A DNA stretch of 64,000 nt, taken from contig MU839106.1 of the NCBI GenBank assembly GCA_030685235.1, positions 399,864 to 463,863 of the forward strand, in the 5' to 3' direction. Shown piece after piece: positions 1-64,000 of this stretch. Under the pieces are notes generated by a model. It saw nothing but the letters and a program-made list of their open reading frames with translations. It ran no database searches and was not told the origin of the DNA. Source of the DNA: Copromyces sp. CBS 386.78 (lineage: Eukaryota > Ascomycota > Sordariomycetes > Sordariales > Sordariaceae). Numbering within the stretch: the stretch's first letter is position 1; the number at the start of each line of letters is the position of its first letter. A program made the position numbers and the translations under genes.

Positions 1-954
1 CCTTCATCGTAGAGCGGATACAGCCCTTCACCCTCGTAGTTCTTCCTCACGTGGTCGACGGCTACCAGGTTCTGTGGCTGGACCGTGCTGCCATCGCAAA
101 CGGCGAGGGGGTAGTCGGTTACTGGGTAGCGAAGGGGGCGCCAGACGCTTTTCACAGGGGTAGAGGTTGTGAGTGTCATGTTGGTTTGCGGTTGAAAACG
201 GGGCTGGACGGGTACGTACTTGATGATTCGGAAGCGTCGTTGGAGGAGCTCTTCTGCCCGAGTGCCCATGTGGTGTTTTACTCGTTTGGTGGCGGCTAGG
301 GGGCTTTGGTCTTGCCGAGGTGGAAATGAGATTGAGGTGAGTCAGTGGTGAGTGAGTGATGCTTGGTAGGGAGGTCTGGCTAACCAATGTGAACAGCGTG
401 CACGGGCTTCAAGATGAGCATTGGATCGTCGAGGTCGATGACACTCCCGGATTTTGGGGTTGTCCGGCTGTTATCACTCGTCCGGAGCTTGATTTACGGA
501 TAAGTGATGGTCAATGGTCTGTTCTAGGTTAAAGTCACCGAGTTGGAGGAAAACTTGACCATGCTCGGGCACTCACTCTCCAGTCAAAAACCACCACCTC
601 CGCCCCCGGATCAATACTCCGCAGGAGCTCGACAACCTTGGGAAGGTACTCCCTCTCAAGCCCCTCTTGGTCTGTCGGTATGACTCCAAGCTCCTGCCTA
701 ACCACTTGAAATGCATGGTCATCTAGGTTGAACAGATCTTCACTGCCTCTGATATCGTGAATAGTCTGTTCTGGTGAAGCGGCGAGAGTGAAGTTCTTTC
801 TCGGACAGCCCTCGGGAGCCTGTGAAATGAACTCGTAGGGCTTTTCGGTACGGAACTTGTCCTCCCATTGGATGTAGTTGAGCTTTGCCTTTTGTTCTGC
901 CTGGCCTGCCGTGGCGTTCCCCTGCTGTGGCGCATCTTTCACGCTTCTATCCAT
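1..954 (-). CDS. CmcJ/NvfI (GA4 desaturase-like) family oxidoreductase, C-terminus beyond window
   Basis: Four exons can be followed: 954-577, 487-385, 310-220 and 147-1, the last cut by the window edge. Introns of 89, 74 and 72 nt begin GTGAGT, GTTAGC and GTACGT. Spliced across them, the protein shows the family landmarks in order: the LEREYLPKVVELL helix followed by VVVFDWR, then DLDDPMLILKPVHAVHIDQS, RVKHHM, and RIINVWRPL followed by PLAVCDGSTV. Each junction falls inside a conserved block (VHI|DQS, RIIN|VWRP), which supports the exon model. The family includes fungal secondary-metabolite hydroxylases and desaturases such as AsaB-, CmcJ- and NvfI-type proteins. The substrate cannot be told. 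The ATG at 954 is the first in frame before a typical N-terminus. No obvious biosynthetic partner lies to the right. Confidence 0.87.
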
Positions 955-1611
955 TGCCGTTGTTGGAAGTGATGGTTCCGTGATGATGCGGATTGAGATG
1001 CGGCTCTGGTTTCGGTGTGTTGTCCGGACTGGTCTTACTCGCAGCAGGAAATCGGAGTCAGTGGTGGCTCGGTTGCGCCCAAGTGATAGGATGGAATGTC
1101 AGCCTTTATGTTTGCACAGCATGTGTGGTTTTGCTTGGATACCACAGTTTCCAGTCGGGAAAGGCGATCAGTTATCGTGACATTCACCTAGTGTCCCCGC
1201 AAGAAATAAGTAAGGAGAAATTGTGATGATCTTATAGGTACGTTGAAATTCGTTGTTTCTTATTTGCATCTCCGGTCCCGCGTTGTACAGCTGATCACAG
1301 TTCCGGCCCCCAACTGTTTGGTAGGCGTGTTGACCGGTTTCGTGTAATGATTTGATGATGGTGCGTGGTATCGTTCAACCCGCCCAGCTTATCATCTTTC
1401 AGCTCAATCTGTGCATTTCCCCAAGAGAACCCCGCAAATCATCCTCCACTCCCGAGCTTCTGAGCTCGCGTGCTCCAATGGCTCTGCCTGTCGGTCCTAA
1501 CTCGTCGGTTGATCCCGCCCCAAGATGCCTGGCAAGCTTGATTTCTACAGTTTGATGTGACTGCGTCTCACACCGGCTCCGCACCTGACAGTAAAACCTC
1601 GTCCTCAAATC
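955..1611. other. intergenic, nothing recognised
   Basis: This is presumably promoter of the leftward oxidoreductase plus the 3' flank of the next leftward ORF. No credible spliced coding sequence, repeat or RNA gene was seen. Confidence 0.5.
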
Positions 1612-1857
1612 TCAGGCAGCAATGAACCCAATGCACTCGCACTCCCCTGATCGCTTTCCACACTGCTTGCACACGTCGTCCTGCGAGCTGGAGCCACTTT
1701 TGGTGCCCGATTGAACAACAAGAAGGTCTTGCTTAGCGTCTTCCTTGCTTGATGAGTTGTCGTCCTTGTTGAATTTCTTCCATGGCTGTGATCTGCCACC
1801 GGTAGAGTCGGCGAAGTGATCATTTCTTTGTGTATCTGCTCCCGACGACGTAGACAT
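1612..1857 (-). CDS. possible small hydrophilic protein with C-terminal Cys motif
   Basis: An 81-residue ORF from the ATG at 1857. The first two thirds are Ser/Asp/Lys-rich and look disordered. The end carries CKQCGKRSGECEC followed by a short hydrophobic tail (IGFIAA), which could bind a metal. No family is recognised. The frame stays open upstream to 2004 without an ATG, so it may be a 3' exon of a longer gene. It could also be a chance ORF; the regular cysteine spacing is the only argument for coding. Confidence 0.35.
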   Translation of the reverse strand: MSTSSGADTQRNDHFADSTGGRSQPWKKFNKDDNSSSKEDAKQDLLVVQSGTKSGSSSQDDVCKQCGKRSGECECIGFIAA

Positions 1858-2567
1858 TTCGGAGGTGGTTGATCGTAACCGATTGGCGTGTGATGTACAG
1901 CTAATAGAAGCCCTGTTTTGCGTTAGTACATGTACCGTGGCTGCAGTTCTGAGATGTCTTGACGCAATGCCGCAGGCGCCAGCGATGTCCGACGTTGAAT
2001 ACACTTACTTGGAGATTTGTCGAGTTCGCTTTTTGACAGTTGGGTGCTTGAAGATCTCAGAAACATGCAAGCCCGAGGACTTACATGGCCCTTTTATGTC
2101 TGAAATGATGACATGTTACAATAAACTGGGGTCAGGCGCTACTGCCTACCTAGACGTATGAACGTCAGCTGGAGAATTTGGCTGTCCATCTTTCGGGGCC
2201 CGAAAGTGCTCAAGATGACAGCTTCCGTGGAGATATGGAAGAAGGTTTCACTGCATAGCTGCCTTAAACGCGGCATAGCAACCGCCAGTGTTGAAGGAAG
2301 AACGGTGCGGCTCAGTGGGTGTAGCCCAAACAGGCAGAGCATGCAGGGTGTGGTAGCGATGAAATGAAGTGGTGTGGGCTATTGAAAGTTTGACTGGAGA
2401 GTTAACCAAATTCCTGCGCCCCATGGTACGCCATTCGACAAAAGCTGCAATAACCCCGATATCAGGTTTGGCTGGGAAGCCTTCCGAAAAGACGCAGAGT
2501 GTGGAGTTCGCTCAATCGTACAATGAAATTCCATCACAAGAGTACATGTTAACCTCCAACCTGCATG
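1858..2567. other. intergenic, nothing recognised
   Basis: Short ORFs on both strands show no family motif. The stretch probably holds the 3' UTR of the beta-lactamase-like gene and upstream sequence of the small ORF. Confidence 0.45.
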
Positions 2568-4397
2568 TCACGGGCCTGACCGCGAGAAATGTGCCTTTTC
2601 GGATAGATGTTTTGGAGACTTCCGTGAACATCTCGAGATCAGGCGCCAACTTTTGACAACCCTGCCAAGTGTCGTCTGGAGAAGCGGTATGACTCTTTTT
2701 GAGAGCTTTGAGCGTGTTCGTAGGTGTGTTCGTGGGTTCTCGCGTCGAGTTAGAACCATCCCCTTCCCAGGCAGCCCCGAGCCCTGTGCCCAGTTGAGCG
2801 AAAAAGCCTCCCAAGACCGTGTTTTGTTCAAGTTGAACTGAATTTTGAAATACTCCGGGTCCCACACTATGAACCGGGCTCGCTCTGCTTGCTGATTGTA
2901 GTCTAGCGCCCATTCAAAGATGTGATCCTTGAGGTGACGAAGATCGTAGCATTGTGATTCCCGTCCCTGAAAACTGAGCTCCAGACAACCGCTCTTCTTC
3001 TCATCCTTTGGATACCGGATTTCGATGAAAAAATTCCCCTTCGAATTGTAATATTGCCCGATGTATTGGTCCAGATGAGGGTAGGAGTGGGCCATGCTGC
3101 GTTCGTTTTCAAGGCCCTTCCTCATCTCTTTCACAAGATCAAGTTTCCGGTCCCGACTTCTCCTCGCCAGTTCAACGTACTGGTTTGCCAGGTCATGGTA
3201 TGTTTTCCCCCCATCTTCAAATCGGAAGAGTGCGGTGATGTATACTTGGGCGATCCAGTCCGCTACGTCGTTGAGTGGCATCGAGTTCGTCAGAACCACC
3301 ACTGCCGAATTTGTTTCGGGGAACATGAAGATGGCGGAATAATACCCAATCCCGGCGCCTTGATGGTAATAAGTCATCATGGGCTGGTTTCTTGATCCGA
3401 GTACTGGAAGTTCGTCCCTGCTGAACAGCTCCGCGTTGTCTCCCTGCAGGCCAACAACGCCTGGAAGCGCCGTCCGAACCCATCCGTAGCCGTAGAAACG
3501 ATGATCCCTGGACGGATTGTCTAGAGGCACTTGGTTGCTCAAGATAGTTGGGACTTCCTTCAAAGGACCGGAGTATAACTTCTGTTCAGCAGCAAGAATC
3601 GCCTTCGCCCATGCAAGAAGATCACTGACGCTCGAGTAGATGCCCCCAGCAGTTTCGAATATGCTCTTGTCAAAGGGGATCTTCGTGGGCAGTTGATGAA
3701 TGCAGGGATGAATGTCTCCATTGTCCAGTGCTGCGTGGGCAAACGCAAAGTCTCCGTATGGATCTGGCTTTGTTGTTGTGCTGTGTAGTGATAACGGTTC
3801 GACGACGTACTCTCGCAGAGAGTCCTCAAATGACCTCCCTGAGAACTTCTCCAGAACTAAGCCAGCGAGACTGTAGCCCCAGTTATTGTAGATCCAATCG
3901 CTTCGAAATTGTCCGACCTTCTCGAGTGTCGCAACCGCTGGAACGAGTTCATCTTTTGTGAGGAGGAACTCTTGATCGCCTTGATGGGCGATGGACATGT
4001 CGCCACTGAGTCCTGTTCGGTGAGAGAGGCAATCGGAAAGAGTTGCCATGTGCTGAATTTTACCATCCGTCTCGAAACCCTCGAGCAGATCCTTCATCGG
4101 TGTACTCCATTCGAATTTGGCCTCCTTGCCCTCCCCACGGACCTTTGCAAGACATGCGACGACGAAGCTCTTTGTTATGGACCCTATGCCGTAGACTGTA
4201 TGGGGACCGGGTGGGCGTGGCTTGAGGTTAGGCTGGTTCCCGACAACAGTTCCATGGCCTTTGGTGAAAATAGTCTTGTTGTCGTGGAGGATACCCACGG
4301 ACGCTGAAGGGGCCCCTGAAATGCTACAGATGTAGTCAACGATCGAAATAACAGATTGGAGACGAACGCGTATGTCTTCCTCCTGCGTGCAAAACAT
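2568..4397 (-). CDS. serine beta-lactamase-like (class C / PBP-fold) hydrolase
   Basis: A single open frame of 609 residues from the ATG at 4397; the open frame goes a little further up but without an ATG. It has the three active-site motifs of the beta-lactamase/DD-peptidase fold: S73-I-T-K76 (nucleophile and general base), Y170-N-N172, and H345-Q-G347 in place of KTG. A C-terminal lipocalin-like extension follows (about 400-560). Fungal members include hydrolases of lactones and esters and lovastatin-cluster acyltransferase relatives; the substrate is unknown. No signal peptide is evident. A GTAATG just upstream on the minus strand (near 4454) and a CAG near 4390 could mark a 5' intron, so the N-terminus may be longer. 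The last 60 residues are basic and low-complexity, so the true 3' end could also be spliced. Confidence 0.88.
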   Translation of the reverse strand: MFCTQEEDIRVRLQSVISIVDYICSISGAPSASVGILHDNKTIFTKGHGTVVGNQPNLKPRPPGPHTVYGIGSITKSFVVACLAKVRGEGKEAKFEWSTPMKDLLEGFETDGKIQHMATLSDCLSHRTGLSGDMSIAHQGDQEFLLTKDELVPAVATLEKVGQFRSDWIYNNWGYSLAGLVLEKFSGRSFEDSLREYVVEPLSLHSTTTKPDPYGDFAFAHAALDNGDIHPCIHQLPTKIPFDKSIFETAGGIYSSVSDLLAWAKAILAAEQKLYSGPLKEVPTILSNQVPLDNPSRDHRFYGYGWVRTALPGVVGLQGDNAELFSRDELPVLGSRNQPMMTYYHQGAGIGYYSAIFMFPETNSAVVVLTNSMPLNDVADWIAQVYITALFRFEDGGKTYHDLANQYVELARRSRDRKLDLVKEMRKGLENERSMAHSYPHLDQYIGQYYNSKGNFFIEIRYPKDEKKSGCLELSFQGRESQCYDLRHLKDHIFEWALDYNQQAERARFIVWDPEYFKIQFNLNKTRSWEAFSLNWAQGSGLPGKGMVLTRRENPRTHLRTRSKLSKRVIPLLQTTLGRVVKSWRLISRCSRKSPKHLSEKAHFSRSGP

Positions 4398-4816
4398 GAT
4401 TGTGGAAAACAAAGTACGGTGAGAAAGATTGGGCAGGAGAAAACATTACCGAGGAGCGCGCAATGCCTCCATGTGAAAAGAGTATTGGCACTATAATATG
4501 GACGGCAAGGAACGACCAAGGGAGATGTGAAGGTGGGACCGGAAGCCCCGTGGCATGTCATGAACAACGTTCCAGTCATTAGGCGTAAACCGATCGGTAT
4601 GAGGAGAGTCCAATAACACAGGGAAGGGGAATTCAAGGATTTTAAGGTGACACAACCTTCCATCCACATCAACTTGTATGGGAGCAGGCAGGGTGTCGGG
4701 TGTTGGTGTGATAGAACTAGTACACGGGATGCAGTGTCATTTCATACCGCATACAGGGCGCGTTTGGTTCAACCAACAACTTTTCCATCTGTTTTCAACA
4801 GGGGTAGAGGAGGGTA
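4398..4816. other. upstream region with part of an older inverted repeat
   Basis: Presumed promoter and 5' UTR of the beta-lactamase-like gene. The last 35 bases, just outside the MITE, resemble the reverse complement of 5344-5370 (both arms contain CAGGGGTRGAGGA). The MITE therefore probably landed inside an older inverted-repeat sequence. Confidence 0.45.
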
Positions 4817-5310
4817 CAGTCCCTGCCACAAATAAACGCCCCGCGGATTTTTTCCCTGCAAAAAAGACCAAAACTCAACATCGTCACTCTCAACTTTCAA
4901 CCCCTTAACAAAGGGAAATCGCAAATGCACTTACAATATAAATAGGTAAATATAAATACAATTGAGGAAAAGAAACCTGGTTTTTCTACTATTACTTGTA
5001 GTTGAACAATTAGTGTGCCAACTTTAAGTTATATTAAGAAAAATATTATAGTGGACTTATAGCGCTCTTTAGTGGACTGAAATCCGAATTCGCATTATAG
5101 TTGGACTTTGCGGCCTAAATTCTCAACCCTCTTACAAGGTAGTAGAAAGTAGCTCTCTTTATGAATAATACTTAGTATCTAACTATTCGTAGCGTTTTAG
5201 GGATATCTATATCTTTAAAAGTAGTTATTTTATTTGTATACGAAAGTATTGAGTTTAGGCCTTTTAAGGTGAGAAAAAAATAATGGGGCGTTTATTTGTG
5301 GCACCCACTG
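4817..5310. mobile_element. 494-bp MITE, Tc1/mariner-type (TA target, CAGT termini)
   Basis: The ends are 26-bp terminal inverted repeats (4817-4842 and 5285-5310) matching at 23 of 26 positions. Both begin CAGT and share TGCCACAAATAAACGCCCC. The only mismatches are CCC versus GGG at positions 5-7. TA dinucleotides flank both sides (4815-4816, 5311-5312), as expected of a Tc1/mariner target duplication. The interior is AT-rich and has no usable ORF, so the element is non-autonomous. No source transposase lies in the window. Confidence 0.88.
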
Positions 5311-5312
5311 TA

Positions 5313-6904
5313 CAAAGTGCCATCTGCAGCCTGTAGATAGCGCTTTGTACTATCCTCCACCCCTGTCAACCAACAAAACGCTCGATCTTCATGGTCCAAC
5401 CCGTTAAGATAGAAACCAACAGAATGAACCATCACCATACCGGATTAGGAAGCTAATACGACCTCATGCAAGCACATGCACGGCGCATACAGGGGAGGTA
5501 CGGCCAAGAATCTGGTGCAGGAAGCAATGTGGGACTGCCAAACCTTGTGTTTGAGCAAAATCAAATTGAGTGAGTGTATGCGGTACGTGCATTGCGATGC
5601 ATCGGGGAGTCGCATAAGGTAGGTGCGATGTGACCTAGGTACTTAGGTAGCCGAACCTGCCCAGAATGCAGAATGTACTGTGTAATTTGGTGCCCGGAAA
5701 GCGGCTGTGCCTGCCTGTAATTTCCAAGAGCCAACCCTGCCATCCACCACACTCCGCTGAGGTTTTCTTCCGTCGCTTCAAGAGCCTTCGAGCCGTTTAC
5801 TGGTGGTAAGGTAGGTACTTATGTTCTCGTGGGAAGACACTGCTGCAAGGGAATCAGGTGCCAATCAGTCGTGATGGAGGGCTTGGGGCTGACCCCGAAG
5901 ACGAGAAGCAGTATGAAGTGCAAAAAGCACCCTGCTTCAATTCCCCATTTGCATTTCAAAATCTTGACTTGTAGCTGATACCTATCTTCTAGAAAAGATT
6001 GACATTCATATGAATGCCCTTGCGCAATCAAAACAAGGGAATTTTGAACAGCAAGGGAAGACATGGAATGTTGTCTTTTAGACTACCGGGCAGCGTGGCC
6101 AATCAGATAAGTTGTGCACCAAACAATAATGCAGAAGCTGAAAGCTTGCTTAAAGACAATCTCCCCTTTTCTCCCAATACCTCCGTGTGGGTTTCTTCCG
6201 GTTTTATGGTAATGGCCTTAGTTGCGGGCACTGCTGGTCAACGTCACAGATATTGGCCTGTTCAAATATCGTGTGACTGTCCGCGTTGACATTTATTCAC
6301 TAAATACGTGGGAGTTTTTGGCTTACGCCCAGTCAACTCGCACCTAGTCTTGTGTACCGACTGATGTTAGGCATAGATGCCCTTATTATCTGCACTTACA
6401 CCTCATGGAGGGTCAAACAGGAGACAGATTGGATGCCTGAGGAGTGATATCAGGTAGGCAAGAAGGCTTAGCAATGTTGTGGTGAATGACAGCATCAACG
6501 GCTCACGCACCGGAAGGATGATTGGCAAAGAGTACCACACGTCGACATGCCCTACACCAGAACTCTGCATACGCCTCACTTCGGTCACTGTTGTGAACTT
6601 TGATGGGCAAGAGCTACCATCCGATGTGCCGTCCGCGGGTTGCGTGAGGCTCTGTTGCCCAATGGGTCTCATTCCGAGTAATATATAGGGTTACCCTGGT
6701 GATGTTTACAATGAGTGTACGATCCCGGGCAGCCCCAAGTATCGGTTGTGCATCCTCACAATACCTTACCTACGTATACGGCATACATCGTGTCCCGACG
6801 GTGAAACACAAACACGCCTCTCGAGTGAACCAACACTCGTCCTACCCGACCCTGAGCTACCTAGGCATCAACCGGAACTTCTACAGTTGCAGACAGGAAC
6901 CAAA
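5313..6904. other. intergenic and upstream region of the NLR gene
   Basis: A short palindrome lies at 5310-5351 (GTACAAAGTGC ... GCGCTTTGTAC), directly beside the MITE. Otherwise the stretch holds unremarkable sequence with short ORFs only. The last few hundred bases should include the NLR promoter and 5' leader. Confidence 0.45.
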
Positions 6905-9900
6905 ATGTCTCAGCCAGCGGCACTCTACCCAACGGATGTAGCACTTCCACTTCTATCTTCGCGGGCTCAGAATGTCAAAAACAAGGCCGATGAACTCAGA
7001 ACAATGTTGCGCCGGCGCAACATTGAGGTTACCGAGGAGCCCCTAGATGTCTTCATGAAGAAGAATGCATGGCTAAAGCCGAAATGGCTGGACAAGCTCC
7101 AACTTGTTAACAATAACATCAAGACATTTTCCAAGGCTATTGGGACCATCTGCCAAGCCCATGGAATTGCTTCCATAGTAAGCATCTTTTGCTAAACATC
7201 ATGATTGTGATCAAGAAATGATAATTCAAGTAAAACGAGCGGATACTGATGGTATTTTGTGATTACACAGATATGGGGTGTTCTGAGATTCATCTTGGAT
7301 GTAAGCCAATTCCTGCTGTGTCCGAGGACGGCTCACCACAACTCCAACGGCGAGACTGATAAACACAGGCGTTCGGCAGATACTTTGGTCTTCTGGATAA
7401 AATTGTCGACATCTATGATGAAATGGCTCGATCATTTCAGATGCTGAAGGACTACGCAGAGCTCTATGCCGAGCATACAACCGTCCTGGATGCTCTGTTG
7501 GATATATACTGCTCCTACATTGAATTTTCAATCCATGCAGTCGAGATATTTGCCCGCCATCCACTCAGTAAGACCTCATGCCTCACGCATTCAATCTGAA
7601 GATCTCACTGACAGCAGGGGCACCACCTTGACACAGAGGTTATCTTCAAGATGATCGTCCGCTTTTCCCCTATCGAACTGACCCTCAAGGACGGAGCAAA
7701 GAAGATTTGCAGCGCGACTCAATCATTTAAGGATCGAAGGAACCTTATAAGGGACAAAATCAGTGCTGACACTTTGAAGAAAGTCGGCACAATCGTAGAG
7801 GTAACATCTGTTCAAGGATCACCAAGTCAAGAAAGTTCCAGGTTGAAAAGGATCTTCTCGGTCCCAAAGGCCCAAAATACGAAGTTTTGTGGGAGAAAAA
7901 AAGTGCTCGAACAACTGGGCCGTGACCTGCTCCCGGCCCAAGACACACCGCAAAAGTCGTGCACCTTACACGGGGCACCTGGTATGGGTAAAACCCAGAT
8001 AGCAGTTGAGTTCGCTTATCGCTGTTCCTACAAGTTCCCGGAGCTCAACATTTTCTGGATTCCGGCCGAAGATGAGACTGTTCTCTCCCAGGCTTTTGGC
8101 AACATAGCACGGCTTGTTGGGAGCCAGCAGGCAGAAACTGATGTTCCAGACCAGGCAAGACTGCTCGAGACGGCGACTGCCTGGCTGCGTGAAAGTAAGT
8201 ACCTCGTCCTATGGAAAGCCTCAGAAACCCGACATACTCACGCAATAATTTTGGGTCACAGATACGTCATGGTTGATGATCTTTGACAATGTCAACGATC
8301 CCGAGATCTTCGCCAAGTACCAACCACGCTGCAACCATGGATTGATCCTTCTCACCAGTCAGTATCAGGGAATGGTTCACCCCACGACAACAGAAATTCT
8401 CGTGAGGTCTTTGACACCTCAAGAAGGTTCAGAGCTTCTCCTTAAACACATTACCACGGGCAGGCAGGAGAAGCTGCACATGGGAGATCCGAGCTCACTT
8501 GCCCGACTGTTCGAGGAAATATCAGAAGAAGTCGACGGATCGCCACTGCTACTTGTTGGGCTTGCGGGGTCCATTGTTTCCTCGGCAGTCTCAGCGGAAG
8601 GAGCCCTCAAGATGCTGCGGCAGTCAGGGAGTTTAGGCAAGAGCGACCCCTTTACGAACGGCCACTCTGCCTGCGCGTACGACCGACCTTTCGACTCTGC
8701 TTGGGATATGGCGTTGAAAGCAATCCCCGAAAAAGGACTGGCAATCCTGAGAATCATGAGCATGCTTGCGGCGGATAAAATTCCCGTCGACATGCTCAAC
8801 CGCGACCTTGAGGGCAAGCTGAGTTTCTTGGGATATGAAGACCCTGACCGGTATGTACCTTCCAAATCAAGCAGCTCAGTGCTCCTACACCCGGACTAAC
8901 GCACCTGCCCTACTTCAAGCTTTCGTAGTAGAATTCAAGCTCATATTGTGGAGCGGTACTTGGTCGAAGCGGAAGACTGGGATCCGAAGTCGCCTTGGTG
9001 CTTCTACACCATTCATCGGCAACTGCAAGCGAAAATCCTGCGAGATCTGCATTTCGTACCAGAACATTACCAGCTCACCTTCGATCGCGCCGTGGCACTA
9101 ATCGCGCGAGAATTCCCGCCCTTCCCAAGATTCATGATGCCAAACTTTTCACAGTGGCCATCATACGAGAAACTGGTTGCCCATGTCCTCAAGGTCCATT
9201 CGGTTTATCGTGCTAACGAAAGGAGCCCAGGCCAGGATGAAACCCCAACCGTGATTCCTCTTATCCCCAGCATGGCCTTTGCTGAGCTTCTTATCAGCGC
9301 TGGGTACTACTTCTATGAAGTAGGTTTGGAACATTCGTGTCGCGCGGTCTTGGAGACCGCCGAGAAGATTTTCCACGAATTTCGCATTACCTCTACGGCC
9401 GAAGCCACCACGCAAATAGAAAGAGGACCATCGGTCTACGCCAATTCTCTGAAGCTCGAGACAAATGCCATTACAGTATTCTGGGGCATCATTGAGCAGG
9501 CGCAGGGTTTGACAGGTGCACGCAAAGCCATGGCAAAGGCGAAGCAAGTGGTCGCTTTGCGCGAGAAGCATGCAATCCTGCCTGGCCTTTCCTCAGAAGA
9601 TAGGTTAGAAAGTCAAGTCCTGCTATCCAACGCTTACAACGACATTGGCGCTCAAATGCTTCACATGCACCAGTACGCGGGCGCAATGGACTACCTCGAC
9701 AAATCACTCAATCTCAAGAGGGAGCTGGAAGCACAAGGCCATGACATACCACCGTTCGAGTTTGCAGAATCCACCAACAATTTGGCCTTCGCTGCACTTG
9801 GCCAGAATCTTATAGACGCTGCTTTGCTTCACAGCCAAAAGGCCGTGGACTTTATCGACAAGGACGACAGCCACGACAGCGACGCAACCCGCTTCTACTT

Positions 9901-10525
9901 CTGTCACGGGGTTACACTTTTGCTAAGTGGCCAACCCGAAGAGGCTCTGAAGGTGATGATAGACGTCCACAGAAAGCGTAAAGACACCTTTGGTGGATCG
10001 GGACGTCAAACAAGGGATACCAGTTACGCCATCAGCTTCATTTACTTCTCTCAGGGCCGCTTCAAGGAAGCCACGTAAGTTTCCTGCCATTCCTGGTCCT
10101 CATTTCCCTCTCTCGTCAAACCAAAGCTCCTGACTAACCCAACTCGTCCCAGAAACACCATCAGAGGCTGCTTCAACGAGCAAGCCAAGGGCATCTGGCC
10201 CGCCGAATGCCTGACCCGCGCCAAGTATCTGCAATCCCAGATCTTAATGGCGCTCGGAGACATTGACGAAGGCAAAAGGAAATACGACGAGGCAGTCCAG
10301 GAACTGGACAGGTATCTGTCTGACATTTTTCCCAAAGCCCATGCTCAAAAGGCGGAAGGTAGCACGCCTGCATGCAGTGGCTATGCAGAGCTCATGGCTG
10401 CTGATGAGGCACTACGGTTTGACTATGTCGTTCCTTTCTTCGCGGGGAGGTTTGCTAGTACGGTGATAGGTGTTAGAATTCGAAGTGGTGTTGGGTGTTT
10501 TCCGCCGTTGGAGGACCTGGAGTGA
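6905..10525 (+). CDS. NLR-type STAND receptor: DUF7708, NB-ARC, TPR
   Basis: Seven exons: 6905-7177, 7271-7300, 7369-7567, 7637-8194, 8262-8850, 8920-10074 and 10153-10525. They give 1058 residues in one frame with consistent phases. The N-terminal 240 residues match the helical DUF7708 domain of fungal STAND proteins (aromatic-rich YAELYAEH and ARHPLK stretches). The NB-ARC NTPase has the Walker A GAPGMGKT at about 280-287, Walker B WLMIFDN at about 357-363, the sensor LILLTSQY, and a GLPL-like SPLLLVGLAGS. From about 560 the protein is helical with TPR-like units, including NNLAFAALGQNLIDAALLHS, typical of the ligand-sensing half. These proteins are switch ATPases used in non-self recognition and programmed cell death. 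The 30-nt second exon and the exon-4 acceptor at 7636 were chosen because only they keep the frame and restore the RHPLK motif. Confidence 0.88.
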
Positions 10526-10815
10526 TTGATGGACTTTGGGTTTCCTTACATATCTCTTGTTTTTTGGATGTTTTGCATTTTCCGTTGGCGATACCCCTTA
10601 CACTTCCTTCTGGTTCCTTTCCCACTCTTCTTTTTCTGCATGGATGACACCCGGTTTATGTTTCCCTTGCGCTTCCCCCTTAGCTATATCTTGTCGTGGC
10701 ATTCCCATGTATCTTGGAGAGAGTAGAGGTAGCTGTGATGAAACGAGTTCGCTACATGCTGTCCATGACGGACTCTTCCTCAGTCCTTGCCGTACGTGCC
10801 CACCGTAAGCTATTG
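10526..10815. other. convergent 3' flanks
   Basis: A 290-bp gap between the NLR stop and the leftward SDR stop. It is pyrimidine-rich (CTT/TTT runs), probably 3' UTR of both. No repeat was seen. Confidence 0.5.
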
Positions 10816-11979
10816 TTATAACCTGTCGACCTTCAACTGATATAACCTCCTCTTGCGTATCTCGCTTTCCGATCCCTTCTTTGCATCCTCCAACAGCGCC
10901 TCCACATCCCGTTCCGTGTCCACGTACCGCCCGCTCAAAATATCTGCGTCCTTACCCATGGCGGCCAGCCGTACACAGATATCCGCAAACTCTTCGGCCC
11001 TAGTTTCTGGATTATCCCCCTTCTTCCCTGCATCTTTCATCCGTTCAACCATATACCTCACCCGCTCACTTTCCTGGTAACTCTTCTTATCAACACTATC
11101 CTCCCTCTTCAAGATGGCCGTCTCAATGTTCCCAGGGACCACGAAAAAGTTCCTGACTCCTCTACCGCCAACCTCCTTTTCCAATGTCTCGTGAAACTTC
11201 AACAAGCCCGTTTTCGAAACATTATACGCCGCCATGAACGGCACCGGCACCACCGCGTTCCTGCTCCCCACGCTGATAATACACCCGTCCCCGGCAGCCA
11301 GCATCCCAGGTAGGAACTGATATGTCAAAGCCACTGGCCCTGTCAGGTTCGTGGCCATGACTTTTGTCCAACTTTGCATTCCATGTCCTTCTGGCTGTTT
11401 GAGTTTCCCACCAACTGGCACAGTAGAGGTACTTCCCTCCCACTCTTTGTCCACCTCCCCTTCTTCAAACGAGGAGGAAAACGTCCCATCAGACTCTGCA
11501 GGAGAACCTGAACTTAGTGAACCACATGGTCGCTGGAACTCCATCGCCTCCACCCTCGCCACCCCCGCATTATTCACCAGCACCGCAACCGGCTGATTGA
11601 CCCAATCCCTTATATCTTTTTCGAGCTGGGCGAAGGAGGACGGACAGGTGACGTCGCAGATGAAGTCTCGGGCGCGGTCGCTGTCGGTCGATGCATCATG
11701 GGCGGAGAAAAAAGAAGCAGCGTTTATCAGCTCGGCGACGGTTTTAGTTTGACTGTCACTGGGGGGATCGGAGCCGACGGGACCGAGAGGATAGGAACTT
11801 GAACGCGATACGCAGGCTACGAAGCACCCGGCGCGGGCGAAGGCGAAGGCGAGAGAGCGGCCGATGCCGGAGCCGGCGCCGGTTATGAGGGCTGTTTTGC
11901 CGGAGAGCGGGAGGGGGTGGTTGGTGGGGAAGGTCCGGGTGTCGGTCATTGTTCCGTCCGGTTTTTTCGTGGTTTCCAT
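10816..11979 (-). CDS. short-chain dehydrogenase/reductase (SDR)
   Basis: A single-exon ORF of 387 residues. It has the cofactor motif T33-G-A-G-S-G-I-G40, the NNAG motif at 136-139, the catalytic serine in IISVGS (S239), and the YxxxK pair Y252/K256: a complete classical SDR active site. The Rossmann core is interrupted by an acidic, Ser-rich insert at about 150-205 not usual for a 250-residue classical SDR. The C-terminus (after about 275) is an extra helical, basic tail. It likely acts as an NAD(P)(H)-dependent oxidoreductase in the cytosol; the substrate is unknown. The ATG at 11979 gives a sensible start, and a second Met at residue 11 is possible. Confidence 0.92.
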   Translation of the reverse strand: METTKKPDGTMTDTRTFPTNHPLPLSGKTALITGAGSGIGRSLAFAFARAGCFVACVSRSSSYPLGPVGSDPPSDSQTKTVAELINAASFFSAHDASTDSDRARDFICDVTCPSSFAQLEKDIRDWVNQPVAVLVNNAGVARVEAMEFQRPCGSLSSGSPAESDGTFSSSFEEGEVDKEWEGSTSTVPVGGKLKQPEGHGMQSWTKVMATNLTGPVALTYQFLPGMLAAGDGCIISVGSRNAVVPVPFMAAYNVSKTGLLKFHETLEKEVGGRGVRNFFVVPGNIETAILKREDSVDKKSYQESERVRYMVERMKDAGKKGDNPETRAEEFADICVRLAAMGKDADILSGRYVDTERDVEALLEDAKKGSESEIRKRRLYQLKVDRL

Positions 11980-13553
11980 TACATAGTGTGCGATGGCGGT
12001 GAGAAGAGTAAAGTGGAAGGAAGGGAGAGGGAGAAGTGGAAGGAAGGGATTGACGGTGGCTCTTGCTGAGGGAGGAATGCTTTGCTAGGCTGTAAGAGCC
12101 TGCGGGGTAAGATACAACCAAACAGTTGTGCGCATGTAGGGAAGGTACGGATGCAGCTCTTCCTGCAGCTACCCGCCGGTGCATCTATCTGGCTTCAGCA
12201 CTGACTGCTGCTGCGTTGGTTTCACATCCCACAAGAAGGCCCTGTGAGTATAGATTTTTTTTGCCATCTCTATGGGCATTTGCTCTTGAAGTTGGATTAA
12301 TATACAGCTGTCACCGGCGGACGTCGGAACTAAGACCGGATAAAGGTGGGTCAGGATGCCGAGGTGGGCCCCGGAGCCGGAGTGGAGACACGGCAGCCCA
12401 CTTCCCTGATCAGGAAGGCAAAGTCGGAGTCGTGGGACAGTCGTAACTCGCGCCTCGGCATGCATCGAAGCGCACACATTGATAACAATTTCCACTTGAC
12501 CTGGCAACTGGAACACGAACTTGCAACTTTCATCCTCCAAGTGGTGACAACCTCCGAAAACGAGTACGGAAGATCAACACCCACCAGCGTTATCGTCGAC
12601 GATGACTGCCGAGTCTAATGAGCTGGCTCGACTCATCACATCCAGGAAAATGCTAGCCAGTCCTTGCAATCACCAGCACCGCCGCACCAATGCGGTTCGA
12701 TCGGTCCAACAGCGCCATTCTTAGCGTTGAGCCGCCGGCTGGCTGAATCTGACAGGCGCCCGCCGGCGATGGGCAAAAAAGTCAACATCGATAAATCGTC
12801 ATTAATTCTAGTTGCCCTCCAGGCCTCCAGCTGGGTGGACAAGGCCCATCAACCCTACCACTCAGCGGCCGAGAAACAGTGGGAAGCCAACCGAGGCGCC
12901 GTCCATCGCTGTGCTGCCCCGCGAGAGTGCGAGCCAATCAGAGCGCCGGAGGCCGCTTTTACACGCTGAGTGGCTTCGCTGCTCTTTGCCGCTCCGCCAG
13001 TGACGGTGGTCCCTACTGGTCAACAAATCCAAAAACGCACGCCAAAATGGGCGAAATGGTCTGGCCCTTGTTCACTCCGGTTCTGTACCTGCCCTTGACT
13101 GGACATTGAAATTTTTGCGGTGCGGCGGAGTCAGTGATATCGGGAGACTTGTCAGATCATGATGTAAACAATGGGCGGGTCCGTCAAGGTCCAGTGTTGT
13201 CTCCCGAACCGGATCCCGGAGCTCTGGTCGCACCCAAACACTTGGGGTTCAACCGATCGTTTATCTTTCCTAGCTTACCAGTCTGTTGGAATCTCTGTCC
13301 CATTCTTCTCTCTTTTTGTTTCTCTTTGCTTTTTGCCGGGCTGCCGGGCAGACAACCTTCATTTTAACTTTCCTGTCCAGTCTACCCTCTGTCTTTTCCA
13401 TGTTGATGTGAGAACACATGGACCGTGAAGACCTCTAAACAAGTTCACTCCTTTCCAACAAGGCCATTATGTTTCGTTACTAAGGAGTCCACTTAACCTC
13501 CAACTTCCGGGTACACATTCCGTCCACCACAAAACTCCATCGCCACCGTAACC
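11980..13553. other. divergent promoter region, no gene recognised
   Basis: About 1.6 kb between the leftward SDR and the rightward rhodopsin-fold gene. Several 60-140 codon ORFs on both strands show no family motif or plausible splicing. TCTTTTTGTTTCTCTTTGC-type pyrimidine tracts at 13300-13400 look like a fungal core promoter for the gene at 13554. Confidence 0.5.
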
Positions 13554-15360
13554 ATGGCTTCAGGTTGGACACTCAAAGACATGCCGGCCATGGTGCCGCC
13601 GGAGGGTCAGATGCCCAACTTTGTCAATCCGGAAACAATGCATCCTGTTGTCCTCGGGGTTGCCATTGGGACTATGGTGCTTATGGTCATAGCACTCGTC
13701 GTACGCATCTTCACAAAGGCTTTCCTTCTACGACAGGTCAAGATCGAGGACTACTCGGCCATCTTGGGCACGGTATGAACACCGGACTAGCACATGGCAA
13801 CCAGATACTAACTTGGACGCAGGCCGGTATCATCCTTTGGGAATCCATCTTCATCTATCAATCCAAGAATGGCTTCTCCCGTCATCTTTGGAACGTCCGC
13901 CTCGTCGACATCGAGAATCTCTCATATGTCAGTAGCCCTCTCGACACCGGGTCTTGGCCAACTCACTAACAATCCACAGTGGAACTACCTCGCCGAGATA
14001 TCCTACGCTTCCACCATGTTCCTCGCCAAATCATCAATTCTCTTCCAGTTCAAACGCATCTTCTGCCCCGGCTCCCGACGAGATCCCATCTGGTGGTGCA
14101 TCCACATCCTCCTGGTCCTTAACGCCGGCCATTCATTATCCGCCATCTTCACCTACACTTTCCAGTGCACGCCTCGCGAGAAGGCATGGAAGCCTTTGAT
14201 GGATGGTCATTGCATCAACATTGCAGCAGCGATTATCTTTGGAGGAGCAATGAACCTGTTTCTGGATCTGGGCATGTTGATCACCCCTATTTGGGCAATC
14301 TTTCGGTTGCAGTTGCCTACGAGGAGGAAGGTCGGCGTCTCGGCCGTGTTTGCTGTCGGCATCTTGTAGGTCTCACGACGAGGTTTTCTTTTCCATCCTT
14401 ATATGCTAACATGGTGACAATAGGACCTGCGCTATAGCAACCGTTGGCGTCGTCGTCCGCATTCCCCTCCTATCCGAACCCGATCTCACCTGGATCATCA
14501 CCAAAGTCGGCATCTGGACCATGATTGAATACTGCGGCACAATTCTCGTTGGTTGCATGCCTTCGTTTCCCCGCTTCTTTCTCTTCCTGCAGGGCAAGGA
14601 GCCATCCATTACCAACAATGCCACACGTGGCTCTTACACCACCCGATCGAGACCGAAGACGGCCGGAAGCATCAAGTCGAACGTGACAGGGAAGAGGCCA
14701 TGGACAGGACACAGTCACTCGATGAGCATGAGGACTGTGAACTCACACGCTTATAAGGACTCTAATGCGACGACAGCTGTGGGAGTTGCCAGCCCTCAAT
14801 CCCAGTCAGCAAAGAGGTTGATGTCCCCGACACAGAGCATTACCTCCAGCAACACCTTTGTCAGCCCGATTAGCCCAATGTCCCCGGTCTACGGGTCACC
14901 AATCAACAACTATAACAGTTACAACAACATGAGGAGGGATTCAGAGATGGGAATGGGCCTTCACGTAGGAGTAGGAATCGCCATCTCAACCGACCGTTAC
15001 GAAGAACCATTTTCCAGCCCGCCTCGCACACCGCGCAGGCCAAGCTACGGCCGCAACTACGGTGATCTGGAAAGTGGTTATGGAGGATACGGGCCAGGAC
15101 CAGGACCAGCCCTGACACGACCGCGACAAGCCAGTCACGGCACGATAAGGAGTAACAGGAGTGTGCAGTCGCAGACGCAGAGATATCACAGCAGGTGGAA
15201 CTCTTCGGTATCAGCCGTGTCGGATATGTCGGGGTCGTTTGGGAGTCGGTATGGGATTGGGACATATTATGAGGAGGAGAGCGGGGAGGATGATTGGTCG
15301 CCTTTGGATGGTCCAACGGGAGGAGGATATCCACCGGCAGTGGGTAGTGGGAGGATTTAA
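13554..15360 (+). CDS. rhodopsin-fold (Pth11-like) integral membrane protein
   Basis: Four exons: 13554-13772, 13823-13927, 13980-14365 and 14424-15360 (548 residues). Introns are 50, 52 and 58 nt. About seven hydrophobic segments lie in the first 300 residues, with the family landmarks ILWESIFIYQSKNGFSRHLW-type loop, LAKSSILFQFKRIF, the Cys before PREKAW, and DLGMLITPIWAIFRLQLPTR followed by KVGVSAVF. This is the fungal rhodopsin domain of Pth11-like receptors at the plasma membrane, tied in some fungi to surface sensing. The C-terminal 230 residues are a soluble tail rich in Ser, Gly, Tyr and Arg with many possible phosphorylation sites. It may be a G-protein-coupled sensor, but the ligand is unknown. 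Confidence 0.92.
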
Positions 15361-16142
15361 TGGTATGCTTGCGCTGGACGTGAGCTGCTAGGCTGGACTG
15401 CAAGAAAGAATGATAACAAGCCTTTCATTCGTTGTGTTGGTACTGCAAGTACCAAATTTGTGCATACTAGACGTCAGCATCACTTGCTTTCTCTCTTCTC
15501 TTCGAATATGATACCCTCCTTTTTTGGTCTTGAAGAAGTTTTGTCCATTGAATTATGCAATTGAACTTTTGGCTGACCGTATCTGACATTGGCAATGGAG
15601 GTTGGCAAGGACAAGGGGTCGGTTTTGGTGTCAAAGGTACAACGTAGCAGTTGGACACTCGAGTACAAAAGTATAACTAACTTGTTTATGGCCATCACAA
15701 CGTCGATAGTTGGAATTTGGACCTCTTGAAGCCTTTTGTATTTGTTTTTCAGGGATGATCAGGTTGCTGTATGTTTCAATTGCAACGAGGAAGTTGCCCG
15801 CGAAGTCACTGCTCATTCGGCAAGCGTGCACGTACCACCCGGCTCAAAATGCAGCTGCCTGGATGAACGCGTGTACCTGCAGGCAGGTACGGTACCCACG
15901 TACCTACCTCTCTCTACCTCCCATTCTCTTCCTGTCCTTGCAAAAGCATTCGGTCTCCTACCTTATTCAGCCATTCCAGATCTCCATTCAAAAATCCTCG
16001 CAGTCGCAGAAGCCCGGCATCCCAAGCCAATACATGTAGCCTCATCGCTACCTCCATCCTAACGTCCGAACATCGCGAACATCGTCGCGAGCCATCACCG
16101 CCCAATCTCCACTCCCGAGCTGTCACGTCGTGCACAGCAGCC
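15361..16142. other. intergenic, nothing recognised
   Basis: Holds the 3' flank of the rhodopsin-fold gene and the promoter of the small membrane protein. Short imperfect palindromes around 15870-15910 (ACCTGCAGGCAGGT) are the only visible structure. Confidence 0.5.
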
Positions 16143-16637
16143 ATGGCAGACATAGACGACCTCTCCCAAGAAGAACTCCTCTGCTTCAAACCCGCCCACG
16201 AGATCTACGATACCTACTGTCGAGCCGGCCGCGACTATGACTTGGTAGTCGCTGTGACGAAAGTCATTATCGTCATTTTAGTCTTCGTCGTGATTGGGAT
16301 TTTTCTTTGGGTGAATACGAGGGGTTGGGACCTCCCTCGGAAGAGGCGCGAGAGTGATGTTGAAGGGCAGGCGTACAGCGACACCGAAAAGAGGCGGGGG
16401 CATGGGAAGGATATTCGCTCAGGAAGGGATACCGTTGAAGGGTTCGTGGAGGAGATTCGCAACTTGGCGGTGGAAGGGAAGATATCGTGGGAGACATATA
16501 CCGTTGTGGAAAGGGTTCGGAAGGAGCGGGAGGAGGGTGCTGAGGGAGGGGTTAGCGATGGTGGATGTAAGAAAATCTTGACCAATACGGCAGAAAAGGC
16601 ACAGCGAGGAGGGAGAAATCAGGACATAAAGACGTAG
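16143..16637 (+). CDS. small single-pass membrane protein, unknown
   Basis: A single-exon ORF of 164 residues. An acidic N-terminus (about 33 residues with two Cys) is followed by a strong hydrophobic segment at about 35-57 (VVAVTKVIIVILVFVVIGIF) and then WVNTRGWDLPRKRR. The basic stop-transfer stretch right after the segment suggests the C-terminus faces the cytosol. The remaining 100 residues are hydrophilic and partly helical. No family is recognised. The ATG sits in a good context after a CA-rich leader, and the protein-like composition makes coding more likely than not. Confidence 0.62.
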   Translation: MADIDDLSQEELLCFKPAHEIYDTYCRAGRDYDLVVAVTKVIIVILVFVVIGIFLWVNTRGWDLPRKRRESDVEGQAYSDTEKRRGHGKDIRSGRDTVEGFVEEIRNLAVEGKISWETYTVVERVRKEREEGAEGGVSDGGCKKILTNTAEKAQRGGRNQDIKT

Positions 16638-17410
16638 GAAGTGGGAAGGGACTTGCGGAGGGAGGTAGTCGTTCCGTTATATTCCATTGATGGTATTACG
16701 CAGCAGCAGGTTCGCCTTCGCCAATTCCATCCCCAGCTTCATGTCACAGGTCATGTCTTGCTGAATTTCTGACTGGGGGCCTTAGATATAATGAACACTA
16801 CGACAACACTTGGACCGAGGACCTGGAGAGACAGCCGCTGATGGAGAAGATAGACCTCTATGGACGCTGAAATAGGTTATCTTGGGTAGGGAGAGATATG
16901 CGAGGAGAACATTATTGATATGCCCCCGCCCGGTTCCGCCCAAGGATTGAAACCAAGTACACCAAGAGGTGCTCGACTCGTAGTTCAAATATGTTGGTCC
17001 ACGCGGATTGCAGTCCCTTGAGTCTGACATACAGCTGCCAGCTCGACCTGAGGTACCAAAAAGACCTTCCTTGACCCGAAGCATGGAAAGGATGGTAAAG
17101 TCTACAAGCCGAGAGGGGCCGTCGTAGACTTCACCTTCCTCGAGTTCATACTCGTTGTCGACTCCCTGTTGCATCGCCGTAACTCTCCGGTCCTCGAGGA
17201 TTATCCCGAGACACGAACGGAATTGTCTCAGGGTTGTAAGGGTTTCGGAAGACTACCATATAGGTAGCCTCGCTCTTTTGCTTTAGGCAAAGCATCGTCT
17301 TCGTTCGTACTGTCAATGAGGCTTGTGACGGTCTCGTTCCTGATGTCAGTCGGAATAAGTTCGACTTTCCATCGGGTTATTCTGGGAGAGTTTCCGACGG
17401 ATCAACAGGA
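16638..17410. other. no confident gene
   Basis: A minus-strand ORF at 17174-16782 has a plausible acidic start (NEYELEEGEVYDGPSRLVDF) but loses protein-like character after about 45 codons. It could be a first exon or a relic. Nothing else is supported. Confidence 0.35.
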
Positions 17411-17890
17411 ATGATGACCTTCACAGAGTACAAAAAGGCGATTCGCGCGGCCGGCACAAATGGCCTCAACACCATGTTAAACGACCTCGCAGCAAAGCCG
17501 GACGTCCATACCGCCCAGGCAACCCTGGCGGTCTACCAATACAAGCGAGAGCATGCCGGGCACAAAACTTGGATGGACGAGGTCAAAGCCACCCACATCG
17601 TCGAAATGCTGGACGCGCACGGCAGCCGTTGCTACCACCCAACCCGAGGCACAGGCTTCGCGGAGTGGGACGACGGAATCTGCGCCCAACAGAAGAGCGA
17701 GGCCGACAAAGTCAACGTTCGTGGTCATCGATGGAGGAGACAGCTCTCTTTCAAGTTAGTCCGGCGACGCGGCGAGATCTCCAACGGCATACTCAAGTTT
17801 TTGTCATTGAGGGAGTGGTGGTCAACACGGAACGTTGCCCAACAGCGTCCTTGGTGCCATCTAGTAATGGAAGTGTGGCCTGGGTTATAG
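17411..17890 (+). CDS. possible hypothetical protein or gene fragment
   Basis: A 159-codon ORF whose first 100 codons look protein-like: an amphipathic helical stretch (MTFTEYKKAIRAAG ... TLAVYQYKREHAG) then WMDEVKATHIVEML. The rest is basic and low in order, suggesting a missed splice site near codon 100 or a broken gene. No family is recognised. It lies in a region with other decayed coding fragments. Confidence 0.3.
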   Translation: MMTFTEYKKAIRAAGTNGLNTMLNDLAAKPDVHTAQATLAVYQYKREHAGHKTWMDEVKATHIVEMLDAHGSRCYHPTRGTGFAEWDDGICAQQKSEADKVNVRGHRWRRQLSFKLVRRRGEISNGILKFLSLREWWSTRNVAQQRPWCHLVMEVWPGL

Positions 17891-19064
17891 ATGTCTGGGT
17901 AGAAGAAGAAGACCCTGGCGGCCTGAGGTATTCGAACAGTGTGCGCATGTCTAGACGCGGCGCCAGATCGGCACACCGACTTCCCCCAGTGTTGGCAAGG
18001 TCTTTGCTGCCCTTGCGGTCCAGCTTTATACCGGCAAAGTTGTTGTAGAAATTGGTGCCGACGAGGAAGGTATTCCGAACAAACATTATCTTGGCCATCT
18101 GGTCTATACGGCCAAATTTCTTCAGTTCCTCCTCTGTAGGGACGTACGTACGGCTACCGAATTACAGCGTTCCTCGCGGACGATTCAGGCAATAGCCAGT
18201 GCCAGGCCTCTCTAGTATAGTCATTGGGGCGGATTGGTTGAATTGGGAATGAAGATTGACCGAAAAAGAACCCTTAGGGGACTAGTGCTGGGAGCCTGCT
18301 GCTGGTGATGGCTGGAGGAGGCAGAGAGACCGGGCCCTCTTTGCGTTTCTTGGTTGTGTGTGTTGGAAGGAGGAAATGGGTTTTGAAGAGGATGTAGATA
18401 CATTCCGCCTTGAACTAGTAAAAAGAATCATCTGATCTTCAAGTGAAATGTTTGAGCTATTCAAGCATTCCCAGGAGATATCATCCAGAATTTGACAAAC
18501 ATATCCATTGATCTGACGCGTCTCGGGGATATATTTCATCGCCTCTTTTAATATCGGCCGAAAACTTGCTTTTGCTATTGCGTGCGCTCTAAGCCCGGCG
18601 TCGCTTGTTTCGGCTGCGCGAAGGTGCGCCGCGCCTACGCCCCCTCGCCTAGGTACTTGATCGAGGCTGTCCGCGCCTAGGATGCGCTGCCCGCCTACGA
18701 GCAAGAGGGGACCGCCACCACCTCCGCTACTGGTACCACGTACCACAAACTTTCGTCCCGGGCGCGCAAGTGCCAGCAGGCCAAGACTGCGGCCCGCCAG
18801 CTGTCCGAGAACGTCGCGGTCCTCCGTGCCGCCGGACTCACCAACGTCTCTCAGTAAGTGTAAACACGTCGGCCGGGTGGTCTGGAGCGGCCAAACGGTC
18901 TTGGTCTTCTGGCGCTTGGCAGCGAGGACGGCCTTCGTTGGACGTTACGGTCTCCTTAGTATTGGAAGGTAAGCTATAGAGAAAAGGGAATACGGACAAA
19001 TGAGGCTGGCAACTTGGTGCCGCACTCTCAATAGCGCTTCGGCAATGCGCGTTGACTTATCTTC
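17891..19064. other. gene-poor stretch with coding-like debris
   Basis: The plus strand at 18678-18856 reads through about 60 codons of sensible sequence (AYEQEGTATTSATGTTYHKL ... LTNVSQ) to a stop but has no supported start. A minus-strand frame at 18098-17793 is also coding-like. These may be fragments of dead genes or transposons; none can be assigned. Confidence 0.35.
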
Positions 19065-19915
19065 CTAAGAAAATTCATTCGTGGTAGCCGAGTTTTCGAG
19101 TTCGCCTAAGATTCTCCCCTGTACATCGTCGTCCTTGTCGGCAGCGGCTTCTAAGGTGAGCTCGTCCGTGGCGTCTAACGAGAAGCCGTCGAGCACGTCA
19201 TCGAACTCTCCTCCTTTTCTCGCGCTCTTCGGCAGCTTTTGAGTTCTTGGCAGTGTTCTCCTTGGCCCGTTTCCTTCTTGCCGCATTGTATGCCTCCAGT
19301 TCTTTGCCCGTCAGGTCGGTAATCCCTTGGGGACGTTCCATGAGGGCCGAGTGCGAACAGAGAGGGAGCCAAGACACAGCATCCCTTTTCCACGGAAGGA
19401 AACTTCCCCACACATCGTCCAGATCTTGACGAAGGCAGGCGTGAAAAAGGGCGGTAAAAACCGCCTCAACGGCGAGGAAGCGGACACGGGCGATGGACAT
19501 GAGGGTGTCGGAGGGGTGGGGACTCCAGCAGTCAACAATTGAGAGAGATGTCCGGGCTCGAAAAATGAGGTCACGATGGCATCCAATTGGAGAGCAGGGG
19601 CTCGATGGACGGGTAGGTCTAGGTGCTCGTTGAGCGTAGGAGGCTCAGGTGTTAGGATGAGATCTTCAAGCCCGTCGGCGAATTGTAGTGCTGAAGATTC
19701 AACCGCTTCCCACAGCGATAATCTGGTGGGAAGGACTTTTTTGACAGGACCAGGACGGTTAGCGAATGTCAGATCGTATGCGTCAAACGTGTGGGTCAGC
19801 ATACGGATGCAGACTTGTAGTAGGGAATGATACATTTTGGGGATATCCCAAGCCTTAAGGGATTTACCAATCGCCTTAACATTCTCTTTAAACCGGTCAC
19901 CGAATTCCCATACGT
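19065..19915 (-). pseudogene. frameshifted coding relic of unknown family
   Basis: On the minus strand a coherent protein can be followed only by changing frame. It runs from about 19915 (WEFGDRFKENVKAIG) through the ATG-bearing frame (MYHSLLQVCIRMLTH, DAYDLTFANR) to about 19545. It then shifts to another frame (DCWSPHPSDTLMSIARVRFL, RQDLDDVWGSFLPWKRD) to about 19205, and shifts again to end in EFDDVLDGFSLDATDELTLE and a TAG at 19067. The first shift falls in a CTCTCTC run and the second in AGGAGGAG, both slippage-prone. No intron explains either change. The family is not recognised. It is either a pseudogene or a transposon relic, or the assembly has two indels. Confidence 0.45.
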
Positions 19916-22496
19916 TTTGCTAGATCGTCCGCGTTTGGGAGGCCGGAGAGTCTGGTCACCCCTCCGCCCGGGTTGATTCCGATGGTGAATCTGGTGTCAT
20001 GCGAATGGTGGGGCTCGGTTTGGAATACACCGTTGTTCGTTGGTGTCGCTCACCCCAAGCCTCTTCCTCCTTGATTTACGCCTCGTGGCCCCTCTCGAGT
20101 CCCACTGATCGCTCAAGAGGCGGCTCCAGTGATTCCAAACAAAAACTCCGGTCTCAGGCAGCCTGTCGGTGTTGGATGCCCTGGTTTGATCCCCTCCGGC
20201 ACCCTCCCCGGCTGTACTGGTCCCGGCCGTCGTCTCTCGGGTTAACTTGTGACAGCTGATGGTGAATACCACATGCACATACCATGTTATTCTCGATCAT
20301 GTCTCCGAATTATACGATGCTGATTGAACGGTTGGCTCTCGGAGAAGGGGTAGTCGAACGGGTAGCGGAATGGCGCTGGGTCTGGGAGCTCTGCCTTCCG
20401 ACGTGGACGTCCAGGACTGCTCGGCCTTTTTGACGCCCGGTGTTTCTCACACAACCCAAGAACCCTCGTCTTCTTATCCTCCTCATCCCCAAAGAACTCT
20501 GGGCAGTTCATATACTCCTTTCCTTAAAGTTGATGTTGACCACGGTGTCGAGATGCGTACAATGGTACGCTGAGCACGGAAATCACTCGGTTCTCCGCTG
20601 ATCCCAGTACACATTTGCATTCGGGGTGGCGTTCGAATTTCGTTGAGTGCGAGGCTTCCGGTCTACGATGCCTTGGGAACGTTGGTGATACGGGAAGAGC
20701 TCGGAGAGGTAAGTGTATGCGAGAGAACCCCAGCCTCATGGTTGCAAAGACGGAGGTATCGGTCGTTGAAGGCTGTTACTTTCCAGGCTGATCGCAAGGG
20801 CGCTGAAGTTCTTCTGGAAAGTGGTGGTAGGTAGGGAGTCGGGTTCCATTGCATAGGATCTCTATAGCTGGTGGTGACGAGGTGCGGACTGGAGAGAAGG
20901 AGCTGAGCAACCTCAAACGGCCCAAGCTGCACATATATGCAATCTACCATCTCGACGTCGACGATCTCTCCGCGTGCTCACTCAAACCTTCACCCATTCC
21001 AGAATCCCAATCCGAGCGGCGTGCCGAATCTGATGTAATGGTTGATGTAGGTCCACAGCCAGCTCCTGGGGGTCGAACATAGAAGGTGTAATCGTCATCG
21101 TACGCCCAGCCTTCAGAACAGCGCTGAGAAGCTCAGGCAGGCATAACATTCCTGATTTTGCCGCTGAGAGGAATGGTGGAAGAATGTCGAGTCGGTGACC
21201 GGGACCGTTCTACGGGCAACATGAAGTGCTTCGATATCGGCATCGCCCTGAGATCAATATTCGCACAGGCTCGAAGTCCACGCTTCAAAGTTGTGGCGGC
21301 CAGTTAGCAGCGCCAGACTAGACAGAATGTGATGGTGTACCTTATGTTCTGTATGTTCTGCTGGGGGGCAGCCATTGTCGCTTCGCCGCTTGGCTGATGC
21401 TTGCTTGCTTTGAGGGAGTGGTATAGTTACTCGTCTGGGCTAGAAACGCCTTCAGACCCCATCCGCAGACCGGAAAGGGTCTGGGGACGATTCTAGTCCT
21501 AACGAGTAGTAATGAGGCTGAGTCTTGGCGAGAAAAAATGAGGAGTCAAGAGTGGTCTGTGCGCGGTTAGTCATCCCTAACAATTATCGCTGAAAGATGA
21601 CGTCCTTCTGAACAAGCGCCATCCAATCGATTTGTGTGTTCAAGTCTCAGTTGAGGACTCACAAAGAGACATCACGTTGTGGAAGATGGTCTCGACCTGA
21701 CATTTCCACGTGTTTGGGTGAGACCAGCTGGCTTCTGTCATGTAATCCCCAACTTTAGCGACAACTAATCAATTCTCACCTCGTTATCAGCTAGAAGCTT
21801 TCATGGGTGGCCTGGCTTCTTTTTCGAAATGCGATCAACAATGGCCTTCCTGAGGCTCCCAGTGCCTGCGCTGGCTGCCACGGCACTGTGTGGAAACCGC
21901 CATCTCAACATCAGTTGCCCTATCTGTCGTCATCCTTGGAGATCTCTGTGCGGCGATACTCGGTTGAGATGGTTCAGATCGACCTTTGGCACCAGACGGC
22001 ACCCTCTGAATGGATTCCCTTGTCAGCGGTAGATCAGGGGTTCGCGTATGCGGCTCGCGTGGTTGGTCAGGGCCCGATCACGACGACCTGGAGAAAAGCA
22101 AAGTGAATCGGATATAAACCTGGACGGCTCCCCAGGCTGTGCTCGGCTCGAGTCCACGGCCAATCTGAGCAGGAGATTGTTCGACATTTGGACATGTTGG
22201 ACATGGTGATGATGTCTTTGTCCAAAACACATGAACGCCTCTCCTCTCCTCTCCCACCTCCCACCGCCTCGACCGCCTCACCTGCCAGGAGAGTAAAAGT
22301 GTATAAAAGTCACTTCCCTTTCGGTGTGTCCCTTTGCCTGCTACAACGGCAGCAGTCACCGTATATTGTTTCTTTACTTTGGGCTGGCAAAGCGGATAAA
22401 TTGGGACCCGGGCATTTGCTTTGCTCGTTGCCTTTGGTTGCTTTTGGTTGTCTTTTCGGTGGATGCCCTAAATCCTACGAGCCCAGGTTAGCGTTT
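19916..22496. other. gene-poor stretch, no gene recognised
   Basis: Short ORFs on both strands only. The minus-strand ORF 20950-20663 (95 codons) is the most protein-like but cannot be extended or assigned. No inverted repeats were seen before the MITE at 22505. Confidence 0.4.
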
Positions 22497-22504
22497 CGGT
22501 GAAA

Positions 22505-22970
22505 GAGACTCCCTCGGCGGGCAGTGCCACTTTCATATGCCTAACAGCCCGTATATTGCCTAACAGCCCGTATAGGGTAACCAGGGTAGGGATCCCTACA
22601 CGGGCAGTGCTAACTTATACTAATCCCTAACCCTGTTAAATGATGGTTGTTTGGCGGCTGCAACGTCGAACTTGGCGATTTGCAGCCATCGTCAGATTAC
22701 GCGATTTCTTTACAACAACCATTAACCACCACACAACTCTACCAAAACAACTCGTATCAACTCGATTCCAACGTCAGTACGCTCGCCGCATTGCGCTGAA
22801 TTACCTGCTTACTTTCTTTTTTACTACAGCATATCCGCCATCGACATTACTCACAACATTTAACAGGGTTAGGGATTAGTATGGCATTGCCCGTGTAGGG
22901 ATCCCTATCCTGGTTACCCTATACGGGCTGTTAGGCATATGAAAGTGGCACTGCCCGCCGAGGGAGTCTC
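22505..22970. mobile_element. 466-bp MITE with long TIRs and 8-bp target duplication
   Basis: The arms are long inverted repeats. The left arm is 22505-22640 and the right arm 22859-22970; both begin GAGACTCCCTCGGCGGGCAG and run through CCTAACAGCCCGTATA to CTAACCCTGTTAAA. The left arm is longer because a 19-bp unit (TTGCCTAACAGCCCGTATA) is duplicated in tandem. An exact 8-bp direct repeat, CGGTGAAA, flanks the element (22497-22504 and 22971-22978). Termini starting GAG, arms over 100 bp and an 8-bp duplication suggest a Mutator-like or hAT-like non-autonomous element. The 218-bp core has no transposase. Confidence 0.93.
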
Positions 22971-22978
22971 CGGTGAAA

Positions 22979-24197
22979 AACCGCGATTATGTCGGATAGA
23001 GGTGCTGAGGAGTGAGGACTGAGGTGACGGCCACATTGAGAGCGGGCTGCTTGCCTGCTTCCGACCTTACTACTAGGTTGCGTCCTGCTCCTTCCCCCAG
23101 GCCCCAGTCAGGGTCTCGTTGACCGTTGCCCAGCTTCTGCCAGTTTCAGTGTCGAATGGGCAAGTGCCCACCCACAGAGGCCCGCCCTGCTAGTACTCAT
23201 ACCACAAGTGTTCGGTGACAAGAGGCAGGCACACTGGCGACCCAGGCGTTAGGTTAGGTTGTGCCAGGCGGGATGGCGGAAACGAGTGGGCTATCCAGAT
23301 GTGACGGAAGGCGGACAAGACACAAGCCAGAAAAAGAAATGCTCTGATGTTCTCGTCTCCCGGAGGCACTTCCGACGGAGCAACCACCCCGTTGTAGGCC
23401 TAGATTGTCGGTTGCAACTTTTTCCAGGACAACAGTAGGTAGTCTGCTACTGTGAGATAAAGTAAGACCAGGAGCATCAAGAGAACAAGCTTAACGAGGC
23501 TGCGAGGGTATAGAGTAAACGGGGTACACGGGGATGGGCGCTAATTTTCAACCTTGCCGTCGTCTTGAAGTCACCAGACCTTCGCTAAAGTTTCAATTGT
23601 CCGGCTCGAGCAGTGATCTTCACTCGCCACAATTGTTCCCAAAGAGTCTTCTTTCGGGGAACCTTCCTTTGCACCTTCCTTTGTTCCAATTCCCACACTA
23701 GCCCCATCTTCAACCTCCCTCGTCACTGCATATTCTGTGTCTAGGGGCCTCGGCAAACTCGCTGGGCACTACCACTCACTCCTACCGCATTCCTACAAAA
23801 AGTAAAGACAGGATTCCCAAGGGAAAGGAAAGACCAACAGGGGACCCATCTCAAACAAGGCTCTCACAGAGAAACAAGCAGGCTGTGAGCTCAGACGTTC
23901 TCATATACCGGCCTTCCCGCCCCTTCCCGTCCCATTCTTATAAGCTCGAAAAAGCACAGACAGTCACGGCAGCCACACCCGGACCCGTGTTTCTGGACCA
24001 GCACAGATCAACCTAGGCCCGAGCCGTAATTTCCACCGAGAAACAACTGAACAACGTCCTCCCATGGTGGCTCGAATAGCATCTACTACCTACCCTATCA
24101 ACATCTCCGTTTCATCAGCGCAGCTACTACTTGCTCCTACCTCCACTCTTCCATTCCTTGAATCCCAGTGGATCATCAGGGTCAAACCACAGCAGCT
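22979..24197. other. upstream region of the ankyrin gene
   Basis: No credible gene. The stretch holds the promoter and probable 5' leader of the ankyrin gene; CCTTCCCGCCCCTTCCC-type pyrimidine tracts lie at 23910-23935. An ATG at 24064 opens a long frame, but that frame reads nonsense until 24425 and is not the chosen start. Confidence 0.5.
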
Positions 24198-25764
24198 ATG
24201 TTCGGTATGGCTAGGTCGAGGTATGCATCAGCAACCTACACCAATAACGGGGATGGAACGCAAATCATGCATGATGGTTATGGTTGTCAGAACATCACCG
24301 AATCTGGTATCATCAACAACTTCCAATACATCAACAACGGACCTATCTTCGGTAGGTCGCCTCCGCCTTTCCAACCTGTCTTTGGTGCGCTTCTCGACTA
24401 ATTTCCAACACTTCCGCTTGACAGTGAACCTGCCTCCGAACTTTCCTTTTGCCGACCAGGGCGTTGGTCCGAACTTCGACACGAGTCTGATTACCGAACC
24501 ACGCCAGCACCGCACTACGGGACAAATGAGAGGCGTAAGGCGGGCCAGTAGCATTAAAACGCCCCGATTACTTCGCCGCTTCCGACCTTACATCGATCGT
24601 TCTCCCACACGCCTCAGCCCCAATCATGCCGACGAGCACGCACACGCGACCTTGTCAGGCCCCCGATCACAGCCCCAACGACGCCCGTACTACGAGCCTC
24701 TCATACAAACCGCCGCCTTTCTGATATACTGGCTTCCCGGCCCCAGCTGGCAAGATCCACAAGGCCGAAACTCCGTCCATGATGCCGTCCAAAGGCAGTA
24801 CCACTTTGCCCTCCCGTTCTTGCTCGAGTTTCTCGAGGACCCGCTCCTTGCCCTGATCTTAGGCTCCATCGACTTACCCGCCCTGCTAAACACGCGCGAT
24901 TTGATCGAACAACGAACACCCGCTCACTACGCCGCCCTCCTAGGCGATCGGCACTCTCTTAAACTACTAGTGGACAAGGGGGCCGATGTGGAAGTGGCTG
25001 ACAAGCACGGGAACACGGTCCTGCACATTGCTGCGCAAAAGGGGTGGGCGGACGTGGTCAAGCTTCTGCTGGAGAACGGGGCAAAGCTCGATGAACGAGA
25101 CAGAGAGGGCTACACCCCCTTGCACCTCGCTGCCGCGCACGGGCGTCAGGAGGCCGTGGAGCTTCTGCTGGACGCAGGAGCGAAGAGGGACGTCAAGGAG
25201 GGCTTCCTCGAAAAGACGGCTCTGCATTCTGCTGTTGAGAAAAAGCACTTGAGCACCGTCAGGGCACTCGTACGCGGCTTGGGGTATGAGGCAGCTGCAT
25301 GGGATAGGGATAGGGATAGGGCTTTGGTGGACGATAAGGACTGTCAGAAACGTACGGCTCTCCATCTTGCTTGCCGGATTCAAGGCGGGCCGGCTGACCT
25401 CAGGATGGCGAGCGACATGGTGCACATCTTGATCGAAGCTGGTGCGAAGTTGGATGTCAAGGATGCGGAGGGTAGGACGGCTTTGATGTACGCTGCGCAG
25501 CGGGCAAATTTGGCGGCGGTGAAGTGCTTGGTGAGGAAGGGCGCTGATGTTGGCGTGAAAGATGGCCGTCATGAAGGGCCAGGGGGTAGAGACCGTACGG
25601 CAAGGGACTATGCGACAGATTTCGAACCGCGGGGCAGGGACTGGGAGGAGGTGGTAAGGTTTCTGTCCCGTGGTTCTGGTGGTTCCCATGGTCTTGGTGG
25701 CGGTTGGATGGATAGCGAAGGTCTCTTGGGTGGTCTTTGCACCGCTGCGCAAACGGATGGATGA
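24198..25764 (+). CDS. ankyrin-repeat protein with N-terminal amyloid-like signalling motif
   Basis: Exon 1 is 24198-24351 and exon 2 is 24425-25764; the 73-nt intron runs GTAGGT...GACAG. The protein has 497 residues. Residues 16-51 (NNGDGTQIMHDGYGCQN, then ITESGIINNFQYINNGPIF) are a Gly/Asn/Gln pseudo-repeat matching the C-terminal motifs of the two genes downstream. Residues 52-140 are basic and probably disordered. About 140-214 form a helical linker, and about 215-495 form six or so ankyrin repeats (TPAHYAALLG, TVLHIAAQKGWADVVKLLLE, TPLHLAAAHG, TALHLACRIQG, TALMYAAQRAN). There is no NB-ARC or NACHT domain. In known fungal pairs a receptor carries such a motif at its N-terminus and templates the same fold in a partner. 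I infer a receptor or sensor role. The frame from the ATG at 24064 would miss the motif, so a long-ORF annotation would get this gene wrong. Confidence 0.83.
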
Positions 25765-25876
25765 GATCATCATCATATCGTTGCAGGCTGGAGTGAGTTC
25801 TTTGGTTCCCTTTTCTTTTGTTTGTTGGTTTTTCCGCGCTGGTCTTTATGTCGTTCTTCACGTTTACATTTCCTTT

Positions 25877-26321
25877 GAGCTTAACTTCCCGCACCGTCCC
25901 TTTTGATTTGATGTACCCTTTTTAACTTAATATACCGCTATGACAGCTGATATAGTTTTCAATCGTCTTTATATAAAAATTTTGGTATTTTTAATATTTT
26001 AAGCATGGCGGTACGCCAAGTCAACCGCGACAGCAACCGCGACAGCAATCGACTTAGTATACCGCAGTCGCTATTACAGTCGCTATCGCAATCGCTATCG
26101 CGGTCGCTATCGCTAGCGATGGCAGTATAGGATGTTATGCTGAAATATAGCCTTGACTGTGTGAGAAAATATTACATGCGAAATTACGGATTGATTTTAT
26201 TATATAAAACGGGGTACTTTACATATTAGCTGTTATTCAGCTGTCGGGTGGAGTAAGTGCGGTATATCAAGTCAAAAAAAGGTACGCGAGGACATTAGGG
26301 ACGGTGCGGGAAGTTAAGCTC
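25877..26321. mobile_element. 445-bp MITE, 62-bp TIRs, 8-bp target duplication
   Basis: The terminal inverted repeats, 25877-25938 and 26258-26321, start GAGCTTAACTTCCCGCACCG and end in ATATACCGC. They differ only by a few substitutions and small indels. The flanks are an exact 8-bp direct repeat, TTTCCTTT (25869-25876 and 26322-26329). The AT-rich core contains a run of short GCGACAGC / GCTATCGC units (about 26025-26125) in inverted orientation that could fold into hairpins. It has no ORF. It begins 113 bp after the ankyrin stop codon, so it may lie in that gene's 3' UTR. Confidence 0.93.
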
Positions 26322-26329
26322 TTTCCTTT

Positions 26330-27170
26330 TACCCTTACCTCCCTCTGAATCACTCAAGAGAGATTTACGTTTACTGTCAGAAGGCTTCTTGCATTGCATT
26401 TACAGAAATCAACACACTCTATTAACCATGGCTCGGATTGAGCTCCCAAGTGACTTGCAGCCTCCCTCGTTCTGCGTTCTATCCACTCCATGTTTGACAC
26501 CTTTCTTGCGAAACTGCTTTAATCCCATGTTCATGATGCCAAGCTGATGAGTGATGCCCTGAGATGCCCAGCTGGATATCCCGTCCTCTCCGCGAGTAAA
26601 GGCCAGATCTCCCGCATTGTCATACGCTTAAAGTTTGCTCACGGGTTCCACGACTGTCGTCTTCACCTCCGTGGCCAGGATCGCCGCCGCACGCCTAGAT
26701 CCCACCCAACCGCAAGATCTCCGGCACGGGCGCCGTGTGTAAGCTTGGTTCTTCCCATGGTCCCACAAGCACTTAACCTCACATTTTATGCAAGGAATGT
26801 GTATATCCGATCCGGGGACTCTACCCATTTATCACTCCCCATTGGCCTACAAGCATCATCGGTTCATGCATGGGCGGCAGCGTCTCCGAAACACGTGGAT
26901 CCTACCCGCCCGGTGATCCCAGAAAATGTGATGGAGGCTGGAAAAGGCGACAACGAAAAAAAGGGTTGATTGGAGTTGTCTAACGGAAAGAGGAGAAACG
27001 GAAACCAGGGCGGCCTAAATACCCTGGAAGGGAGTGCCGGTGAATGGGCAAGGCCCAGTGAAGGGCAGCCAGCCCAGGGCACGGACTTCCAACAAAATGG
27101 GTAACCAATGGACTTAAACCGATGCCCCATCCTAGTCTGGGATGGTGGTCCAGTGGACAAAGGGCAGTTG
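26330..27170. other. intergenic, convergent 3' flanks
   Basis: Between the MITE and the stop of the leftward SesA gene. Several ORFs are shadows or chance. No repeat or RNA gene was seen. Confidence 0.45.
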
Positions 27171-27950
27171 TCATCGGGCGGTCGTAGTGACGTGAAAAGG
27201 ACCAGAAACTGGCCCGGAAAAGAAGACACCATGACCAGTGTAATTGTTCTGGACGCCGGTACCAGCATGTATACACTGCATTCCACTCCCACGGTTTTCC
27301 TGACTGTAATAATGCACCGAGCTCGGCGGGGGCGATGGAGTGGTCCATGTCGGGATCTCTGGTGATGATGATGTTGAGGACGACTCCCGAGAGGGAGGTC
27401 GATCATCCCAGCTGTACCAAGTGCTTTGCCTCCGAGACACGGGCCGTGAGAACAAGTCCATGGCCAGAGCGGCATGTGCTGCCGCTCTAATCTGCTTTTG
27501 AATATCCTGATCAAAGCTTTCTAACGTACGGCTGTCGGCCATGAGTTGGATATCTTCCAGTATTCCCTTCATGAGCGGTTCCACCTTTCGGCTTTTGCCC
27601 ATATGGAAAGTCATCATGGCAGCCGTGGTGAACCGCTTCCGCGCTGATGGCCTGGAGGCGTCTGACGGTATGAGTGTTCGGAATATCTTTTCCAATGCAG
27701 CGGCCCTCTGTTCACATGACATCAGAACTCCCGTCATTGCCGTGCAAGACCCCTTTACATCATCCTCGCTGAGCTTCAAGCCACTTCGAACCTGCTTGAG
27801 CGTCTTCGCTACTAGTGGCAGCCGAACACGGGCTTCCCTCATCGCTTCAGGCAGCCCGTAGACATCATTGCAGGCGTTGGCAATCTTTACGGCTGCGTCG
27901 ATAATGGATATGATGCTCGAGACGAGACTGATGATGTCCACGCCAGACAT
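27171..27950 (-). CDS. SesA-domain protein with C-terminal amyloid-like motif
   Basis: A single exon of 259 residues from the ATG at 27950. The frame is open up to 28265, but the conserved domain begins right at this Met. Residues 1-160 match the SesA domain (N-terminal domain of many fungal STAND proteins, also free-standing): GVDIISLVSSIISIIDAA, then YGLPEAMREARVRLPLV. A Ser/Pro-rich linker (170-212) follows. Residues 219-254 carry the pseudo-repeat NRGSGMQCIHAGTGVQN, YTGHGVFFSG, very like those in the ankyrin protein and in the gene at 30847. In known fungal systems such a protein is the cell-death or regulatory effector, driven into an amyloid state by its receptor. Here this is inferred from architecture and neighbourhood. 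Confidence 0.86.
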   Translation of the reverse strand: MSGVDIISLVSSIISIIDAAVKIANACNDVYGLPEAMREARVRLPLVAKTLKQVRSGLKLSEDDVKGSCTAMTGVLMSCEQRAAALEKIFRTLIPSDASRPSARKRFTTAAMMTFHMGKSRKVEPLMKGILEDIQLMADSRTLESFDQDIQKQIRAAAHAALAMDLFSRPVSRRQSTWYSWDDRPPSRESSSTSSSPEIPTWTTPSPPPSSVHYYSQENRGSGMQCIHAGTGVQNNYTGHGVFFSGPVSGPFHVTTTAR

Positions 27951-30846
27951 TTTCGTACAGGTGTCGTTAAGAAATTCGAGAGCGTTGAGCAGATAAGGAG
28001 TGTTGATGAGTGGCGTTGACAGGGGCAGTTGGCAGATAACAGTACCAAACTGCTGCCTAGAGTGATTCCGGTTATGGTTGGAAATTGGAGATATGAAGCT
28101 GAAGTTGAGGAAGGGTGGCGGTCGGCAATGAAAACGTGTCGTTGGGAGAAGGTTTCGGGCGGGAGGAAGAAGAAAGAACAGGTGTGGGTGAGTGGTGAGG
28201 TGGCAGTCTTTCCTAGGCTGTGTGTCCTGAAGTGGTACAAAAGCAGTTGCATTCAAATTGAGCACGCTAGCCGAATGTAGATCTCCCGCACTTCCACCTT
28301 ACTTGAGCTAGCCGGGGTGCGCAGCGGCCCAGAGGTCTACGTGTCAGATGTGACCGTGCAGAATTGATTGATTGAAGAGTATATGTAACTAACTCGCCCC
28401 TCGCCTTTTCGTTGGCTCTCCGGAGAAAGGATGCAGTGGTTACAGGCCGTAAGGCCTTCTCACTGCCGTCTTTTAACATGACTGTCTCGATGAGCCTCCA
28501 TCCCAGGGCTGTGACGAGTCGAAGCTCTCCAATTGTTCGTCTTTAAAAGGCATCCTTGCCTGCTGGGGAAGCAACTTGTATCGTCGTGAGTTATCGTGAG
28601 AGAAAATGCAGCAGCCCATCACCTGTAGCAGCCCGATCCCCCCTCAAAAATGAACGAGACAAGACATCGGAACCATGCAAAACGCTTGAAAGCTCACTCG
28701 TCAGGACTAGAAACAATTTTTTTGGACCCGACGGCTTGTTCCACGGTGTTATGAGTGCCCAAATTAATGTCGCACGAAGCAAGCAAGCCCGAAAGGGCAT
28801 GACGTGAGGAAATCTCGAGCACAGCCCCATCCAATTCCAATCAACACCCGCCAGAGCCTGCAACGACGGGCTGTAGAGGCAAGATTTCTGCTTGGGTAAG
28901 GTAGGGATGCTTGTAGTTTCTGCATGTCATGACAGCATGCATGGGTGGTTGTACTTCGCCGGTCGAAATTTACATGAACTTGTCCAATTATGGGCTTCAT
29001 GTAATATGCAGACATTAGAAAGACCACTGTCTCGTGGGGAGCCGTGATAGGCCTATCTGTGACCCCTTTAGAACATCAAGTGAGCTTGAAAATTTGCTGA
29101 AGATGTTTTGGCCGCTGTGCATACCTCACTAAGCCGGATTTTCTGTGGGACTAGCATTATGGACAAAACTGGCATATATTGCGCGGTGATATCTGCTCGA
29201 AAAGCGCGAGTTTTTGCTGTGCGCCGTGATTCAGTCCTCCATGCTAATCACAGCCTGTTTGGACGGCTTATAGAGCTACCTTACCTAGACCATTCCGCTG
29301 TCTGGGCTAAGCCAGTCTACCCAATTGAACTGAAACCATAGTATTCTATTCACATTGAGGGTTGCCAATGGCAGTGAGTGGATGATGCGTTCCCAAAGAG
29401 GAAACGCGGCCTTGCTCTATAAGTAGATTATTTCGACGTGGCAGTCGCTCGGCATGTCAGGTTTATCAGATGTCCGGACAGCAGCACTAACAATATACCC
29501 CGCTCTATTAGTAGGCCAGTTGTTAGTGGTAACCAGGGCACTTCTCACCTCGAGCGCAATAACTGGTTGGAGACTGGATAGACTGGGATGTCGTCATAAC
29601 CCCTCTAATTGCAACTGCCTGCCGTGAACAACTCCGCAATGAACCAATCAAAGCATCGGTTGATATCCTCACAGCAGTTTTAACCCTAAACACTTCCTTT
29701 CTTGGGTAGCTGATCCCGAGCCCTTCTGTACTTCTTTACTTCGCAAGCCAAATTCAACACCAGTTTTCCGCCCAGTTCGGTTTTCCTCTGTGTCACCGGG
29801 ATTTTGGATATGCGACACGCAACCTCAACTGGTGGTCGGAGAGAGAGAGGTTGTGGACTGCGCGCAGTCTAGCAACTTGGATGTATAGCCGGATTGATTA
29901 TACCGGAAATCGATTTCTAGGTATGGATTGGACCAGAGAAGAGGGGATGCGGATACTTGGTGAGCGAGATACAGACCCTCATCTCCACGAGTAGTGTTGG
30001 CTAGCGCCTGCCACCTACATTTTCGACTTCCGACATGGAGCAGCCAGGTCCAGCCACATCAGAACTGACAACCAGTCGCAACCGGTATAATGTTCCTTCC
30101 CACTGCAAGTCAACCCCCATTTCTTTCCATGTGTGTCACCCAGTTTCAATGGCCATGATGCCCAACTAACAATCCGAGCAATGATGTTGTAGCCTCCTCA
30201 GCTCGAACCAGTGAGGGAAGTGCACATATTTGACCTTGGTGTCTGCCCTGCCTATGAAGACGAGGCTTTGACGCACCCCGCCACCCGGCGTTGCATTATG
30301 TGTTTCCTGCCCTCCGTGATTTCTTGCTTCACGGCTTCAACCGTCAACTTGGGATGAAACAATGCTGACTTGCATCTATAGACAATGAATGGAGGCTCTA
30401 CAGCCGTCCGTTTTGCGAATGGCTTCCAACGACTGGAGCCCAACCACGGAAGACCGGATCCGACCTACTAGTGCATGTGAGTTATTGGCCAGTAGGTCTG
30501 GGACAAGTGAAGTTCATCGCTGTGTTCAAGATGGTGTTGAGAGCCTGTGCTTCATTCCATAAATAGTTATTTTATAGGTCAGCCCACGTATCGTATCTGG
30601 GCTCGGGCAACATCAACATCTTGACTTATTACTACCTCTACACTTCTGGCCACCTCACTGCAGCCACAGGACGCTTTTATCGCCTTTTATCATCCTTCTC
30701 CAGTCGACTATCAGCAATCTCACATTTGCCAGGCTTTTCTTCTCATTCGAACCACTCCCGCTTGGATGCTTACGAGCTTTCGACTTGGCTAGGTCTCTAT
30801 CAGGAGGGCTGGCTATCCCAAGCATCAAGCAACATAGGTTCAGAAC
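27951..30846. other. long intergenic stretch, no gene recognised
   Basis: About 2.9 kb between the divergent SesA gene and the 30847 gene. It should hold both promoters. ORFs are short and without motifs, and no inverted repeats or RNA genes were found. The first 300 bp (to 28265) stay open on the minus strand but read as a CT/CA-rich leader, not protein. Confidence 0.45.
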
Positions 30847-31743
30847 ATGCCCAAGGGCAAAATCCGAAAGTTGATCAAGGATCGACTCCGTCACAAATCA
30901 CCAGACAACAGAGGCCTGGAAGTTCCGGTCGAGCGATCATCACAACACAGTTCATTGGACATAACCGGAACTCGTCCTTCAGCCGATCGATCCCGTCAAC
31001 ATTCAACAGAGATGAGTAGATCCACTGCTACAGCCACAGTCACAGCCACGGACAGAGACTGCCTTCAAGCTCTGAATGGTTGGACCTCAAGGTTCAATGA
31101 ACTTAGCCGGCATGTTGAGCAGGGTTCCCCTACAGCCATGGCCCTCGATTCCGCCCGAGCAGTCGTCCGAGAGTTGAGCTACTCGGACCTTCTCGATGAG
31201 GGCAATAATGAGGTCTTTGAGGCGGTCGTGAACACCAGGCGGGACTTCGACGAGAAGTATGAAGAGACAATTGAAAACATCGGGCGTGGAAACTCCAGAG
31301 AAGAAAGGCCAGAGGCAGCAAACAAGGTCATCATCAACACGCAGGACATTGTGAACATGGTTTTGGGACTTGTACGGCAATTGCCGCCCCGCCTTCAACC
31401 GGAGCAGAACAAGGTCAAAGATCTCAAGGAGAAGGCAAAGAAACTCGACAAAGCGGTCAGCGATTCCTACGCAGCGGGACATCTCTACAACATGAGAAAC
31501 AGCGGGTCGGGACAGCAAAATTTCCTCTCGGGTTCTGGGACGCAGAATAACAGTACTGGCCATGGCTCGATCTTCAGTGGTCAACAGTCCAGAGGAACCT
31601 ACAACATTGGACCTTCGGGACTCCCATCACCACCAGCGGCGTCACCTGAAGAGTCGAGGGAGTCGAGGGAGTCGAGGGAGTCGAGGGAGTCGAGGGAGTC
31701 GAGGGAGTCGAGGAAGTCGAGGAAGTCAAGCAACTCAGGTTGA
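30847..31743 (+). CDS. helical protein with C-terminal amyloid-like motif and Ser-Arg-Glu tail
   Basis: A single exon of 298 residues. A very basic start (MPKGKIRKLIKDRLRHK) precedes a disordered Ser/Thr stretch to about 68. Residues about 70-210 are a charged, mainly helical domain (LQALNGWTSRFNELSRHV, VFEAVVNTRRDFDEKYEETI) that I do not recognise. Residues 218-256 hold the shared pseudo-repeat (NSGSGQQNFLSGSGTQN, STGHGSIFSG), nearly the same as in the SesA gene. The protein ends in a tail of Ser-Arg-Glu triplets encoded by 9-bp tandem repeats. A domain of unknown fold with the motif at its C-terminus fits a second effector, the helical part acting as the executor domain. This is inference; the motif match is direct. 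Confidence 0.77.
   Translation: MPKGKIRKLIKDRLRHKSPDNRGLEVPVERSSQHSSLDITGTRPSADRSRQHSTEMSRSTATATVTATDRDCLQALNGWTSRFNELSRHVEQGSPTAMALDSARAVVRELSYSDLLDEGNNEVFEAVVNTRRDFDEKYEETIENIGRGNSREERPEAANKVIINTQDIVNMVLGLVRQLPPRLQPEQNKVKDLKEKAKKLDKAVSDSYAAGHLYNMRNSGSGQQNFLSGSGTQNNSTGHGSIFSGQQSRGTYNIGPSGLPSPPAASPEESRESRESRESRESRESRESRKSRKSSNSG
31653..31730 (+). repeat. 9-bp tandem repeat (GAGTCGAGG)n inside a coding region
   Basis: Seven near-perfect copies of GAGTCGAGG followed by two variant GAAGTCGAG-type units. They encode Glu-Ser-Arg triplets at residues 269-292 of the protein starting at 30847. In-frame 9-bp units like this expand and contract easily, so copy number probably varies between strains. 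Confidence 0.9.
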
Positions 31744-32556
31744 CGACAACCAGTTGCGCACTCTACCACGGGTGAGGCGTAGACATGGACCACCGTGGAG
31801 GCACTGAGTTGCACATCGATCTCAACAACTACATAACTCACCCATGTTTCTTGCCTTTCTGTTGTTTCTCATGATCACTTGCAGCACGCGCGAATCATGA
31901 TAGCCCTCAGCTTCCGTTCTACGTTTCTCATTCTTGTGGTAGTCTAGGTAGATAACTTATTGACATATGGCTCTTTATTCGACTGTTCCTCTGCTACGAT
32001 GTGTCCACCTGGTCAACCATTTCCCCAGCCTATCCAGATATAAATACGCGCTATCATGCGGTGTCTTCCATTCTCCCTTCGACCCAACCAGACGTGTTCT
32101 GAAAGAGATATATAAGGTAGTCTTAGAGGCAGCAGAATGAAGCAATTTCTATGTCTGTTTCTGTCGCAAATCCCACAAGAGGGATGCTCGTCCAGATACC
32201 GCTTCTTCAACAGCGGTTAGCGTGGAGGAGGATCAACGAGCACTAACAGGAGTACATGTAGGACTGGAGGGCTGATCGCGATAATGGTCTATTCACTTGA
32301 AGTGTACTATTCAAACCTGGATGGCCGAATAGGATAGCAGTATTCTTCGTTGAATATGACTGCATTCCGGCCTAAGTTCCCAGAAGTCCTATGTGATGAA
32401 GGAGTGTCTTGCTGCCTACTGGCGTCTTGTGCTATGGCGCTTTCGATGCCAATAGGACCATGGTGCCTGAGGTCGCGCTGTGTCTTTTGCCTAGAGGTAC
32501 TATAAGTTGGTAGTTCAAATCTCTGTACTGGAATTACAGACAGACCCGTACCAATG
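31744..32556. other. intergenic, nothing recognised
   Basis: Holds the 3' flank of the amyloid-motif gene, then ordinary sequence up to the nested repeats. No gene or repeat was seen. Confidence 0.45.
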
Positions 32557-32949
32557 TGTACAATCTAATACTAGTTTATTTTTTAGTTCGAGACCTCGAG
32601 TTAACTTCCTTAGGCGTTTTGACATCTTGATAATTCGTTTCGTTCAATAATCAAGGTGTATCTTACCTTGCATATACTATTTTGGAGAGTTTGATATGCG
32701 ATATTGATTTTTATTAGAACCCTTTTGAACCGTACAGAACCATTTATGTCTATACTTATAGAGCAACTCTACTCGCACGTTGATAAAACTCTATTCGCAC
32801 GTTGAAGAAAACGTTATTTCAATATCTTTTTTAAAGTACTAAAGAGTATAATAAGAAGGTAAAAAGTACATAAGATTTTTTCTTATTTTTTTCTCTACCT
32901 AACATTGCCCTTTTGAAGAACGTACCGTAGCAGAAAAATCGGGCGGTCA

Positions 32950-33030
32950 TCTAGGCTAGATGACCCTATTCTAGGCTAGAGTCTCAGTCAGTTGGGATTA
33001 GGTGTTTAGCCTAGACTCAAAATCTAGCCT
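32950..33030. repeat. cluster of TCTAGCCTAGA-like palindromes, left arm
   Basis: Four copies of a near-palindrome (TCTAGGCTAGA / TCTAGCCTAGA) in about 80 bp. A matching cluster of at least five lies at 41130-41235 in the opposite arm. Such repeated sub-terminal motifs often serve as transposase binding sites, but that is a guess here. Confidence 0.65.
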
Positions 33031-33177
33031 AGACGCCCAATGGAGGCTTGTGATTGGTTAGATCTATTTTGGTGATGAGATGATGGTTCCTTCTTTCCCA
33101 AAGTTCATAGTTCCTTCTTTTTATCTCCTCCCACCCTATATTAAAGGAAAGAACGAAGCCCGCTTTCAATTAATTGG

Positions 33178-33256
33178 GCTAGTGGCTCAATGGTTCTTGT
33201 CGTCGTTGTCTTCCTTGTGATCGCCAGTTCGATTCTAACTGGTGATAGCTTTTTTT
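33178..33256 (+). other. tRNA-like, pol III-type sequence (tRNA pseudogene or SINE head)
   Basis: An intact A box (TGGCTCAATGG, 33183-33193) and B box (AGTTCGATTCT, 33226-33236) have normal spacing. A 7-T pol III terminator follows at 33250-33256. The 5' and 3' ends (GCTAGTG / TGATAGC) pair mostly, and the T-arm region folds as CCAGTT/AACTGG. The anticodon stem does not pair, so this is not a working tRNA. It lies between the left TIR and the gypsy LTR and may be a SINE head. Confidence 0.5.
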
Positions 33257-33277
33257 CCGTTGCGCGAAAAGTTTCGC

Positions 33278-33334
33278 GCGCGGAAGTGTAAATGCCCTCA
33301 TCCGGGCGCGGAAGTGCAAATGCCCTCATCCGGA
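33278..33334. repeat. two tandem 28-bp units
   Basis: Two copies of GCGCGGAAGTGYAAATGCCC followed by TCATCCGG sit just before the LTR element. They differ at one or two positions. Origin unknown. Confidence 0.75.
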
Positions 33335-33384
33335 TTTTGAAGTCAAAATCCTAAACGGCTAGAGGTACCAAAAGGACTACTAAG

Positions 33385-33604
33385 TGTTATGGTTCTTGCA
33401 CGGTTGGCACAGGTGCAAGGCAAAATGTGTATTGAAAAGGTTCGATAAGGAGAAGAAGAATCTAGATATATAGAAGGAGCGGTGGATAGCGCTCTTATAC
33501 CCAAGGGGTCTATGTTGGGAGATAGGGTATACGTTGTATACGTTTGGAAGGTATACGTTTGGAAGGCTTCTAGACTAGGACTTTTAGGCGGCAGCCCTAT
33601 AATA
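33385..33604 (-). repeat. 3' LTR of the gypsy element
   Basis: A 220-bp direct repeat of 40807-41026. Differences between the two copies are largely C-to-T and G-to-A (for example TTGCACGG versus TTGTACGG), in line with RIP acting on each copy separately. It is 3' with respect to the minus-strand pol frame. Confidence 0.93.
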
Positions 33605-36600
33605 TTACCCCCTACTAGACTATAGCCCTACCTCTTGCCCCACCTACTACCTTACTTTAATATTGTAAACGTAATAATTACGTCTCCCTCGATCTTTCCT
33701 TCTTTTTTTCTCCTTTAATAATAATAATAATATTAGTAATTAATTCGCTATCGCCGTTCTTATTCGCTCGTTATTCGTTATTATCGTTGCGCTCCCGTAT
33801 TTTATAAATCGTCCTTCCTTTACTTATTTTTCGTAATTATAAAATTACGAAGTATATTTTGTTTTAATTTAAATTAGTATTAACCTTTCCCTTACGATTA
33901 AAAATTATTATAATATTTTCACCCTTGCGCCCGCCCCCGACTTTTATTAGTTATAATTATAGTTACCCGCCCGGCTTAAAAAATATTATTTTGTCTACCG
34001 TCTGTATCCGCGCTTTAGAAAATAAGGCGCGCGAGAGTTATATTATTATTAACGTTATTTAAGCTTCGATTAGCGCTGTTTACGTTATATTAGCTACTAT
34101 TTAGGCCCGTTGCGAAAAGGAGGCCGCTAAGTACAATATTTATAATATTACCTTCGTTACTAAAGCTTCGGAAATTATTTATTCCTTTAATATAGTACGT
34201 TTATTAATTATTATTATTCTACCCTTAATCCTTTTAATTAACCCGTTTTTAAGGTCTTACTACCGTTTTTTTTATAGAGGAGGAGCCTTTCTACTATCGT
34301 TATACTTTATAGGACTTAATTTATATACGCCTTAAGCCCGGCGTTATATATATTTATTATTCGAAAGTACGCTATATTTGTACTTCTACGCCTAAATATT
34401 TTATTAGGGCTATTAATATTTAAGGAATATTACCCGCTTATAAAAAGGAAGGTACCGACGCTATTTCTAATATAGGTATTAAATATTATAAATTTTCTTT
34501 TCGGGCTTATTAAGTTTAGAAGGTTAGAATGGCTATTTATTAATTATTAGAAAATATTATAGTATTTCGCGCCGCTAACCTTATTAACGTTTTTTAATAA
34601 GTATAGTCTTCTTTTTAGTATATGGTATTATTAACTTAACGATATTTAAGGAAATTATTAATACCTTCGTCGATAGTAAGGTTATAAGTACTATTATTAT
34701 TTCTTTCGAAGTATTAGAAAATCGTTTAAATATTTTCGAATCCTATTTTTACTATTTAACTAGTTTTCTATTTTCGTTAGGAAGTATAGAAATTATAGAG
34801 GAGGCTAAGGAGGAAGATAGAAGAAGAGGGGAAGAAGAGGATAAGGAAATAGGAGAGGGGGATATTGAAGAGAGTAGGAAAGAAGGTAATATTATTATTA
34901 GCGTTTAAATAATTTATATTCGTATTATTTTAATTTATATTTATATTTTTAGGCCTAAAACTATTGGTTAGGAGGGAGTAGGGGTTTTTTTAGTAATTTC
35001 GGCCGTAATTTCTTTTTATAAATAAAAATCCCGCCTTCGGACGTATATTTCTTTCTATTTAGCCGTTTCTTATATATAATATTATTTTCGGGGTTTATTA
35101 TTAAATTTAATAGGTTTATATTTAATTTTAAATAAGTTTAGTACTTGGGTTTCTTAGAATTCTTTTAAGGGCTCTTAAATAAATTTCGTATAATTAATTT
35201 ACTTTATTAAAATTTATTTAACGAATCCCCTTCCTATAGCGGCGTTCTTTGTATATAAGATTTTATTAACTTCGTATTCCTTTTCGCTATTTATTATTAT
35301 AGTAGGGGGTTAGGGGTCGGTTTTTTTTTAAGTAAAGGAGGGGGATTCTTCGATTTTTTTTACTTAATTTACGTAGAAGTTAATTAGCCCTTTTTTAAGT
35401 ACGTCCAAAGTTATAATGTATAGGAAGGGAATAGTAGTAATTGTATATTTAGTGTATAATTAATTTAATTTCTTCTTCAATTTAATAATAGGAAAATTCT
35501 TTAAATTTAATTAAACTTTATCTTTTAATTAGAATTTATTAATTAAACGTCTTTTCTTATTCGTTTACTACTTTATTTCTTACGCTACTACTTTTATAGA
35601 AGTTTAATATAAATTTATAATTTATTAAAGCTTTTAAACGAATTCGGCCGTCCGTTATTTAGGTAAATTTAATTTTACCGGGGTTATTAAACGAATTATT
35701 AGGACGACGGAATCCGGGTAATAGTTATAGATAACGAAGAAAAGGGATACCTTTATAAAGGAATTAATATAGTTATTAATAGCTATTTATATTATAAGAA
35801 GCTAGTAATCCTAATCGTTTTATTATTAATTAATATAAGCCTTTAAAAAGGCTAAAATTTCTTAGTTTATTTATTCGGGGCGTCTATTTATTTATAAGTA
35901 GTAAATAATATTTAATTTACGATTAATATTTAGTAAGAAATATAGATAAGTTTAGAATTCGTTAATCCAATTAGTACTTCGGTCGTTAATAATTAATTTT
36001 AATTATTAATAATATTATACGAAATATTAAAGGAAACGCTCCGTATATTATTTAGCGGTTATATTTTCTATAGGTTCGAGGATAACCTCTTTATTTAATT
36101 TATTTTTAATAATTTAGAGGTTGCAGAAGCTATAAATTAGAGGTAAATCGGTAATAAAGTTTATTTATAAATATTTATAGTAGTGGTTGGGGACGTTGAG
36201 GGGTTTAAGAAGGCTATACTTATATATTCTCTATTATTTAGTATAATTATATACATTGTAATTCTTAAAGAAACGTTGAATTTAGGTTTAGAATAGTAGT
36301 TAATAGAAGTTTTAGGCAATAGCGGCTATAGTGCTTTCTTTCTTAGGGTAGTTAACGATTTTAGAGTCGTAAACGCGCTAGATTAATTATATATATAATT
36401 CGTTTCGAGGGTTGAGGGGCTGGGCGTTTATTTCCTTTATTATTAATTATTTTAGGATTTAGAGTCGGTTTCTATAGGTAAGCCTACTTTAAGGGTCGAT
36501 CTTATATTTAGATATTTATAATTGGAGGCTAATACCGATAGGGAAGGTATAATTACTATGTTAAATTATTTAATATACTTCCTAATAAATAGAATCGGTT

Positions 36601-37379
36601 TAGATCGTTTAGTCCTAGAGTTTTTATAAATCCGGATTATTAAAAGTTTTAATATTAGGTAAATTTATATTTTCCTTTACAGAAATAGCGGAAATGCGTA
36701 TATATTTACATAAAACTTTATTAAAAATGAGTTATAAATCCTTTGCCTCTAAATTAATACTGTTAAGGAAATTTTATTCTTTCTTCGAAAGGGTATTTAG
36801 AATTATAATTTTAATTTTAGGGCGGTAAATTAAATTAAAATTAAATTAAGATAATTTTTTAGCCTAGTAGGCTTATTATTTTAAAAAGCGTTACCGTTTT
36901 ATAAAGTATTTTAAATTCTAATAATTAGTCTAAATTATAAATTTAGGGTATGAATATAATTCGGCGGACTATTAATTTAAATAGCGGATTATTATTAGTA
37001 TTTCCTTATTGTAGATAGGGTAATTCTATTCTATAGAGGAAAATTTTTGTAAGTAGAATACGACGGCGTACTTACGGCTATTTATTTCCTATATAAATAT
37101 TCTTCTTAATACGAAATTACTATAGTCCGTCTTTAGGAATGTAGGGCGGTTAGGGTTAAATTTTACGAGGATAGGAATTTTAGTAAATAAATCCTTTATT
37201 ATATTAAAGGCCTACTATTGTTCTTCCCCTTATAAAAATTCAATTCCCTTATTAGTAAATACTATTAGGAGATTAGCGATCTTGGAAAAATTCTTAATAA
37301 AAATACGGTAGTAATTTATAAAATTTAAAAAGCTTTTAATACCCTTCTATAACTTTAGAACTTTTTATTCTTTAATTAT

Positions 37380-38110
37380 TTATATTTTTTCGGAGTCCGT
37401 TTTAATTTTTATGTTTACGTATATGATGAAATTTAAATATTTCACTTTTTTAACGGCGAATTCGTATTTATTTAAGTCGAAGTATAGGTTAACTTTATTT
37501 AATTTATTGAAGACTAAGCGGATTTTATATATATAGTTAGCGTAGGAGCCGTTAGAGTAGATAAGGATATTATTTATATAGGCGGAGGCGAAATTATTAA
37601 GGTATTCCTTTAAAATAGAATTAATATATTTCTAAAACGTATTTAGTACGCTATAAAAATTAAAAGGGGTAATTATCTATTTAAATAAGCCGAATTGCGT
37701 AATAAAAACTGTTTTCTACTCTTTACCTATTATTATCCGGATTTTATGGAACGTTTGTATAACGTCGATTTTCGTTAATTATTTAGCCCTTTTTAAATTG
37801 TGAAGAGTTTTTTTAATAAGGGGAAGGGGATAATAATTTAGTTTAATAATAGTATTAAATATATAGTAATTGTAGTAGAAGCGGAGTTTATTTCTTGGCT
37901 TCCGTATAAATAGTATTGGAGTTATGGCTTCGGAATGGTTAAGGCGAATAAACCCTTTATTAAATAATTTTCGTAAGGTTTTTTTTAAAATTAGTAATTC
38001 TTTTTGAAATATATTATATAGCGAGTTTATTAGTATTGGAAGGTCGTTTCCGTTAATATCCTTCTTAATTTCGATATAGTAATCGATGCCCGGCTTATAT
38101 GGGTTTAGTT
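37380..38110 (-). pseudogene. RIP-mutated gypsy reverse transcriptase
   Basis: The region of the element where a gypsy RT is recognisable on the minus strand. It has the PGIDYYIE block before the polymerase palm, KIDVIQTFHKIRI, an FGLFK block, the mutated active site YINN, and VKYLNFII of the thumb-proximal part. Tryptophan codons have become TAG and Asp codons AAT, all G-to-A on this strand, as RIP predicts. Confidence 0.85.
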
Positions 38111-38792
38111 TATTGGCCTCTTACTTTATAAATAGGGGAATTAAGTTATAGAATTCGGTAAATATTATTTTTTTAAGTTCGGCTTTAGTCTTTAGCTTTT
38201 TTGGCGTAAAGGCCCTCTTTATATTATATATTAAGATTATTATAATTAGGATTATGTAGTTTCTTTTAGGATTGTAGACGTAGTTAAAAAAGCGTAAAGC
38301 CTTTATTATTACGGCTATTTTTATTTCCGCTTCCTAAGTATATAGGGTATATTAATTAGTATAAGGGAGCTATTTATTAGTATTCCCGTATTAAAATCTT
38401 CTTTAATATAGTATAGAAAATAATTTGTTTTAGGAAAGTTAAGGTTTTCTAAAGATAATTGGGTATTTTAATTAGGGTATTATATAAGTATTAACTTATT
38501 AACGGTATCCGCTAATTTCTATTGTGAATATAGTTATTTTACTAATTTCGGCCCCCTCTATAGTTCCCAAAGCGCTTTTAATTTAGCGGGTGCTAATAGA
38601 GATTTAGGGGAGGCGTAAGTCGTTTATAAGATTTTTATTTATTACGGCGTAATATTAGTATTTTTTATCTATTAATATATATAGGAAATTTCGGTTTTGA
38701 ATAATAATTAATATTTCTATTACTTTTACCTCTAGTACTAATACGCTAATCGTTATTCGAAATTTAGTTATTTTAAGGGGTGGTATAAATAA

Positions 38793-39205
38793 GAGAAAGT
38801 CTTTTCGCACCGCCGCAAATGTCTTTTCGCACCGCTATCAAAAAAGGCTTTTGGAGGTAATTCAGCCAAACTAAGGCCGTAGTATATAAAAAGTACATCG
38901 GAATTTTTATTCATTTTCCTTCTACAATATGATGTGTCCGGCGTACCTAGGCGCCCTTTATAGCCCTCAGTATACAATAAAAGAAGAAAAAACTATTTAT
39001 TTACTTTAAATTTGGAATATTTGCATTGAGTCTTTCCTTCAAGCAGATACGTCTACGGCAACTAGACTATAAAATAGAGTAGAAAATTACAAAAATTCTA
39101 ATACCATTTTTATACTGACAACTTCTTTTTTAACAAAGTTATACTTAGTGGTATTTTGGACGGCAGTGTATAAAGACATTTGCGGCGGTGCGAAAAGACT
39201 TTCTC
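38793..39205. mobile_element. 413-bp MITE nested in the dead gypsy element, not RIPped
   Basis: Perfect 34-bp terminal inverted repeats begin GAGAAAGTCTTTTCGCACCG and end GCAAATGTCTTT. An exact 8-bp duplication, ATAAATAA, flanks them (38785-38792 and 39206-39213). The TIR keeps CpA sites while all surrounding gypsy sequence has lost them, so it arrived after RIP had finished. The core has no ORF. GAG termini and 8-bp target duplications are shared with the MITEs at 22505 and 25877, though the rest of the TIR differs. Confidence 0.93.
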
Positions 39206-40606
39206 ATAAATAAAGGAATATAAGTGGCTATTATAATATTGGACTCCGGGTCCCGACGATAAACTGGAATTAGGTTTTTCCTTATTTAATAGGCGTAGAG
39301 GTTAGGGAGTCGGATTTATTATTTTTAAGTAGGGGGGCGTAAGTATTAATATTAGCGATTATTAGGGTAATAGAAATAGTTTAGATACGTATTTAATTTA
39401 AGTTAATAGTTGGGGTATATAAATATTAAGCCTATAAATAGTTATTCCCTCCGTACTTTATATAGCGGTTTTATTCCCTCCTTTTGTAGTAGTTTTCGTC
39501 GGAGACTTATTTAGCGTATTATTTTCCGGAATTATTAGTTAGGCGGTGTAGAGTTTAAATTATTTTAATAGTAGTTATTACTATATTGCTATTGGTATTT
39601 TTAAACGTTGTATTAAATTTTAAAGATTTGGTAATAGCCGAATAGGCGGCGGCTATATAGGAGGAGGGGGTAGACGTTTGGCCGTATATGTAACGACCTT
39701 TACTTTGTTTTTAGGCTTATTAGAGGGTTTGGCCGGGTTTAGTTTATTCGAAGTTTTATGTAATAATATAAAAGCGTTATATATATTCGTTATAATCCGT
39801 TAGTATAATTACGGGTATTAATTACTATTTTAATTCTTTAAAGAGCGAGCTAGTTAGTTAAGCGAAGTAAGAGTCGTTAGTTTAAGTATTACTGCTAGCC
39901 GTAGTAAATATTTATTCGAATTTAGGTAAGAATTTGCCTAAGGGTTCTCCGGATATTTAGACTATTTTCTATAGTTTAGTTTACGCTTTCTATATTTTTT
40001 GTTCGCTATTAAAAATTTGAGTAAAGTGTTCGAAGAAGTGCCGGGGGTTAAAAGATTTATTAGGGCTTCCTACGGTTTAGAATGCTTAGATATACGGTTT
40101 TAGTTTAGCGGGGAGCGTATATAAGATTTAATATTACGCGACTTTATTATTATTAATAAAATTATCCGGGCTATTTAAATTATATTTAAAGATTAATTAA
40201 TTTATAAAAAAATAGAACGAATTAGATTCTTTATTTTAGGTAGATTAGTTGAGAGCTTTCTACTTCGATTTTTCAACGGAGGTCGCCGCTGCTAGTACAA
40301 TAGTAGGCGCTATAATCTAATTGTTAAATTAAATGTAATAAATTCGGCTAGAATTGTATTCGGCGAGTTTAGTACGGAAAACTACGATTTAATTAGCGTT
40401 TTAAAATAGTTTAATTATAAGGTTGGGCGAAGGGTTTAAAAAGGGGGGAGCGGATATATTAACGTATTTAGGGAGGATAGTAGGAAGATAGGTATTGAAC
40501 GTATTAAATAGAGAATTAAAAGGGGGGAGTCCGCTATTCTACTAAGGGTTCTACTAGGGGTTCTACGGGTATTATTAGTTCTATTAGGGATTTTATTGGG
40601 GGATTT

Positions 40607-40722
40607 ACTAGTTTTACTAATTCTACTAAGGGATTTATTAGTTCTATTAGTTTTGTTGGTTCTATTAGTTCTGTTAGTTCTACTAGTTCTATTAGTTCTA
40701 CTAGTTCTATTAGTTCGGATTA
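40607..40722. repeat. 9-bp tandem repeat near the gypsy 5' LTR
   Basis: About a dozen AGTTCTATT / AGTTCTACT units. Read on the minus (sense) strand they encode Glu-Leu-Ile/Val triplets, perhaps part of a gag-like N-terminus or leader. The plus-strand Leu/Val-rich ORF across it is only a shadow of this repeat. Confidence 0.8.
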
Positions 40723-40806
40723 TTAAGATTTATTTGCTAGTAGTTTCCGTTTATTATAGTAAGGACCGCGTGCGTATAGAAGGACGACGTGTGAGGTCGA
40801 ACCTAA

Positions 40807-41026
40807 TATTATGGTTTTTGTACGGTTGGTATAGGTGTAAGGTAAAATGTGTATTGAAAAGGTTCGATAAGGAGAAGAAGAATCTAGATATATAGAAGGA
40901 GTGGTAAACAGCGCTCTTATACCCAAGGGGTCTGTATTGGGAGATAGGGTGCACGTTGTATACGTCTGGAAGGTGTACGTCTGGAAGGCTTCCAGACTAG
41001 GACCTCTGGGCAGCAGCCCTATAATA
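40807..41026 (-). repeat. 5' LTR of the gypsy element
   Basis: A 220-bp copy of the LTR adjoining the duplicated CTAAG at 41027-41031. It is 5' with respect to the minus-strand pol frame. Confidence 0.93.
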
Positions 41027-41625
41027 CTAAGAAGACCCCAATTAAAGACCTTTAGAAGGCCTTATAGGGGTCTTTGGCTTTTATTATTTTGCACCAAAAT
41101 CCGACCAATCAGAGGCCTTCATTTTTCGTCTAGCCTAGATTTGAAGTCTAGCCTAGATTTGAAGTCTAGCCTAGATAGCCAGACTGTGCTAGAATCACAG
41201 TCTGGGCTAGACACCCCCTATCTAGCCTAGACACCCTCCTTATAATCCCGCTGCGGTATATAATTGGAAAGCTAAGAAAACTATTAAAAAAAAAGCTATT
41301 ATATATAATAAATTAGGAAAATTAAAAGTCTATAGTCTAAGAAAGTAGGATTTAGATAACGTTTAGGGTTATAAGGATAGTACCTACTATGAAAAATCTG
41401 TTAAAAATCAGCGAGTAATTTGGTACTACTTTTATTTTTATATACTAATGTTTGACCGAGTTATAGTTAGAAAGAAAAAGTGGATCCACGTACAAGTAGA
41501 GTTTTATCAACGTGCGAGTAGAGTTTCTCTACTTATAAGGGGTTAAGAACAATTTACAAGAGATCTCGTCCAGTAGACTAGGCGTACCGAGCTAACAAAC
41601 AAACCAGTATTAGATTGTATTTTAC

Positions 41626-42265
41626 CCCAGGGGCACGGTACGGGGTTCGGCCAGGTGCACCGGCGTAAGACCGGGATGCGGGTCCACTCTTCCCGGACAG
41701 GTCCACTTTTCCCAGAAGACTTCCGTGACACTGTGCGGGCGGTTTTGCCGGCCTGAGGTAATTCGCATTCCGTTGAACGATTAACGATATAATACCCACT
41801 CAAGTTGACTATATTGACCAGCCCATCCTGGGACGTTGACTTCAGTTCTGCCAGCGTGCACGGTCCAGACAGACGCTCGCACAGTGATTGGCCGATTCAG
41901 GCCCGGCCGAGATGCTCTTCAGGATGTTAAGCAATGGCCTAAAATTGTCGTGATTGTGTACTTCTGCCACTATGCACTAACACTTTCACCATCGTTGCAC
42001 GCAGGCAAGTCCTGACCAAAACTTGCAGCATTCCACACATTCCACGGCTGTTTTTCCGTTCGCATATAGAGATGCACCTGTGACTTCTTGAGCCAGGTCA
42101 GCAGCTATTATGTCGGTCCCTTTGAGTGGGCGCAGCTGGGATAAAAGAAGGGATTTGAGGTTAATTGGGGGTTAATCGCCAAGTGGAAGCCCAAGCCTCT
42201 GGGGGGGGGGGGGGCGCCCCCCGCCCCCCCCCCCCCCCCCGCCCCCCCGACCACCCCACCAAGCC
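41626..42265. other. right flank of the nested repeats, no gene
   Basis: Ordinary base composition resumes after the long-TIR element. No gene was recognised. From 42201 it runs into G and C homopolymers ending at the assembly gap. Confidence 0.5.
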
Positions 42266-42350
42266 NNNNNNNNNNAATTTGGGCTTTGATTTTATATTGG
42301 GTTGTATCGCCAATTGTTACACCAACCCTCTCCCCCCCCCCCCCCCCCCC
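42201..42350. other. assembly gap with flanking G/C homopolymers
   Basis: Ten Ns at 42266-42275 sit between a 14-G run with C-rich tract (42201-42265) and an 18-C run (about 42333-42350). The gap size is a placeholder, and the homopolymers are probably read artefacts. Any ORF here should be ignored. Confidence 0.93.
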
Positions 42351-42386
42351 AAACCCCCAAAAAAAGAACGGCCAAAAAAATCAACC

Positions 42387-42459
42387 TCCTTCGGTAAGGA
42401 TCGAACTTACAGCCTCCAGATTAACAGTCTGACGCGCTAGCCAATTGCGCCACGAAGGA
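42387..42459 (-). tRNA. tRNA-Asn (anticodon GUU)
   Basis: A 73-nt gene without an intron. The acceptor stem TCCTTCG/CGAAGGA pairs fully, and the D arm contains TGGCGCAATTGGCTAGCGC. The anticodon stem-loop CAGACTGTTAATCTG gives GTT, and the T arm has the normal TTCGATC. It ends before CCA, as in eukaryotes. Confidence 0.97.
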
Positions 42460-43650
42460 TGGGAAATGCCCGGCAACTCCATTTCGCCACGGATTGAACC
42501 CGCGATTTGGCGCCAGGCGACTTTGTGTACTTGGATGACCTCGACCTAATACTTATATACCCACCCACCCAACGTCCGACATTGGTTTGACATGTCAACG
42601 AAGAAAACAAAAACACTCCGTCGACACCGTTAACGTCGAAGCAAGTGACTGACTACATATATCAACCAACTGAACAAAAAGAGTGCATCTTTTAAGACGC
42701 GATAAAAGGGAAAGGATCTGTACCTACTCTTTTTATTTTCCTTGTCTTTCTCTTCTCGTGCGCATTTCTCCCAAGAGAAAAAAGTTCTGTCGCGCATCTC
42801 GCACATCTCAACACAGTCGTGAGCGAGTGCAGTCCCATTGTGCAGACGGGAGACAGCAAGAAAGCACATTTTAAGACATCGACTTTGAGCCGATAAATCA
42901 AGATAATGAGGGACTCTCACGTCTCCTTTATTGCATTATTCATTCCGCGGTCTATCCCCGCTCAGACGTGATTCTTCATCTCTCCCTAGCGATCCTCTCC
43001 CTTGCTTCCAGCCATCTTCACAACTACCGAACCGTCGACAGGGAGCAGTTATCGATCTTCCGCAAAGCTACTGTACACATGCAGAATGAACAAAGATCCC
43101 TCCGATCGGTACCTGCATTCTACACTGCTGGTGGCTTGAGGCTCAAACGCCCCTTCTAACCCGCGTGTCAAGTGTCAATGGCTTCGATGGGAATTCTGTT
43201 CACGGACAAACCCAGAGCTCACAATCACAACGCACCAGAATATTGAATACCTCTTATCATTCTCAAGCTATCAAAAAGCTTGTTTAACTTTACCTAGGTA
43301 GCTATCATCAACACCGTGCTGTATTCATAAAGCCCAAGCAAGCATTTGTTCATTTCAAACTCCGACACTCCTGTGATTCGATGCGAACCAAAGCAAATAA
43401 TCCTCCAATTCCATCAATCCATGATATATCTATCATTGCCCATTTCCATCTCGGCATTTTCACAATTCCTTCAGGCCAGGCATGAATAACGCCTTTCAAA
43501 CTCCATCCACTTCCACATCCCCATCCGCATAGCCTAGCCTAGCATAGCTTTTTCTCGGCTTTTCCAGCTTTCAGCTTTCAGCTTTCAGCTTTAAGCTCGT
43601 GTTCGAGGACGGACGTCCCATAAGATAGATAGCGACCACTGTTATAGACA
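42460..43650. other. intergenic, nothing recognised
   Basis: Between tRNA-Asn and the 3' flank of the KEN-box gene. It includes a short (AGCTTTC)4 run near 43566-43594. No gene was seen. Confidence 0.5.
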
Positions 43651-43690
43651 TGTACTGTACTGTACTGTACTGTACTGTACTGTACTGTAC
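43651..43690. repeat. microsatellite (TGTAC)8
   Basis: Eight perfect TGTAC units, just beyond the stop codon of the minus-strand gene and perhaps in its 3' UTR. Confidence 0.97.
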
Positions 43691-43812
43691 TTGTATCATC
43701 GAACCATCAATAGTCCGAAACTGTCTTCACGATATAATGCCGGGATGCCGTGACTGATGAGGGCCCGTCTTGTCTAACGAACGACCGAGGAGGAGGTTTC
43801 ATCCCAAAACCA

Positions 43813-45234
43813 CTAGCATTCAGCAACATCCACCTCCTCCAAAACACTCTCACGCACAGGCGAGGACGGCGCGCTCTGCTGATCCTTCGCGCTCTCGCTC
43901 TCCCAAAGCTCAAAGCTCTCACCCGTGCCCTCGATGGGCTCCAGAACCGCGGCCTTGATCGGTCCGTCGTGAACGCCCATGATACCATCGATGCTGTCCA
44001 CATCGTCCGAGTCGCTGCAAGAGCTAGTGTCGGCTTCATCGGCTTCGTCATCCTCAAAGTTGTCAACGAAAATCTGGGGAATGTCGCTGCGGGACTTCTC
44101 GCTGTCCTCCTCTTGTGCCTTGTCACTCTCAGCCGCAGGGCCAGCAACGGGAGCGGCAGCATCATCCTCATCTCCGGGCACTAGAAAGAAATCCTCATCA
44201 TCGGTTCCCTCCGGCCAGAAGTCCTGGCTGTCCATCTCCTGCAACGGACTCCTGTTCAGCTCCACAATCATGTCATCCGTATCCGAACCTGCATCCGAGC
44301 CTGCACCTCGTGTCGAAGGAGTCCGTGCAGACTGCGGGATCTGGCTGACATCATCGGTAGGTGGCACGTTCTCCTTGTCGCGTCCCTCTGCGCACTCGCG
44401 CGTCTCGCGCTTTTCGGTTTCCTCATCACTGCTGATGTCGAGAACGCAGGTGCTGTGCTGCAGAAGGTTGGTCATTTCCTGCTCAGGAGTGTCTTCGTGG
44501 ATGTCGAAGAACCAGTCAGACTTCATGGTGGAGGGGAAAACAGATTCGGTCTTGGTGGCGGTGGATTTTGTTGACTTGGTCTCGCGGAGGCCACCGGAAT
44601 AGCTGGGAATGGTACCCTTGAGGGCGGCATCGAGGGAGAAAGGTGCAGAAACTCCACCAAATGAGGGGGGATCGACGCGTTGGGTGCGGCGCTTGGAAAG
44701 GATACCGCCCGTCTTGGAGCCGCGAGTGGGCGATCGGCCGGCGGGGGCTGTGAGAGTTTTGGAAGTGGCAATGCGAGTGTTGAGACGAATCTGCTGAGAC
44801 TTGGCTTGGAGGATGTGCCTGGGCTGGGTGGATGTGTTGCCGAGAATGCTCTTTCCGAGAGACATGACTGGTGTGCTGGCCTTCTTGAGGACAAACTGTG
44901 AAGGCTTCATGATGTTGGAGTGCGAAGACTTTGCCCGCTTTGAGAACATGCTAGGGTCGACATTTTCGGCATCGTCGAGGGGGTCGACCTCGGCGGCCTT
45001 CCTCTTTGTAGAGAGGGCTAAAGATGGTGTTAGAAAGGTGCATCGACATTTCAACATATAATGCAGACTGATAAAGGGACAAAAGCGGAATAGATCGAAT
45101 AGGAGAGATGCAATCCGGAGGGCAGTAGAAAGCAAGAGTACAAACTTACCGTTCTGTCTGTTCTTCAAACTCGTCAGTCCCGACAACCTCCCCTCATCAA
45201 GGGGAGCAAACGGTTGACGACTAACGGCAGCCAT
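43813..45234 (-). CDS. KEN-box nuclear protein, conserved-looking, function unknown
   Basis: Two exons, 45234-45150 and 45017-43813, with a 132-nt intron (GTAAGT...TTTAG). It is a multiple of three, so an unspliced reading stays open and would wrongly insert 44 hydrophobic residues. The product has 429 residues. It is basic, Ser/Thr-rich and largely disordered in the first half, with an NLS-like TKRKAAEV. It then has a folded-looking SDWFFDIHEDTPEQEMTNLL segment (195-214), a SUMO-interaction-like VLDISSDEE (220-228), a KEN box (KENVPP, 243-245) and a strongly acidic C-terminal third. A KEN box suggests turnover by the anaphase-promoting complex, perhaps in cell-cycle control. Arrangement recalls securin-type proteins, but no family assignment is claimed. 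Confidence 0.82.
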   Translation of the reverse strand: MAAVSRQPFAPLDEGRLSGLTSLKNRQNGKFVLLLSTALRIASLLFDLFRFCPFISLHYMLKCRCTFLTPSLALSTKRKAAEVDPLDDAENVDPSMFSKRAKSSHSNIMKPSQFVLKKASTPVMSLGKSILGNTSTQPRHILQAKSQQIRLNTRIATSKTLTAPAGRSPTRGSKTGGILSKRRTQRVDPPSFGGVSAPFSLDAALKGTIPSYSGGLRETKSTKSTATKTESVFPSTMKSDWFFDIHEDTPEQEMTNLLQHSTCVLDISSDEETEKRETRECAEGRDKENVPPTDDVSQIPQSARTPSTRGAGSDAGSDTDDMIVELNRSPLQEMDSQDFWPEGTDDEDFFLVPGDEDDAAAPVAGPAAESDKAQEEDSEKSRSDIPQIFVDNFEDDEADEADTSSCSDSDDVDSIDGIMGVHDGPIKAAVLEPIEGTGESFELWESESAKDQQSAPSSPVRESVLEEVDVAEC

Positions 45235-48200
45235 TGTGGTTTGATGAATATGGAATAATACTGTCAGGGGGAAGAAAAGAAGCTGACAGCTGCAGAGTTA
45301 AAAGGGTGTGCAAGGTACACACGAACGCCGCGCGCTGTTTCGCAGAAGCGCGGTAGCGTCGGGTATGACGGAAGTTGCCAGGCGTGGTTCCCGCGAATCT
45401 TCGTGTGGGTTTCGCAGCTGCTTCGCGTGCTGTGAAGGAGGAGCGGGCGTAGAACAGGCGCAGAACCCGAACCCAAAGAAATGGAATGCAAAAGGTACAG
45501 GCAAGCGCCGAGACAAGGGGGGGGCAGGGCAGAGACAGGGGCTTGGCTCAATGTGCCCAGGAGAGGAGAGAGGAAAATGCGGGGGTTGTGTGTGATTGAT
45601 GTTTGAGGTACAGATCCAACCGTTGGACGTGCACGCTTGGTAGAGATATGATCTCTTATCCTCCTTCAGCCACTGGTTGTATCTTTCGACTTGGTCTTGC
45701 TTTCGGACGAGATGCAAAGAGAAGAGCAATATGTTCGAGATTGAGATAGAAGAGTAGATGTTGGAGAAAAGCGAGAAAGAAGAGCGGCTAGAAGACGACC
45801 GATAGTCGAGGGATGCGAGCGATTCTTATCGAAATTCGCAAAAAGTACCAGTCGCAGGTACTGGTATCGTTGGCAAGAGAGAGAGGATGTCTGTAAGTCG
45901 GGCTGGTGGTCTGGTGTTCAGTCGGATTGGTGCGATTCGCTGTGTATCAAGGAGCAAGTTCAAAACTGCCTTGGCTTTCGAGACGGTGGTGCTGGTGTTG
46001 AATGTCAAGCAACACTGCAATCTGCGACTGCATAACTGTTAGCGCAGTACATATGCGATGCATGGCTGCCTCTACGTTTTACGTAGCGTCGCAACGGGAG
46101 GTTTCCTCCTTGAGAGACATACTAGAGATACCCGACCGACCGGCTTGGTATTACTGTCGGGATTGACCTTACGACCAATTGTGTGTTTCGGGTACGTCGG
46201 CCTGAAAGTCGAGTGTCGCAATCGTTGACCCTGGTATCGTTCTGTCGGGCAACGGCTACGAGTTGCGAGTCGGTGATAGTTGGATGTGGTTCTGAAGGTC
46301 CGATTCGAAGAGACGTCAACACTGTGGCGGACCGGCGGAATGACTTGTCGGGTACCGAATGACTATGCGAGTCTTGTCGAGTCAGTTATCGTACCTCGGT
46401 GTAGGTAGGATAATTCGTTGGTTGGTATAATGTATGTCGGCGACCGCAGATTGGGGCGACAAGATATTGTCGATGCAGCTCACGGGAAGGAGGCTTCCGG
46501 ATAGGACAAGGGGGAAAGAGCGAAAAGTAAGGTGATGGTGGATTGAAGTTGTGTGTGTGGTGCAGTTGTGGACGCCGTCGGGTTAATCGGTGTTACAACT
46601 GGGCAGCCAAGTGAATTGACGGAACCTGTTCTTTCCTGTGGCTTTTCCTGCAGTGCGGTGGAGAGTGGAAGGCTGAACTGAACCTGAAGAGCCCAGAACC
46701 TGAACGCTTACGACTGCCCGTGAATGGCCAGTGGTCGGTCGGCTTTCTTCACACAGTAACAACCTGACGACCCGACGTGCCTTTTTCGTGCTAAAACACC
46801 ATTTCTCAACGCGCGCCGTCGCCCACTTTCTTCCAATCAGAACGTGCGACGGAATCGCGGGAGCGGAGGAAAAAACGAGGCGTCTACACGTGTAGAGGCG
46901 CAAGCCGCGCAAGGGACCGCAGAAAGGTCAGTGTCATCCCTGTGCCACTTTAAGTCTTTAACAGACTCGTCAGTCCACACCAAGAATGCGCGCTGTGGAA
47001 TCTTGTCTTAAGTGCCTGCAGATGGTCTCAATCCTTCACCCCTGTGCAATCGCCGTCATGGCTGAAGCACCACAAAGTACTTCTTTAAGAGCTTGCAGAT
47101 GGTTTTGACTGAGCATGGGAGGAGGGCCTGAATCAAGTCGTCCGCCCATCCATCCATCAAAGTTGAAGAGATACAGAACCTGAAGCTCCAGTCTTCGCTG
47201 TCAGTGTCTGCCCACCACTTCAACATGTTCTTGTAGGTACCGTGCATCCGTCTGGCGCGCTGCCGTACAAGATGAGTACAAGTCGCCTCCAAGAAATCAA
47301 TTAACTTGTGGGACCAATGGCAGCGCGTGTGGTGTCTTCCCGCCTCACACGCCCGCGGGGAACACCGCACCGCACCGCATCTCAAGGCCCCGCAGGCGTT
47401 AAAGTGGCTGCGTGCCCCACACCTTTGTGAAAGTGCAGGGTTCCTTCCACCTTCGCAAATGCGGGCCATCGCAGACATCGTGTAAAAGGGCAGCCAGTGT
47501 CTGGGCTGTGGCCCGTACAATTAAATGCAGCATTTTCTGGTCTTTCATCAGGGAGCCGATATCAGTCCGAATTAAATTCCCGAACCCAATGCGCCCTTCT
47601 CTTTTCATCTGGCAAAATGACATCGGCAGGCGGCTGAAGGAGAGAATGACCATCCTTCTCGCTGTTTGAGCAGAGGCAAGTAAGTATCCGGGCCGTAGAG
47701 GTCCTCAACTTTCTCTAGGTCCCCGACCATGGCATGTGATCCGGTGAGCTCAGCAATGGAGGCAATCATTTTCTTACCAACGGCCGGCGAGCGAGCGGTA
47801 GTACAACGGCCTGTTAGCCAAGTTCAAACATGAGCACTGTTTGTGGTCCCCTATCAGATCTCGTCGCAGTCCACCACTTCACGAGTCTTGTACTTCTCTA
47901 GCGCCCAATCCTACGCCCCCGGATATCTCTTACGTGCTTGGAGGTGTCTCGACCCTGCTGTGCAGTCACATTTGGACAGCGTTACACAAGATCTCGCTGA
48001 ACCGGTAGTTGGACCTGATACTCGGACAGACTTACGTACTGTGTAGTCTAGTGTTCGACGACACTTGGCTTTGATGGGGTCGATATGGGCGTGAGGTCAA
48101 GGCGTTATCTGCAAGCACTTTAACCATCTGCAAGCACTTTAGCTCTTTGAGACACTCATTGCTCGCCCCGTTGCTCCGTGTTGCAGCAATAGCTTGCCTT

Positions 48201-51200
48201 GTCTCACTCTTTCGCACATCTTCTGCAAAGTGGTAATGCTGGTACTGCTATCCCTGATACATGTCTAGAACATTGTGTCGGTAATACCCTTTGCACGTCG
48301 AGCTCTCCATTATTGGTGAATTCTGCTAGGCAAAGTGGCATGCCCATTCTGCGTCTCTTCAGTTGGACTTCGTTCGAGCTTGGGGTGTGCTTTCAGGAAG
48401 GAAGGAAGTCTTTATCCATCAAGACGACATGAGCGTGATATCAGTGCCATTCCACCTGCAGTATTTCCTGAGAAAATGATGCCAAGTGTATAGTCAGTGT
48501 TTGTGTCCTGTTGCGAGCTGTGGTGACATGTTCCAGGTGAAGGGTAATGTGTCGTTCAGCCCTAACCCTGGATTTGGTTAAGCCCAAAGTTGCCCCTGAA
48601 CTCCCTCTCTAGCAATGACAACCAAGTTTCGAGTACTCCCCGTATTCATGAGTGGACTGCTTCCGAGAAGTGGGATTTTAGGCCTGAGTGTTCCCTTAAC
48701 ATCTGCTTGTATTGCAAGAGTCGCTTCCAGCACTGGTGGGTAAGGCTACCTTACCTAGAGATGGTGCATCCTTCAGATAGTCCAATTCAACTCCAGGGCA
48801 AAGGGGCACCATGCAATCCAACCACTGCGGCAGTCTCACTTCCCCGTCATAGTCGTATGCAGAGTAGTGATGGCAGGAGCGCCAATTCAAGCCATCTCAT
48901 ACCACCTGGTGAGCCCCGGTTAGCGCTCCCGAGGACATGGCTCGCTCAGAATGCACGTCTGGGCCTGTGTGATAAGCCTCGCAGCAGCATCTCTATGCGA
49001 TCTGGGCTTCGTGGCACCTGTGGGAGACGCCTTATCCTCTGTTGAAGCTCCAAGCTGAATCAAGTGAGCTTTCACCTCGGATTTCTAGTCTCCTCGTCCT
49101 GTAGTTGAGATGCGATGATGCCCAAAGATCCCCTGGGAAGTTTCATCACTTCAGGTGCGTATTGAAGGTGGCTGGAGCAGATGATATCTCTCACGAAGTC
49201 CGGATGGTTCTGAGACGGTCAACTAAAGATGTGCCACGAAGCGAGACAAAGACTGTGTTCGCAGCATGCGTCCGTGAACTCAATGATGGTGGTCGATGTA
49301 TGCATGAAGATTCAGCGTGGGTGGACGTCTTTGGTCGCCCGGTCTGTCTGGATGCGAGAGTCCTGTTTCCGGTGGCGAATCCCAGCATCTCTGACCAGTT
49401 TCCGCCTGTAAAAACTGTATCGACCTCTTGACAGTTAGGCAGAAGCGGGGAGAACTGACAGATACCACCATGTCGTTGGTCTTCTGGCAGTCGTGGCGCC
49501 GTCGGGCCGTGGAAGTAAAGCCTGGGATCGCTGCAGGATGGCGCACCCACAGCTGGGGCAGCGGGTGAGCAAGGTCTCTTATCTTGGTTGCCGAGATCCT
49601 TTGCAAAGTGTCTCCGGCTGGGGAGCGGCGAGCCAGTCGGTATTATCGTCGCCAATTCTCGTCCTCGGGGCAGCCAAGGGCATGCTAGGTGCGTACTTCT
49701 CGTCGAAGTCCCTCCGGAGACTTGAAGTCATCAAATTCACGACCTCGCATATCTCTCACGGCTGTTGTCTCAAGACACGTCATGGTCATAGGACCGACGG
49801 GTGAAGAGAAGGACACTAAGGATACGCCGGCGCAGAATCTAGGCCTTGTCAGCGGCAGTTTTCGTGCAGGACATGCGGATTTGGAGCTTGTCCGGTATGA
49901 CAAGGAAGGCCCTGGGAGGTTGAAAGATAGCTCAGGATGGTGACCAATGCGAATACTTGCCCAGTTCAAAGCCCAAGACACCAAACCTCAAAGATTCTCC
50001 CACTGCAACTCAATGTTCATGACCAGTGGATCGACGCTGTCAGGTTGTGAGTCGTACTGATGATGCTCCAAAGAAATGGAGGGTGACGAAGGCCAGATCA
50101 ACTGCAAAGGGACGTTTTTAGCAACCAGACGGGTAATCCCAGCTGCTCATAGCCAGCCAAAGTGATTTGAAGATTGGCATGACTTGGGGAGGAGGGTTCA
50201 GGATCACTTTACGGTTGCAACTTTGGGTGCTTGAAAGTTGCTCGGATTCAATACTGGGTCGGCACTAGGGGACGGAACGAGTTGAACGGCTGGAGCGGCT
50301 CCAAATATCGGATTCGTTTTAAACTGCTTTCCCACTTGGGATTATCTCCCAACATTTTTGGATCATATCGACAGTTTCCGGGCTGCATGAAGCTTGGAAA
50401 AGACCACCAGTATTGCTCAAATGACAGAAGGATAAGCATCAAGGAAAGGCAGCCGAGTTGCGAGCCATGTAGCCACAAGAGCCTGCCAGATATGATGCTC
50501 ATCGCCAAACCAAACTTTGCGATACTTGGTAACCAGGTCAAATTCGCAGTACGGTGCGAATCCCTCCTTTGAAAGATCTGGCACTCGGGAAATAGGGCCC
50601 TGGTTCGATCATCACTTGAGGGCAAATTGATATTGCCAAGCTCGTACCTGGACGATGGAGGGTTCGTGGGCGACGAGGCAGATTGTTTTGAACTCGTGAC
50701 AAATGGATAGAAGATGGAAGGATGCAGAAAGAGAAAGACCCCAATTCTGAAAGGTTCCTGCCCTCATCGTCGAGTCTCCCGAACCTCGAAGGAAGTCGCA
50801 ACCCATCATGATGCCCCGGTCACAAAGCGCTCAAAGTTGGCAGCTGCGAAACACATGCAGCAATCCTTCTGTCACCTGCCCATCTCAGTCCCATACCTAG
50901 TTTAGATATCAGCCTATTTGAACAACTGCAAAACAATGCAAGAAACTGTTAAGGCCAGACCACTACGGAATCCGCCCAAGGAATTGGCACTGCGGCAGGC
51001 GCATTGCCCTGTGAGCCGACTAAGACAGCGGCTGCAGCTTCCCTTGCACCCCGCGAACCTCCGTCATTCACCTTATCACGATAAGAGCTTCAAGTCCATC
51101 ATCAACACTTCTGTCCAATTCAACATCACAACACCATCAATTCAATCCAATTCCCCCGTTCCAACTCCCAAACAAGCCTTGATCCATCCCATTCACCTCT

Positions 51201-51247
51201 CCTAAACCCAATTGACCACCACAAGACACCAATCACCCCACCACACA
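45235..51247. other. 6-kb stretch without a recognisable gene
   Basis: Bounded by the start codons of the KEN-box gene and the thymidylate kinase, so both promoters lie here. Many 60-150 codon ORFs occur on both strands, but none has family motifs, a credible splice pattern or steady protein-like composition. Ordinary GC content argues against RIP. It could hold long 5' leaders, non-coding RNAs or lineage-specific genes. Confidence 0.45.
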
Positions 51248-52315
51248 ATGGCCTCCACAACCGACCCAACACCTCCCACCTCATACGGCGGCAACATCAA
51301 CAACCCCATGGCGCGCGGCGCCCTAATAGTAGTCGAAGGACTCGACCGCAGCGGCAAAACCACTCAAGTCAAGCTCTTGGAGGAGCGCTTCCTCCAAGCC
51401 GGGAAGAAAGTCAAGACCATGCGGTTTCCCGACCGAACGACGCCCATCGGCCAAATGATCGATTCGTACCTGAAGTCGCAGGCGCAGATGGACGATCATG
51501 TTATTCATTTGCTGTTTAGTGCGAATCGGTGGGAGGCTGTGTATGTCTTTTTCTTTTTCTTTTCCTTCCTTCCTTTTCCCTTCTTTCTGTTATGTTCCCC
51601 TGCCCGTTATTTTCATTCCTTCCTTCCTCTGTACTTCTTCCTCAATGTCGTTCGCGAATCATGCATGTTACTGACCTGACCTGATCTGACGAGATGCAGA
51701 AAAACGATTACTTCAGAGTTGGCGCAGGGCACCACCTTGATTCTTGACCGCTACTACCACTCCGGCATCGTCTACAGCGCCGCCAAGCAGAACCCCTCTC
51801 TTTCCCTCAGCTGGGCTCGCGCCCCCGAAATAGGTCTCCCGCGTCCCGACCTTGTTCTCTTCCTAGACTTGGACGAAGAACAAGCGCGCCTGCGCGGCGG
51901 ATGGGGAGGCGAGCTTTACGAGAAAGCGGAGATGCAACGGCGAGTAAGGGATTTATTCTGGGGATTGTCCATGGGACGGGTGGGGACCGTTACTGTGCCC
52001 GCGGGGGGGACGGCGGCTGTGGGTGGTACTGGGACTGGAGGTGGTGGTGAGAAGAGGGAGGCGGTGATGCTTAGTAATGAGCCAACGCAACAGGAGGAAG
52101 TTGCAGTGGGCGCGCCGACGCCATTAGCCGGGGCTGCGGGCGGCCAGCATATTGCGAGGGAGTATGCGTTTAGGCAGGAGGAGGAGGATTTGCATGTTGT
52201 TGATGCGAGCGCAAGCGTGGAGGAGGTGGCGGAGGAGGTGTGGAAGGTGGTGAGTGCGAGGGTGGAGGTGGTGGAGAGAGGGGAGGTTGGACGGATTGTT
52301 AGGAGGGTGTTGTGA
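51248..52315 (+). CDS. CDC8: thymidylate kinase (dTMP kinase)
   Basis: Exons 51248-51540 and 51700-52315, with a 159-nt intron (GTATGT...ATGCAG). The product has 302 residues. It phosphorylates dTMP to dTDP in dTTP synthesis. The P-loop EGLDRSGKTTQ lies at 30-40, the DRYYHSG motif at 114-120, RPDLVLFLDL at 146-155, and the LID-like QRRVRDLF at 177-184. Yeast Cdc8 is about 216 residues. The excess is a low-complexity Gly/Ala/Thr-rich insert at about 190-258, between the LID helix and the last strand (LHVVDAS). The start ATG follows a CA-rich leader; upstream codons lack ATG. Confidence 0.94.
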
Positions 52316-52660
52316 TATGGCGGATGAGGAGCGTTGTGGGCGTTGGGAGTTTGGTTTCTGGATATCATATATCGAGCAAATGTTTGGCTTCGACAATGGA
52401 GAGCCCTGAGCTGGAATCATGAGCCTTTTCACCACGTTAACAAGTCCAAGTGCAATGAGAATATAACTAACAATCAGCTGTATTGGGTATCAATGCTCCT
52501 ACTCCCTATTCTAAACGCTGTGACCGGAAAAAAAAGAAACTAAACCATGACCATGATGCCCAAACGCCAAGAAACAACAATGCGACTGAAACACAAACTT
52601 CCCGCGGTTTTAATAACGCATCGCCGGTCAACATGTCCTAGAAGAACCCGCACCATACGC
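52316..52660. other. convergent 3' flanks
   Basis: A 345-bp gap between the stops of the thymidylate kinase and TAF11. No repeat or gene was seen. Confidence 0.55.
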
Positions 52661-53976
52661 TCAACGGAAGATCCTCCTGCCACCAGTCCTCGTAGGGAAC
52701 CTCTCGACACCGTTCTGCTGCTGCTGATGCCAAATCAACTGCATACCGACACCACCACCCTCGAAGCTCATCTTATAGCGACGCAGAGCCTCGCGGAGAT
52801 GTTCCGGACGTAGCGGGCCACGGCGATCATCCCGCTCCTTTCCCTTCTCCTGCTGGGAGGCGTCGGGCATGTTCTCGTCGCTCTTGTCGGCGGCCGTATC
52901 TCCTCCCTCTTTGTTCTCGCCGTTTGGTTGGGCATCGCCTCCCTGTGTCTGCGGCTGTTGTGATGCCGCATTGCTGTTGGAAGCAGCCGCATGATGAGGA
53001 GTTGCCGGCGGACTAGGCAGGTCAGTCTGCTTCTCGTCCGTCTTCTCGATCCACTCCGCTTGTACACGACGTGCGCCCTCGATGATGTCGCCGATGAAGA
53101 CCTTGGCTACGGCTCGCATGCCGATAACCACGTTTTCGGTAACGGACTGCGAGATGGTTGCGTTTATCAACTGTATTCGTCAAGTCAGCAGATGCTCCCC
53201 CAATTCAACCCAAAGCAGGCCAGGAAAGAAAGAAAGAAAGAAAGAAAGAAAGAACATACCCTCCTAACACCAGCCTTACTCAAATTCGCCGCCCTCCAAT
53301 TCTCAAACCGATCAAACTGATCGGCCGAAAACGCGTTAATCAGCATTCCCCTCTGCCTGTGCTCCTCCTCCTTCTGCTCCTTGGTCAACGTGTCCGCCGT
53401 AGCCGCCACCTCGGTCGGGCCCTCATCATCATCCTGATCTTCTTGTTGTCCTTGGCCATCCTTCCCGCCCGCAGCAGCACTCTTAGCACCTCTTCCAACC
53501 GCCGACCCACCAACCTCACTAGGCGGCGCGGTCCCTGGTTTACCACCGGCCCCAGCAGCACCGCCAGCAAGACTAGGCGTCTGCTCCCTCGCCTTCTCCG
53601 CTTTACTTTTCCGGCCGCGCTTCTTCTTGGGCGGACCAGCAGGCACGGCGGCGGTGGGAGCAGCGCTGGCGGCTGCGCTAACGACGGATTGGCCCGTGCC
53701 GCTGACGTAGGACATGGCGTCCATGTCGACCGAGGGGGAGCGCGCACCGCCGCCGCCGGGGGCTTCGTCGGGCGGGAACGAGGTTTGGCGGAGAGGGTGG
53801 GCGGAGCCGATGGACATTACGGAACCTTTGCGGCGCTTCATGCTGGGCGAGGGACCACCGGCGCCGTCGGCGGCGCGTTTCTTGGAGAGGGAGGAGGTGG
53901 TGAGGGAGGGGAGGTGGGGTGGGGAGCGGCCGCCGCCGGGGAAGGAGTAGTTGTTGTGGTTGGGTGGTGAGGCCAT
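52661..53976 (-). CDS. TAF11: TFIID subunit TAF11 (histone-fold)
   Basis: Exons 53976-53260 and 53170-52661 with an 89-nt intron (GTATGT...ATACAG); 408 residues. The histone fold spans about 214-290 and is split by the intron: AFSADQFDRFENWRAANLSK, GVRR|LINATISQSVTENVVI, MRAVAKVFIGDIIEGARRV. The conserved second part, GPLRPEHLREALRRYK, follows an acidic, Gln-rich insert of about 75 residues. TAF11 pairs with TAF13 in TFIID for RNA polymerase II initiation. The first 200 residues are disordered, with an NLS-like PKKKRGRKSKAEKAR. The insert and N-terminus are longer than in yeast or human, common in filamentous fungi. Confidence 0.94.
53224..53254. repeat. microsatellite (GAAA)n inside the TAF11 intron
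   Basis: About seven GAAA units, starting a few bases after the splice donor. On the transcript strand it is TTTC-rich and adjoins the GTATGT donor. Confidence 0.93.
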
Positions 53977-55466
53977 GGTGACGGCTGGCTGGGGACGTGG
54001 TTGTGTCGGCTTGGTTTAGGTGTAGATGTTGCGGAAGCGCGGGGCGAGCTGGGCGAGCTACCACGAGGCGATTGTGATGGTCGAGCTCGGTGATGGAGCG
54101 GAGACGGCTCTGTGACGCAGTGATTGCTTGTTGATAGGAGAGCGCGGTCGTCAAAACTAGGACTCGACAGCGGGTACGGGGGCGGGCCGTGTTTCGTTGT
54201 TGGCTGCGAGATGATGGCGAGCGAATTGGTTGTTGGTCGAAATGCCGTTTGACGGCAAGTTCTTTGTCGCGGTTGACAAGCGGTCGCTGCGCGGTACGTT
54301 ACACGTATTTACTGCAATTGCAACCCGTGGTCACGTGGAGTGGGGCCTCTGCGGTGACTGAGCGTTGCCTGTCAATTCTGCAGAAGCTGAAACATCAAAT
54401 CCAAAAGTTCCAAATTAACCTTCACCTCCAGCGTTGAGCCGTTTTTTAGGTTCGAATCCGATGTTTTCAACTTCAATCGCGAAACTGTCGTTCGGATGAT
54501 GGGCGTCTGACTGTCTTTCCACCCGCTAAGTGCTTTGCCTCCGAGAGCGGAGTGTGTAACAATCAACCTTTTCTCTAATGATTCTACTCCAGGTACGAGT
54601 GACAGGCGGCTCAATGAAATGACGGTGTGTAGCATTCCGTCCATACGAGATACGAGGTACACTTGTCGTCGTTGTCCTCGTCCTCGGGAGGTGAGGTCTT
54701 CACTAAGACAGATCCGATTTACCGGCCCCGTGAAACAGCCTGTGCTGTGGAACCCTCACCCGAACCTTAAAAACGACCCTTTGTGCTTCACTTGATGTCT
54801 TTCTTGGCAACCGTTGACCCCATGAAGCTTGTTTGTTTCTAGTGGCTTTTCCTCTGCACAATACAAGACCGAAAATGTACCTACTCGGAAAAGCACGATG
54901 CGGTCGCTGTGCCAAACTGGTTCTGGCCCTTCACCAGATCCAGTGGCCAACCTGAAACAATACGGATTTCATCAGTCGCCCGAACATCGCTCCTCGAGGC
55001 TGCTGTTCATCCACAGTGGAAGTCCACTTGAACCCCGACAAAGCCCCATTTCTTCCCCAGACCACAGGCTCTGCCCTTGCAGGAAAGTTTACGTCAACGC
55101 CGATAAGATAAGACTAATTGGTCTAGCGCGTCAAGATCCCCGAAATCTGTTGGTTGCCCTCCTGGAATCGGCGCTCAAAATTTCCACTTCCTCCGCCTCC
55201 AGCCGCCGCCCCCAGTTTTTTCCCCTTCGGTCCCTGGACCGACCAAACACAAGAGTTGCCGCAAGAGTCAGTCAGGACTTTCCTGACCACGCCCACCCCT
55301 CCTCCATACTTTAATACTCGACAAGGCCCACCTGACTTTTCGCAATCCATTGTTGCAAGAGTCATCTGTCAATTGACTTCCTCCTTCTTGCCTTCTCATT
55401 ATTTCCTACCACGCAACCAATTGCTACCGAAACATCACCTTCTATCACTACCACTACACATTCACA
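53977..55466. other. divergent promoter region
   Basis: About 1.5 kb between TAF11 and GTP cyclohydrolase I, transcribed away from each other. No gene was recognised. CA-rich leader sequence precedes the ATG at 55467. Confidence 0.55.
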
Positions 55467-56429
55467 ATGGCCCAAGAGACGACACGCGACGACTCCGACA
55501 GCCCCTCGGGCTCCGTCGTTTCCTCCATCGCCAACGGCACCAACACCAAGAAGGACAAGAAGAACAAGGACAAGTCCAGCAAGAAGCGCGCCCTCTCCTC
55601 CGGCGAGAGGCGATCCAGCGTCAGCAAGCCCGCGCGCGACCCGTCCGACAAGCCCTCCGATGACTCTCCCTCCAAGAAGAAGAAGAGAAAGACTTCCTCC
55701 ACCGCCGCCGCCATCGCCGCCGCTGTTCCCTCCACAATCACCGAAGAAGTCTCATCCTCCACCTCCGCCACCCGCTCCCCTTCGCCCGTCATCGACTTCG
55801 ATGGCCTAAGTCGCCCCTCGCGGGGCACGCGCGAGCGTCTGGAGGAGACCGAGGCCCAGAAGCAGGAGCGCCTAGACAAGATGAAGGGCGCCGTCCGCAC
55901 CCTACTCGAATGCCTCGGTGAAGACCCCGACCGCGAAGGTCTCCTCGCCACGCCTGAGCGCTACGCCAAGGCCATGCTCTTCCTGACCAAGGGCTACCAG
56001 GAGAACGTGCGCGACATCGTCAACGGGGCCATCTTCCAGGAGGGCCACAACGAGATGGTGATCGTCAAGGACATTGAGGTCTTTAGCATGTGCGAGCACC
56101 ACTTGGTTCCCTTCACAGGCAAGATGCATATCGGCTACATCCCCAGCAACGCGGTGATTGGAATCAGCAAGCTGCCAAGGATTGCGGAGCTGTTTGCGCG
56201 CAGACTGCAGATCCAGGAGCGGTTGACCAAGGAGGTGGCGAATGCTATCATGGAAATCCTCAAGCCCCAGGGTGTTGCGGTTGTCATGGAGAGCAGCCAC
56301 TTGTGCATGGTCATGAGGGGTGTGGAGAAGACGACGAGCAGTACCATTACCAGTTGCGTGTTGGGCTGCTTTGAGAGCAGGGAGAAGACGAGGAGCGAGT
56401 TCTTGAGCTTGATTGGCGTCAACCGTTAA
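55467..56429 (+). CDS. FOL2: GTP cyclohydrolase I
   Basis: A single exon of 320 residues. It converts GTP to 7,8-dihydroneopterin triphosphate, the first step of folate and tetrahydrobiopterin synthesis. The catalytic domain is about 135-320. It has the zinc ligands C209 ([11 protein letters not shown]) and C280 ([10 protein letters not shown]), with H212 as the third; [28 protein letters not shown] for the GTP pocket; and KTTSSTITS near the end. The first 130 residues are disordered, Lys/Ser-rich, with an NLS-like KKKKRKTSS run, and are longer than in yeast (whole protein about 243). All key residues are intact. Confidence 0.97.
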
Positions 56430-59400
56430 GCTTGCTTTCGCTTTCTTAGGGAGAGGGAAGTAGAGGAAAGCGCGTCGTTCTTCGTTCGGATATACCCCGT
56501 TGGTTGAGCGCGGCATGGCATGATGGGACTGGAGGGCTTCAACAAGGAAGGAAGGAAAGAATGAAGGAATCAAAAGGAGGAGAAAAAGTACAAAAAGGGT
56601 TCGGTTTGGGGGGGGTTTACATATACGGAGGATCTGCCTCAACGGCGATCTATTTTACCATCATCTTCTTCTTTCAAGCATGCAAACATCTTTGCATCAT
56701 ATCTGGCGTTCAAGGGGGGGTCATTCAACCGGACAAAATCATACATACAGCGAGGATCTCAACATCAGGCAGGCAGGCGGCGAAAGATCTTGTTTCTTAT
56801 TACCATAAAAACGTTGGCTGGCATGTGTCTTTTGTCTATATAATCTTCCATATATCCCCGTTGGGGTTCGGCATGTTGGCTGCTTTCAACAATAATGCAT
56901 CAACATTTCTTCAGTTAATGGCTTGACGTGTTTGAGGGCGAAATGCGGTTCATAAGAATGATGGAAGAGGCAGAACTGGTCAAACCCTTTGCATCGACGG
57001 GATGCATATGCAGTTTTAGAGAGGAGGTAGATCAGATTCACTCAACTCATAACTCCCACACTTGTTCACCACGGCGAGGATATGCTACAAATATTGTGTG
57101 TTGGACAATTGTGGATACGGGACGAAGAGGTACTGTATTAGTTCTTCCCCTTGGGACGGCTGAAGGTCTGTAAATTTGACTTCCCTTGACAGTAGTAATA
57201 GTACCCTTTGATACAAATCACGGTCTGTGCTAGTCTAGATGTTCCGGCTTCCATTCTGCTACCCGACGCGAACACGTTTCATTTCTCAATTTTTCCCATC
57301 ATTCAGTTTCACGTTGGGGACCTTGATGGTTAGGGCAAGTCTTCTCGCAGAGCTGCCCTCCTCCCCTCGAGAGCGGTAGCACAGCTTGGTCATCATGACC
57401 CCTTTGCACCCTCACATCGACTCTCTTATGTCTAGTGTCAACCTAAAGTCTTAGCTGACGTTCCGTGTTCGATTCACACCGATAGCGTCGACGAGTGTTG
57501 AGATTTGGGCAGATGGCAGGAATATTGTGAAGGCATGGGAGTACCTAAATGTCGTTCATCGTTGGTCCATTGGATCGTACTCGCTTTGCTCGTGGTGAGC
57601 TCCAGTCGTGGAAATAGACGTTTGCACGTTGCGGCAGGTTCCGCCGTCATGTGCTTCCAAGTCAACCTCAAGCTGATGCTGTCATCGGCGAGCTTTTACG
57701 TTTTCCATGTCTTTTCCCAAATCCGTCTCTTCCCCTATAGATTTCACATCTTGTTAGACATCAATTTTCCGATCGGCAGCTCGTTACCACATCAGAATGC
57801 GAGGTTCTATTCGATTCTGTGCCGCAACCGGTGAAATTGAAGCTTTTTCCAAGGTCAAGGTGCAAGCTTGGCCCGGAGCGGTAAAGCTTGGTTCCCTCTG
57901 GCAGAGTTGCAGAGACTGTCGATTGACAGTGTCGTTGTCGTGGTCTCGTGGAGGACGTGGGACGCGCCGTGAGGAACTCTGGGCGGATCAGATGCTAATT
58001 GCAGTCTGGTTCCTCGGCCCACCCAGCGGTGTTCCCTCCCGGATTGGGACATGGTGGCCGGAGTGATTGACCCAGGCTACCCAGCAGGTCCTGACGAACG
58101 GGATCGAAGAGAAAAGCTGTGGGGGAAATTGGCAAGTTGCGTTGCTCGATGGGGTTTTTCACTTTGGGTCACTGTGGTCTGGGGGTGCGGATTTCACAAG
58201 GTCTCGAGGCAGTTGAGCAGCAAAATGATGAACGGACGGGCGAGATGCACAATGGAAAGTCGACGTTGCGAGTCTGACAGCTGCCAAGAAGTGCCAAGAT
58301 TCCCCCGCATACACACCAATCCGGTCCACTCACATCTGGGTCTCTTTACCCTGTTTTGTCGCCACTGCGGTCCAGCTGGGGCAGATACCCGACACAACTC
58401 GACCAGCTCTCAGCAGTTCCAGCAGCAAAACCTAGATTGTACCAGCTCCAGTCACCAATTCATCATCGGTTCCAAAAGGACGAAACACGCCAAAGCTGCA
58501 GCAACGGGCAGATCACTCTTGCTTTTTCTGAGGTCAAGTCAGGGCACACGACCTTGAAAGTTGTGGCGGCCCAAGTCGTGCGTCGAGGTAGTGTAAGAAA
58601 GCAAGCCACACCAGAAGCGAAGCGGCCGACCTGTTGGCTTGGAACCCTGATCCGCCCGACCCGACCCAGAAACCCCAAAACAACAGCAGCCAGTTGAAGG
58701 AGCGAATTGATTTCTCCTTTTGTTCTTCGTTCAGTTCGGTACTTTCCTGGAATGACGGCCTCAATTATCCGCCCACCACACGAGGAACTATCACATTCAC
58801 ACCCATTCAACAGCTAGCAGGTACATACCTTACCGACACGAGCCACACTTCTCCTTCCAGAGCCCCCTGGTTCGAAAAGCACACGAATACGTACAGGGTG
58901 ACGTCGTCGGTCGAATGAATCGAATGAATCTCGCATCTACCAATCGCCGTCAAGAGGTAGACTCCGGATTCGCATGACAATTTCCCCTTTCCCCAATTGT
59001 GTCCCTCCAAAAGGTGTTTCTGCTGAATTCAGTGATGGACATTCGCTACAGTTATTCCCAGTCTCGTCAGTTAACCGGTCTCTCGCAGTCTATTTGCAGT
59101 CCGACACATTGATATTGGTCGCCGACGAGTTGTCGTCGCAACAAGAAGTCATAGGTCAAGTGATGGTTGCAGTTCAATTTCCGAGCTCACAGTCTCGACC
59201 ACGGAGACCTGTTGCTAGCTCCGGGCGCTGTTTTAGCATGTTCTGAGGGTCGCTGGGGGTTATCGTCCCTGGCCGCTTGGCGTAGGTCAGCGTTTGTGGT
59301 GGAGTGGATCACTAAAAGGTAGGTATTGTTGCAGTTTCCCCTTTTGTTTTTGTTGGCGCATATTGACCACATCGAGAAAGGAAATCATCAAGCCATATCA

Positions 59401-60846
59401 AGCCTCTACACGTGTTCCGTGATGCGCGGCATGGGTTGAGTTACCAGCAAGTGCTGTGTTGCTGTTCTGTTGATTATCGCAGTGGCTGGTAAATCGCAGT
59501 GTTCACCTTGAGGAAATCCGATCAAGTGGACACCCGACCCTTTCATGAATCCACTGTGAATCTCACAAAGAGATCCATTCTGCCCATGGGGAAAGTGGAA
59601 GTCTGACAGCCCTCATCCTCTCGGGTTTTGGGACACATCATACAATGGGACATGGAATCTGGCAAGTCTCGTACCTTGCACGCTGTTTGCTGCATCCCAA
59701 ACCACCGTCACCATTCTCCCATGTGCGACTCCAGGTACATGATCGGAAATATTATTACTCGTGTCACCATGCACGGAAAAGGGTGTCATAATTCTGGGAA
59801 TGGTTGGTCGGGCCTCTCAGGGCTGGTGCCGTTCGGCCTGTGTCTCCCTCTGTGTGTGTGTTGCCTTGGACAGGCCTCCCCCTGGAACCACGCCCACAAT
59901 CTGCTCCACGATGCCGAGGCTGACAATGGCAATCATATGCATTCATCCACTTTCCCCAGATTTTCAATCCTCACCCCCGCCAACTTGTCTGTCAGCTCAT
60001 CCCCCAGACTTACCAAACCGCCCTGAATGGACTCGGAATATGATGAATTACAACACCATCACGCATACCAATTGTCTGGGGATGCGTCCTCATCGGGTCA
60101 AGCGGCGGCGATGGGAACGGGCGACATGGTTGCAATGCCCCTTGTTGCCGTCGTCCATGCATCTGAAATTAAACTTGCAAGGAACACCCGTTCAGATGTC
60201 TGAATCTTGGGGGTGAACCCGTCCACGCCGTCCACGCCGGTCCAGGACTGCATCCAGGAGTTCGTCCGGTTCTTGTCCAGTTCCGGGTGAGTCTCTCTCT
60301 TCTGCCGCCGTAATTCGCCCGGTCGGGATGGCCGATGGAGCGCAAGTGAACCAGGGACATGGGCAGATGGGCTCCATCTTGCTTAACCATTCACGGGACG
60401 AACGATCTGTGGCCTAGTGGAACTATTGCCTCCACACGCCAAAAAGTGGTGAAAGTGTGAGGTTTTTGGAGGTGCGAATGCTACCTCTACCGAGAAGACA
60501 CTAGCAATTGGTAGGAGGTAGGACCCAGTGGGATGCTACCGTTGCCAGCCACCCCGTCTTTTCCCACCCTCCTTTCCGAGGCCTTGGCTTGGGTCTTGGG
60601 AGGCAAGAAAGGAAGCTGTTTCGGTGCCTTTGTTCGACTGACACACACACCTTCCATACAAACTGAACTCAACATAAAAGGGAGCGTCATCCTCCATCCA
60701 TCTGCACCTTCTCTTCTTTCTTTGTCTCCCAATCCACCAAATACACACTCGCTTCTGTATTTCAACTTTTCCAGCCGACCTTCGTTCAGCCAACCAAACT
60801 TATTACACCTAATAACAACCTTTTACAACAACCACCCTAATTCAAA
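56430..60846. other. 4.4-kb stretch without a recognisable gene
   Basis: Lies between the GTP cyclohydrolase stop and the CFEM gene. Many chance ORFs, none with motifs. CT-rich sequence and a CA-rich leader before 60847 look like the CFEM gene promoter and 5' UTR. No repeat was found. Confidence 0.45.
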
Positions 60847-61502
60847 ATGAAGTACTCCGCTGTCGCCCTTGCCGCCGTCGTGGCCGTTGCCTCCGCCCAG
60901 GACACCTCCATGATCCCCTCGTGCGCCCTCCCCTGCATTGACAAGGCCGCCCCCAAGTTCTGCCCTTCCAAGGACGACTACAAGTGCATCTGCGAGAACA
61001 AGGAGTCTCTCGTTGGCGCTGCCACCAACTGCGTCATCGGCGCTTGCGGTGCCGACGTCGCTATTAGTACGTTTTTTTTTAAAAAAAACCCTTTTTTACC
61101 CTCTCCTCTTTGTATCACTCTCAAACCCATTGATATGATACTAACACTCTCACAGACGAGGTCCTCCCCGCCACCAACGACTTCTGCGTCAAGGTCCTTG
61201 CCGGCGGTGACGCCCCCGCTTCCTCGGCCGCTGCCACCACCTCGGCCGCTGCCACCACCTCCGCTGCCGCCGTTGTGTCCAGCTCCGCCGCTGCCGTCAC
61301 CTCCTCCGCTGCCGCTGTTGTGACCAGCTCCGCCGCTGCCACCACCCTCGCCCCCAGCTCTGCCGTCCCCGCTCCCTCCAGCAACGGCACCGTCTCGGTC
61401 GCTCCCCCCATGTCTTCCTCCCCCGTTGAGGCTGGCGCCGCCGTTGCCGGTTACATCGGCTCTTTCGGTGTTGCCGCTCTTGCCGCCCTTGCTGCTTTCT
61501 AA
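60847..61502 (+). CDS. CFEM-domain GPI-anchored cell-wall protein
   Basis: Exons 60847-61066 and 61156-61502, with an 89-nt intron; 188 residues. A signal peptide occupies about 1-17. The CFEM domain (about 20-88) has all eight cysteines: 26, 30, 39, 47, 49, 62, 67 and 84. A Ser/Ala/Thr-rich stalk follows (about 92-165), then a C-terminal hydrophobic tail (GYIGSFGVAALAALAAF) typical of GPI attachment. CFEM proteins sit in the wall or membrane; some bind haem or iron, others act in virulence or adhesion. An Asp near the fourth cysteine, a haem-ligand position in some members, is present (KDDYKC). The role here is unknown. Confidence 0.94.
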
Positions 61503-62640
61503 ATTATCCGTCTCAATGGATCTTAGGAAGTGATGGGCCCGGAAGGGTGTGTCATGATGGACGGATAGGTGGTTGGATGATACCTTACGACGGACGACAA
61601 AAGGAAATGATTGTTGTATGAAAGTTGTTATGTGTACAATGGACGTGTCGGAAGAAACTAAAACGTTTACTATTAACTACTGTTTCCGGTGGGTAAAACA
61701 GAACCACGCCGCGCTCTTTGTGTTTCTTTCCCGCGAGAGAGAGTTACCGTGAGGCGGTTGGATTCAGGAACAAGTTAATTTGGAACTTTCACTTCACATC
61801 TTTCCCTCTCTTTGCTTGCGTAAGTGAGTTGAGATTGGGAAATATTTAATATGATTTACTCCTACCAAACATGAATTCGTGTGCTGAGAGTGATTCCGAT
61901 GAAATGCGAGCTACAAAAGCTGGATTTTGATTATTGAGCATTTGTCGAACGGCAAAACGATTTCCCGGGTGTTTGGGATCATGAATTATCAACAAGCCTC
62001 TGAAGCGTTTCACAACGTCCCAAAGCACGTCTCAATGCCCAGTCAGTTGTCGTCAGATGAACCATGCCATGTCATGCGTTTCTCCCCCAGTCCCCATCCC
62101 ATGTCCCATGTCATCTCGCACCCGTCTGAGCCATAACGTCCTTCCAAGGCAATGCGTCCATCCACCATCCAATGTACGGCGGCTACGCGGCTCAATGCCG
62201 CCTTTTCCTCCGCGCCCTGTCATTCAGCAGCCCATGTCAGGTTGTTGTTGGTCGTGCATCTTTGGGCTCTGAGTGGTCGGTGACGCATCTTTTTTTTTTT
62301 TTTTTTTTTTTCTTGCTCGCTTCGCTTTCCCTTCCATCTGATGAGGTGACGGTCGAATTAAAGGAGAGATACTACAGCGCAGCAAATTAACATAGAAAGG
62401 GCAATCACGTGACTGACCGGACTGGAGAAAGCAGATCTGGGTATCGATTGCTCTATTTGTTATAGTACTGCAAGCGAAATTATACATGTGCATGCACACA
62501 CAATGAATGGTTGTATAACGATGCATCGGCAGTTGCTTACTTGCTTTAACAGGGTGAATTTACGAAGTGGTGTTGGGTTGCCTAATGGGGCAGGTGCATA
62601 ACGTATGGGTTGTGGTTGCGGTTGTGGTTGTGGTCAGTGT
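61503..62640. other. 3' flank of the CFEM gene, no other gene
   Basis: No gene was recognised. A 22-T run lies at 62290-62311 and a short GGTTGTG repeat at 62606-62634, just before the RIPped block. Confidence 0.5.
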
Positions 62641-63700
62641 CCTATTTAACGCAAAGGTCTTGCAAGTAACGTAAATCCACCCTCTCGTCAGGCAACGCAA
62701 ATCTGTACAAAAAGTCAGCAAATTAACGCAAATTTGCATGTAGATTTGCGTTATTAGATTTGCGTATTTGCGTATTTCTTCTATTAGATTCCTATAAGTA
62801 ACATACTTTTCCGGTGTATATAGTATGATTTTTACTATAGAAGTCCGGGTGCAAATGCAAGTATAAAATATCGTATATTAACTAAGAAACGAGGGACTAT
62901 GGCGATTTTTAGTGTTTTTAATATAGAGTTTTTAAGGCTCTCCCCCCCCTTACCTCTCGTCGCCTCCTTTATTAATTAGATTATTAGTTATTCTATTAAT
63001 TGAATTAATATTAATAATAATACGTACTTCTACCTTTACGATATCCTAATCGAACTTAATAATAATTACGCCGTTAAACGCTAATATAACCCTATCCTAA
63101 TCTTTATTGCCTAGCGAAGTTCTAAAAACTCCCTAATAATTATTTAGTATTACGACTATTATACCCCGCTAATTATTCGGTCGCCCTATCTTTTACCCGC
63201 TTCGATTACGTATTACTAATTTAAAGAGTTATAATATTAATAAAATTACTTATTTACTAAAAGTATTATAGTTAAATATAGCATACGAATAGCGGAAGTA
63301 TATATTAGAATTGTAAACGTAATAGAAGTGCCCGTTGTATTCGTAGATTAACGAATATAGTACGAGGTTGTTACGATTAAAACCGAATAATTTAAAAGAA
63401 ATAGATTCAAAATAGTTCGCTTATAATAAATATAGTAAATTATATAATTTAAAGGCGACGACGTTAAGGTTAGATTACTTTAAAGTCGTTTATTAAATTT
63501 ATAATTTAAATAAACCGCTGCTAAAGAAGCGTTATTAAAGCGATAACAATAATATCCGCATTTCTTTTAATCGTTCGTCGTTTAATAATAAATTTGTCGG
63601 GTTTTAATTTATTACGAAGGCCGCTAGCGATAATATTAAAGAAAGATTTGTTAATTTTATTATTTTATTGAATATAGGATTTACTATTATTAAAAATGTT
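62641..63700. mobile_element. RIPped transposable-element remnant at the right edge
   Basis: Base composition shifts sharply near 62750-62900 to AT-rich sequence almost lacking CpA and TpG, as in the dead gypsy element. The left boundary (62655-62790) is packed with short GCAAATTTGCG / AACGCAAAT repeats in both orientations, like the sub-terminal repeats of a DNA transposon. No protein domain can be read with confidence. Composition returns to normal after about 63690, so the element probably ends in the window, but no matching right terminus was found. Confidence 0.6.
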
Positions 63701-64000
63701 GGAGGGTATCGATCGACGAGGGGTGCGAATAGCTTCAAAAGGTTGATACGGTTGCGTAGAGCTATTTAAAACGAGTAAAACGATATTTGGTATGGGTAGA
63801 TAGGTTTTATATTGTTAAAGATATCAAGAAGTGTCTGATAAGCTATAGAAAACCTTTTCTTTCCTCGAAGGGGACCACCCTTCTTATAGACTTTCTGGGC
63901 CAACCATCCATCCTATGAACGAACGGTTTTCTCCGTTGAATTCCTCGGATCCCAGGGATTCCGAAAACGGTTTGTTTGTTTTCGTAAGTCAAGGAATGGC
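63701..64000. other. window edge, nothing recognised
   Basis: Ordinary composition returns. The stretch is too short to judge, and no ORF with motifs was seen. Confidence 0.4.

What the first reader, a model, noticed from the sequence alone, without database searches (positions are those of the whole stretch)
24198..31743. Three-gene cluster sharing an amyloid-like signalling motif
An ankyrin protein carries N-NGDGTQ-x4-GYGCQN at its N-terminus. A SesA-domain protein and a helical protein carry R-GSGMQ-x4-GTGVQN and S-GSGQQ-x4-GSGTQN at their C-termini. The common pattern is N-x-G-[DS]-G-x-Q-x(4)-G-x-G-x-Q-N-x(3)-x-G. Known fungal amyloid pairs (HET-s/NWD2 and sigma-type Ses systems) place the motif N-terminally on the receptor and C-terminally on the effector, encoded by neighbours; this locus has that geometry with two effectors. 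The motif match and order are seen; amyloid templating and cell death are inferred.
Basis: partly seen in the sequence, partly recalled or inferred. Interest (0 to 1): 0.88.

Follow-up and report, generated by a model that had tools for sequence, protein, structure and literature searches.

The report
Fungal amyloid-signal cluster with NOD-less ankyrin
Three neighbouring fungal genes share a short amyloid-type tag of the known sigma kind, linking two likely cell-death proteins to an ankyrin protein that lacks the ATPase switch of the receptors described for such systems.

Summary
GxGxQ-x4-GxGxQN occurs in 3 of 1332 window ORFs, all in these genes, and in none of 200 shuffled sets. The two effector tags match Pfam NACHT_sigma and fit the published sigma repeat definition. 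The ankyrin tag is weaker: no Pfam hit, profile E 5.3e-4 for the exon-1 ORF, 0.0085 for the spliced protein. One receptor with two effectors is already described for PP and sigma clusters.

The genome is almost certainly Copromyces sp. CBS 386.78. Pseudoneurospora amorphoporcata encodes all three proteins. Amyloid formation, templating and cell death are inferred. Verdict: new variant of a known kind.

The parts
24198..24351 (+). Ankyrin gene exon 1, encoding the N-terminal sigma-like tag
   Evidence: Splice model matches annotated P. amorphoporcata protein P0003, which starts at the window's Met4
24249..24293 (+). Core of the ANK sigma-like motif, GDGTQIMHDGYGCQN
   Evidence: Pattern and profile tests; no Pfam match
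24352..24424 (+). Intron of the ankyrin gene (GT...AG)
   Evidence: same junction in P0003
24425..25764 (+). Ankyrin gene exon 2: linker and ankyrin repeats; no NACHT, NB-ARC or Walker A motif
   Evidence: Pfam Ank_2 E 1.5e-63 and other ankyrin models, no NOD family at E<=10; no GxxxxGK[ST]
27171..27950 (-). SesA-domain effector gene, 259 aa
   Evidence: PF17107 SesA residues 10-137, E 3.4e-28; 18 database homologues
27192..27302 (-). C-terminal sigma motif of the SesA effector: three GxG nonamers
   Evidence: PF17106 NACHT_sigma, E 2.5e-5, 24.7 bits against a cut-off of 27.6; 28.1 bits, over the cut-off, in the genome scan
30847..31743 (+). Second effector gene (gene 3), 298 aa: helical bundle, sigma motif, serine-rich tail
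   Evidence: homologues P0001 and P0002
31051..31500 (+). Helical bundle of gene 3, residues 69-218
   Evidence: AlphaFold2 best model: pLDDT 75-92 per block of ten over residues 71-210; the other four models score lower overall; no PDB match by sequence
31492..31611 (+). C-terminal sigma motif of gene 3: three GxG nonamers
   Evidence: PF17106 E 2e-4, 21.9 bits, under the cut-off; 25.5 bits, under the cut-off, in the genome scan

Best explanation
The locus holds two effectors with true sigma motifs and works like a ses-type amyloid-signalling cluster, but it is not one by definition, because an ankyrin-repeat protein without a nucleotide-binding domain stands where the NLR would be. Proposed mechanism: the ankyrin repeats bind a ligand or partner that clusters the protein; the clustered N-terminal sigma-like segments adopt the cross-beta fold and template the C-terminal sigma segments of two soluble effectors; conversion triggers their N-terminal helical bundles, SesA and a second bundle of probably similar type, to act on membranes and kill or arrest the cell. 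Shown here: the shared motif, sigma identity for the two effectors, the three genes within 7.5 kb, absence of a NOD in the gene model, motif conservation, and helical-bundle models for both effectors. Inferred: amyloid formation, cross-seeding, direction of signalling, ligand sensing and cell death.
For: Motif sharing far above chance. NACHT_sigma matches in both effectors and nowhere else in 49.8 Mb at E<=0.001, in a search whose first look proposed only these 2 candidates. Three-fold 9-residue periodicity in the effectors, equal to the published AAA organisation GxGxQFNxx (passage, PMC3321046). Gene-3 and SesA motif profiles match each other at E 1e-8. Motif kept while linker and tail drift: mean pairwise identity 0.62 against 0.29 (linker) in 8 SesA rows, and 0.89 against 0.42 (tail) in 3 gene-3 rows. 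All three proteins occur in P. amorphoporcata at 96-97% identity; the ankyrin and SesA clusters list the same longest contig length, 29616 bp. No sigma tag at 36 NACHT/NB-ARC loci (33 distinct places), best E 0.65; with the ANK exon-1 ORF added as control it scored 0.0015. SesA is described as remotely homologous to the HeLo domain, the execution domain of HET-S (passages, PMC5485727 and PMC4518210).
Against: The ANK motif has no Pfam match, its third repeat is degenerate, the spliced protein scores only E 0.0085, and its profile-profile matches are modest (E 5.4e-4 to SesA, 0.0062 to gene 3, at hhalign probabilities of 30 and 6). The described receptors have a NOD, the oligomerisation module; this protein lacks one. 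In P. amorphoporcata gene 3 is listed on a contig of another length (36081 bp), so three-gene linkage there is not shown. Motifs are not more alike within the cluster than between orthologues, unlike published sigma clusters. No amyloid test was possible.
Confidence: 0.57

Rival explanations
1. The ankyrin protein is not the input but a regulator: its tag, with a degenerate third repeat, co-assembles with the effectors and caps or sequesters them (decoy or antidote). The trigger is something else, such as spontaneous prion-like switching as proposed for sigma in Nectria.
For: No NOD. Only two of three repeats are intact. Sigma in Nectria arises spontaneously at low frequency (passage, PMC3321046), and only sesA and sesB were found to be part of the locus (passage, PMC516043).
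Against: The N-terminal position copies that of the receptors. A receptor with fewer repeats than its effector is also usual in HET-s-type pairs: 95 pairs gave 285 motifs (passage, PMC4518210).
Confidence: 0.2
2. The ankyrin gene is a remnant of a NACHT-ankyrin NLR that lost its NOD and is drifting; the effectors respond to another receptor or to none.
For: NACHT-ankyrin with a sigma tag is the published Nectria arrangement (het-eN, passage). The degenerate third repeat would fit decay. A sigma-tailed Nectria protein not adjacent to a STAND gene has been reported (passage), so effectors without a neighbouring receptor exist.
Against: The ORF and splice are intact here and in P. amorphoporcata at 97% identity. 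A third source, P0004 (366 aa, 79%), keeps an open ankyrin frame with 46 fewer residues in the repeat region, though its exon 1 was not seen. No NACHT match lies on the window's contig at E<=0.01.
Confidence: 0.12
3. The ANK match is coincidental; only SesA and gene 3 form a real sigma pair.
For: No NACHT_sigma match for ANK; E only 0.0085 for the spliced protein; some shuffles of its G/N/Q-rich N-terminus score close, the best one above it.
Against: The exact pattern lies in a neighbouring gene and in no other window ORF outside the effectors; 1 of 100000 shuffles of the N-terminus reaches its score.
Confidence: 0.11

Closest known systems
Nectria haematococca ses/sigma locus (sesA, sesB, het-eN)
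   Same: Three neighbouring genes; a SesA effector; the same motif class at effector C-termini and at the N-terminus of an ankyrin-bearing protein (PMC3321046, passages)
   Different: het-eN has a NACHT domain, this ankyrin protein has none; sesB is an alpha/beta hydrolase, gene 3 is a helical bundle
HELLP/SBP/PNT1 (PP motif, Chaetomium globosum)
   Same: One tagged input and two tagged effectors in one cluster (PMC5485727, passages)
   Different: Different motif family; PNT1 is an NLR
HET-S/NWD2 (Podospora anserina)
   Same: Receptor N-terminus and effector C-terminus share an amyloid motif; neighbouring genes (passages)
   Different: HET-s motif, not sigma; NWD2 is a NACHT-WD NLR; a single effector
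HeLo / SesA / MLKL four-helix-bundle execution domains
   Same: The SesA gene carries PF17107; the gene-3 model shares PDB neighbours with the SesA model (14 entries common to the two lists of 50)
   Different: Gene 3 has no significant sequence similarity to SesA outside the motif (hhalign probability 2.7)

Membership tests
Sigma amyloid-signalling motif | Three-fold repetition of submotif A (GxGxQFNxx) and/or B, effectors | tested here: met
   Both effectors read GxGxQ-x4, GxGxQ-x4, GxG-x6
Sigma amyloid-signalling motif | Three-fold repetition, ankyrin protein | tested here: inconclusive
   Two intact A repeats and a degenerate third
Sigma amyloid-signalling motif | Pfam NACHT_sigma (PF17106) match, effectors | tested here: met
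   E 2.5e-5 and 2e-4, both below the curated cut-off in the protein scan; in the genome scan SesA is over and gene 3 under it
Sigma amyloid-signalling motif | Pfam NACHT_sigma match, ankyrin protein | tested here: not met
   0 families at E<=10 for exon 1; only ankyrin families for the whole protein
Sigma cluster (ses-type) | Adjacent NLR/STAND gene (NACHT or NB-ARC) with an N-terminal sigma motif | tested here: not met
   The ankyrin protein lacks a NOD; 36 NACHT/NB-ARC loci of the genome show no motif
Sigma cluster (ses-type) | SesA and/or SesB effector with a C-terminal motif | tested here: met
   SesA PF17107 E 3.4e-28
Sigma cluster (ses-type) | Motifs more alike within the cluster than between orthologues | tested here: not met
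   Window SesA 16-residue core: 8 identical to ANK, 8 to gene 3, 12 to the N. crassa SesA P0006
Sigma cluster (ses-type) | Motif forms amyloid or prion and cross-seeds | not testable with these tools
   Needs fibril and foci assays
NLR (STAND receptor) | NACHT or NB-ARC domain | tested here: not met
   Ankyrin protein: no NOD family at E<=10, no Walker A
HeLo/SesA/4HB execution domain (gene 3) | Sequence profile match | tested here: not met
   No Pfam match of that kind; domain-only hhalign to SesA, probability 2.7
HeLo/SesA/4HB execution domain (gene 3) | Same fold | tested here: inconclusive

The most novel reading that the evidence does not exclude
Fungal amyloid signalling does not need an NLR: an ankyrin-only sensor without any ATPase switch nucleates sigma amyloid and fires two different helical-bundle executioners, one of them from an undescribed domain family. 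Receptor surveys built on NACHT or NB-ARC domains would largely miss such systems.
Probability: 0.4. Interest if true: 0.78.

Novelty: new variant of a known kind. Interest (0 to 1): 0.6.

Why it matters
In the passages of reviews and surveys that I saw, the fungal partner of an amyloid-tagged effector is an NLR, and catalogues are built mainly on the nucleotide-binding domain. If an ankyrin-only protein can seed sigma amyloid, the NOD is one of several ways to start the fold, as RHIM adaptors suggest in animals (recalled). The class of fungal cell-death inputs would then be larger than NLR counts show. The cluster also offers a small three-protein system in which nucleation by clustering alone can be tested, and a candidate new executioner family.

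Tried and rejected
Hidden NOD in the ankyrin protein or left beside it: no Pfam NOD, no Walker A, and no NACHT match on contig C28 at E<=0.01. The one NB-ARC row on C28 (E 0.0097, under the cut-off) is the TPR-linked gene about 16 kb upstream; the loose sigma pattern has no hit in it.

A partner NLR elsewhere: motif peptides from ANK, SesA, the C116 SesA and P0013 and regex/profile scans of 36 NLR loci found none. Limits: the search tool's first look is narrow (the ANK peptide finds only itself, P0013's motif misses gene 3), and each NLR locus was held only to about 1.5 kb either side of the match.

SesB in this genome: Pfam PF17046 gives 0 matches. PMC12261475 (passage) says that model is a misnamed PP motif, so this does not test for SesB lipases.

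Gene 3 as a diverged SesA by sequence: domain-only hhalign is not significant; the whole-protein match is carried mainly by the sigma motif. No PDB sequence matches gene 3.

Structure of the motif: low pLDDT in both models, so nothing was learnt about its fold.

Literature on a NOD-less receptor: searches listed none that I recognised from titles and abstracts. Nine papers were opened for passages only; none was read in full, and the library is open-access PMC. One survey (PMC12258605, passage) brought in 60 NLR members with no predicted NB domain through orthogroups; I did not see whether any resembles this protein.

Full report
SOURCE. The window is the right end of contig C28 (399864-463863) of a 49.8-Mb, 273-contig genome. 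Another SesA protein of that genome (C196) is identical over 214 of 214 residues to P0014, named Copromyces sp. CBS 386.78, and both lie on 56750-bp contigs. The genome is therefore almost certainly that strain. Copromyces and Pseudoneurospora are both in Sordariaceae.

GENES. Three genes lie within 7.5 kb. The ankyrin gene (+) has a short exon 1 holding the tag and a second exon with the ankyrin repeats; the same splice is in the annotated P. amorphoporcata protein P0003, which starts at the window's fourth codon. The SesA gene (-) and gene 3 (+) are uninterrupted ORFs. Pfam finds only ankyrin families in the first (Ank_2 E 1.5e-63), SesA (E 3.4e-28) plus NACHT_sigma (E 2.5e-5) in the second, and NACHT_sigma (E 2e-4) and otherwise only weak matches, the best at E 0.022, in the third. 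In that scan both NACHT_sigma scores, 24.7 and 21.9 bits, are under the curated cut-off of 27.6. In the genome scan SesA scores 28.1, over it, and gene 3 scores 25.5, under it.

IS THE SHARED MOTIF REAL? GxGxQ-x4-GxGxQN hits exactly 3 of 1332 ORFs of at least 30 codons (83,419 residues) and none in 200 shuffled sets. A profile from ten effector motifs (SesA-type and gene-3-type; two intended members, P0007 and P0017, were lost because my segment finder missed them) ranks the ANK exon-1 ORF third, E 5.3e-4; the next ORF has E 0.018. The spliced full-length ankyrin protein scores less, 12.5 bits, E 0.0085 at the same database size. One of 100000 shuffles of the first 55 ANK residues scores as high as the real order. 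Profile-profile comparison gives E 1e-8 for gene 3 against SesA, 5.4e-4 for ANK against SesA and 0.0062 for ANK against gene 3, the last two at low hhalign probabilities (30 and 6). The effectors' relation is firm; that of ANK is likely but weaker.

IS IT SIGMA? Daskalov et al. 2012 (PMC3321046, passages) define sigma as three repeats of motif A, GxGxQFNxx, and/or motif B. SesA reads GSGMQCIHA/GTGVQNNYT/GHGVFFSGP, gene 3 reads GSGQQNFLS/GSGTQNNST/GHGSIFSGQ, and ANK reads GDGTQIMHD/GYGCQNITE followed by a degenerate third unit. The effectors are AAA-type sigma. A second SesA gene of this genome, on C116, carries a variant (GTGTQYIHVHGGGILNIN); no NACHT or NB-ARC row lies on C116 and no NLR was recognised among ORFs of at least 170 codons within 10 kb either side.

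CONSERVATION. The SesA search gave 18 hits, several with the motif, from Neurospora, Sordaria and others. I aligned the window protein with 14 of the 18 and used the first 8 of those 15 rows for identities: motif 0.62, domain 0.61, linker 0.29. For gene 3 (3 rows) the motif scores 0.89, the bundle 0.80 and the tail 0.42. Gene 3 and the ankyrin protein have two hits each at E<=0.001: P. amorphoporcata and one unnamed source. For gene 3 only the 7995 candidates sharing most words were scored. The ankyrin search used residues 1-220 and could only return proteins of 0.55-1.75 times its length, so a full-length NLR carrying the same tag would not have been seen. In P. amorphoporcata the ankyrin and SesA clusters both list a longest contig of 29616 bp, which suggests linkage; gene 3 lists 36081 bp, so its position there is unknown.

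THE INPUT PROTEIN IS NOT AN NLR. There is no NACHT, NB-ARC or Walker A motif. The genome scan gave 25 NACHT rows (18 over the cut-off) and 11 NB-ARC rows (6 over), 33 distinct places in all. None of the 36 loci has a convincing motif hit: best E 0.65, against 0.0015 for the ANK exon-1 ORF when it was added to the same set as a control. Published sigma receptors are STAND proteins (passages). The Sordariales survey finds NLRs mainly through NB domain plus repeats (PMC12258605, passages), though 60 members without a predicted NB domain came in through orthogroups; a protein like this would probably fall outside it. The third source, P0004, lacks 46 residues of the repeat region; variable repeat number would fit a sensor but proves nothing.

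MECHANISM. The likeliest reading is ligand- or partner-driven clustering of the ankyrin protein, nucleation of the sigma fold at its N-terminus, templating of both effector tails, and activation of two membrane-acting bundles. One receptor for two effectors is described for PP and proposed for sigma (passages). What differs here is the missing NOD and the second effector domain. Because the NLR criterion is not met, I do not file the locus as a ses-type cluster; I say that it probably works like one. The regulator and remnant rivals cannot be excluded from sequence.

VERDICT. The unremarked parts, a NOD-less input and an undescribed effector domain, make it a new variant worth testing.

Noticed in passing
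window 6689-10078: NB-ARC/AAA_16 plus TPR gene in several frames (Pfam: AAA_16 E 2.3e-6, TPR_12 E 2.5e-8), about 14 kb left of the cluster; no loose sigma pattern. Whether it is multi-exon or decayed was not worked out.
   Followed up: partly
window 33001-42000: AT-rich block (GC 0.24-0.43 per kb) just right of the cluster; looks like a RIP-mutated repeat island (inference).
   Followed up: no
window 63001-64000: GC drops to 0.31 at the contig end; no tandem TTAGGG repeats in the window.
   Followed up: partly
L007 / L040 (G000:C116:83424-83801): Second SesA gene with a variant sigma-like tail and no NACHT/NB-ARC row on its contig: an apparent orphan effector.
   Followed up: partly
L008 (G000:C196:11509-11907): Third SesA gene that stops before the motif; its N. 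tetraspora relative P0013 keeps a full sigma tail. L009 (C63) is a SesA match with five stops inside.
   Followed up: partly
L043 163-4177 (G000:C196): NACHT reading frame with an upstream frame that looks like an alpha/beta hydrolase (by eye, no Pfam run): a possible all-in-one SesB-type NLR.
   Followed up: no
window 31650-31740: Repeated SRE-type tripeptides at the end of gene 3, fewer in P0001 and P0002: a repeat-length difference between relatives.
   Followed up: partly
window 2568-4445, 10816-12084, 51680-52315, 55377-56429, 60841-61323: Ordinary neighbours: beta-lactamase-family protein, short-chain dehydrogenase, thymidylate kinase, GTP cyclohydrolase I, CFEM protein.
   Followed up: yes
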